Source: Lachnospiraceae bacterium (GTDB taxonomy: Bacteria > Bacillota > Clostridia > Lachnospirales > Lachnospiraceae). From it: a stretch of 40,768 nt of DNA. A program made the translations under genes and the position numbers. Location of the stretch: assembly GCA_024683645.1 (NCBI GenBank), contig JAIKYA010000033.1, positions 1 through 40,768 of the forward strand, in the 5' to 3' direction. Of the stretch, positions 1-40,768 are shown piece after piece. The notes under the pieces were generated by a model. That model was given only the letters and a program-made list of their open reading frames with translations. It had not been told where the DNA came from and searched no databases. Position 1 is the stretch's first letter. The number at the start of each line of letters is the position of its first letter.

Positions 1-2
1 AG

Positions 3-161
3 GGCGGCAGCGTAAGTTCTGGTATACTGGAGATGTCCAACGTGGATCTTTCCACCGAGTTCACTGAGCTCATCACCACACAGCGTGGTTTCCAGGCCAA
101 CTCCAGAATAATAACCGTATCCGATACTCTGTTAGAGGAACTTGTAAATCTTAAGAGATAA
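3..161 (+). CDS. flgE: Flagellar hook protein FlgE, C-terminal end (partial)
   Basis: The gene is cut by the window start; only about 52 C-terminal codons are visible. The tail reads through the pattern [13 protein letters not shown], then [11 protein letters not shown] and a leucine-rich end. This is the C-terminal coiled-coil signature (Flg_bbr_C) shared by FlgE, FlgF and FlgG, which packs into the inner D0 layer of the hook or rod. FlgE is preferred over FlgF/FlgG because flbD and motAB follow directly, as in other Clostridia and Bacillus fla operons. The family is clear; the exact paralogue is inferred from context. Confidence 0.85.
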
Positions 162-168
162 TAGATAA

Positions 169-360
169 ATGATAGAAGTGACCAGACTTAACGGCACGGT
201 AGTCATGATAAATCCCGACTACATAGAGTGCGTGGAAGAGACGCCGGATACGGTGCTGACCATGACTACCGGTCGAAAATTGATAATAAAAGAGAGTAGA
301 CAAGAAGTAAAAAATTTAGTAAAATCATATATGCGCGAGATAAACGGCGTGGAAGGATGA
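169..360 (+). CDS. flbD: FlbD-like small flagellar protein
   Basis: A 63-residue protein starting MIEVTRLNG, with the FlbD-family features of a short N-terminal LNG motif and a central INPDYIE segment. It lies 7 nt after flgE and before motA, the usual location of flbD in Firmicutes flagellar operons. Its molecular role is not well defined in this phylum. The start has only a weak purine-rich Shine-Dalgarno inside the end of flgE, which suggests translational coupling. Length matches the family. Confidence 0.85.
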   Translation: MIEVTRLNGTVVMINPDYIECVEETPDTVLTMTTGRKLIIKESRQEVKNLVKSYMREINGVEG

Positions 361-374
361 TAAAACATCCTTCC
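351..374 (+). terminator. Hairpin over the flbD stop (possible attenuator)
   Basis: GGAAGGATG (351-359) pairs perfectly with CATCCTTCC (366-374) around a 6-nt loop, and the stem includes the flbD stop codon. Only a short interrupted T-run (CTTTT) follows, so it would be a weak or partial terminator, or an mRNA-processing or stability hairpin separating flgE-flbD from motA. Confidence 0.5.
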
Positions 375-406
375 GCCGCTTTTGTGCGTATTTGGGAGAT
401 GGATTG

Positions 407-431
407 TTTACAATAATCGTTTTATTGTAAA
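407..431. promoter_or_regulatory. Perfect dyad just upstream of motA
   Basis: TTTACAATAA (407-416) is followed by a 5-nt loop and its exact reverse complement TTATTGTAAA (422-431). The right arm runs into the motA Shine-Dalgarno (AAAGGGA, about 429-435), 15 nt before the start codon. It could be a dimeric-regulator operator or an RNA hairpin that masks the ribosome binding site. No convincing promoter hexamers were seen around it. Confidence 0.5.
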
Positions 432-445
432 GGGAAAAAGTTGTT

Positions 446-1240
446 ATGGATATTGCTTCACTATTAGGACTAATCATATGTTTCTTTATGATCCTGTTCG
501 GTATCGTCTTCGGTAAGAACGGTGTTGATTTCAGTGCCATAAAGAACTTCCTTGATGCCCAGTCTGCGATCATCACCTTCGGTGGTGCATTCTGTGCGAT
601 CATGCTTGCCAACCAGATGCCCAAGTTCGTTGCGGGACTTAAGAGTTTCCCGATGATCTTCAAGGCTCCGGCACTTAATCCCATAGATATGATCAAGAAG
701 ATAATTGAGCTTTCCAACGTGGCCCGTAAAGAGGGTCTGCTTTCGCTTGAGGAAGCTGCTTCGGATATAGATGATGCCTTTCTTAAAAAGGGTATACTGC
801 TCATTGTCGATGGTACCGATCCGGAACTGGTGCGCGCTATCATGGAAACGGAAATGAGCGCAACGGAAGGCCGTCATAAGGAAAAGATAAAATTCTGGGA
901 GAATGTCGCATCCATGGGACCTGCCTGGGGTATGATCGGTACCCTGATAGGTCTGATCAACATGCTCCAGAACATGTCTGATGCCGCAGCCATAGGACCG
1001 TCCATGGCTGTCGCCCTTATAACAACCCTATACGGTTCCATGCTTGCCAACTGGATAGCTACTCCCTGTTCTATGAAACTGGGAGTTTTCAATGATGCCG
1101 AAATGCAGGTAAAAGAGATCATGCTTGAGGGGCTTTTGTCCATACAGGCGGGCGAGAACCCCAGAGTCATAGAAGAAAAACTGAAATCCTTCCTTGCTCC
1201 TAAGGACAGGCCTACAGGTGAGGACGAAGGAGGTGAGTAA
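446..1240 (+). CDS. motA: Flagellar motor stator protein MotA
   Basis: This 264-residue inner-membrane protein forms, with MotB, the ion-conducting stator that drives flagellar rotation. The sequence shows an N-terminal transmembrane helix, a second one near residues 33-52, a cytoplasmic loop, and the conserved C-terminal helix pair beginning at GPAWGMIGTLIGL with the proline-containing stretch around AAAIGPSMAVALITTLYG. Length is typical. The stop codon is followed by the motB start 2 nt later, and the motB ribosome binding site lies inside the end of motA, so the two are translationally coupled. The dyad at 407-431 sits directly upstream and may control it. Confidence 0.97.
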   Translation: MDIASLLGLIICFFMILFGIVFGKNGVDFSAIKNFLDAQSAIITFGGAFCAIMLANQMPKFVAGLKSFPMIFKAPALNPIDMIKKIIELSNVARKEGLLSLEEAASDIDDAFLKKGILLIVDGTDPELVRAIMETEMSATEGRHKEKIKFWENVASMGPAWGMIGTLIGLINMLQNMSDAAAIGPSMAVALITTLYGSMLANWIATPCSMKLGVFNDAEMQVKEIMLEGLLSIQAGENPRVIEEKLKSFLAPKDRPTGEDEGGE

Positions 1241-1242
1241 GA

Positions 1243-2040
1243 GTGGCTAAGAAAAAGCAGGAAGATCCGCCTGCCGGTTCCCCCGCCTGGATGGCCACGT
1301 TCTCGGATCTGATGAATCTGCTGCTCTGCTTCTTCGTGCTGCTTTTCTCAATGTCTTCGGTGGATGAGAAAAAGTGGGAGGAAGTGGCAGCTTCCTTTTC
1401 ACAGACCTTTTCGGTATTTACCAGCGGTGCTACCGCTATAGGTGACGGTCTGCTCATCAGTAACGGTGTCAGCCAGCTGAACCAGCTTGACGAATACATA
1501 AACTCCACAGGTAAGGCTGCGGAAGATATAGAAGAAGCCAAGGATATACTTGCCGAGGTTGAAAAACAGAAAATGGAGGCTTCAGAGGAGCTCTCCGAGA
1601 AAGTGGAAGAAGCACTTGAGGAATCAGGACTGGAAGATGTCATTGAAATGGATTTTACCTCACAGTACGTACAGCTTACCATTAACGGTGCACTGCTGTT
1701 CCCTTCGGGATCTGCGGATCTGTCCGCTGAAGCGGCGGAAGTGCTCGGGCAGGTAGGAGTCATTCTTGAGAGGTATGCCGATTCCACTATAGAGATAGAG
1801 GGACATACAGACTCGGTTCCCATGCATTCCGCAAGATTTGCGAGCAATAATGAGCTCTCGGATGCCAGGGCTTTAAGTGTGTTCTATTATCTTATCGAGA
1901 ACACAAATCTGGATCCTGCCAAGATAAAGCATTCAGGAAGAGGAGAGTATCTGCCTGTTGCCGATAACGCTACTCCGGAAGGAAGAGCACTTAACAGGCG
2001 CGTGGAGATCAAGATATACAATGAATTAAGCGATTATTGA
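1243..2040 (+). CDS. motB: Flagellar motor stator protein MotB
   Basis: The 265-residue partner of MotA starts at GTG 1243, preceded by GAAGGAGG inside motA. The single transmembrane helix contains the conserved ion-binding aspartate (D22, in FSDLMNLLLCFF). It is followed by a plug region, a glutamate-rich coiled segment (about residues 85-130), and an OmpA-type peptidoglycan-binding domain with the motifs IEGHTDSVP and NRRVEIKI. It anchors the stator to the cell wall. Length and architecture are normal. Confidence 0.97.
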   Translation: MAKKKQEDPPAGSPAWMATFSDLMNLLLCFFVLLFSMSSVDEKKWEEVAASFSQTFSVFTSGATAIGDGLLISNGVSQLNQLDEYINSTGKAAEDIEEAKDILAEVEKQKMEASEELSEKVEEALEESGLEDVIEMDFTSQYVQLTINGALLFPSGSADLSAEAAEVLGQVGVILERYADSTIEIEGHTDSVPMHSARFASNNELSDARALSVFYYLIENTNLDPAKIKHSGRGEYLPVADNATPEGRALNRRVEIKIYNELSDY

Positions 2041-2084
2041 CGGGACCGGCCCGGATAGCGCTTTTGTGACAAGGAGAGTATACA

Positions 2085-2606
2085 ATGAAAAAGAATCTGC
2101 TTTCTCTGGTGATATTATCACTGCTCATAGTCAACATCGTGCTTAACGTTGTTGTACTTCTTTCGGTCACCGGGACCAACAAGAAGACTGCGGCGATAGT
2201 TACCGATATCTGCGGGATACTGGACATAGAGCTTGACCGCGGCGGAAACGGTCCGACTACAGGTGTTTCTATGGCTGATACAGAAAACTATTCGATACCC
2301 GATCAGATGACCATCACACTCAAGAGAGAAGCAGGAGATACCAAGGATACTTACTTTATTGTCAATGTGGAACTGCTGCTCAACAAGAACCATGAGGATT
2401 ATGCTACTTACGGGACTGCCGAGCAGATGGCTGCAAGCGTAGGACTTATAAAGAGCGAGATCATTTCCACGATATCACAGTATACAGCTGCAGAAATCAG
2501 GAACGGACAGGACATGATCTGCGATGAGATACTTAAACGTATACAGGATATGTACGGTTCGGATTTTATATATAAGGTCGCTTTCTCAAACTTCATGTTC
2601 GGTTAA
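2085..2606 (+). CDS. fliL: Flagellar basal-body-associated protein FliL
   Basis: A 173-residue protein with a short lysine-rich N-terminus, one transmembrane helix (about residues 7-28) and an extracytoplasmic domain typical of FliL, which rings the stator and supports torque. The C-terminal pattern of two helices and a short strand ending in SNFMFG fits the family. It sits between motB and fliM as usual. An AAGGAGAG ribosome binding site lies about 7 nt before ATG 2085. Sequence conservation is low in this family, so the call relies on topology plus position. Confidence 0.88.
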   Translation: MKKNLLSLVILSLLIVNIVLNVVVLLSVTGTNKKTAAIVTDICGILDIELDRGGNGPTTGVSMADTENYSIPDQMTITLKREAGDTKDTYFIVNVELLLNKNHEDYATYGTAEQMAASVGLIKSEIISTISQYTAAEIRNGQDMICDEILKRIQDMYGSDFIYKVAFSNFMFG

Positions 2607-2651
2607 GAGCCTTATTAAGAATACAGGGAAATAAGCGAGGTGACTGTTTAA

Positions 2652-3677
2652 GTGGGTGATGTCCTCTCACAAGAGGAAATAGATAATCTGCTCAACGCCA
2701 TAAATACCGGCGATGTTGATGTGGAGGAAATGAAGAATGCGGACGATCGCCAGGTCAAGAATTATGACTTTAAGCGTCCGGCCAAATTCTCCAAGGAACA
2801 TCTGCGCACTTTAGAGCTTATTTTTGAGCATTACGGCCGACTGCTTTCGACGAACCTGCCGGTTTATCTTCGTAAAAACGTCCAGGTGAGTGTTATCAGT
2901 TCCGAGACCGTTACTTTCAACGAATTTACAAACGCTCTTTCCAATCCGGCTATACTGGGAATAGTCAATTTCCAGCCCATGACCGGTAATATATTGCTGG
3001 ATCTGACTTCCACAGTCGGCTATGCCTTTATAGACAGGATGCTGGGAGGACAGGGCGAGCCGCTTGACAAGGTACGTGAGTTTTCCGAGATCGAGATGGG
3101 AATCCTCTACAAGCTCCTTACGATCAGCGCCCAGCTTATGAGAGAACCCTGGAAGAATGTCATAGAAGTGGAACCGATACTTGACCGTATCGAGACCAAT
3201 ACACAGTTTGCACAGATCATAGCACCGAATGAGATGATAGCGATCGTTACCCTGAATATAAAGATGGGTGATGTGGAAGGCTTTATGAACGTATGTATAC
3301 CGTACATGACCATAGAGCCGATAATCGATAACCTGAATACCAAGTTCTGGTTCACCAGCATGACGACCAATGATTCCGATGATTACAAGCAGGATCTTGA
3401 GAGCCTGTTAAGGAAAGTCGAAGTCCCTGTCAAGGCGGTGCTCGGAAAGAGCCAGATAGCGGTCAGTGACTGGCTGGGACTTCAGGTGGGGGATATAATC
3501 AGACTTGAGAGACATGTCGACAGCGAACTCGATGTTTATGTTGGCATGTATAAGAAATTCTCGGCCGTGCCCGGTACCAATAAAGACAAATATGCGGTAC
3601 GGGTGACCAGCGTTTATCGTGAAGATGAAAATGATGGCGGCAGGCAGGTCAGAGCACAAGAAGAGGAGGAACAGTAA
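2652..3677 (+). CDS. fliM: Flagellar motor switch protein FliM
   Basis: This 341-residue protein is a C-ring component that binds phosphorylated CheY and sets rotation direction. The N-terminus has the CheY-binding motif LSQEEIDNLL, followed by a CheC-like middle domain (about residues 45-230) and a C-terminal SpoA/FliN-like domain (about 245-325). The start is GTG at 2652 with AGCGAGGTGAC upstream. fliY begins 3 nt after the stop and repeats the same N-terminal CheY-binding motif, so two different C-ring proteins here can bind CheY-P. Confidence 0.97.
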   Translation: MGDVLSQEEIDNLLNAINTGDVDVEEMKNADDRQVKNYDFKRPAKFSKEHLRTLELIFEHYGRLLSTNLPVYLRKNVQVSVISSETVTFNEFTNALSNPAILGIVNFQPMTGNILLDLTSTVGYAFIDRMLGGQGEPLDKVREFSEIEMGILYKLLTISAQLMREPWKNVIEVEPILDRIETNTQFAQIIAPNEMIAIVTLNIKMGDVEGFMNVCIPYMTIEPIIDNLNTKFWFTSMTTNDSDDYKQDLESLLRKVEVPVKAVLGKSQIAVSDWLGLQVGDIIRLERHVDSELDVYVGMYKKFSAVPGTNKDKYAVRVTSVYREDENDGGRQVRAQEEEEQ

Positions 3678-3680
3678 TAA

Positions 3681-4886
3681 ATGGATGGTATGCTTTCACA
3701 GGATGAGATCAATGCCCTCCTCAACGGTATGGATCTGGGAGATGGCAGCGGAAGCGATACTGCGGGCGCAGCCGGAGCAGGAGATGCAGCTGTGGATCAG
3801 AGCCTGCTTTCCGATATCGAAAAGGATGCCATAGGCGAGATCGCCAATATAAGCATGGGTACCAGCGCCACAACGCTTTTCAGTCTGGTTAACCAGAAAG
3901 TCGATATTACTACTCCCAAGGTATCACTTGCCAACTGGGATACGGTGCTGCAGGATTATCCGGCTCCCTGTGTTTTTGTGGAGATACAGTATACCACAGG
4001 GCTTGAAGGCTCCAATATACTGATACTTGAAGAGAGGGATGTTAAGATAATCACCGACCTTATGATGGGTGGTGACGGTACCAATACAGACGGTGAACTC
4101 GGAGAACTGCATCTGTCTGCGATCTCCGAAGCCATGAACCAGATGATGGGTTCTTCGGCCACCTCGCTGTCTTCGATGATGGGGAAGAAGATAGATATCT
4201 CACCGCCTACTGCAAGCCTCGTTAAGATAAACGAGATGGTGAACAACGGAGCGGTGAAATCGTTTTCGGCCGACAGTACCTTTGTTAAGATAGAGTTCCG
4301 CATGCAGATCGGGGATCTGATCGATTCTACGATAATGCAGCTCTATCCGATAGTTTTTGCAAAATCTTTATATGAGATATTTATGGGGAATTCAGGACTC
4401 GGTGCAGCGCCGGGACCGGCCCCCGAAGAGGTATCGGCACCGGAGATACCGTCAGTAACGGATAGTGCAGCTGCAATACCTGTCCAGCCGCAGATGCAGC
4501 CGCAGATGGCGCCGCAACCCAATGCTTACGGAGGATATGGTATGCCTATGCAACCTCAGATGCCGCAGATGATGCCTATGCAGCCGCAGATGAGTGCTCA
4601 GCCGGCACAGTTTGGTGCGTTCACTCCCGAAATGGCTGCTATGATAGGTCAGGAGAATATCGGGCTTATCATGGACGTGCCTTTGGAAGTAACGGTTGAG
4701 CTCGGCAGGACTTCCAAGACCATCCACGATATCCTTGATTTTGCACCCGGTACGATAATTGAACTTGAGAAGATCGCAGGCGAGCCTATAGATGTGCTTG
4801 TAAACGGCAAGTTTGTAGCCAAGGGCGAAGTCGTTGTTATAGAGGAAAGTTTTGCTGTAAGGATTACGGAGATCATTAAAGACTGA
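3681..4886 (+). CDS. fliY: Flagellar switch phosphatase FliY (FliN-type)
   Basis: A 401-residue fusion protein of the C-ring. Residues 4-15 (MLSQDEINALLN) repeat the CheY-binding peptide of FliM. A CheC-type phosphatase domain follows with both active-site helices intact: D49-xxx-E53-xx-N56 and S146-xxx-E150-xx-N153. Residues about 235-320 form a proline/methionine/glutamine-rich linker. The C-terminal SpoA (FliN) domain spans about 330-398. By analogy with Bacillus and Thermotoga FliY it should dephosphorylate CheY-P at the motor and build the lower C-ring. No separate fliN is present, as expected when fliY carries the domain. Confidence 0.95.
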   Translation: MDGMLSQDEINALLNGMDLGDGSGSDTAGAAGAGDAAVDQSLLSDIEKDAIGEIANISMGTSATTLFSLVNQKVDITTPKVSLANWDTVLQDYPAPCVFVEIQYTTGLEGSNILILEERDVKIITDLMMGGDGTNTDGELGELHLSAISEAMNQMMGSSATSLSSMMGKKIDISPPTASLVKINEMVNNGAVKSFSADSTFVKIEFRMQIGDLIDSTIMQLYPIVFAKSLYEIFMGNSGLGAAPGPAPEEVSAPEIPSVTDSAAAIPVQPQMQPQMAPQPNAYGGYGMPMQPQMPQMMPMQPQMSAQPAQFGAFTPEMAAMIGQENIGLIMDVPLEVTVELGRTSKTIHDILDFAPGTIIELEKIAGEPIDVLVNGKFVAKGEVVVIEESFAVRITEIIKD

Positions 4887-5296
4887 TGATGTTAGTTTAT
4901 AAACTTTGGACGCTTGCGGGAAATCTAACCGATAACGAGCCGCTTAAGGAAAGCAGTTCGGGCGGCGTGAACAGTGTGGCCAGGTTTCTGACACTGCTGG
5001 TGATATTTGCGCTGGTCCTTGCGATAACATATTTTTCAACGCGTTTTTTCGCGAAAAGCCAGAGCGGTATTGTCCGCGCTGCCAATATGCAGGTATGTGA
5101 GACTCTGCAGCTGGCGCCGGGCAGATATCTGCAGATAGTGAGGGTAGGAAAGAAATATTATCTGATAGGCACAGGCAAGGATGACGTCACTTTTATGACG
5201 GAACTGGATGAGGATTTTGAATTTACGGACAGAAATCTTCCGGGCTTTTCGGATATACTTGAGAAGTTTAAAAAGAAGAAAGAAGAGGATGGATGA
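4886..5296 (+). CDS. fliO: Flagellar biosynthetic protein FliO
   Basis: A 136-residue protein with one transmembrane helix (about residues 33-52) and a cytoplasmic domain with VCETLQLAPGRYLQIVRVGKKYYLIG, the FliO/FliZ family core. FliO assists assembly of the FliP ring of the flagellar type III export gate. It overlaps the fliY stop by 1 nt (TGATG); a second ATG at 4889 is an equally good start. Position between fliY and fliP supports the call. A lysine-rich tail overlaps the fliP start by 4 nt. Confidence 0.88.
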   Translation: MMLVYKLWTLAGNLTDNEPLKESSSGGVNSVARFLTLLVIFALVLAITYFSTRFFAKSQSGIVRAANMQVCETLQLAPGRYLQIVRVGKKYYLIGTGKDDVTFMTELDEDFEFTDRNLPGFSDILEKFKKKKEEDG

Positions 5297-6144
5297 AAAC
5301 TGCGAAGTTTTTAAAAACGATATGCCTGCTACTTGTAGTGGGCATTATGTGTTTTTTAACACCTTTATGTGTTCATGCATCGGATACCGATAATAACGGG
5401 GATACTGATGAGAGGACTTACGAGGAAGCTCCGGGCAGTGCTGAAGACGGTGACGACCTGACAAAGCTTAACGTCGGCAATACAGTTACCATAGAACTGA
5501 ATAACGGAAACGGATCGATAAACGGAGCGCTGCAGATAGTATTCATACTGACAGCCATTGCGCTGGTCCCGTTTCTTTTACTGATACTGACTTCCTTTAC
5601 CCGCATCATCATAGTTCTGCATTTTACCAGGCAGGCCCTGAATACGCAGACAGCTCCGCCCAACATGGTGCTGATCGGCCTGGCGCTCTTCCTTACGGTC
5701 TATATCATGAGCCCGGTATTTATGCAGATATACAATGATGCGATAGTTCCGATGAATGAAGGCAGCATAGAACTTGAAGAAGCCTTTGATGCCGGGGTAA
5801 AGCCCCTCAGGCAGTATATGTATCCGCAGACCCAGGTCAAGGATACTTCGGTGTTTATGGAGATAGCGGGCTATGAAGGCTGGAACGGTGATCCTGAAGA
5901 AGTACCCCTGCAGGTACTGATCCCGGCATATATACTCAGTGAGCTGAGGACGGCATTTATAATAGGTTTCCTCATTTATATCCCGTTCCTTGTGATCGAT
6001 ATGGTCGTGGCCAGCGTGCTCATGAGCATGGGTATGATGATGCTGCCGCCGACCACGATATCAATGCCGTTCAAGATACTGCTGTTTGTGCTCGCTGACG
6101 GGTGGAATCTGATAATAGTAAACCTGGTGCGGACATTCACATAA
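5293..6144 (+). CDS. fliP: Flagellar export gate protein FliP
   Basis: This 283-residue polytopic membrane protein is the main subunit of the export gate pore. It has a cleavable-looking signal sequence (about residues 1-29), an acidic extracytoplasmic stretch, and the conserved FliP core: SFTRIIIVLHFTRQALNTQ, PPNMVLIGLALFLT and a C-terminal LMSMGMMMLPPTTISMPFK. ATG overlaps the end of fliO by 4 nt with GAAGAGGATGG upstream. Length is somewhat above the E. coli form because of the acidic N-terminal insert, which is common in Firmicutes. Confidence 0.96.
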   Translation: MKTAKFLKTICLLLVVGIMCFLTPLCVHASDTDNNGDTDERTYEEAPGSAEDGDDLTKLNVGNTVTIELNNGNGSINGALQIVFILTAIALVPFLLLILTSFTRIIIVLHFTRQALNTQTAPPNMVLIGLALFLTVYIMSPVFMQIYNDAIVPMNEGSIELEEAFDAGVKPLRQYMYPQTQVKDTSVFMEIAGYEGWNGDPEEVPLQVLIPAYILSELRTAFIIGFLIYIPFLVIDMVVASVLMSMGMMMLPPTTISMPFKILLFVLADGWNLIIVNLVRTFT

Positions 6145-6172
6145 GAACAGGGGATAGCGGGGAGGTTTTCGG

Positions 6173-6442
6173 ATGAGTATAGATACAATTACAGAGATAA
6201 TCTCACAGGCCCTGTATACCGTGATCATCACAGTGGCTCCGCCTCTGCTGGTATCACTTATCGTAGGCCTGATAGTGAGTATATTCCAGACCGTCACTTC
6301 CATACAGGAGCAGACGCTGACCTTTGTTCCGAAAGTCATCGCGATCTTTCTGGTGCTGATAGTGGCAGGTCACTGGATGCTGAATAACATGATCACGTTT
6401 ATGGAAGATCTGTGGTCTGATTTTGCGTTATATATCAGGTAG
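6173..6442 (+). CDS. fliQ: Flagellar export gate protein FliQ
   Basis: An 89-residue protein with two transmembrane helices (about residues 16-38 and 54-75), matching the FliQ/SpaQ family in length and in the PPLLVSLIVGLIVSIFQ and QEQTLTFVPK motifs. It belongs to the helical FliP-FliQ-FliR export gate. A GGGGAGG ribosome binding site precedes ATG 6173. The stop overlaps the fliR start codon. Confidence 0.96.
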   Translation: MSIDTITEIISQALYTVIITVAPPLLVSLIVGLIVSIFQTVTSIQEQTLTFVPKVIAIFLVLIVAGHWMLNNMITFMEDLWSDFALYIR

Positions 6443-7242
6443 TGTATATGAATGTTGACTTTTCGGTACCGCTGCAGGAACTCGAATACTATCTGCTGAT
6501 ACTGATAAGGGTAGGATCATTCGTCGGGGTGGCACCTTTCTTCAGTACGAACAACACGCCGAGACCGCTGAAAATATGGTTTTCGGCGATCCTGGCTTTT
6601 TTGCTTTATGAAGTCATCACCCCGCATGTTTATGCCCAGTATACAACCCTGCTTGATTATGCGGTATGTGTTCTTAAGGAAATGCTGACAGGCCTGCTCA
6701 TAGGTTTTTCGGCATCGGTCGCCACCCGGGTTACAGCTTTTGCCGGGCAGCTTGTTGATAACAATATAGGCTTTTCGATGGCGGCGCAGATGGACCCGGT
6801 TACACAGCAGAATACTACCGTGACAGGCTATATCTATCAGTACGCTTTCATGCTGATCTTTATAGTGTCGGGAATGTACCGTTATCTGCTGGAAGCTTTT
6901 GTCGAGTCCTTTACGCTTATTCCCGTGAATGCAGCGAGATTTAACCTTGAGCTTCTGTACGGCAGTTTCATGCAGCTTATCACCGGCTATATAAGCCTGG
7001 GTTTTCGTATAGCCCTGCCGGTGTTTTCCGTGATACTGATACTGAACGGACTGCTTGGTGTCATGGCCAAGGTCTCACCGCAGATGAACATGTTTTCCGT
7101 AGGTATACAGATCAAAGCGCTTGTGGGACTGGTCGTATTATGGGCCACGATAGGGCTTTTGCCAAAAGCCTGCGATCTGATATATGACAATATGCGCAGG
7201 TCGATAGTATCCGTTATACAGGCTATGGGAGGCGGAGTATAA
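6442..7242 (+). CDS. fliR: Flagellar export gate protein FliR
   Basis: A 266-residue polytopic membrane protein that completes the FliPQR export gate. The family motifs VGSFVGVAPFFS, VDNNIGFSMAAQMDP and VKVSPQMN-like AKVSPQMNMFSVG are present. The start can be GTG 6442 (overlapping the fliQ stop by 1 nt) or ATG 6448; coupling with fliQ makes both possible. The stop overlaps the flhB start by 1 nt (TAATG). Confidence 0.95.
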   Translation: MYMNVDFSVPLQELEYYLLILIRVGSFVGVAPFFSTNNTPRPLKIWFSAILAFLLYEVITPHVYAQYTTLLDYAVCVLKEMLTGLLIGFSASVATRVTAFAGQLVDNNIGFSMAAQMDPVTQQNTTVTGYIYQYAFMLIFIVSGMYRYLLEAFVESFTLIPVNAARFNLELLYGSFMQLITGYISLGFRIALPVFSVILILNGLLGVMAKVSPQMNMFSVGIQIKALVGLVVLWATIGLLPKACDLIYDNMRRSIVSVIQAMGGGV

Positions 7243-8351
7243 TGCTTGAGCTTGAGCTCCAGTTCTTTGCAAAAGAAGGACCGGGCGGAGAAAAAACCGA
7301 GGAGCCTACCAGTAAAAAGCTGGAGGATGCGAGAAAAGAAGGACAGGTAGCAAAAAGCACGGAGTTTGCTTCCAGCCTTACGCTGCTTGCGTTCTTTTTG
7401 CTTCTGCGTATCTGGATGACGGTGCTTTCCGGCCAGCTGCGGGAGCTGTTCGGCGGCTTCTACAACCGTTTTCATTATTTCGCCGACATGCCGTCATATG
7501 AGGACCGGCACGGAGAATATGCTTCCCTGGCCGGCTTTGCTTTGCTTAGGGTATTTATAATGATCGCACCGTTTCTGCTGGCCGGTTTCGTGATCTGCTT
7601 CGTAGCGGATCTGGTTCAGGTCAAATGGAAGCCTACGAGCAAGCCGCTGAAGCCCAAATTCAGCAAGCTGAATCCCATCAACGGCTTTAAACGCATCTTT
7701 TCGCTGCAGAAGCTGGTGGAACTGCTGAAATCCATAGTAAAGATTGCGATTGTAGTCATCGTGGTATATAATCAGCTTAAGGATAAATGGCCGCTGATCT
7801 TCAAATTATATGACATGCCGCTTCTGCAGGGAGTGATGGTTGCGGGCAAGCTGCTGATAGATACCGGTTTCCTGATCTCGCTGATCTTCCTGGTCGTGGC
7901 ATTTGCCGATTTTGCTTTCCAGAAGTGGAAATTCCATGAAGATATGAAGATGACCAAGCAGGAAGTAAAGGAAGAATATAAATCGACCGAAGGTGATCCT
8001 CAGATCAAGTCAAAGATAAAATCGAAGATGATGGAAGCGTCGAGGCGGCGTATGATGCAGAGTGTACCACAGGCGGACGTGGTCATCACAAACCCTACGC
8101 ATTATGCCGTGGCTCTGCGTTATGACAAAGAAATAGCGCCCGCCCCTTATGTCGTGGCGAAGGGAGTGGATCTGCTGGCGCAGAGGATCAAAGAGATAGC
8201 CAGAGAGCATGATATACAGATAATGGAGAACAAGCCGCTGGCAAGAGCACTTTATTCAAATGTTGAACTGGGGGAGCAGATCCCCGAGGAACTGTACGTG
8301 GCTGTAGCCGAAGTCCTGGCTGCGGTATACAAGGCTACGGGAAGAGCATAG
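7242..8351 (+). CDS. flhB: Flagellar export switch protein FlhB
   Basis: A 369-residue protein with four transmembrane helices and a C-terminal cytoplasmic domain that contains the autocleavage motif NPTHYAVAL. Autocleavage at N-P switches export specificity from hook to filament subunits. The N-terminus includes the usual KTEEPTSKKLEDARKEGQ motif. The gene overlaps fliR by 1 nt; 66 nt separate it from flhA, which has its own strong AAGGGGGG site. All key residues are present. Confidence 0.97.
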   Translation: MLELELQFFAKEGPGGEKTEEPTSKKLEDARKEGQVAKSTEFASSLTLLAFFLLLRIWMTVLSGQLRELFGGFYNRFHYFADMPSYEDRHGEYASLAGFALLRVFIMIAPFLLAGFVICFVADLVQVKWKPTSKPLKPKFSKLNPINGFKRIFSLQKLVELLKSIVKIAIVVIVVYNQLKDKWPLIFKLYDMPLLQGVMVAGKLLIDTGFLISLIFLVVAFADFAFQKWKFHEDMKMTKQEVKEEYKSTEGDPQIKSKIKSKMMEASRRRMMQSVPQADVVITNPTHYAVALRYDKEIAPAPYVVAKGVDLLAQRIKEIAREHDIQIMENKPLARALYSNVELGEQIPEELYVAVAEVLAAVYKATGRA

Positions 8352-8417
8352 GAGTTTTAGACGAAGCAGTGATACAGCTATGTACTAAAGAAAACACGGA
8401 AAGGGGGGCAGGATAAG

Positions 8418-10457
8418 ATGAAAAAGATCACCGGTGATGCCGTTGTCGGTATCTATGTGCTTGCGGCATTTGTCATGTTTATCGTGCCCATTCCGAGCTT
8501 CCTTCTGGATATACTGCTGGCAGTGAACATGTCGGTAGCCTTTTCCGTTCTCTTTTCAACCATGTTTTCGCTTGAAGTTCTGGATATGTCGTTTTATCCG
8601 ACGATCCTTCTTTTTACGACACTGTTCAGGATAGCCCTGAACATCTCGTCGACCAGGCTTATACTGTCTACCGGTGATCCCGGCGTGGTGGTCACGACTT
8701 TCGGACAGTTCGTGGGCGGCGGCGATCTGATCATGGGTGTCATAGTTTTCGCGATACTGCTGATCGTTCAGTTCATGGTCATAAACAAGGGCTCCGAACG
8801 AGTGGCGGAAGTGACAGCAAGATTTACTCTTGATGCCATGCCCGGTAAGCAGATGGCTATCGATGCCGATCTGAACACCGGCGCCATAGATGATGCGGAA
8901 GCAAAAAGACGAAGGGATAAGATACAGGAAGAAGCGAGCTTCTTTGGTTCCATGGACGGTGCCGTGAAGTATGTTAAGGGAGATGCGACAGCAGGTCTTA
9001 TCATTACCGCAGTCAACCTCATAGGCGGTATTGCCATGGGTATGACCAGGCGCGGACAGAGCTTTGCCGATGCCCTGAATGCATACGGAGTGCTGACCAT
9101 AGGTGACGGTCTGGTCAGTGCCATACCCTCGCTTCTGATCTCACTTTCAACAGGTATACTGGTAACAAAAGGCGCCAAAAGCGCGGAATTCGGAAATGCG
9201 CTGCTTTCACAGCTTTTCTCGCTTCCGAAGTCTCTGTATTTTGTCGGTGCCACACTGATAGCGCTGAGCTTTACACCGCTGCCTTTTTTGATCTACTGTC
9301 CTCTCGGTATCGTATTTATCCTTGTGGGACGCAGGATGGCCTCGCAGATGAAGACTGCGGGAATCGAGCAGAAGGTTGAGGAAGAGGAGATAGCGGAAGC
9401 CGAAGAGATAAGGCGGCCGGAGAATGTAACCTCGCTTTTGCAGGTAGACCCCATAGAACTGGAATTCGGCTATGGTATCATACCGCTTGCCGATGCGGCT
9501 CAGGGCGGCGATCTGCTTGACCGCGTGGTCATGATCAGGCGGCAGATCGCACTTGAACTCGGTACCGTGGTACCCATCATACGACTGCGTGATAACATAC
9601 AGCTCAATCCCAACCAGTACATCATAAAGATCAAGGGTATACAGACCAGTGTAGGTGAGATACTCTTTAATCATTACCTTGCGATGAATCCCGGATACGT
9701 TGAGGAAGAGATAGCGGGTATTCCCACTATAGAGCCGTCGTTCAAACTGCCGGCACTCTGGATCACGGAAGGACAGAGAGAAAGAGCGGAATCCGTCGGC
9801 TATACGGTTGTGGATCCGCCTTCGATAATAGCCACACATCTGACCGAAGTCATCAGGCAGCATATAGCGGAGCTGCTGACCAGACAGGATGTACAGACTT
9901 TGGTGGATAATCTTAAAGAGAGCAATCCCTCCATTGTCGAAGAACTTGTGCCGAAGCTTCTGGGACTCGGTGAGATACAGAAAGTACTGCAGAATCTGCT
10001 TTCGGAAGGTATCTCGATCAGGGATCTGCTGACCATCTTCGAGTCACTTGCAGACCATGCGACGGTCACAAGAGATACTGATCTGCTTACCGAATATGTG
10101 AGACAGTCACTTAAGCGGGCCATCTCCAACAAATACTTTGCGGGTGAGTCTACGGTCAGCGTGGTCACGCTTGATCCGAAGCTTGAGCAGGAGATAATGG
10201 GCAGCGTAAAGCAGTCTGAGCAGGGCGCATATATCACTCTGGATCCCGAACGTATCAAGAGTATGATAGAGAGTGTAAAAAAAGAGACAGGAAAGCTTAC
10301 GGAGATGGGGAAGAGCGCGATAGTCCTGACTTCTCCGATTGTACGTATGTATTTCAAACGGCTGACGGAGGATTACTTCTCCGATCTGGTCGTGGTATCA
10401 TATAATGAAGTGGAGTCCGATGTGGAACTGCAGAGCGTCGGTATGGTGAGTGCGTAA
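8418..10457 (+). CDS. flhA: Flagellar export apparatus protein FlhA
   Basis: A 679-residue protein that forms the nonameric docking ring of the export apparatus. The N-terminal half has about eight transmembrane helices and the FHIPEP signature region (FRIALNISSTRLIL, then LDAMPGKQMAIDADLN). The C-terminal half is the cytoplasmic domain that receives chaperone-substrate complexes. Length is normal. flhF begins on the next base after the stop, so the pair is likely coupled. Confidence 0.97.
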   Translation: MKKITGDAVVGIYVLAAFVMFIVPIPSFLLDILLAVNMSVAFSVLFSTMFSLEVLDMSFYPTILLFTTLFRIALNISSTRLILSTGDPGVVVTTFGQFVGGGDLIMGVIVFAILLIVQFMVINKGSERVAEVTARFTLDAMPGKQMAIDADLNTGAIDDAEAKRRRDKIQEEASFFGSMDGAVKYVKGDATAGLIITAVNLIGGIAMGMTRRGQSFADALNAYGVLTIGDGLVSAIPSLLISLSTGILVTKGAKSAEFGNALLSQLFSLPKSLYFVGATLIALSFTPLPFLIYCPLGIVFILVGRRMASQMKTAGIEQKVEEEEIAEAEEIRRPENVTSLLQVDPIELEFGYGIIPLADAAQGGDLLDRVVMIRRQIALELGTVVPIIRLRDNIQLNPNQYIIKIKGIQTSVGEILFNHYLAMNPGYVEEEIAGIPTIEPSFKLPALWITEGQRERAESVGYTVVDPPSIIATHLTEVIRQHIAELLTRQDVQTLVDNLKESNPSIVEELVPKLLGLGEIQKVLQNLLSEGISIRDLLTIFESLADHATVTRDTDLLTEYVRQSLKRAISNKYFAGESTVSVVTLDPKLEQEIMGSVKQSEQGAYITLDPERIKSMIESVKKETGKLTEMGKSAIVLTSPIVRMYFKRLTEDYFSDLVVVSYNEVESDVELQSVGMVSA

Positions 10458-11729
10458 ATGGTTATCAAGAAATTTCAAGGGAAAACAGAAGCCGAAGCCA
10501 TAGTCCTGGCAAAAAAGGAACTGGGGGATGACATTACGGTCATCCATTCCAGGAACGTAAAGCCGAAGGGCTTCTTTGCCTTCTTTAAAAAGATGCTGGT
10601 TGAGATCACCGTTGCTAAAGATGAGGAAGATGAAAAGCGGGAGAAGGACAGTATAAAAGAAGGTGTGGCAGCCATAGATGCCGCAAGGGCCGTGGCTGAA
10701 GAAAAGGCTGCTGCAAAGAAGAGCGTGCCCGAGAAAAAGCCTGCCGAGAAGGCGGCAACAGCTGAGGGCAGGAGCATTGATCTGAAAGCAGACGCAAAAG
10801 CTGACAGCCTTGCCGTGGAAGCCCGTCTTGATAATATACAGAGTCTTCTCGAGCAGAAGCTTTCCGTACAGGAGCGCGAGAAAAAGGCAGAAGCCGAGAA
10901 GAGCGTTAAGCCTGAGCAGGACGATGCGAAGACAAAGGAGCTTATGGATTTCACCAAGCTTCTTTATAACACGCTGATCGATAATGAGGTGGAAGAGAAG
11001 TTTGCGAATGAGCTGATCGGCGAGGTGGAGCAGAATTTCGGCAGTAATGTAAATGTGGAACATATACTGTCCCATATCTATCAGAAGATCATACTGAAAT
11101 ACGGTAAGCCCGAGACCATAGAGCCGGCAGAGCGAAATGCAAAAGCAGTATTTTTTATAGGACCTACCGGTGTCGGAAAAACCACCACCCTCGCAAAGCT
11201 GGCGAGCCGCTTCAAACTGACCGATAATAAACGTATAGCCCTGTTTACGACTGATACCTACAGGATATCCGCTACTGATCAGTTAAAGACTTATGCGAAC
11301 ATAATGGGTGTGCCTTTCCATGTTATATATACTCCGGAGGAGCTTCTGGAAGAATATGAGAGATATAAGGATTATGACTTTATCCTCATAGATACGGCAG
11401 GGCATTCGCCGCATAATACGGAGCAGAAAGAGGATATGGAAAAATTCATCCGTGTGCTTGAAGGCGTGGCACAGACCGAGAATTATCTGGTCCTGAGCGC
11501 TACCACCAAGTACAAGGATTTGCTGAAGATCTGTGATGTTTACAGGGAAATGACGGGGTACAGACTGATCTTTACGAAGCTGGATGAGACCGAGTGCCAC
11601 GGTAATCTTTTGAATGTGCGCATGCATACAATGGCGCCCATGAGCTATGTTACCAACGGCCAGAATGTACCTGACGATATAGAAGTGTTCAATCCGCAGA
11701 ATGCGGTAAAGCGTCTGCTGGGAGGTTGA
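10458..11729 (+). CDS. flhF: Flagellar SRP-type GTPase FlhF
   Basis: A 423-residue SRP-family GTPase that sets number and position of flagella. An N-terminal basic domain (about residues 1-60) is followed by a long alanine/glutamate/lysine-rich, probably flexible region (about 60-165). The NG domain has the P-loop GPTGVGKTT at residues 235-243, DTAGHS as the G3 motif, and TKLDE as the G4 motif. It directly follows flhA and precedes its regulator flhG. Confidence 0.95.
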   Translation: MVIKKFQGKTEAEAIVLAKKELGDDITVIHSRNVKPKGFFAFFKKMLVEITVAKDEEDEKREKDSIKEGVAAIDAARAVAEEKAAAKKSVPEKKPAEKAATAEGRSIDLKADAKADSLAVEARLDNIQSLLEQKLSVQEREKKAEAEKSVKPEQDDAKTKELMDFTKLLYNTLIDNEVEEKFANELIGEVEQNFGSNVNVEHILSHIYQKIILKYGKPETIEPAERNAKAVFFIGPTGVGKTTTLAKLASRFKLTDNKRIALFTTDTYRISATDQLKTYANIMGVPFHVIYTPEELLEEYERYKDYDFILIDTAGHSPHNTEQKEDMEKFIRVLEGVAQTENYLVLSATTKYKDLLKICDVYREMTGYRLIFTKLDETECHGNLLNVRMHTMAPMSYVTNGQNVPDDIEVFNPQNAVKRLLGG

Positions 11730-11733
11730 AGTT

Positions 11734-12618
11734 TTGGATCAGGCTGAACAGTTAAGAAACCGAATAAAGTCAGGCGGCGGTAAGATGCGCCCGCTTGCAA
11801 GGGTGATGACGGTGACAAGCGGCAAGGGCGGTGTCGGCAAGTCCAACACGGCCATTAATCTTGCCCTGCATTTTAAGAAGCTGGGCAAACGTGTCATCAT
11901 ACTTGATGCCGACTTCGGGCTGGCCAACATAGAGATAATGTTCGGCACCGTTCCGAAGCATAATTTAAGTGACCTTATATATCAGGGGAAATCGATAACC
12001 GAGATAATCACCTGGGGACCGGGAGAAGTAGGCTTTATTTCCGGAGGCTCAGGTATAGCAGGACTGTCCAATCTCGGGCGTGAATATCTTACATACATCA
12101 TACAGAACCTTGCACAGCTTGATGCCATTGCGGATGTGATCATCATCGATACGGGTGCGGGCATAGCTGATGCTGTATTGGAATTTCTGGTGGCGAGCGG
12201 GGAAATACTTCTGATCACCACGCCGGAACCCACGTCCATCACGGATTCATATTCGCTGCTTAAGGCCCTGAACAGACATCCGAGATTCTCAAGAGAAAAT
12301 TCACAGATAAAGGTGATAGCCAACAGGGTGGAAAATCCCGAAGACGGACGGAGCCTTTATAACAAGCTGAATGCAGTCGTAGGGCGTTTCCTGGGACTTC
12401 CTCTTGAATATATGGGGGCCGTGCCTCAGGATAAATATCTGGCACAGGCGGTAATGCAGCAGAAACCCGTTTCACTTGAACATCCGAATGCAAAGAGTGC
12501 ACTGGCTTATCAGGAGATAGCCATGAAGCTTATGAACATGGAAACAGAAGGTAAGATAAAGAAAAGGGGGATGGCCGCATTTTTCTCTCACATCGTGGCC
12601 AATAAGAAAACATTATGA
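11734..12618 (+). CDS. flhG: MinD-like ATPase FlhG (YlxH)
   Basis: A 294-residue ParA/MinD-family ATPase. The deviant Walker A is KGGVGKSN (from K31), and the Walker B-like region is VIILDADFGLANIE. It normally stimulates FlhF GTPase and limits flagellar number. The start is TTG 11734, supported by GGGAGG 8 nt upstream and by the N-terminal DQAEQLR motif known from FlhG/YlxH proteins, which activates FlhF. The last 4 nt overlap the PilZ gene. Confidence 0.94.
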   Translation: MDQAEQLRNRIKSGGGKMRPLARVMTVTSGKGGVGKSNTAINLALHFKKLGKRVIILDADFGLANIEIMFGTVPKHNLSDLIYQGKSITEIITWGPGEVGFISGGSGIAGLSNLGREYLTYIIQNLAQLDAIADVIIIDTGAGIADAVLEFLVASGEILLITTPEPTSITDSYSLLKALNRHPRFSRENSQIKVIANRVENPEDGRSLYNKLNAVVGRFLGLPLEYMGAVPQDKYLAQAVMQQKPVSLEHPNAKSALAYQEIAMKLMNMETEGKIKKRGMAAFFSHIVANKKTL

Positions 12619-13349
12619 TAAATATAGAAGACGTGGTAAGACCCGGTGACCGCTGTGATTTCGAGACCATACCCGATAAGTTTGACAAAGATATAGAGGG
12701 TGAGAAAAAGTACTACATCACAAAAGTCTACGATGTCAATGATGACGATACCGTATCACTGGTGATGCCCATCGACAAGACCAGACTGGTGGTTCTTTCC
12801 GAGGGCGAGGAATATGATATGTATTTCTATGCAGGCAAGGGAATCTATGCCTGCCGCGCTCGCGTTATAGACCGCCTGAAAGACGAGAATGATATACCGG
12901 TCGCCGTAGTCGAGCTGCTTACGGATCTTAAAAAGCATCAGCGCCGCGAGTATTACCGCTATACCTGTGTGGTCGAAATGAACACCCGTCAGCTGCCTGA
13001 GTGGGAAGAAACTGATTTCATGGAACATAACAGGCTCGACATACTGGCAGAATGTAAGGAAAAAAGCACCATAGTCGATATAAGCGGCGGCGGCATACGC
13101 TTCGTATCTGCCGAAGACTATGAATCCGGCCGTCTGGTCAACTGCGTTTTCGTTATCAGCCTCAAGGGTACAAAAAAGACACATAATCATGTCATGCGTA
13201 TACTTTCTGTCACAGAGGTTCCCAACAATGCCGGTATGAAGGAATACCGGGGACAATTCATCTACATCGCAAACAGCGACCGTGAGGAGATCATCAGCTT
13301 CATCTTTGAAGAGGAGCGCAGGATCCGGGCCAAGATGAACGGGTATTGA
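12615..13349 (+). CDS. PilZ-domain flagellar brake protein, YcgR-like
   Basis: A 244-residue protein with an N-terminal YcgR-type beta domain (about residues 1-100) and a C-terminal PilZ domain. The two c-di-GMP-binding motifs are intact: RxxxR at R111-R115 (within RREYYR) and DxSxxG at D155-G160 (DISGGG). Proteins of this kind bind c-di-GMP and slow the motor by contacting MotA or the switch. It is the last gene of the flagellar operon, overlapping flhG by 4 nt, which supports a motility role. A GGDEF cyclase occurs 12 kb downstream in this window. In several Clostridia che genes follow here; in this genome the operon terminates instead. Confidence 0.92.
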   Translation: MINIEDVVRPGDRCDFETIPDKFDKDIEGEKKYYITKVYDVNDDDTVSLVMPIDKTRLVVLSEGEEYDMYFYAGKGIYACRARVIDRLKDENDIPVAVVELLTDLKKHQRREYYRYTCVVEMNTRQLPEWEETDFMEHNRLDILAECKEKSTIVDISGGGIRFVSAEDYESGRLVNCVFVISLKGTKKTHNHVMRILSVTEVPNNAGMKEYRGQFIYIANSDREEIISFIFEEERRIRAKMNGY

Positions 13350-13419
13350 TCCCGGGTTCTATATGCTCCGTTTCGGATGCGGAGCTTTCCGACTCTGAGA
13401 TCTGCTAAAAAAGTAAAAA

Positions 13420-13468
13420 CGGACACGAAGACAGTAGGTATTTGACATCCTCGTGTCCGGCTTTTTTT
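13420..13468 (+). terminator. Terminator of the flagellar operon
   Basis: CGGACACGA (13420-13428) pairs perfectly with TCGTGTCCG (13451-13459) around a 22-nt loop, followed by GC and seven Ts. An A-rich tract precedes the stem. It sits 71 bp after the PilZ stop. The same arms recur in the repeat array that begins here, so it is also the first member of that array. Confidence 0.75.
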
Positions 13469-14025
13469 GCTTGGAAGAGTTTTGACACGAATATGCTCGC
13501 TTTCTGTGGTTTTTCGTGTCGGGGCTGTTGAGTGTCGTGAAGAAGACAGGCACGAAGATGCATGTTTTCTATGGTTTTTCGTGTCGGTCTGTTGAGCACC
13601 GTGAAGAAGGCAGGCACGAAGATGCATGTTTTCTGTGGTTTTTCGTGTCAGGGCTGTTGAGTGTCGTGAAGAAGACAGGCACGAATATGCACGTTTTCTG
13701 TGGCTTTTCGTGTCGGTCTGTTGAGCGCCGTGAAGAAGACAGGCACGAATATGCACGTTTTCTGTGGTTTTTCGTGTCGGTCTGTTGAGCGCCGTGAAGA
13801 AGACAGGCACGAATATGCATGTTTTCTGTGAATTATCGTGTCATAGCTTTTTAGGCCAGATACACGAAGAAAAGGGATATTGACGGATTTTCGTGTTTCT
13901 GACAGAAAATGCAAAAAAACAGAGAACACGAAAAACAAGGAAAAAGTTATCAATTCGTGTCTATCAGAAAAAAAGCTTATTTTACAGTTACACGAAAATA
14001 TGAGAAAGCTTCGAAATTTCGTGTC
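13420..14025. repeat. Ten phased inverted repeats, period about 64 bp
   Basis: Ten inverted repeats share the arms CACGAA and TTCGTG. Left arms begin at 13424, 13486, 13551, 13615, 13680, 13744, 13808, 13863, 13927 and 13991. Steps are 62, 65, 64, 65, 64, 64, 55, 64 and 64 bp. The distance from left-arm start to right-arm start is 27 nt in nine units and 26 in the first. Units 2-7 are near-identical tandem copies of 64/65 bp. Units 8-10 share only arms and spacing; their interiors and linkers are unrelated to the tandem unit. Several units have GGCACGAA opposite TTCGTGTC, which keeps a G-U pair in a + strand RNA. No real gene is visible in this stretch; the open frames are repeat artefacts without ribosome binding sites. 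Confidence 0.9.
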
Positions 14026-14297
14026 AGTTCCGAAAAATTGTATACAAGATGAATAAAAAAATAGTCATTTTCACCCGTTCGGGTGATGAAAACACAGTAA
14101 AGCTTATGGTAAAATAAAACAGATTTGCTCGGGCATAGTTTATGTGCACCGCGGAAGCATAGACAGTGTAATTCTGAACATAGTGAAAAAGAAAAGAACA
14201 CCGTCGTGTCATTCATAAAGATACCGTATGTGGCATATATAAAGATACCGTATGTGTTCCGGGCAAAGAGAAGAAACATTACGAGGAGGAGACAGTA
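14026..14297 (+). other. AT-rich leader between repeat array and small ORFs
   Basis: No gene is visible. It contains a short hairpin TCACCC-GTTC-GGGTGA (14071-14086), the 24-bp tandem repeat at 14215-14256, and ends with GAGGAGGAGAC, a strong ribosome binding site for the ORF at 14298. A weak promoter (TTCATA, 18 bp, TATATA) may overlap the tandem repeat, but this is a guess. Confidence 0.4.
14215..14256 (+). repeat. 24-bp tandem repeat, two copies
   Basis: The 18-mer ATAAAGATACCGTATGTG occurs exactly at 14215-14232 and 14239-14256, a period of 24 bp, with a similar CAT-containing spacer in front of each copy. It lies 42 bp before a gene start, so it may be a pair of regulator sites. Confidence 0.75.
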
Positions 14298-14378
14298 ATG
14301 AAGAGGAAGCTGAACAGAGGCATGGCTAAGAATGCGAAGAAGAAGTTCAGCCTTACCAAAGATAAGGAGAAGGACTGA
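14298..14378 (+). CDS. Small basic 26-residue ORF (unknown)
   Basis: This short ORF encodes 26 residues, eleven of them lysine or arginine, beginning MKRKLNRGMAKNAKKK and ending in KDKEKD. It has the best-looking ribosome binding site of the region (GAGGAGGAGACAGTA before ATG). The next ORF starts 2 nt after its stop in another reading frame, so translation is probably coupled. It could be a leader peptide, a real microprotein, or the 5' part of a frameshifted gene. No family is recognised. Confidence 0.5.
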   Translation: MKRKLNRGMAKNAKKKFSLTKDKEKD

Positions 14379-14380
14379 AA

Positions 14381-14701
14381 ATGATCCTTAAGGCGGTGAA
14401 TAAGGAACTTAAGAAGAATAAGATCAGCTACACGATCAATAAAGCTTCTCTTTTGGATCTGGCAGAGATAAAGCTGCATGCAAAGCTTAATAAAGACGGG
14501 GCTCTTAAGCTTAAGAAGAGCGGAAAGATAAGCGGTTTTAAGAGTATTAAGGCTAAGTTTAAAGCTGCGGAAAGGAAGGCCGTTAAGCTCTCGCCTAAGG
14601 CAGGATATACCTATGAAGTCACGGATGCTGCGGCTGCAAAAGTCAAAGTAAAAGGTAATACCAATTTCACGGGCTTTGTTACTTTGAAAGCAGAAAAATA
14701 G
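14381..14701 (+). CDS. Lysine-rich hypothetical protein (unknown)
   Basis: A 106-residue, strongly basic protein. The start ATG 14381 has AAGGAGAAGG 6 nt upstream, located inside the preceding small ORF. The N-terminal half is lysine/leucine-rich. The C-terminal 40 residues, with KVKVKGNTNFTGFVTLK, resemble the beta-strand repeats ending in GNYTG found in large Lachnospiraceae surface proteins, but there is no signal peptide. It may be a detached fragment of such a protein or a small cytoplasmic nucleic-acid-binding protein. A strong terminator follows at 14744. Confidence 0.55.
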   Translation: MILKAVNKELKKNKISYTINKASLLDLAEIKLHAKLNKDGALKLKKSGKISGFKSIKAKFKAAERKAVKLSPKAGYTYEVTDAAAAKVKVKGNTNFTGFVTLKAEK

Positions 14702-14743
14702 CAAAAAAATTTTTCCGAATACTGTAAACCTTTAACAAAAAAG

Positions 14744-14781
14744 ATGTCAACCTCAAAACAACGAGAGGTTGGCATTTTTTT
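14744..14781 (+). terminator. Rho-independent terminator
   Basis: ATGTCAACCTC (14744-14754) pairs with GAGGTTGGCAT (14765-14775) with one G-T pair and a 10-nt loop, followed by a T-run. It ends the small-ORF transcript and isolates it from the deacetylase gene. Confidence 0.85.
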
Positions 14782-14906
14782 ATCCCGGGTAGATAACTTA
14801 TGTTAAACATGTTTACATAACTGCCTACTGCGTAACACCAGACTGTTTCACAAAGTCTTGAAATACTTAATAAATGCTTATAAACTACAGTAGATTGATT
14901 ATGCGG

Positions 14907-14946
14907 TCACCACCCGCATGGGCTTATTTTCTGTTGCGGGTGGTGA
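14907..14946. promoter_or_regulatory. 11-bp inverted repeat before the deacetylase gene
   Basis: TCACCACCCGC (14907-14917) and its exact reverse complement GCGGGTGGTGA (14936-14946) are separated by 18 bp. No T-run follows, so it is not a terminator. The right arm overlaps a possible -35 box TTGCGG (14934-14939), which is 17 bp from TATACT (14957-14962). It may be an operator or an mRNA leader hairpin. Confidence 0.5.
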
Positions 14947-14963
14947 GAAATGATGGTATACTT

Positions 14964-15911
14964 ATGCAGGATGACAAATATAAAAAGTTAATAGCCGTGA
15001 TGGTCTGCGTAGGCTGTATCTGTGTGCTTTCGGTGTTCTGTTCGCTGCTCCAGCTTCAGAATATGAAGCATATGGAAAACAGGATGACTTTTATGGAAAA
15101 CATGCTGCTGGCCATGAACAGGATCGAGGCGGGAAACAGGTCTGCCGAGGAAGTGATCCGCATGAATGCGGACGGCAGTATGGAAGCCGGACAGCAGTCC
15201 GCAGAAGCGGATGTGGTGGAAGTAGAGCAGGACATAAATATGTCAGCCGCTCTGGGCAAGAATGCTGAGGAAGAAGAGGGCATCATAAAAATCTATCTTA
15301 CCTTTGATGACGGCCCGAGTATATATACGGATGATATACTTGATATCCTCGATAAGTACGGTGTGAAGGCTACCTTCTTTGTAAACGGCAAGGAAGGCTA
15401 TGAAGAGCAGTACAGGAGGATAGTGGCGGAAGGTCATACCTTGGGTATGCATTCCTACAGCCATGATTATTCAAAGGTTTATGCCGATCTCGACAGTTTT
15501 GCGGATGATATGTATACGCTGCAGACTTACCTGTATGAGCTTACCGGCGTGGAATGTGAACTTTACAGATTTCCCGGAGGCAGCTCGAATAATGCGTCAA
15601 AGATCGATATGACCAGATGTATACAGTACCTTAATGCCAAGGGCATCAGGTATTTTGACTGGAATGTTTCGAGCGGTGATGCCAGCGGCGGGTATAAGAG
15701 TGCCGATACCATAGCTTTAAACGTGATGAGCCAGATAAAGGCACTGGATGCTGATACCATGGTAGTTCTTTTCCATGATGCATCCGGGAAGAGTACGACT
15801 GTAGAGGCACTGCCCATGATAATAGAAAAGATTCAGGCAATGGACGATACCGAACTGTTGCCTATAACTGATGATACACAGCCTATTCAGCATATATCAG
15901 TGCATGAATAG
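14964..15911 (+). CDS. Membrane-anchored polysaccharide deacetylase (NodB family)
   Basis: With the start at ATG 14964 the protein has 315 residues: one N-terminal transmembrane anchor (about 9-30), a short extracytoplasmic stalk, and a NodB deacetylase domain (about 105-305). Catalytic motifs are present: TFDDGP (113-118), HSYSH with metal ligands H163 and H167, RFPGG from R202, and LFHD with H271. Such enzymes remove acetyl groups from peptidoglycan GlcNAc or another surface glycan, often giving lysozyme resistance; the substrate is not known here. The frame is open back to 14874, but the extra residues look non-coding. No strong Shine-Dalgarno precedes either start. A small hairpin terminator follows. 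Confidence 0.88.
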   Translation: MQDDKYKKLIAVMVCVGCICVLSVFCSLLQLQNMKHMENRMTFMENMLLAMNRIEAGNRSAEEVIRMNADGSMEAGQQSAEADVVEVEQDINMSAALGKNAEEEEGIIKIYLTFDDGPSIYTDDILDILDKYGVKATFFVNGKEGYEEQYRRIVAEGHTLGMHSYSHDYSKVYADLDSFADDMYTLQTYLYELTGVECELYRFPGGSSNNASKIDMTRCIQYLNAKGIRYFDWNVSSGDASGGYKSADTIALNVMSQIKALDADTMVVLFHDASGKSTTVEALPMIIEKIQAMDDTELLPITDDTQPIQHISVHE

Positions 15912-15912
15912 G

Positions 15913-15933
15913 AAAAGCCGCAGGGCTTTTTTT
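15913..15933 (+). terminator. Short terminator after the deacetylase gene
   Basis: AAAAGCC (15913-15919) pairs with GGCTTTT (15924-15930) over a 4-nt loop and runs into a T-tract. The stem is short and the bactofilin ribosome binding site follows at once, so readthrough is likely; I saw no separate promoter in this 35-bp gap. Confidence 0.55.
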
Positions 15934-15946
15934 CGGGGAGGAAAAG

Positions 15947-17551
15947 ATGGGTTTTTTTCAGAGTTTAAAGGATGATCTTTCGGAGGCCGTGAACGAGCTG
16001 ATGGAAGAGGAAAATGCAGCAGCAGAGAAGGGCATGGAAGAGCCGGATGACGGCCTTCCCGCAGATATGGACATAAACGAAATGCTCAAGAGCATCGAAG
16101 ATGAGATGAGCGGTTTCGTTGAGGAAACTGTTAAAGAGGAAGAAAAGAAAACTGCACCGTCTACGGTAGATGAAGCAGAAGAGGCAGTAATGGCGGCTTT
16201 AAAGGCCGAAATGGCATCGCTTGATAAGAAGGCTGACAGGGAAGAAGAGCCGGCTGCGGTAAATGCAGAGCAGGAAATTGAGGCAGAACTTAAGGAAGAG
16301 GACATTTCGGCAGATGCTGAGGCGGATGAACTGCTGAAAGCACTTGACGATATAGTTCCCGAAGAGAAGGCAGCTGCTCCGGAGCCCGGGAAAAAGGTCC
16401 CTGTGCAGAAGAGCATAGAAGAAATGCTCAGAGATATACAGCAGCAGGAAGCCGAGATGGCGGCCATGATGGGAACAGCCGTTAAAGAGGAGAACAAAGA
16501 GCCTGAGAAAGCTGACATAAACGAAGATGAAAACGAGCCCGGGGAAGCAGCGTTGAACGAAGAGAAAACTGCTGAGCCCGAAATAAAGACAGAGACAGCG
16601 TTATCCGCAGAAGATGAGGCTTCACGTATCATTGAAGAAGCTGAAAAGAAGGCAGTGTCCGAGGTGACTGCGGAAGCCGGGGCGGGCGCAGCAGAAATTG
16701 CTGAAGCAGAGCCGGCGACAGCTGAGACTGAAGCTGAAGCTACAGCTATGAAAGCTGAAGAGCTTAAGACCGAAGCTGTACATGAAACACTTAAAGAAGC
16801 TGCAGATGATTTGTCCGCAGAGACTGTGGCAGAGAAGGAAGCCGGCGCAGATGTTCCCGTTGATCCCGTAGCATCGGCAGAAGCGGCAGCAAAAGAAGCA
16901 GTTGCAGCCGAAGCAGCAGAGAGTGCACCTGTGAAAAAGCGCCGTACTCCGGCAAGGAGCAGGGTCGCTTCACAGAAAAAGGCAGCCGAAGCAGAACAGC
17001 TGAGTCTTAAAGATACGATAAAACCCGCAAAGGCCAAGAAGGGCATGGAAGGTCTGGTTCAGAGAGCGGTGACCGACGAGACGGCTGTTATCTCCGAGGG
17101 CATGACTATCAGAGGTAATATCTTTGCCGACGGAAATATGGATGTCGGCGGTGTTATAGAAGGAAACGTAGATATAGCGGGCAAACTTAATATTTCCGGT
17201 GTACTTAACGGAGACTGCGTTGCCAGCGAGGTATATGCTGACGGAGCCGAGATAAACGGTGATATCCGCAGCTTCGGATCGGTAAAGGTCGGACAGTCCA
17301 CGGTCATCATAGGTGATGTGTTTGCTGCCAGTGCTGTCATCGCAGGCGCGATAAAGGGCGACATAGACGTGAAGGGACCGGTGATACTGGATTCGGCAGC
17401 CATAGTCATGGGCAATATCCGTTCACAGTCCGTTCAGATAAGCAACGGCGCGGTTATAGAAGGTATGTGTTCTCAGGTATATGCCGAGGTGAGCCCCGCA
17501 TCCTTCTTTGAGGAGTATAAAAAGAGTTCCGAAAAAGCACTTATAGGCTGA
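15947..17551 (+). CDS. Bactofilin-domain protein with long acidic N-terminus
   Basis: A 534-residue protein. Residues about 1-370 are extremely rich in glutamate and alanine with little other structure. Residues about 335-350 are basic (KKRRTPARSR). Residues about 378-515 form a bactofilin (polymer-forming cytoskeletal) domain with the repeating glycine and hydrophobic pattern of a right-handed beta-helix, for example GMTIRGNIFADGNMDVGG and VEGNVDIAGKL-like steps. Bactofilins assemble into filaments that scaffold envelope enzymes. Typical bactofilins have under 200 residues, so the acidic extension is unusual. It lies between a peptidoglycan deacetylase and lipid/isoprenoid genes, which fits an envelope-organising role. 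ATG 15947 is preceded by GGGGAGG. Confidence 0.88.
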   Translation: MGFFQSLKDDLSEAVNELMEEENAAAEKGMEEPDDGLPADMDINEMLKSIEDEMSGFVEETVKEEEKKTAPSTVDEAEEAVMAALKAEMASLDKKADREEEPAAVNAEQEIEAELKEEDISADAEADELLKALDDIVPEEKAAAPEPGKKVPVQKSIEEMLRDIQQQEAEMAAMMGTAVKEENKEPEKADINEDENEPGEAALNEEKTAEPEIKTETALSAEDEASRIIEEAEKKAVSEVTAEAGAGAAEIAEAEPATAETEAEATAMKAEELKTEAVHETLKEAADDLSAETVAEKEAGADVPVDPVASAEAAAKEAVAAEAAESAPVKKRRTPARSRVASQKKAAEAEQLSLKDTIKPAKAKKGMEGLVQRAVTDETAVISEGMTIRGNIFADGNMDVGGVIEGNVDIAGKLNISGVLNGDCVASEVYADGAEINGDIRSFGSVKVGQSTVIIGDVFAASAVIAGAIKGDIDVKGPVILDSAAIVMGNIRSQSVQISNGAVIEGMCSQVYAEVSPASFFEEYKKSSEKALIG

Positions 17552-17578
17552 AAAAAATACAGCAGGGAGGCAGACATT

Positions 17579-18271
17579 TTGAGCAGGATATTACTTAAGC
17601 TGAGCGGCGAGGCTCTTGCCGACAAGGAAAGACACTACGATGATAAAGTGATCTGCGGTATTGCGGAGCAGGTTAAGAAGCTGATCAAAGACGGTGCCGA
17701 GATAGGTATCGTGATTGGCGGCGGCAATTACTGGAGAGGCCGGAGCAGCAAGGGGATAGACAGGACCAAGGCTGACCAGATAGGTATGCTTGCAACGGTC
17801 ATGAACTGCATATATGTTTCGGAAATATTCAGGACCGAGGGGATAGACACAAGGATCATGACTCCTTTTGCATGTTCTACCTTTACGGAATTGTTTTCCA
17901 AAGACAAAGCAATAAGGAATATGAAAAAGAACAGGGTGGTATTTTTTGCGGGCGGAACCGGACACCCTTATTTCTCGACAGATACGGGCGTAGTGCTCAG
18001 GGCTGTTGAGGTGGAAGCGGATGCCATATATCTGGCAAAATCCATCGACGGTGTATACAGTGCCGATCCCGAGAAGGATAAATCAGCGAAGAAATACAGC
18101 GAGATAAGCATACAGGAAGTGATAGACAAAAATCTCCAGGTTGTGGATATGACTGCATCAATACTCGCAAGAGACAACAAAATGCCGATGAAGGTGTTTG
18201 ATCTGACAGAAAAAGACAGTATATTAAAGGCAATGAGCAAGGATTTTAACGGTACCACAATAACAGTTTAA
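17579..18271 (+). CDS. pyrH: Uridylate kinase PyrH (UMP kinase)
   Basis: A 230-residue amino-acid-kinase-fold enzyme that phosphorylates UMP to UDP. Motifs include the N-terminal LLKLSGEAL, the glycine-rich VIGGGNYWRGR, and DQIGMLATVMN. The start is TTG 17579 with AGGGAGG upstream. pyrH is followed by frr as in most bacteria, but rpsB and tsf, which usually precede it, are not here. Confidence 0.97.
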   Translation: MSRILLKLSGEALADKERHYDDKVICGIAEQVKKLIKDGAEIGIVIGGGNYWRGRSSKGIDRTKADQIGMLATVMNCIYVSEIFRTEGIDTRIMTPFACSTFTELFSKDKAIRNMKKNRVVFFAGGTGHPYFSTDTGVVLRAVEVEADAIYLAKSIDGVYSADPEKDKSAKKYSEISIQEVIDKNLQVVDMTASILARDNKMPMKVFDLTEKDSILKAMSKDFNGTTITV

Positions 18272-18286
18272 AAGGAGGAAGCAAAG

Positions 18287-18838
18287 ATGGATGACAGGAT
18301 CAAGGTTTATGAGGAAAAGATGCAGAAGGCATACGATTTTCTGCTTTCCGACCTTTCCACGATACGTGCGGGAAGAGCCAATCCCCATGTGCTGGATAAG
18401 ATAAGGGTGGATTATTACGGAACACCGACTCCGCTCCAGCAGGTTGGAAACATCACGGTTCCCGAGCCCAGAATGCTGCAGATAGCACCCTGGGAGAAGA
18501 ATCTGATCAAAGAGATCGAAAAGGCCATACTTGCTTCTGATGTAGGTATCACTCCTTCCAACGACGGATCGGTGATACGTCTTATATTCCCCGAGCTTAC
18601 CGAGGAACGCAGAAAAGACCTGGTCAAGGAAGTAAAGAAAAAAGGTGAGGAAGGCAAAGTAGCGATCCGTAATATAAGAAGAGACGGAAACGATGCTTTC
18701 AAGAAACTGTCCAAGACAGAAGTTTCCGAGGATGAGATAAAGGATCTCGAAGAACAGCTCCAGAAGCTCACCGACAAGTTCGGCAAGGATATAGACAAGA
18801 CAATTGAAGAAAAATCCCAGGAGATACTGAAGGTATGA
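18287..18838 (+). CDS. frr: Ribosome recycling factor
   Basis: A 183-residue protein that splits post-termination ribosomes together with EF-G. The RRF signatures STIRAGRANP and EERRKDLVKEVKKKGEEGKVAIRN region are intact, and length is typical. AAAGGAGGAAG precedes ATG 18287. It overlaps uppS by 4 nt (ATGA). Confidence 0.98.
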   Translation: MDDRIKVYEEKMQKAYDFLLSDLSTIRAGRANPHVLDKIRVDYYGTPTPLQQVGNITVPEPRMLQIAPWEKNLIKEIEKAILASDVGITPSNDGSVIRLIFPELTEERRKDLVKEVKKKGEEGKVAIRNIRRDGNDAFKKLSKTEVSEDEIKDLEEQLQKLTDKFGKDIDKTIEEKSQEILKV

Positions 18839-19536
18839 GCAGCGTTCCGAGGCATCTTGCAGTCATACTTGACGGTAACAGGCGCTGGGCAAAAGAAAAG
18901 GGACTGCCCGGAAATATGGGGCATGCGGAAGGCGCCAAACGCATCGAGGAGATGTGTGAACTGGTGTGGAACGCAGGCATAGAATATTTCACAGTCTATG
19001 CCTTTTCTACAGAGAACTGGTCCAGACCGGATGCCGAGGTATCCGCGCTTATGAAGATACTTCGTGAATATCTGAAGAACTGCATTAAGCGGGCCGCTAA
19101 GAATAATATGAAGGTCAGGGTCATCGGTGACAAGAGCCGTCTGGATGAAGACATAAGAAAGAGCATCAGTGATCTGGAGGAGGCGACGGCCGGATATACG
19201 GGACTTAAGTTCACTATAGCCCTAAATTACGGCAGCCGTGACGAGATATGCAGGGCTGTGAAAAAACTCGCTGAAAGGGTGGAAACAGGTGAACTCAAAG
19301 CCGGTGATATAACCCAGGATATGATCGCTGCAGAGCTTGATACCTCAGGATATCCCGATCCGGATCTGCTGCTCCGCACCAGCGGTGAGCAGAGGATATC
19401 CAATTTTCTGCTGTGGCAGTGTGCTTATACGGAATTCTATTTTACCGAAGTATACTGGCCGGATTTTGACAAGAAAGAACTGGAGAAAGCCATAGAAGAA
19501 TACGGCAGGCGTGAGCGCCGCTATGGCGGAGTTTGA
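18835..19536 (+). CDS. uppS: Isoprenyl transferase UppS
   Basis: A 233-residue cis-prenyltransferase that makes undecaprenyl diphosphate, the lipid carrier for cell-wall precursors. Motifs: VILDGNRRWAKEKG with the catalytic aspartate, GHAEGAK, FSTENWSRP, and the C-terminal DLLLRTSGEQRISNFLLWQ. ATG overlaps the frr stop. Its stop codon is 1 nt upstream of the most likely cdsA start. Confidence 0.97.
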   Translation: MSSVPRHLAVILDGNRRWAKEKGLPGNMGHAEGAKRIEEMCELVWNAGIEYFTVYAFSTENWSRPDAEVSALMKILREYLKNCIKRAAKNNMKVRVIGDKSRLDEDIRKSISDLEEATAGYTGLKFTIALNYGSRDEICRAVKKLAERVETGELKAGDITQDMIAAELDTSGYPDPDLLLRTSGEQRISNFLLWQCAYTEFYFTEVYWPDFDKKELEKAIEEYGRRERRYGGV

Positions 19537-19537
19537 T

Positions 19538-20428
19538 ATGGATAATAAGGGAAAGAAAACCTCAAATATGATGACGCGTATCATTAGCGGCATCATTTTT
19601 GCACTTGTGATGATAGGACTGGTCTGGGCAGGCGGTATCGTCTGTTCCGTCGGCTTCTTTTTCATTTCTCTGATCGCTTATCATGAGCTGATGGACGTAT
19701 TTGGTCTGAACAATGTGAAGTACATGTTATACGTACTTCTCGGAGACTGCATGCTCATCATCCATTATATATTCATAGGCGGAGGCATGCCGCATGTTTA
19801 TATACTTTTCTTTGCAGCGATCCTGTTCTTTATGCTGTCGATGCTGATATCAATAATCGATTATCCGAAACATTCGCTCGAAGAAGTGACAAAGCTTTTT
19901 GTTGCATATCTGTACGGAGCGGTACTGCTTTCGTTTGTTCCCATGACAAGGAATCTCGCGGCGCCGGATGAAAAAGGCATATTTACTTACGGTTTCTTCT
20001 TTGGCTGGATGATACTGTTAAGTGCCTGGGCTTCGGATACCTTTGCTTATTTTGTGGGTGTGGCTATAGGAAAGCATAAGGCTTTCCCGACACTTTCGCC
20101 CAAGAAATCCTGGGAAGGCTGCATCGGCGGTCTTATAGGAGCAGGAGCAGCGGGACTGCTCTACGGTTTCGTGCTTAAGTGGACCGGGCATGCGGATTTC
20201 GGGAAACCGAAGCTGTTTATGTATATCGGTCTGTTCTGTTCTTTTATGGGACAGGCAGGCGATCTGGTCGCATCGGGGATCAAGAGAAGGTACGGCATAA
20301 AGGATTTTGGCAAGCTGATACCCGGACACGGCGGGATAATGGATCGCTTCGATTCGGTGGCATTCATTGCTCCCATGATCTATTTATATGCATATTCGAT
20401 GCTGAACGATCCGTATCTGTGGAAATAA
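19538..20428 (+). CDS. cdsA: Phosphatidate cytidylyltransferase CdsA
   Basis: A polytopic membrane enzyme, 296 residues from ATG 19538, that makes CDP-diacylglycerol from phosphatidate and CTP. About eight hydrophobic segments are visible, and the signature is in the C-terminal part: SPKKSWEG and the KDFGKLIPGHGGIMDRFDS motif. The frame is open upstream to GTG 19511, but GGCGGAG six bases before 19538 favours that ATG; ATG 19523 is an alternative. Position between uppS and dxr is standard. Confidence 0.95.
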   Translation: MDNKGKKTSNMMTRIISGIIFALVMIGLVWAGGIVCSVGFFFISLIAYHELMDVFGLNNVKYMLYVLLGDCMLIIHYIFIGGGMPHVYILFFAAILFFMLSMLISIIDYPKHSLEEVTKLFVAYLYGAVLLSFVPMTRNLAAPDEKGIFTYGFFFGWMILLSAWASDTFAYFVGVAIGKHKAFPTLSPKKSWEGCIGGLIGAGAAGLLYGFVLKWTGHADFGKPKLFMYIGLFCSFMGQAGDLVASGIKRRYGIKDFGKLIPGHGGIMDRFDSVAFIAPMIYLYAYSMLNDPYLWK

Positions 20429-20449
20429 AATAGTATCCATGAGGTAGAT

Positions 20450-21577
20450 ATGAAAAATATTGTATTACTCGGCTCTACGGGCTCAATAGGAAGACAGACT
20501 CTTGAGGTTGTCCGTGATCATGCGGATGAACTGAAGGTCAGTGCGCTGTGTGCCGGAAGCAGTGTGGAAGCCATAGAGGAACAGATAAGAGAATTTAAAC
20601 CGCTTCTGGCGGTTTTATATAATGAAAAGGCTGCAGCCGAACTAAAAGAACGGGTAAAGGATACCGGAGTAAAAGTTCTCGGCGGCATGGAGGGGCTTAT
20701 AGAAGCGGCATCGATGCCGCAGGCTGATGTGGTACTGACTGCTGTAGTCGGCATGATAGGTATCAGGCCTACCATAGCAGCGATAAATGCAGGGCATGAT
20801 ATAGCGCTTGCAAATAAAGAGACACTGGTGTGTGCGGGGCATATTATCATGCCGCTTGCAAAGGAAAAGAAGGTCAGCATCCTTCCGGTGGATTCGGAGC
20901 ACAGTGCCATCTTCCAATCATTAAACGGAGAACCCAAAGAGAGTATAGCAAAGATCTGGCTCACCTGTTCCGGCGGGCCTTTCAGAGGATATACAAAAGA
21001 ACAGTTAAAGGAAGTAAGCGTTGAGGATGCTCTGAAACATCCCAACTGGAACATGGGAAATAAGATAACCATAGACTCGGCGAGTATGGTAAATAAGGGG
21101 CTGGAGATCATGGAAGCCTCCTGGCTTTTCGGCGTAGGCTATAAGGATATCAACGTCCTTGTACACCCGCAGTCCATCATCCATTCCATGGTGGAATACG
21201 TGGACGGCGCCGTGATGGCGGAACTGGGCATGCCGGATATGAAGCTGCCTATACAGTATGCGCTCTTTTACCCGGACAGAAAGTTCTCTCCTGCAAAGAA
21301 GGCAGATTTCTATGAAATAGGGAAACTGACTTTTGAAAAGGCCGATACCGAAACCTTCAGGGGGCTGGCTCTTGCACTCCGTGCAGCAGAGTGCGGCGGC
21401 AGTATGCCTACGGTGTTCAACGCTGCAAACGAAAAAGCAGTGGCTCTCTGTCTTGATAAGAAGATCAGCTTTTATGAGATACCCGATATCATCGAAAGAA
21501 GCATGGACAGGCATAAAGTGATAGCGGAACCGACTGTAGAGCAGATACTTGACGCCGAGAGGGAGGCGTACGAATGA
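20450..21577 (+). CDS. dxr: 1-deoxy-D-xylulose 5-phosphate reductoisomerase
   Basis: A 375-residue NADPH-dependent enzyme of the MEP isoprenoid pathway (DXP to MEP). The N-terminal NADPH-binding motif is LLGSTGSIGRQTL, and the metal/substrate site region includes PVDSEHSAIFQ and TIDSASMVNKGLE. It supplies precursors for the UppS product encoded two genes upstream. The last 4 nt overlap rseP (ATGA). Confidence 0.97.
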   Translation: MKNIVLLGSTGSIGRQTLEVVRDHADELKVSALCAGSSVEAIEEQIREFKPLLAVLYNEKAAAELKERVKDTGVKVLGGMEGLIEAASMPQADVVLTAVVGMIGIRPTIAAINAGHDIALANKETLVCAGHIIMPLAKEKKVSILPVDSEHSAIFQSLNGEPKESIAKIWLTCSGGPFRGYTKEQLKEVSVEDALKHPNWNMGNKITIDSASMVNKGLEIMEASWLFGVGYKDINVLVHPQSIIHSMVEYVDGAVMAELGMPDMKLPIQYALFYPDRKFSPAKKADFYEIGKLTFEKADTETFRGLALALRAAECGGSMPTVFNAANEKAVALCLDKKISFYEIPDIIERSMDRHKVIAEPTVEQILDAEREAYE

Positions 21578-22653
21578 ATTCCCCTATACTTACTATAGTA
21601 TCATTTCTGATAATCTTTACCGTTGTAGTTGTGAGCCATGAATTCGGCCACTTTCTGATAGCGAGGCTAAACGGCATAAAAGTAGTGGAATTCACTATCG
21701 GCATGGGTCCAGCCTTATTCAGAAAAAAAGGGAAGCATACCGAATTCGTGCTGAGGGCGCTGCCCTTTGGCGGAGCCTGCATCTTTGAAGGCGAGGACGG
21801 CAATATCCGTGAAGCCGAGGTTGATATAAAGGACGATACCGCAGGCAGGAATTTCAATGATGCCCCTGTATGGGGACGTATAGCTGCAGTGCTCGCAGGG
21901 CCGGTATTCAATATAATACTGGCATATCTGCTCTCACTTTTCATGGTATGGTTTTCGGGTGCGGATCTGCCCGTGGTACATTCGATAATGGAGGGCTTTC
22001 CGGCCGAAGAGGCAGGACTTAAGGAAGGCGATGTGATCACGTCCATAAATCACAGCCATGTATATGTGTGGCGCGAGGTTGTACTGAAGAGTTTTCTTAA
22101 TCACGGAGAGAGTCTCGAGATAGAATACGAAAGGGGTGGAGAGAAGTTTGTTACCGTTCTCACTCCCAAGTATGATGAGGCGGAAGGGCGTTATTATATA
22201 GGTTTTTCGGGCGGCAGTGATTATGTGAAATGCAACAACCTGAAGGTGTTCAAATACAGTGCCATAGAAGTCAGATACTGGCTGGTCGCCACGGTGGACA
22301 GCATAAAATATATGTTCGGCGGTCACGGCAAGCTAGACGATCTGGCAGGACCTGTTGGTGTTGCAAATGTGATAGACGACACCATAGAACAGACAATACC
22401 ATACGGGGCCATGACGGTACTTCTCAACATGTTCAATATAGCGGTCCTCTTATCGGTCAATCTGGGTGTTATCAATCTGCTGCCTGTGCCTGCACTGGAC
22501 GGAGGGCGTCTGCTGTTTCTGATCTTTGAGGCAGTGAGCGGAAGGAAGATACCGCCGGAAAAAGAAGGCTTTGTTCACATGATAGGGTTTGTGCTGCTGA
22601 TGATACTTATGGTCGTGGTCCTTTTCAACGATATTACAAGATTTTTCAGGTGA
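21574..22653 (+). CDS. rseP: Site-2 intramembrane metalloprotease RseP
   Basis: A 359-residue zinc protease that cleaves membrane-embedded regulators. The active-site motif HEFGH lies in the first transmembrane helix, and the third ligand motif LLPVPALDGG in a C-terminal helix. A PDZ domain sits between them (about residues 125-205, PAEEAGLKEGDVI). It follows dxr as in most bacteria. Targets in this organism are unknown; anti-sigma factors are the usual ones. Confidence 0.95.
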   Translation: MNSPILTIVSFLIIFTVVVVSHEFGHFLIARLNGIKVVEFTIGMGPALFRKKGKHTEFVLRALPFGGACIFEGEDGNIREAEVDIKDDTAGRNFNDAPVWGRIAAVLAGPVFNIILAYLLSLFMVWFSGADLPVVHSIMEGFPAEEAGLKEGDVITSINHSHVYVWREVVLKSFLNHGESLEIEYERGGEKFVTVLTPKYDEAEGRYYIGFSGGSDYVKCNNLKVFKYSAIEVRYWLVATVDSIKYMFGGHGKLDDLAGPVGVANVIDDTIEQTIPYGAMTVLLNMFNIAVLLSVNLGVINLLPVPALDGGRLLFLIFEAVSGRKIPPEKEGFVHMIGFVLLMILMVVVLFNDITRFFR

Positions 22654-22657
22654 TAAG

Positions 22658-24982
22658 ATGGATATAGAAAAGATACTTGCGGAATATGATGCGATGTTTT
22701 CGGTAAACAAACCTGCCGAGATACTTTCGTTCCTTTTGCAGAAGGTTGATATGGCAAGGGAGAGGCACGATGCGGCAGCTCTCCTGATACTGCTCAACGA
22801 GACGATAGGTTTCTGCCGTGATGCATCTTTTAAGGAAGAGGGCATAAGGGCATGCCTGGAACTTGAGAGTCTTCTTCATGATATGGACATGGACGGGACC
22901 ATAGAGGCGGCTACTACTTTTTTGAACCTGGGCAATGCATACCGCGGTTTCGGGATGTATGAAGAATCCGCAAAAAGATACAGTATCTGCGAAGAGATGT
23001 TTGAAAATATGCTTGTGCCCGGAGACTTCCTGTTTTCCGGGCTTTATAATAACAGAGGCCTTCTTTACCAGGAGATGAAAGACTGGGATGCAGCTGTTGA
23101 AGAGTTTAAGAAGGCAATAGAGATAGCGGATATATATCCGGAACACAGGATAGAATCGGCTACCTCGCGTGCCAATCTGGCCGCTGCCATCATAGAGGGC
23201 AAACCGGAGGCACGTCAGGAAGCGGCTTCGGTACTGAAGGAAGCCTGTGAGCGTTTTGAAGCTGAAGGCGGAGATGATTTTCATTACAGCGCAGCTCTTG
23301 CTGCACTCGGAAGCCTGTATTTTTATGAGGAGAGTTTTGATAAGTCTGCGGCCTGCTTTAAAAAGGCTATGGATGTGCTGTATAAAGGGACGGGCGAAAG
23401 CGAGTCATACAGACGCGTAAAGGAAAACTATGAACTTGCACGCAGGCGGCTGCAGGATAAAAAGATACTGAGCAGGACTGTTAAGAATGCAGAGGATTTC
23501 TATGAAAAGTATCTTTATCCGCTTATAAAGGAGAAATGTCCCGCTGCACTGGAGCGTGTCGCCATAGGTTATTCCGGTGAGGGAAGTGAACATTTCGGCT
23601 ATGACGATGAGACATCTACGGATCATGACTTTGTAAAGGGCTGTGTGATATGGCTTACGGAAGAGACCGCGGCACTGTACGGTCCCGAGTTATCCAAGCT
23701 TTATGATGATGCCTATATGGCCTGCTTTAAGGAAGAACCCGATCTGTCGCTTATGCGGCAGGGAGTGATGCTTGTCGACGATTATTTTGAGAGACTGACA
23801 GGGCTTATGAATGTCAGCTCCAGAACAGACGGGGGAGGCCTCGACGAAGCACTGTATGGGCTGGACGAGGAACAGCTGGCAGGCATAGCGGCGGCGGTGA
23901 ACGGCAGGCTCTTTATGGACAGTGACGGCACTCTCACGCGCATAAGGGAGTATTTTATCAAGGGTATGCCCGAGGAGTTCAGGAGGCGGAAGCTCGCAAC
24001 TCTGCTGCATATCTTCTCACAGGCAGGACAGTATAACTACATGCGCTGTATAAAGCGCGGGGACAGGCTGACAGCAGGGCTTTATGAAGCAAGGGCGGCA
24101 GAGTCTGCGCTGAAGCTGGTACATTATTTAAACCGCAGATATCCGCCGTATATAAAATGGCTTAAGCGCAGTGCCAAAGAACTGGATGCTGCCGCTGTGG
24201 TGGCGGATATGCTGGAAGCTGTTTCGGATATGACGGAAAGCAGCGATAAGGCGCTGGCCTTCGATATAATCGCTGCGCATATACTGGAAGAGCTTAAATC
24301 TCAGGATCTGATCGCCGATTATGATAAGGCCGATCCTTTCGCGGACAGGTATGTTGCTGAAACAGCCGGACTCGGAGGCAGGAAAATGACAAAGGATGAG
24401 CTGATAGAAAAGATAGTCCTGGAAGAGTGGAAGCAGTTTGACAAAACGATAAACGAAGGCGGACGTGCCGACTGTCAGGACAACTGGGAGACTTTTTCGG
24501 TGATGAGAAAAAGCCAGTACCTTGTATGGGATGAGAGCCTGCTGCGTTCATTCTACAAGGATCTGACTTCGGGCAGAAACCTTATAACCGAAAAGTACGG
24601 CAGGATGATGGAGTCAACAGCACCGGCACGTTACGAAGAGATAAAGGATAACTTCCCCGTGCTTTCGGAAGAGCGAAGACAGCTGCAGGAGGGTATCATT
24701 GCTGTTCAGGTCGGCATGATGGAAAGCTTTGCGGCAAGGTTTCCGAAGATGGCAGGAAACGCAAGGAGCATCCATACTTCCGAGGATACGGAATTTGATA
24801 CTTCTTATGAAACTTATCTTCGCGGGGAGATAAGTACTTACTCGGACGAAACGCTGCTTGGTTACGGCAGGCTTCTTGCTGCTTTTGCAAAAGACGGCAG
24901 GAACATCGCGTATGAGATAATGAACAATACCGCAAGATTACTCGGATATGCAGGCGTAGAAGATGCGGAAGAAAAATTATAG
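22658..24982 (+). CDS. TPR-DUF4037-DUF4125 fusion protein
   Basis: A 774-residue soluble protein with three parts. Residues about 1-270 are tetratricopeptide-like helical repeats (for example NRGLLYQEMKDWDAAVEEF). Residues about 285-545 match DUF4037, a nucleotidyltransferase-like family, with GEGSEHFGYDD and STDHDF near residues 306-325 and a later GQYNYMRCIKRGD helix. Residues about 575-770 match DUF4125, with GGRADCQDNWETF, MRKSQY, and TSYETYLRGE. The domain names are from memory of family patterns. Function is unknown. It begins 4 nt after rseP, where ispG and polC often lie in related genomes, and runs into rimP. Confidence 0.8.
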   Translation: MDIEKILAEYDAMFSVNKPAEILSFLLQKVDMARERHDAAALLILLNETIGFCRDASFKEEGIRACLELESLLHDMDMDGTIEAATTFLNLGNAYRGFGMYEESAKRYSICEEMFENMLVPGDFLFSGLYNNRGLLYQEMKDWDAAVEEFKKAIEIADIYPEHRIESATSRANLAAAIIEGKPEARQEAASVLKEACERFEAEGGDDFHYSAALAALGSLYFYEESFDKSAACFKKAMDVLYKGTGESESYRRVKENYELARRRLQDKKILSRTVKNAEDFYEKYLYPLIKEKCPAALERVAIGYSGEGSEHFGYDDETSTDHDFVKGCVIWLTEETAALYGPELSKLYDDAYMACFKEEPDLSLMRQGVMLVDDYFERLTGLMNVSSRTDGGGLDEALYGLDEEQLAGIAAAVNGRLFMDSDGTLTRIREYFIKGMPEEFRRRKLATLLHIFSQAGQYNYMRCIKRGDRLTAGLYEARAAESALKLVHYLNRRYPPYIKWLKRSAKELDAAAVVADMLEAVSDMTESSDKALAFDIIAAHILEELKSQDLIADYDKADPFADRYVAETAGLGGRKMTKDELIEKIVLEEWKQFDKTINEGGRADCQDNWETFSVMRKSQYLVWDESLLRSFYKDLTSGRNLITEKYGRMMESTAPARYEEIKDNFPVLSEERRQLQEGIIAVQVGMMESFAARFPKMAGNARSIHTSEDTEFDTSYETYLRGEISTYSDETLLGYGRLLAAFAKDGRNIAYEIMNNTARLLGYAGVEDAEEKL

Positions 24983-25013
24983 TTTAAGCCGGACTTAAAA
25001 GAGGAGGAGAAAA

Positions 25014-25478
25014 GTGGCAGGTAAGAAAGAATACGAAGAGAAAACAGTTAAGCTGCTTGAACCGATAACCGCAGAATGCGGTGTCAGGATCTATGACGCA
25101 GAATATGTAAAAGAAGGCAAAGATTATTATCTGCGCTGCTATATCGATAAAGACGGCGGAGTGAACATAGAGGACTGTGAGAGGGTGAGCAGGGCACTTT
25201 CCGCTAAACTCGATGAGGAAGACTTCATATCTGAGGCCTATATACTGGAAGTGAGCAGTCCGGGGCTCGGCAGACAGCTGAAGAAGGATTCGCATCTTGA
25301 ATATTCCCTGGGTGAGGATGTCGATATCAGCCTTTATGAAGCTGTATACGGTGCGAAGGAACACACGGGTAAACTGAAGACTTTTGATAAGGAAAACATC
25401 ACGATAGAAGCGGACGGTGAGGAGTTGGTCTTTAAGCGGAAAGCCATTGTCCGCATCAGCCAGCATGTTGATTTCTGA
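25014..25478 (+). CDS. rimP: Ribosome maturation factor RimP
   Basis: A 154-residue protein for 30S subunit maturation. It has the two-domain RimP layout: an N-terminal alpha/beta domain with DCERVSRALSAKLDEED and LEVSSPGLGRQL, and a C-terminal SH3-like barrel. The start is GTG 25014 with GAGGAGGAG upstream. nusA, which nearly always follows rimP, is absent; the signalling operon lies there instead, with its own promoter. Confidence 0.93.
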   Translation: MAGKKEYEEKTVKLLEPITAECGVRIYDAEYVKEGKDYYLRCYIDKDGGVNIEDCERVSRALSAKLDEEDFISEAYILEVSSPGLGRQLKKDSHLEYSLGEDVDISLYEAVYGAKEHTGKLKTFDKENITIEADGEELVFKRKAIVRISQHVDF

Positions 25479-25501
25479 GATCGTAAGTTCTTTTAAAATC
25501 C

Positions 25502-25531
25502 TTGACAAGTATACGGATGAAAAGCTAAAAT
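25502..25531 (+). promoter_or_regulatory. Sigma-A type promoter of the signalling operon
   Basis: A perfect -35 box TTGACA (25502-25507) is separated by 18 bp from TAAAAT (25526-25531). The start codon of the diguanylate cyclase follows at 25569 after GTGGGGG. A second TATAAT (25538-25543) lacks a matching -35. Confidence 0.7.
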
Positions 25532-25568
25532 AACCAATATAATGTTATCATAAGTTAAGTGGGGGCAT

Positions 25569-26792
25569 ATGGATTATAAAGCGCTGGTGCTCGACACCAT
25601 GAGGGGGAAGAGCGGAGAGTATCTTGTTACCGATATGGACGGCGAGATCCTTTTCCGTAATAATGTTGAGAGATTCACCGACAGGCAGTGGAAGGCCTGG
25701 GCCGAATTCCACATTGGGAGTCCGGCGGCTGTTAAAAAAGAGATCGTATGGGAGATCTCTGACCGCAGAAACCAGGCTTATTTCCGTGTGCTTTCGGTTC
25801 CGGCCGAAGCGGAAGGGAAAAGGCTTCTGGTTCATCATATCTATAATACAAGTGATTACGCAAATCTTCTAAGGGAAGTTTCCGGATATTCCAAAGAATG
25901 GCAGGAATTAAGCAAGATGCAGACCAATGTCCTGGAGCGTCTTTCCGGTGATTATATGGACTGCATGACGGTGATCATAGAATCACTTGATGTTGACAGT
26001 GCCGTTCTTTTTATCGAAAGAGAAAAGTGCATTGAGCAGTATACGATCGAAAAAGGGAATGAGGAGGCCACTCTTGCACGCATAGAAAAAGATAAATGGC
26101 CTTCGGGCAAAAAAGGTAGCCGCAGGTTCCTGCCCGGTTTCGGGACCAAGGGCTTTATCTGTTATGTAAGCGCCAAGACTGTCGACGGCGCCAGATATTC
26201 GCTCTTTATCAACGATGACGATACCGAATCCGAAGAGCCGTTCCAGATGCAGTATAATGTGATACGGCTCTTCATAGAAAACTGCATCATGCGTGAGCAG
26301 ATAATCTATGAGAGCGAACATGACCAGCTTACCGGACTGTACAATAAAGGCAAATATCTGGCCATGATGGACGATTTTTTCCCGAATTGCAGACAGCTTG
26401 CCGTATACAACATGGACGTGAATTATCTGAAACGGACCAACGATACTTACGGCCACGAAGCCGGAGATGCCCTGATCGTCAAAGCAGCAAAGAGTCTTTT
26501 GATGGTAGAACGCGAAAAAGTCCGGGGATTCAGGATGGGTGGAGACGAGTTTATGCTTCTGGCCTGGGATCTGACAGAGGAAGAAGCCGAACAGATCAGG
26601 ATCGACTGGAGAGAAGCGCTTGCAGAGCTCAATACCGCTCAGGGCGAGATAGAGTGTGTGATAGCCTGCGGTCTGGCTTACGGTGAGGGAGAGATAGATA
26701 TCAAGGAACTCTTAAGAGTAGCTGATGAGCGTATGTACGAGAACAAAGTAGAGATCAAAAAAGCGCGCGGGGATGATCCCAACGCAAGATAA
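25569..26792 (+). CDS. Diguanylate cyclase (PAS/GAF-like sensor + GGDEF)
   Basis: A 407-residue cytoplasmic protein. Residues about 12-100 look PAS-like (GEYLVTDMDGEILFRN), residues about 115-245 GAF-like, and about 250-400 form a GGDEF domain. The active-site motif GGDEF is intact at residues 324-328, with the upstream D(x)NYLKRTND substrate loop. It should make c-di-GMP from two GTP. The inhibitory I-site RxxD is not complete: R315 is present but position 318 is valine, so product inhibition may be absent. It is the first gene of the signalling operon, and the flagellar PilZ protein at 12615 is a plausible receptor. Confidence 0.9.
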   Translation: MDYKALVLDTMRGKSGEYLVTDMDGEILFRNNVERFTDRQWKAWAEFHIGSPAAVKKEIVWEISDRRNQAYFRVLSVPAEAEGKRLLVHHIYNTSDYANLLREVSGYSKEWQELSKMQTNVLERLSGDYMDCMTVIIESLDVDSAVLFIEREKCIEQYTIEKGNEEATLARIEKDKWPSGKKGSRRFLPGFGTKGFICYVSAKTVDGARYSLFINDDDTESEEPFQMQYNVIRLFIENCIMREQIIYESEHDQLTGLYNKGKYLAMMDDFFPNCRQLAVYNMDVNYLKRTNDTYGHEAGDALIVKAAKSLLMVEREKVRGFRMGGDEFMLLAWDLTEEEAEQIRIDWREALAELNTAQGEIECVIACGLAYGEGEIDIKELLRVADERMYENKVEIKKARGDDPNAR

Positions 26793-26812
26793 TAAAGAAA
26801 AGAGGAAAAGGT

Positions 26813-27112
26813 ATGACCATCAATACTAAGCAGGAAGGATCCAAGATGACCATTGCACTCGAAGGAAGACTTGATACACTTACTGCCCCGGATCTTGAGA
26901 CAGTGGTCAAAGAACAGCTTCACGGTATTTCGGATCTTGTATTCGATCTGAAGGATATTGCCTACGTTTCATCAGCAGGACTTCGTGTGCTGCTGGCAGC
27001 CCAGAAGATCATGAACCGCCAGGGAAGCATGGTGATACGTAACGCCAATGAAGACGTTATGGAGATTTTTGATGTTACCGGTTTTGTAGATATCCTTAAC
27101 ATAGAGTCCTGA
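26813..27112 (+). CDS. STAS-domain anti-anti-sigma factor (RsbV/SpoIIAA-like)
   Basis: A 99-residue single STAS domain. The phospho-acceptor region is YVSSAGLR, with S54 at the position equivalent to RsbV Ser56 and S53 adjacent. In partner switching, the unphosphorylated form binds an RsbW-type kinase and releases its client. It lies 20 nt after the cyclase and is the natural partner of the kinase at 32401, of the kinase domain fused to the MATE protein, and of the phosphatase at 30334. AGAGGAAAAGG precedes ATG 26813. Confidence 0.92.
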   Translation: MTINTKQEGSKMTIALEGRLDTLTAPDLETVVKEQLHGISDLVFDLKDIAYVSSAGLRVLLAAQKIMNRQGSMVIRNANEDVMEIFDVTGFVDILNIES

Positions 27113-27140
27113 TCCGGTTTCTGAAGACAAGGGGGTATTT

Positions 27141-28523
27141 ATGAAAAACGATGACATGCTTCTTCTGTCGCGTACTGCCGATCGTATGCAGGCCGGCGCT
27201 GGGGCGGATGTTATAGTTCTCCATATCAATCATTGTATGGAGAATTCTTTTGAATTCAGCAGGATACTTGGAAGGGTATTTAAGAAAGTTGTCTTTATCG
27301 GTGCACCGTATAATGAGAGGATCGTGCCGGTAGAGGACAGCTTTGTCGGTTATTATGCCCATACCGAAGATGGCAGCAAGGCCGTCTACAGGGGAAACGA
27401 AAGAATAGTAAACGTTGAGGGCAGTTTTATCGAGGTGGTAAGATCGCTTGTGGAACAGGCTGTAAAGCTTGATATATATCCGGCTCTTTCGGAAGGAGCA
27501 AAGCTTTTGGTCATTGAAGACGGAGGATATCATTACCAGGCGTTTCGGGATCTTTTCGAAAAATATCCCCTGCTTGAGAGCGCGACTCTCGGAGCGGTGG
27601 AACAGACCACTTCCGGAACAGTGCGGGGCTACAATCTGGGCAGGACAAAGGAGTATGCTTATCCGCATTTAAGTGTCGCAAGAAGCGACATAAAGATGAA
27701 CGTTGAGTCACGTTTTATAGCTGAACGTGTTATCGAGGAACTCAGTTCCTTCTTATACGGTATAAACACATTTCTTGATTTTCATAAGGTTTTGCTTATA
27801 GGCTACGGTGTTATCGGCAGACGTATAGCACAGGTGCTGACGGAAAGGCCGGTCAAGCTCATGGTATGCGAGAAGAATCCTTATATCTTTGGCCTTGCAG
27901 CCGGTGAAGGGATGGAGACCTATGAGACTACCGAGCCGGAATGCTTCAACGCCGATACCATAGTGCTGGGTAATACCGGCTGTGCGTCATTTGATGAGAA
28001 AATGCTTATGGATTTCATGCGCAGCAAATCGCATAAGCTTTATCTCGCCAGCAGCTCCTCGCAGGATGAGGAATTCTGGATATTCCTTTCAATGCTCCGC
28101 GGAGATATCCCTTATCCCGCAGGCGTATCACTTAAGGAACAGTTTGAATACACAGGCGTTGACGAGTATGTTTTTGAATATGATGATGACGGCAAGATCC
28201 GTGAAAAGATAGTATATCTTATTGCGAAAGGTCTGCCGGTAAACTTTTTCAGGCCGGATGTTATCAGCCTCACAAACTGCATGATAGATCTGATCTTTAC
28301 GGAGATACTGATGCTCGGCAAATGGCTTTGCGAAAACAGGGATGCCAGAAAAAAGCTCTATCTCCTGGGAGTAAACGAGGAGATCAGCAGCTATTGCAAT
28401 GAAAAAGAACTCTTCAGGGACTGGCTGGAGGTGTACGGCTTTTCTTATGAAGATGATATGGCAAGGCTTATGGATGCACATCCCATGAGCAAAAAACTCC
28501 GCGCATATATGCTGGAGGAGTAA
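27141..28523 (+). CDS. Divergent S-adenosylhomocysteine-hydrolase-like protein
   Basis: This 460-residue protein aligns by eye, along most of its length, with S-adenosylhomocysteine hydrolase (SAHH). Landmarks with near-identical spacing are: H31 for human H55; IEDGG with D127 for D131; EQTTSG with E154 for E156; K185 for K186; E189 for D190; the NAD-binding loop GYGVIG (221-226) with acidic E244; NTGC (278-281); and a C-terminal KGLPVNF segment. Human N181 is replaced by A180, N191 by S190, and the GHP motif histidine (H353) by arginine. A changed or lost activity, or a ligand-sensing role, is likely. It lies between the STAS gene and the MATE-kinase fusion, so a regulatory function is inferred. 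It is too divergent to be the housekeeping enzyme. Confidence 0.72.
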   Translation: MKNDDMLLLSRTADRMQAGAGADVIVLHINHCMENSFEFSRILGRVFKKVVFIGAPYNERIVPVEDSFVGYYAHTEDGSKAVYRGNERIVNVEGSFIEVVRSLVEQAVKLDIYPALSEGAKLLVIEDGGYHYQAFRDLFEKYPLLESATLGAVEQTTSGTVRGYNLGRTKEYAYPHLSVARSDIKMNVESRFIAERVIEELSSFLYGINTFLDFHKVLLIGYGVIGRRIAQVLTERPVKLMVCEKNPYIFGLAAGEGMETYETTEPECFNADTIVLGNTGCASFDEKMLMDFMRSKSHKLYLASSSSQDEEFWIFLSMLRGDIPYPAGVSLKEQFEYTGVDEYVFEYDDDGKIREKIVYLIAKGLPVNFFRPDVISLTNCMIDLIFTEILMLGKWLCENRDARKKLYLLGVNEEISSYCNEKELFRDWLEVYGFSYEDDMARLMDAHPMSKKLRAYMLEE

Positions 28524-28527
28524 GCGG

Positions 28528-30321
28528 ATGCAGGAACAGGCTGTTTTGGAAAACCGTATAGTCCGGGATACTTTTATGAAATTCTTTTTCCCTACGGTTG
28601 CCAGTTCTATCACTTTGTCAGTCATATCCATGACTGATCTGGTGATAGCAGGCAATCTCGTGGGAGAGACAGGACTTTCCGCGATCAGTCTGGGACTCCC
28701 GGTCGTAATATTTGCACAGATAGTATATGCGCTCTTCGGGATGGGCGGGGCTATCTTTCTTTCCGTCCATATGGGACGCGGTGACAGGGCATACTGCAGC
28801 AGGATATTTACCGTATCCATGTTTTCCTCACTTATCATAGGCGTGATCGCGGCGGTTCTGGGTACCGTATTTCTGGATGGGCTGGTCACGATACTCGGAG
28901 CTACGGACGTAGCAACTAAGGGAGCGGCAGAAAGCTATATAGGCGTGCTTTTTCTGGGGCTGCCTGTTCTGATACTTTCTCCTGTGATGGTGACTTTCTT
29001 AAGAAACGATAATGAACAGAAGTATGCGATGCTGTGTGTTGTTGTCGCAGGTCTTTCGAACATAGTATTTTCGGTATGGTTTGTTCTTTCATTCGGAATG
29101 GGCTGCGCGGGCATTGCAGCAGGAACGGTTGTTGCGGAAGCGCTGTGCTGTCTGCTGGCTTCATTTAAGCTGTTTTCGAAAAAAAGGATGTTCGGCCTCG
29201 TGAAGCTTCCGACAGCAAAAGAGACGGCAAAGCTAAATCTGAGCATCATCAAATTCGGTATCACGCTGGCTGTCATTTTTGCATCACAGATATTGCTTAC
29301 GATCGTTGTAAACCATGCGCTGGGCAACTACGGAGGCCTGGAAGGTATCGCAATATATGCGGTCATTAAGTATCTTATCAATTTCCTTTTTGCGCTGTTT
29401 GACGGTGTAACGGGATCCATTCAGCCCATGCTCGGGATATATTACGGAGAGCGCGAAGAAGAGAATGTCCGCAGGACCGCAAAGATAGGTGCGATCGTAA
29501 TGCTTGTGATATCCCTCGCGATGGCGGGGCTCATGTTTGCATTCGGACGTTTGCTCTGCCTGCTTTTCCATATAACAGGGGAGGGGCTTACAAGGGAGAT
29601 GCTGTTTGCGCTCAGAGTGATCTCGGTATACTGTCCGCTCATGGCGCTTACCACTTTCCTGAATTCTTTTTACCGCTGCACGGGAAAAACGGGTGAAGCC
29701 TTTATAATAAGCATACTGGACAATCTGATCTTTCCGGTAAGCCTGGTCATCATCCTTTCGATGAATTACGGACTGCACGGTGTATGGTACGGACTGCTCG
29801 CAGCATCACTGGCGACAAACAGCTGCATCATTCTATACTGCCTTATATCCCGCAAGGGCTTCCTTATGCTTGATAAAAATGAATTCAAACGTGAAGAAGG
29901 GGAATTCCGCCGCATACTTGCTGCGGAGAAAGAAAATATACCCGAACTGCTCGGCGAGATCGAGGTATATTGCGATGAAGCGGGGATAGGTCCCAAACAG
30001 GCATATTATATAAGCCTGGTCATTGAGGAACTGGTTGTTAATGTAGTGAATATGGCCGGGGATAACAGAAAATCCGACTATGTTGATATACTTATAGCCA
30101 GGGAAGGCGGCAGATCCAGGCTCAGGGTCAGGGATAATCTGACGCAGTTCGATCCCACTGAAGAAGTCGGGGATATGGAGGATGTACGGAGCGGGCTTCT
30201 GGATGATGCATCCGAAAAGACAGCTGTCAATGAACTCGGAATAGGCATTGTAAAAAAGATAGCATCGGAGTACAGTTACAGAAGGACGATAGGATATAAC
30301 AACTTTATGGTGGTTTTGTAG
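28528..30321 (+). CDS. MATE-family transporter fused to RsbW-like HATPase domain
   Basis: A 597-residue two-part protein. Residues about 10-445 form a 12-helix MATE efflux transporter. Residues about 455-597 form a GHKL ATPase domain of the RsbW/SpoIIAB type. Its N-box has E500, E501 and N505 (VIEELVVNVVN), the G1 box is RVRDNLTQFDP, and the G2 box is NELGIGIVKKI. The frame is continuous and there is no stop or second ribosome binding site at the junction. This arrangement would put an anti-sigma-type kinase on the membrane under control of a transporter or ligand-binding pore. It starts 4 nt after the SAHH-like gene and ends 12 nt before the phosphatase. Confidence 0.88.
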   Translation: MQEQAVLENRIVRDTFMKFFFPTVASSITLSVISMTDLVIAGNLVGETGLSAISLGLPVVIFAQIVYALFGMGGAIFLSVHMGRGDRAYCSRIFTVSMFSSLIIGVIAAVLGTVFLDGLVTILGATDVATKGAAESYIGVLFLGLPVLILSPVMVTFLRNDNEQKYAMLCVVVAGLSNIVFSVWFVLSFGMGCAGIAAGTVVAEALCCLLASFKLFSKKRMFGLVKLPTAKETAKLNLSIIKFGITLAVIFASQILLTIVVNHALGNYGGLEGIAIYAVIKYLINFLFALFDGVTGSIQPMLGIYYGEREEENVRRTAKIGAIVMLVISLAMAGLMFAFGRLLCLLFHITGEGLTREMLFALRVISVYCPLMALTTFLNSFYRCTGKTGEAFIISILDNLIFPVSLVIILSMNYGLHGVWYGLLAASLATNSCIILYCLISRKGFLMLDKNEFKREEGEFRRILAAEKENIPELLGEIEVYCDEAGIGPKQAYYISLVIEELVVNVVNMAGDNRKSDYVDILIAREGGRSRLRVRDNLTQFDPTEEVGDMEDVRSGLLDDASEKTAVNELGIGIVKKIASEYSYRRTIGYNNFMVVL

Positions 30322-30333
30322 GAGGAGGGATTC

Positions 30334-32370
30334 ATGAAAGATATTTTTTCGGTATTCAGGAAAAAAGAATGGCTGATACGCATGATATGCGTGGGCATAC
30401 TGTTCATTGTCGTTGCACTGCCCTTCAAGACGCTGTTCACGCTGGTGCCGGGTATGACGGAAGTGCGTCCGGCCAATATGATACCGGTCGTATTCGGACT
30501 CCTTTGGGGACCCGCCGGAGCCTGGGGTATATCCATAGCAAACCTTATATCGGATATCATCAACAGCTTAAGCGGCGGCGGAGGAGTGGCTTCGCTTCTG
30601 AATCCCGTAAGCATGAAGATATTCATAGGCGGTTTTATAATCAATTTCTTCTATGCCTATCTGCCGTATAAGCTGTGGTACAGCCTTGATTTCGGACGCG
30701 GATATACAGTAAAGCCGCGACTGAGGAGCGTTAAGGAAATACTGAAATTTATCTATATCGTATTTGTGGATTCGCTGATAACGACAGTGCTGCTTTCGCT
30801 CCTGTTTGAGCATCTGGGCTTCCAGCAGTTTGGTTCCTCGGGCTTATTACTGTTCTTTAACAACTTTGACTTCGCGGTAATACTCGGAGTTCCCGCCTTG
30901 CTTCTGATCACCAGTAACCGCAGCGCCCAGTTCTGGACGCCGGTAACACCGGTTGCCGAAGGAGAAGAGACGGAAACCAGGAAAAAGGGCATAATGGATT
31001 ATATACCCGATGTGCTGCTTTTCCTCATCTGCGCTCTGGGTGTGGCTTATTTCATCATTGAAAGAACGAATGAGTTCGTGCTCGATCAGGATTCGGCGCT
31101 TCTTGTTACGATCTGCTTTGCGCTGTTCGAGATAATATACATATTCAAACCTGTAAGAGAAGTCCGGAGCGAGCGCTTCAGAGTCAATATAAGGACTATG
31201 TCAATAAGGGCAAAGGTGGTTCTTGGTTTCCTTCTTATCACGGTCTTCTCTGTGCTCATGGTAGGTGTGACAAGTTATCGGGCAGAGCGTGAGGTGGCGC
31301 AGGATGCCGTATCTCTGTGGGGGCATGTATATGCCGTGGTCGGCATTGCTCTGAACGTCATGTTCCTGGTTACGATCATTTTCCTGCGTTATGTAGAGAA
31401 AAGCATTACCCAGCCTCTTGAAGATCTGGCTGAACAGGTCGATGCTTTTGCAGAAAGAGATCACTATGCAGATGCGAACAGCGGATATAATGCATCCGAA
31501 GAATTTGTTTCCGCTAAAACGGGTGATGAGATAGAAGGTCTTTCCGACAGTTTCGGAAGGATGATGAATGATATAAATAATTATGTGTCAAACCTGACGG
31601 TGATCACGGCCGAAAAGGAAAGGATAGGAGCAGAGCTGAATGTCGCCACACAGATACAGGCGGATATGCTTCCGAGAATATTCCCGGCCTTTCCCGACAG
31701 GAAGGAATTCGATCTGTTTGCAACTATGGAACCTGCCAAGGAAGTGGGCGGTGATTTCTACGATTTCTTCCTGATAGATGATGATCATCTGGGAATGGTA
31801 ATGGCCGATGTGTCCGGAAAGGGTGTCCCTGCCGCACTGTTCATGGTGATCGCAAAGACTCTTATAAAGAACCGTGCACAGCTGGGCGGTACACCTGCAG
31901 AAGTGCTGGCTTATGCCAATACAGAGCTGTGTGAAGGAAATGAAGCCGAACTCTTTGTTACTGTATGGCTCGCGATCATGGAGATCTCAAGCGGTAAGGG
32001 AGTTGCTGCAAATGCGGGACATGAATATCCCGCCATACGCAGGGCATCGGGTGAATTTGAGCTTGTTAAGCACAAGCATTCACCGGCTGTTGCGACCATC
32101 GAGGGTATAAGATTCAGCGAGCATGAGTTTGAACTGCATCCGGGCGATACGCTGTATGTTTATACCGACGGTGTGCCCGAAGCTACTAATAAGAATGACG
32201 AGCTTTACGGTACGGAGCGTATGCTGGGAGCGCTCAATGCCGATCCAAATGCCACACCCGAGACATTGCTTAAAAATGTGCGCAGATCCATGGATGAGTT
32301 TGTGGGAGATGCGCCCCAGTTTGATGACATCACGATGCTGGCTTGCAAATATATCGGTAACGGAAACTGA
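30334..32370 (+). CDS. Membrane PP2C (SpoIIE/RsbU-type) phosphatase with ECF-S-like sensor
   Basis: A 678-residue protein. Residues about 15-200 are several transmembrane helices with a pattern (VRPANMIPVVFGLLWGPAGA, then ISDI) like the substrate-binding S components of ECF vitamin transporters. Further helices follow (about 220-285), then a chemoreceptor-like pair (about 295-355) and a HAMP-like segment (KSITQPLEDLAEQVDAF). Residues about 430-675 form the SpoIIE/PP2C domain with the metal motifs GGDFYD (D474, D477), ADVSGKG, DGVPEA and FDDITML. It should dephosphorylate the STAS protein at 26813 upon an external or membrane signal. Ligand type is unknown. Confidence 0.88.
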   Translation: MKDIFSVFRKKEWLIRMICVGILFIVVALPFKTLFTLVPGMTEVRPANMIPVVFGLLWGPAGAWGISIANLISDIINSLSGGGGVASLLNPVSMKIFIGGFIINFFYAYLPYKLWYSLDFGRGYTVKPRLRSVKEILKFIYIVFVDSLITTVLLSLLFEHLGFQQFGSSGLLLFFNNFDFAVILGVPALLLITSNRSAQFWTPVTPVAEGEETETRKKGIMDYIPDVLLFLICALGVAYFIIERTNEFVLDQDSALLVTICFALFEIIYIFKPVREVRSERFRVNIRTMSIRAKVVLGFLLITVFSVLMVGVTSYRAEREVAQDAVSLWGHVYAVVGIALNVMFLVTIIFLRYVEKSITQPLEDLAEQVDAFAERDHYADANSGYNASEEFVSAKTGDEIEGLSDSFGRMMNDINNYVSNLTVITAEKERIGAELNVATQIQADMLPRIFPAFPDRKEFDLFATMEPAKEVGGDFYDFFLIDDDHLGMVMADVSGKGVPAALFMVIAKTLIKNRAQLGGTPAEVLAYANTELCEGNEAELFVTVWLAIMEISSGKGVAANAGHEYPAIRRASGEFELVKHKHSPAVATIEGIRFSEHEFELHPGDTLYVYTDGVPEATNKNDELYGTERMLGALNADPNATPETLLKNVRRSMDEFVGDAPQFDDITMLACKYIGNGN

Positions 32371-32400
32371 GTGTTTCCTCGTTTATAAAGGGGGTTGAAA

Positions 32401-32811
32401 TTGCTGCAGGAACTTGAGATAGAAGCAAAAGATGAAAACCTCGATACTGTTCTGGATATGGTTAACGGACAGATGGAGGAGATGGGTTTTCTGCCGAAGA
32501 CTATGATAAGGATGGCTGTGGCGGTAGAGGAGATATTTGTCAATATATCTCATTATGCGTACGGAGATAAGACCGGCAGTGCAAAGATCATAGTGGAATC
32601 GTCAGAGGAACCTAAGGGTGTCTTCATTACTTTTATCGACAGCGGTATTCCCTATGATCCGCTGGAGAAGGAAGATCCCGATATCACGCTGTCCGCAGAG
32701 GAAAGACAGATAGGCGGTCTGGGTATCTATATGGTTAAACAGACTGTTGATGATATAGTTTATCGTTATGAGGACGGAAAGAACATCCTGCGGATTTTTA
32801 AAGGGGTGTAA
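32401..32811 (+). CDS. RsbW/SpoIIAB-like serine kinase (anti-sigma type)
   Basis: A 136-residue GHKL kinase. The N-box is VAVEEIFVNISHYAYG, G1 is FIDSGIPYDP, and G2 is IGGLGIYMVKQ. It should phosphorylate the STAS protein and sequester a client when that protein is phosphorylated. I chose TTG 32401 because AAAGGGGG is six bases upstream; TTG 32395 abuts that site. This is the last gene of the operon, and no sigma factor gene follows, so the client is unknown. Confidence 0.9.
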   Translation: MLQELEIEAKDENLDTVLDMVNGQMEEMGFLPKTMIRMAVAVEEIFVNISHYAYGDKTGSAKIIVESSEEPKGVFITFIDSGIPYDPLEKEDPDITLSAEERQIGGLGIYMVKQTVDDIVYRYEDGKNILRIFKGV

Positions 32812-32820
32812 AAATTCATC

Positions 32821-32849
32821 TTGCATTATCACGGCATATATGATAATAT
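32821..32849 (+). promoter_or_regulatory. Probable promoter of secG-rnr-smpB
   Basis: TTGCAT (32821-32826), a 17-bp spacer and TAATAT (32844-32849) lie right after the kinase gene and 31 bp before the secG start. No terminator was seen between the two genes, so some readthrough from upstream is possible. Confidence 0.5.
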
Positions 32850-32879
32850 ACCATTTGTTGTGAACGGAGGTTTTTGGTT

Positions 32880-33116
32880 ATGCGTACTTTTTTAACAATA
32901 CTTTTTATAATCGACTGCATCGCACTTTGTGTTATCGTGCTTATGCAGAAGGGGCGTGAGTCAGGTATGGGCGCACTTACGGGTGGCTCTTCCGATACAT
33001 ACTGGAGCAAGAACAAGGGAAGGTCCAGAGAAGGCATGATGTTGTTACTCACAAGAGTTTTTTCAGCTGTAGGACTGGTACTTGTGGTGCTTCTTAATAT
33101 GTCGAGACTTCACTGA
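32880..33116 (+). CDS. secG: Preprotein translocase subunit SecG
   Basis: A 78-residue protein with two transmembrane helices and the family motif RESGMGALTGGSSDTYW between them. It is an auxiliary subunit of the SecYEG channel. ATG 32880 is 9 nt after GGAGG; the in-frame TTG at 32874 is too close to that site. The order secG-rnr-smpB-ssrA is conserved in Firmicutes. Confidence 0.94.
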   Translation: MRTFLTILFIIDCIALCVIVLMQKGRESGMGALTGGSSDTYWSKNKGRSREGMMLLLTRVFSAVGLVLVVLLNMSRLH

Positions 33117-33138
33117 TCGGAACGGATATGGATCGTCG

Positions 33139-33164
33139 CCCCTCGCGCAAGCGGGGGGTTTATT
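33139..33164 (+). terminator. GC-rich hairpin between secG and rnr
   Basis: CCCCTCGC (33139-33146) pairs with GCGGGGGG (33151-33158) around a GCAA (GNRA) tetraloop, followed by TTTATTGC and more Ts. It looks like a partial terminator or mRNA processing point that sets secG levels apart from rnr. Confidence 0.6.
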
Positions 33165-33259
33165 GCTTTTACGGAAAGAGTATCCCGCGACCGTGCTCCG
33201 GGCGCGAAAGTTTTGTAAGAGGAACGCCCTGTCAGACGGAAATGCGAAAGGGAAATATA

Positions 33260-35323
33260 ATGGGAGAGAAAGAATACAGAAAGAAAAATAAAAAGAAAAC
33301 AGGGGAGAGAGTTAAGGAGAGAACAAAGGAAAAGTCAGGCGTTAAGAAGAACGGCAAAAAGAAGGGCAGCGGGCTTTTGCTTGAAGGCACCCTTATTACA
33401 AACCGTAAAGGCTTCGGTTTTGTCGAGGTTGAAGAGCTTGATGAAGACATTTTTGTAAGTCACGGTAATATGGCCGGCGGCTTTCATAAAGATACCGTGC
33501 TGGTCGAACTACTGGACAAAAGACACGGACACCGTATGGAAGGAGCGGTCAGAAAGGTTCTGGCTCATGAGATTACTACGGTTTGCGGTACCTACAGCAG
33601 GTCTGCGGATTTCGGCTTTGTCGTCCCGGATCTGCAGAAGATTGCGGATGATATCTATATCGCCGGCGGTGATGATTTGAAAGCGGCGGATGGTGACAAG
33701 GTGGTATGCCGCATAAAGAATTATGGCGGAGAGGGTAAAAGTCCGGAAGGCGTGATAACTGAGATACTGGGACGCGGCGGTGATCCCCATGCTGATATCA
33801 CCTCGGTCATACGTCAGTATGAACTGCCGGAGGCTTTTGCTGACGAAGTAAAAGAAGAAGCGCAGAAGGTTCCTGATTCTGTAGGAAAAAAGGATATTAA
33901 GGGCCGTGTGGATCTCAGGAAAGTAAAGATGGTCACCATTGACGGTGAAGATTCCAAGGATCTTGACGATGCAGTCAGTCTGGAAGTAAAAGGAAAGGAC
34001 TATATACTCGGGGTACATATCGCGGATGTGAGCCATTATGTCAAAGAAGGCGGCATACTTGACAAGGAGGCGCTTAAACGCGGCACCAGCGTATACCTTG
34101 CTGATCGTGTGATCCCGATGCTGCCGGTGGAACTCTCCAACGGTATATGTTCACTGAACGAGGGCGTGGACCGTCTGGCCATGAGCTGCATCATGCGCAT
34201 CTCGAAAAGCGGTATAATACGGGATTACGAGATCTGCGAGAGCGTGATAAATGTCGACAGGAGGATGACATATACGGCTGTTGCAGGTATAATAGATAAG
34301 AACGATGCTGCGCTTAAGAAGAAATATAAGGACCTGGTTCCGATGTTTGAGAGTATGAAGGAACTGGCGGCAGCGCTTAAAAAGATGAGGAGCAGGCGCG
34401 GTTCGATAGATTTTGATCTGCCAGAGAGCAAGATCGAACTGGATGAGAACGGCTTTGTTAAAGATATACACCCCTATGAGCGCAACAGTGCCACATCCAT
34501 GATCGAACAGTTTATGCTCAGTGCCAATGAATGTGTTGCGGCACACAGCCTGACGCAGGAACTGCCATTTCTCTACAGGGTTCATGAGACCCCGGATCCG
34601 GACCGTATGCGTGATCTGATGGAACTTCTGAGGTCTTTCGGCTATCATATGAAGGGTGATGCCGAGCATATCACTCCGAAGGAGATACAGAAGCTTTTAG
34701 CAGGGATAGCAGGCAGGGATGAGGAAGACCTGATACGTACGCTGGCTCTCAGGAGCATGAAACAGGCCAGATATGATACCGAATGTCTCGGACATTTCGG
34801 ACTGGCAGTAAAAGAATATACGCATTTTACTTCGCCGATAAGGCGTTATCCTGACCTGCAGATACACAGGATACTTAAAGAAGAGATCAGGGGCAAACTG
34901 TCGGATAAGCGTATAAAGCATTACGAAAAGATACTTGAAAAGGTGGCTAAGCAGTCTTCCGACCGTGAACGCCGTGCGGTAGAGGCTGAGCGGGATACAG
35001 ACAAGCTTATGATGGCTTCGTTTATGGCTGACAAGAAAGGCGAAGTATACGAAGGAGTGATCAGCGGTGTCACCGGATGGGGGCTTTATGTACAGCTCCC
35101 CAATACTGTTGAAGGCCTGGTACATATTTCGCGGATAGAAGGCGATGATTTCGATTATTCCGAGAAGGAATATTCGCTTATAGGCCGTTACAGCGGGAAA
35201 AGGTACAGACTGGGTGAAAAAGTGAAGGTTAAGGTCGATGTGGTCGATCTGCTGCTTCGTACCATAGATTTCAGACTGGTGTGGGATAATGAAAAAAGAA
35301 GGAATAAAACTCGTCGCAAATAA
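33260..35323 (+). CDS. rnr: Ribonuclease R
   Basis: A 687-residue 3'-5' exoribonuclease. A strongly basic N-terminus is followed by cold-shock-type RNA-binding domains, the RNB catalytic domain with the metal-binding cluster DLDD at residues 234-237 ([13 protein letters not shown]), and a C-terminal S1 domain ([15 protein letters not shown]). The frame is open back to 33128, but ATG 33260 gives the expected start; its ribosome binding site (AAAGGGA) is modest. With SmpB and tmRNA next door it degrades defective mRNAs from stalled ribosomes. The final 35 nt overlap smpB in another frame. Confidence 0.95.
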
Positions 35324-35753
35324 CAAAAAAGCATATTTCGACTACTTCATCGAAGAAAAATATGAAGCCGGTCTTGAACTCAAAGGTACGGAGGTCAAAA
35401 GTCTCCGTCAGGGCAAGTGCAGCATTAAGGAAGCCTACGTCCGCATAGAAAACGGAGAGGTCTTTATCGTCGGTATGAACATTTCACCTTACGAACAGGG
35501 AAATATTTTTAACCGTGATCCGCTCCGTGTCCGCAAGCTCCTTCTCCACAAAAGCGAGATAAACAAGCTTACGGGCGATACCTCAAAAGCAGGCTATACC
35601 ATCGCACCGCTGCAGGTCTACTTCAAAGATGGCCGTGCAAAGCTTGAGATAGGTCTTGCACGCGGTAAAAAGAACTATGACAAGCGTCAGGACATCGCAA
35701 AGAAGGACGCAAGACGTGAACTGGAGCGGGATTTCAAAGTTAAAAATCTTTGA
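35289..35753 (+). CDS. smpB: SsrA-binding protein SmpB
   Basis: A 154-residue protein that carries tmRNA to stalled ribosomes. Family motifs: [27 protein letters not shown], the LLLHKSEI segment, and a basic C-terminal tail [15 protein letters not shown]. The start ATG 35289 lies inside the end of rnr (35-nt overlap). The tmRNA gene it serves begins 245 nt downstream. Confidence 0.97.
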
Positions 35754-35763
35754 GTTTTTTTGC

Positions 35764-35916
35764 TGCGGGGATCAAAGTCTCGTCCCGCACAAGACACGCT
35801 CCCGCTTGGGTTCGGGCTCGCAGCGGACGCTAAACTCGCACTGCGCACAGCTTGTGCTCGCTTGGCGCCGGCGGCCTCACACAGTCTTGTGTGGGATCGA
35901 GCTTTGATCCCTCGCA
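35764..35916. repeat. 153-bp palindromic element between smpB and ssrA
   Basis: A 31-nt left arm (35764-35794, beginning TGCGGGGATCAAAG) is nearly the reverse complement of a 32-nt right arm (35885-35916, ending CTTTGATCCCTCGCA). The roughly 90-bp interior is GC-rich and contains more inverted pieces, for example GCACA-GCT-TGTGC. No reading frame with a ribosome binding site is present. GC content is well above that of the flanks. It resembles a dispersed REP- or MITE-like element; no target duplication was identified. Confidence 0.75.
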
Positions 35917-35953
35917 GGTAAATATCGATAGATAAAAAATTATTGAGTTCCCC

Positions 35954-35983
35954 CTTGTTTTAATGGTCAGGATTACGATATAA
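35954..35983 (+). promoter_or_regulatory. tmRNA promoter
   Basis: TTGTTT (35954-35959), an 18-bp spacer and a consensus TATAAT (35978-35983) lie 14 bp before the mature 5' end of tmRNA. Confidence 0.8.
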
Positions 35984-35997
35984 TATACAGGTCAGGA

Positions 35998-36331
35998 TGG
36001 GCCTGACAGGTTTCGACGGGGCGTTTTAAGTTGAAGAAGCTATCCGCAGGTGTGCGTCAAACCCAAAATTAAACTAAACGCTGAAGATAATTTAGCACTG
36101 GCTGCCTAAGTGCAGCCCGTCCTTCTCGCCCCACCTGCAGGGTGAGGTAAGGGCGTCGGATTGCAGGAAACGCGTATGCTAAGCTTTGCGCATACGGCAG
36201 ATCCATGAAGCTACTGAAACCGTGATCGTTGTCTTTGACGTCACGGCAGAGGGAATGCCTGATCAGAGACTATGATAGTAGAAGGGCAATGGCGAGCGTT
36301 TCGGACAGGGGTTCAAATCCCCTCAGGTCCA
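35998..36331 (+). ncRNA. ssrA: Transfer-messenger RNA (tmRNA)
   Basis: The 5' end GGGCCTGA pairs with TCAGGTCC at the 3' end (36323-36330), forming the tRNA-like acceptor stem, and the conserved TTTCGACGGGG follows the 5' strand. A T-arm GGTTCAAATCC-type sequence precedes the 3' end. The tag frame starts at the resume codon GCT (36080) and encodes AEDNLALAA before TAA (36107-36109), very close to the known Clostridium perfringens tag AEDNFALAA. The 3' CCA is not encoded (CTA follows the discriminator A), so it must be added. It rescues stalled ribosomes with SmpB. Confidence 0.96.
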
Positions 36332-36336
36332 CTACA

Positions 36337-36388
36337 CCGTGTTTTGACAAACACCTGTCCGTGAGGGTGTTCAAGACACGGCTTTTCC
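36337..36388 (+). terminator. tmRNA terminator
   Basis: CCGTGTTTTGA (36337-36347) pairs with TCAAGACACGG (36371-36381) with one G-T pair. An inner AACACC/GGTGTT stem extends the hairpin, and CTTTT follows. Confidence 0.85.
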
Positions 36389-36426
36389 TTATTTACGGCT
36401 TTCGTAATCTATATGAGATTGAGTCC

Positions 36427-36643
36427 GAAAAATGGCAGAACACATATTCGCTATCGATCGGAGGCGTCAGGAAATGGGTTAAGAGGGTCTATGGGCTTGA
36501 TATCAGCAAAATCAAGTGTGTGTTCCGTACGAGACAAATGCGGGGCTGATAAGCTGGAAGTAGGTGCCGGAAAGATAGTTCCTCGATTAAAGAGTAAAAA
36601 GGAACTGGCAGTATTAGAAGCATTTAAGGCATTGGGATTTATC
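36427..36643 (+). pseudogene. Remnant of an RlmD-like C-terminal extension
   Basis: One frame reads NTYSLSIGGVRKWVKRVYGLDIS; the match continues in another frame as RDKCGADKLEVG and KELAVLEAFKALGFI. Together these resemble the C-terminal extension that I recall from Lachnospiraceae RlmD-type 23S rRNA (uracil) methyltransferases (pattern YGL-VS-LYIAQVKRKCG ... EKE-AI-DAL-HF). A frameshift near 36525 separates the halves and no start is present. Only the tail remains, next to tmRNA. The family assignment is from memory and tentative. Confidence 0.4.
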
Positions 36644-36903
36644 TGTACAACCATCTCTACGAGAGAGCTTAAATCCTGTGACTCTGTAATAGAGGCCGGG
36701 ACAAATATGGTTTCATGTACCGAACTCGGCAATATGTAATAGCTCTTGCCGATTTTATCCGAGATACGGTCCATCGTTTCTGCATCGAGTAGTAACGCAG
36801 CACCATTAAGCTTTTCTGAATTTGTCAGAACATAAAGTGATGGTTCTGCAAAGTCAAGTTCGCCGACAGAATCATGCATAAGCTCTTTAAGAATTTCAGA
36901 CAT
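36625..36903 (-). pseudogene. DUF5688-family C-terminal fragment
   Basis: On the minus strand a frame from 36903 encodes a segment with SLYVLTNSEKLNGAALLL, ISDKIGKSYYILPSSVHETIFVPA and a following acidic helix. This matches the C-terminal half of DUF5688, a family common in Lachnospiraceae with the pattern LYVLTN-x-GA ... YIIPSSIHEVI. The N-terminal half is missing, and after about 36625 the frame runs on without similarity to 36451, into the RlmD-like remnant on the other strand. Function of DUF5688 is unknown. This is a truncated relic. Confidence 0.6.
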
Positions 36904-36930
36904 TGTGAGGAAGCGGGCTTCCTTGCAATG
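36901..36930. repeat. 30-bp palindrome at a fragment junction
   Basis: Positions 36901-36930 form a hairpin: CATTG and AGGAAGC pair with GCTTCCT and CAATG, with two G-T pairs between them and a 2-nt centre. It lies exactly where the DUF5688 fragment ends and before the methyltransferase fragment, so it may mark the recombination point. Confidence 0.55.
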
Positions 36931-36995
36931 ATTCTTTGGAAGATAATTTACAATTCGTTGCGAACGCTATAGGCTGAAAAGGCAATCCACGCGAA

Positions 36996-37460
36996 GTGAT
37001 TAGACAGTATTTCCTTGATGAATTTTATAAAGACCATTGTGCTATGTGTTCATCAACAAGCTCAGGGAAAAGGCCTTATTATTGGCTGTTTGACTCTGGA
37101 AGGGCTAATGGTTTTAAATGCTTGATTTACATGCATCGTTATCAACCAGATACCATTGCGCGTATCCGTACTGACTATGTTCATGAACAGCAGGCACGGT
37201 ATAGAACAGCGATAGAAGAGATTGAAAAGAAACTTGATACTGCGTCACAATCCGAAAAGGTGAAGTTAACTAAGAAACTTAACTCATTAAGGGAACAGGA
37301 TGAGGAACTTCACGGCTATGAAGAGAAAATCCACCACCTTGCCGATCAGATGATAAGTATTGATCTGGATGATAGAGTGAAGCATAACTATGATGCATGG
37401 ACATTCAAAACTGAGGAATCGAGCAATTGCCAATGTGTTCAGTCAGATGGGGCTGGTTGA
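36996..37460 (+). pseudogene. C-terminal fragment of a BREX PglX-like DNA methyltransferase
   Basis: About 130 residues match, from memory, the C-terminal region of BREX-1 PglX adenine methyltransferases: QYFLDEFYKDHC, then RPYYWLFDSGRANGFK, LIYMHRYQPDTIARIRTDYVHEQQ, a coiled region, and IDLDDRVKHNY. The catalytic methylase domain (about 900 residues in the family) is absent. There is no ribosome binding site at GTG 36996. Near 37395 similarity jumps to an unrelated gene in another frame. It is a relic of a phage-defence island that once sat downstream of tmRNA. Confidence 0.65.
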
Positions 37461-37880
37461 ATTATGGGGTACCGGTATAAAGAAGATCATTGATTCGGCA
37501 AAAGAATATGGTCTTCGCGAACCTGAATTTATTGAGATGCCGGAGACATTTTGTGTGAACCTGTTTCGGAAAGCATTACCGGCAAGGAGCGACGGAGATG
37601 TCGGTGAAAGTTCGGCGAAGTTCGGCGAAAGTTCGGTGAAAGTTCGGTAAAAGATACGGAGAATTTCGGTGAAATTACGCTAAATGGGACACAAATGGAG
37701 ATTGTGCAGAGGATTGAAGCAGATAATCGAATTTCTGCAAAGCATATATCTGAGGAATTATCGCTATCCGTCAGAGCTATAGAGAAAAATATTAAGGAAC
37801 TGCGAGACAAGGGGGTTCTTGTCAGGCATGGTTCAGCGCGTGGCGGATACTGGGAAGTCGTGAAATTGAAAGAATTGTAA
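37390..37880 (+). pseudogene. AlbA/Schlafen-type ATP-binding regulator, C-terminal remnant
   Basis: The first part (37402-37650) reads SKLRNRAIANVFSQMGLVE and WGTGIKKIIDSAKEYG, typical of the HATPase_c_4 region of AlbA/RecG-like transcriptional regulators. It is followed by a repetitive GESS-KF linker and a premature stop. The second part (37651-37880), in another frame, continues with a winged helix (AKHISEELSLSVRAIEKNIKELRDKG). The frame break falls in an 11-bp tandem repeat (GAAAGTTCGGT units, one of 10 bp) at about 37608-37650. The N-terminal DNA-binding part is missing. Confidence 0.65.
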
Positions 37881-37980
37881 TAGAGCAAAGGATTTTGAGA
37901 TAAAGAAAACACTTGCGGTAGATGAGCCGAACCAGAATTTCCTTCTGTATAACCCTGTGAATTATGAAAAGCCGGAAGAT

Positions 37981-38011
37981 GGGAGACAGGGGACGGTTCT
38001 CTGTCTCTCTG
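37981..38011 (+). repeat. GGGGACGG-type hairpin (REP-like)
   Basis: GGGAGACAG and CTGTCTCTC form a 9-bp stem around GGGACGGTTCT, followed by GATTTTT. This GGGGACGGTTCTC motif resembles REP-type palindromes associated with RAYT transposases in Clostridia, as I recall them; it could also act as a terminator. Confidence 0.45.
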
Positions 38012-38146
38012 ATTTTTCTATTGCATTCACATTACAATCGTGAAAAGCCATAAAGCTGTAAATGTCAACAACTTGGATTTGGCGATGCCTTTCATCTTAT
38101 ACCCAGAGTTCTCAACTACTTTGTTGATGCGGATTTTACAACTGCC

Positions 38147-38623
38147 TTGGGTCTTGGCAAATTGATAACATCGATCACGATGACGGTCTTTTACATCCTT
38201 GTTTTCAGGATATGGCTGATCGTTTACCAAGAGCCTGAGAAGGTGTCTCTTAGCATATGTCTGTATGTACTTGCTTTAATAAGGATAATCCTTTGCCTGA
38301 TGCCTCAGAATAATTGGACAGGAAACGAAAGCCCTGTCATATGGGGAATTATCAGGAATATCCCTTTTTTAGCGATCGGGGTGATCATAGTCTGTCTTTA
38401 CTATACAAAGAGAAAAGATAACAGAGACTTATCCCCGATATGGCTGTATGTCCTTTTGTCATTCTTGTTTTATATGCCTGTTGCAACGGCAGTATCTTAT
38501 TTTCCAATACTGGGCATGCTGATGATACCTAAAACGATCTGTTATATCCTTATCGTATGGAGCTTTTACCGATATAATAAGGGAAAAGATTGTATGTTAG
38601 TAGAAACAGGTCTTAAGAAATGA
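38147..38623 (+). CDS. Small integral membrane protein (unknown)
   Basis: A 158-residue protein with four to five transmembrane helices (roughly 8-27, 36-52, 68-88, 102-122, 124-143). Motifs such as LCLMPQNNW, WGIIRNIPF and PILGMLMIPKTICYI look conserved-family-like, but I cannot name the family. No ribosome binding site supports ATG 38147, and the first 15 residues look different from the rest, so the true 5' end may be lost or begin elsewhere. It overlaps the next gene by 4 nt (ATGA), an original operon arrangement. Confidence 0.55.
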   Translation: MGLGKLITSITMTVFYILVFRIWLIVYQEPEKVSLSICLYVLALIRIILCLMPQNNWTGNESPVIWGIIRNIPFLAIGVIIVCLYYTKRKDNRDLSPIWLYVLLSFLFYMPVATAVSYFPILGMLMIPKTICYILIVWSFYRYNKGKDCMLVETGLKK

Positions 38624-39444
38624 AGATAGCCATCATATCAGATACTCATTCCCTGCTTCGGGATGAAGTCATGGAAAAGATAAGAGACTGCGATATCATC
38701 CTGCATGGCTGTGATATAGCTTCAAAAGAAACCGTGGAAGCCTTTGAAAAGCTTGCACAAAAGAAGGGCCGACGACTGGATCTTATGCTTTGCGACCTTG
38801 GAGATTTTGCGTCAGTGCGGGATTTTGTAAGGCATGTTAAGGAAAGGTATGGGAGAGTAGATATTCTTGTTAATAATGCGGGATTCATCTCTCTTAATAG
38901 ACAGGAAACCAAAGAAGGCCTTGAGCGGCAGTTCGGGATTAACCATATAGGGCATTTTCTCCTGACAACTGAGCTCCTTGACATGATGGAAAAAGGGGCA
39001 AGGATCGTAAATGTTGCCTCAGGAGCACACAAAGCCGGCAGGATCCATTTTGATGATATCAACTTAAAGCATGGTTACAATGTGGTTAAGGCATACTCGC
39101 AGAGCAAGCTTGCAAATGTTCTGTTCACTAAAGAACTTGCCAGGCGTCTGTCAGATAAGGGAATAACAGTAAACTGCTGTCATCCGGGTGCTGTTGCGAC
39201 AAATATGGGAGTAGACAGGGATACTGGATTTGGAAGGACGATCACCGGTATTTTAAAGCCCTTTTTCCTGACTCCGGAAGAAGGAGCCAGAACGGCTGTA
39301 TTTCTGGCGGTTGATGGATCAGTAAAAGATATAAGCGGAGAATATTTCTACAAATGCAAACCTGCAAATTCTTCGAAAAGATCAAAGGATACAGAGCTTG
39401 CACGGAAGCTTTTTGAGTTAAGTGAAAATATAGTCAGCAAATGA
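38620..39444 (+). CDS. Chimeric phosphoesterase/short-chain dehydrogenase ORF
   Basis: One 274-residue frame joins two unrelated pieces. Residues 1-45 (MKIAIISDTHSLLRDEV, ILHGCDIAS) are the start of a YfcE-type metallophosphoesterase with its first metal ligands D8 and H10 only. Residues about 50-274 are a short-chain dehydrogenase from the second beta-alpha unit onwards: CDLGDFASVRDF, VDILVNNAGF, the catalytic-type Y-xxx-K (AYSQSKLAN) and HPGAVATN. The SDR nucleotide-binding motif TGxxxGIG is missing. Neither half should be active in its usual role. A deletion of about one gene fused them in frame. Confidence 0.8.
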   Translation: MKIAIISDTHSLLRDEVMEKIRDCDIILHGCDIASKETVEAFEKLAQKKGRRLDLMLCDLGDFASVRDFVRHVKERYGRVDILVNNAGFISLNRQETKEGLERQFGINHIGHFLLTTELLDMMEKGARIVNVASGAHKAGRIHFDDINLKHGYNVVKAYSQSKLANVLFTKELARRLSDKGITVNCCHPGAVATNMGVDRDTGFGRTITGILKPFFLTPEEGARTAVFLAVDGSVKDISGEYFYKCKPANSSKRSKDTELARKLFELSENIVSK

Positions 39445-39459
39445 AGAGAGGAAGAACAA

Positions 39460-39894
39460 ATGGTAAAAGGAATAGGACATGCAGCATTTAACGTAAAAGA
39501 TATGGGGAGATCGATAGCTTTCTATGAAAACACAATGGGATTTAAGAAAGCATTCAGTATCAAGAGACCGGAAACCGGAGAACCATGGATAGAGTATATA
39601 TACGCCGGAGGAGATCAGTTCATAGAGCTTTTCTATGGCGGAACAAATGAGATCCCGTATAGTGATGAAAACATAGGATTCTTTCATATGTGTGTTGAGG
39701 TGGATGATATACTGGAAGCATGGAAGAGGATAGTAGATACGGATGCTCCGCAGGATGATGCTCCGAAACAGGGAGTAGATTTCAACTGGCAGTGCTGGAC
39801 CCACGATCCTGACGGAAATAAGATCGAGCTCATGCAGTTAAGTGAAGATGGTCCTCAGATGAAATTTGTAAAATCTTTGGAATCATTGGAATAA
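39460..39894 (+). CDS. VOC-family (glyoxalase-like) protein
   Basis: A 144-residue protein with two beta-alpha-beta-beta-beta modules of the vicinal-oxygen-chelate fold. Candidate metal ligands are H7 (GIGHAAFNVKD), a glutamate near residue 56 (FIELFYGG), H75 (FFHMCVEVDD) and the glutamate in DPDGNKIELMQ. It resembles lactoylglutathione-lyase-type proteins, but the substrate cannot be told. GAGAGGAAG precedes ATG 39460, and it follows the chimera by 15 nt. It appears intact, unlike its upstream neighbours. Confidence 0.85.
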   Translation: MVKGIGHAAFNVKDMGRSIAFYENTMGFKKAFSIKRPETGEPWIEYIYAGGDQFIELFYGGTNEIPYSDENIGFFHMCVEVDDILEAWKRIVDTDAPQDDAPKQGVDFNWQCWTHDPDGNKIELMQLSEDGPQMKFVKSLESLE

Positions 39895-39917
39895 AGCAGA
39901 ATAAATAATTGAGAAAA

Positions 39918-40201
39918 TAATTAACTGCCAAAACCGCATGGATATCTGCGGTGGAGGCAGTTTTTTTGATGTTTAAAAATTTTTTTTTAAAGACCCCCAT
40001 TTTTTGAAAAACCCATCCGTAATATATGTCAGAAGGGTAAAAAGACTACCCTAAAACGAGCTCATGAAAAATCCAAAACAAAATACAAGATCTAAGGAGG
40101 AAAATATAATGATCAAAAAGAGACTGGTAAAAAAGACAACTGCAATAGCAATAACAGGTGCATTAACAATAGCAATGACAGCTTCGGTATTAGCTGCTCC
40201 C
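39918..40201 (+). repeat. Left arm of large inverted duplication
   Basis: This 284-bp arm is repeated in inverse orientation at 40308-40593. By eye about 93-95% of positions agree. It carries, in order, a terminator, an AT-rich segment, a ribosome binding site (AAGGAGG) and a 30-codon signal peptide. Differences include single-base changes and small indels in T/A runs, so the copies have diverged since duplication. Confidence 0.9.
39923..39967 (+). terminator. Terminator of the VOC gene
   Basis: AACTGCC and ACCGCA pair with TGCGGT and GGCAGTT in a two-part stem, followed by seven Ts. It lies within the left arm of the inverted duplication. Confidence 0.85.
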
Positions 40202-40318
40202 GGTGGTCCCGGCGGTAATGGAGGTCCCGGAGGTGGCCCGGGTGGTGGAGGCCCTTCTCAGGAGATGCAGCAAGGGCCGGGAGGCGGAGGAGATTTCAAT
40301 CCCGGTGGGAGCAGCTAA
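40109..40318 (+). CDS. Secreted glycine-rich 69-residue protein (possibly truncated)
   Basis: ATG 40109 has an excellent ribosome binding site (TAAGGAGG, 8 nt). Residues 1-29 are a clear Sec signal peptide (basic KKRLVKK, hydrophobic core, cleavage after VLA-A). The mature part is about 40 residues of glycine, proline and glutamine (GGPGGNGGPGGGPGGGG). The gene stops just inside the right arm of the inverted duplication, at the point where the sequence becomes the antisense of its own signal peptide. It is probably the start of a longer secreted protein cut off by the duplication. Confidence 0.6.
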   Translation: MIKKRLVKKTTAIAITGALTIAMTASVLAAPGGPGGNGGPGGGPGGGGPSQEMQQGPGGGGDFNPGGSS

Positions 40319-40399
40319 TACCGAAGCTGTCATTGCGATTGTTAATGCACCTGTTATTGCTATTGCAGTTGTCTTTTTTGCCAGTCTCTTTTTGATCAT
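40190..40399 (-). CDS. Mirror-image ORF with the same signal peptide (69 residues)
   Basis: Read from 40399 on the minus strand, this ORF has the same ribosome binding site (TAAGGAGG) and a signal peptide differing by one residue (A7 instead of V7). The mature part is the antisense of the glycine-rich core, giving a serine/threonine/arginine-rich tail that looks non-native. It overlaps the + strand ORF by 129 nt and has the same length. It is likely an expressed-but-meaningless or decayed copy; if the 106-bp core inverts, the two mature parts would swap places. Confidence 0.4.
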   Translation of the reverse strand: MIKKRLAKKTTAIAITGALTIAMTASVLAAPTGIEISSASRPLLHLLRRASTTRATSGTSITAGTTGSS

Positions 40400-40593
40400 T
40401 AGATTTTCCTCCTTAGTTCTTGTATTTTGTTTTGGTTTTTTCTTGATCTCATTTTAGGTTAGCTTTTTTATCCTTCTGACATATATTACGGATGGGCTTT
40501 TCAAAAAATGGGGGTATTTAAAAAAAAATTTTTAAAACATCAAAAAAAAACTGCCTCCACCGCAGATATCCATGCGGTTTTGGCAGTTAATTA
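40308..40593 (-). repeat. Right arm of large inverted duplication
   Basis: Inverse copy of 39918-40201. The 106-bp core between the arms (40202-40307) is unique and encodes the glycine-rich part on the + strand. Confidence 0.9.
40542..40588 (-). terminator. Terminator for the minus-strand gene at the window end
   Basis: The same two-part stem as at 39923-39967, in reverse orientation, with its T-tract (As at 40542-40550 on the + strand) facing left. It lies downstream of the partial gene at 40643-40768. Confidence 0.75.
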
Positions 40594-40642
40594 AATTCTA
40601 TTCTTCTAAAATATCTTAATCTATTGGCAAAAAATAATACTT

Positions 40643-40768
40643 TTACTGTAATGCTTTAAAATACTCCTGTCTGACTACCCGGGCTTCCGGTACAAATTCC
40701 ATAGCGCCCCAACAATGCATCATGTATTTGCCGATATGTGTATTAAGCTTCACTCCATACCTCCTGCA
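40643..40768 (-). CDS. C-terminal end of an unknown gene (partial) or small ORF
   Basis: The minus-strand frame is open from the window edge to a stop at 40643-40645, giving 41 codons (ending EARVVRQEYFKALQ). It either is the C-terminus of a gene continuing beyond the window, or a 36-residue ORF starting at GTG 40753, which has AGGAGG 6 nt upstream. No family is recognised. The terminator at 40542-40588 fits its 3' end. Confidence 0.45.
   Translation of the reverse strand, partial: CRRYGVKLNTHIGKYMMHCWGAMEFVPEARVVRQEYFKALQ

Follow-up and report, generated by a model that had tools for sequence, protein, structure and literature searches.

Six adjoining genes of a Lachnospiraceae bacterium encode a partner-switching set together with a MATE transporter that carries an RsbW-like domain of its own, and transporters fused in this way form a single clade that is enriched beside partner-switch genes. 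Partner switches are known chiefly as controllers of sigma factors and, lately, also of a diguanylate cyclase; as partner-switched cyclases are already known, the transporter arm is the new part of the finding, and searches of open-licence PubMed Central text turned up no publication that deals with a MATE-RsbW fusion or with a MATE transporter controlled by a partner switch.

Composition of the cluster

In the window (the whole 40,768-nucleotide stretch that was analysed), six closely packed open reading frames occupy positions 25569-32811 of the forward strand, between rimP and secG. From 5' to 3', a gene for a GGDEF cyclase comes first, followed by those for a STAS protein, an SAHH-fold protein and a MATE transporter whose C-terminus is an RsbW-like HATPase domain; the last two specify a membrane PP2C phosphatase and, as a protein of its own, an RsbW-like kinase. 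The gaps between them measure 20, 28, 4, 12 and 24 bp, with 62 bp between the kinase gene and secG. The six genes listed in a first-pass annotation were all recovered as reading frames, their domains were matched with Pfam and NCBIfam profiles, and their key motifs were found. That annotation had also placed them behind one promoter: a promoter-like site with 11 of 12 consensus bases (TTGACA-18-TAAAAT, 25502..25531, forward strand) does lie upstream of the cluster, but a scan for sites with at least 9 of 12 bases returned 11 as against 14.0 in shuffled sequence, the weaker sites being no commoner than chance, so that a single promoter for the whole cluster is plausible at most.

The single-domain STAS protein (99 aa, 26813..27112, forward strand; STAS E 3e-14, TIGR00377 above cut-off) carries the motif SSAGL at residue 53, and its Ser54, which we presume to be the phosphosite by comparison with Ser58 in SpoIIAA, has a conserved equivalent in all 20 STAS proteins called in the compared loci. 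The free RsbW-like serine kinase (138 aa with a TTG start, 32395..32811, forward strand; HATPase_c_2 E 1e-20) shows the motifs EEIFVN, DSG and GGLG, while the membrane PP2C/SpoIIE phosphatase (678 aa, 30334..32370, forward strand; SpoIIE/PP2C E 6e-46) shows GGDFYD, MADVSG, YTDG and QFDD. A phosphorylatable serine in STAS and catalytic motifs in both kinase and phosphatase are therefore all present, and these motifs, with the family matches, bear out the partner-switching set proposed at the outset.

The set had been described as lacking a sigma factor, which also held: none is encoded in the cluster, and the SigBFG profile (TIGR02980) found nothing above cut-off in the genome, an absence that is not proof because the assembly (3.11 Mb in 203 contigs) is 91% complete with 5.75% contamination. 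The best-scoring protein (122 bits, cut-off 234) belongs to the motility sigma factors of FliA/WhiG type, for which it reaches 266 bits (cut-off 190), and its gene adjoins those for CheC and CheD. Since two further PP2C-kinase pairs lie on contigs C66 and C111, sigma-free switches seem usual in this genome. The cluster shares with the RsbV/RsbW/RsbU-SpoIIE systems of sigma-B and sigma-F a STAS protein with a phosphorylatable serine, an RsbW-like kinase and a PP2C/SpoIIE phosphatase, but differs from them in the genomic lack of SigB/F/G matches above cut-off and in the fusion of an RsbW-like domain to a MATE protein.

This last protein (28528..30321, forward strand) joins in one frame a MATE portion (residues ~1-440; MatE E 6e-28) and an RsbW-like HATPase_c_2 domain (~458-597; E 3e-12), in agreement with the earlier reading of a MATE transporter with its own RsbW-like domain. 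Like MATE multidrug and metabolite exporters, it has two MatE domains and a near full-length MATE match (TIGR00797 at 127 bits, below the cut-off of 147); unlike them, it bears a C-terminal HATPase_c_2 domain and belongs to a clade apart from 42 plain MATEs.

A conserved core and a clade of fused transporters

Seven core loci were compared, comprising the window, five loci (L004, L005, L006, L007 and L008) from a pattern scan of 84,980 species genomes (23 matched stretches) that reaches close relatives only, and L011 (genome G576), added via a profile search. The genes for the SAHH-like protein, the MATE-HATPase and the PP2C phosphatase are adjacent and in the same order in all seven and form a constant core. 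An RsbW-like kinase occurs in five, as a free protein in the window, L004 and L005 and fused C-terminally to the PP2C in L007 and L008; none was found locally in L011 or in L006, where a second PP2C with a different N-terminus occupies the kinase position. STAS accompanies the core in four loci, upstream in the window, L004 and L005 and downstream in L008, and was not found near it at L006, L007 and L011; the trio of STAS, kinase and PP2C is complete in the former four and incomplete in the latter three. The cyclase is present in the window and the closely related L004 (2/7), the contig of L005 starting ~400 bp ahead of STAS, so that a cyclase further upstream is possible there.

Beyond the window all six genes co-occur in L004 only (2/7 loci; SAHH-like protein 87% identical), and the six-gene unit that the gene-neighbourhood check was to reveal was therefore rejected. 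A mobile island is not supported either: rimP and secG flank the cluster in L004 too. The SAHH-like protein gave no match against phage records, and its 44 matching plasmid records all lie below 60% identity, with a query coverage of at least 80% in one of the 44. Directly before rimP, positions 22658-24982 encode a 774-aa protein of TPR repeats, DUF4037 and DUF4125 whose position is kept in L004. Elsewhere in the window, a 274-aa frame (38620-39444) combines a short-chain dehydrogenase match (residues 27-235) with a weak metallophosphoesterase match in its first 46 residues.

A profile of the tail domain built from the seven core members was searched at E 1e-8 in 250 family genomes and matched in 50 of them, free kinases included, many of the frames being ~580-660 aa long. 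Around frames of at least ~580 aa, 46 loci were retrieved (17 of 20, 20 of 20 and the first 9 of 12 regions of three sets) and annotated with domain models built from two to seven core-locus sequences each. In 44 of these loci the annotation gave at least one MATE-HATPase fusion, for a total of 49 targets that includes a fusion truncated to 344 aa by the locus edge (L120); the other two (L111 and L121) gave none. Given the 250 genomes searched, the core-derived profile and the length threshold, this sample favours close relatives.

Outside the core loci, 22 of the 49 fusions, from 18 genomes, have a STAS, PP2C or RsbW gene within 5 kb (PP2C near 16, STAS near 12, RsbW near 12 and at least two kinds near 13), whereas none of 42 plain MATE targets does (40 loci; Fisher p 1.1e-7), these controls being a non-random set of strong matches among the matches listed, mostly one per genome. 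The contrast makes the transporter, named earlier as one possible output of the switch, a likely one. In a tree of 56 fusions and the 42 plain MATEs, all fusions form one clade (support 1.0), within which the seven SAHH-linked fusions form a clade of their own (support 1.0). Because the fusions are monophyletic, the neighbour counts reflect a single origin with retained linkage and not independent events. Long STAS proteins of ~390 aa are encoded near MATE-HATPase or PP2C-kinase genes at L082 (3087-4262), L093 (5977-7155) and L121 (6275-7444), and that of L082 additionally matches APH-type phosphotransferases.

The N-box Glu/Asn and the Asp are retained in the fused domain (Glu501 in 56 of 56, Asn505 in 47 and Asp536 in 53), but the GG pair, each glycine of which is present in 20 of 21 free kinases, is not, and the DxG glycine is found in 14 of 56. 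With these residues kept and the glycine motifs lost, the tail fits best, judging from its sequence, a binding domain of weak or no kinase activity. The notion that two kinases compete for one STAS protein is accordingly doubtful.

Phosphatase, SAHH-fold protein and cyclase

The phosphatase is composed of an ECF S-component-like N-terminus (~6-203), more helices, a HAMP segment (a weak match, E 0.006, below cut-off) and the PP2C domain (482-672). A candidate ECF S-component domain, its N-terminus resembles QueT, BioY and ThiT in predicted fold, and three relatives give weak QueT profile matches; it differs from those proteins in being fused to a PP2C phosphatase. Domains of this type were also seen in other arrangements. 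At L087 (7427-9151), an EamA-type exporter, from a family other than MATE, carries one at its C-terminus in a similar gene setting, its gene preceding one for a PP2C that bears such a domain too and one for an RsbW-like kinase, and at L092 (8872-9843) a 323-aa protein has one joined straight to a HATPase domain.

The SAHH-fold protein (460 aa, 27141..28523, forward strand) is probably no SAH hydrolase. It has the overall SAHH fold by prediction, its adenosylhomocysteinase matches are weak (E 2e-10), and it falls far under the curated family cut-offs, its best scores being 40 bits against a cut-off of 275 and 39 bits against one of 498. Relative to the genome's own SAHH, the conserved histidines that true SAHH carries in its GHFD and GHP motifs are replaced in all four SAHH-like rows listed, and the first of these sites is an invariant Ser307 in six of six SAHH-like proteins; the alignment with SAHH is poor around the latter's N-terminal His. 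That the protein is the methyl-cycle enzyme was set aside as simplest explanation, a true SAHH being encoded on contig C63, and such a role is unlikely because both motifs of that enzyme are missing. Besides SAHH, human AHCYL1/IRBIT is among the closest known counterparts. IRBIT interacts with transporters in animals (PMC7558343), which may be drawn on as a parallel by analogy only.

Of three overlapping genome samples, the first (299 genomes) contained the SAHH-like protein once, in its own genome, the second (392) twice, in its own genome and in G576, and the third (391) once, again in its own. Its presence is patchy, since the same-genus genome G004 has none at the thresholds used and different genes in its secG region, and no SAHH-like gene was called near the 49 other MATE-HATPase fusions. 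In the L007 assembly the gene (9995-11385) is broken across two frames; it was omitted from alignments A1 and A6.

The diguanylate cyclase (407 aa, 25569..26792, forward strand; GGDEF E 7e-23) has an intact GGDEF motif at residue 324 and lacks an RxxD inhibitory site, with REKV standing where we take that site to be. None was called near the 49 other fusions, but the model, built from two sequences, found no cyclase in any of the 86 fusion and control loci and may be insensitive. Being restricted to two closely related loci, the cyclase lies outside the conserved core, and c-di-GMP is probably a local add-on. The first-pass idea that c-di-GMP, the methyl cycle and transport are linked in one unit is thus not sustained, with a cyclase in two of seven loci and an SAHH-like protein minus two histidine motifs. 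The window also contains a flagellar cluster (446-13349) with, as named from Pfam matches, motA, motB, fliM, fliY-like, fliP, fliR, flhB, flhA, flhF-like (SRP54 GTPase) and flhG-like (ParA) genes, as well as a gene for a YcgR/PilZ-type c-di-GMP receptor (12615-13349) ~12 kb upstream of the cyclase.

A proposed mechanism and its alternatives

From the genes, domains, conserved linkage and predicted folds observed, we infer, with confidence slightly above even, a sigma-free partner switch in which phosphatase and kinase set the phosphorylation of STAS, STAS gates the MATE transporter through its tail, the SAHH-like protein acts as a partner and the cyclase was added later. The phosphatase would sense a small-molecule ligand via its ECF S-component-like membrane domain and strip the phosphate from Ser54 of STAS, which the free kinase would restore. 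Unphosphorylated STAS would then dock onto the RsbW-like tail of the transporter and alter export, much as STAS docks onto the anti-sigma factor in classical partner switching. For SypA/SypE, it is the STAS protein that has been proposed as a more downstream component (PMC10120452). The SAHH-like protein may be an NAD-binding-fold partner of the exporter that either makes or alters the exported compound or serves as a regulator, and the cyclase, acquired upstream in the window's lineage, would probably be a second STAS client.

The cyclase could instead be the main client, activated by unphosphorylated STAS, with the MATE and SAHH-like genes as operon passengers. Such a circuit is described for SiaABCD of Pseudomonas aeruginosa, which consists of a PP2C, a kinase, a STAS-like protein and a diguanylate cyclase and whose client is not a sigma factor (PMC8457831, PMC7647112): SiaA and SiaB set the phosphorylation of SiaC (PMC7647112), which binds and activates SiaD (PMC8457831), and the abstracts name neither a transporter nor an SAHH-like protein. 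The intact GGDEF motif and the PilZ/YcgR-type receptor gene in the flagellar cluster are compatible with a similar role here, and SiaA is the best NCBIfam match of the window's phosphatase, far below cut-off; the scores against the SiaA model (64.5 bits, cut-off 700) and the SiaD model (67.2 bits, cut-off 290) fall short of equivalog level, and the window differs by its standard STAS and HATPase_c_2 families. The same four protein types are clustered only in the window and L004, however, and a cyclase found in two of seven core loci, as against MATE-HATPase and PP2C in all seven, and near none of the 49 other fusions (two-sequence model) makes it unlikely that this is the principal client.

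We also doubt that the transporter is itself the sensor, its tail reporting substrate, whether as a kinase coupled to transport or as a sponge for STAS, to a true client encoded elsewhere. The N-box Glu/Asn and the Asp retained in the fused domain would suit such a role, and the PP2C-kinase pairs on C66 and C111 could share clients, but the lost glycine motifs speak against an active kinase and a sensor-like domain is already present on the phosphatase. The loose linkage of STAS, kinase and cyclase to the core would be expected if a regulatory and an export set were simply co-transcribed without protein contacts; this we regard as very improbable, given that an RsbW-like domain sits on the transporter itself and that the fusions are enriched beside partner-switch genes.

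Extending the STAS-gated transporter to the whole clade is more tentative, and we hold it at somewhat under even confidence: in Lachnospiraceae and relatives, a clade of MATE transporters would be gated by docking of STAS on the tail, with a captured vitamin-type receptor domain driving the phosphatase and, in a rare branch, a protein of SAHH fold that no longer has hydrolase residues either responding to nucleotides as a regulator or producing the compound that is exported. If this is true, a transporter clade that carries the switch's binding domain would mean that export is directly controlled by partner switching, gut-type bacteria would hold a set of unexamined regulated exporters, and the domain arrangement would suggest that an ECF-receptor-like domain could drive a phosphatase.
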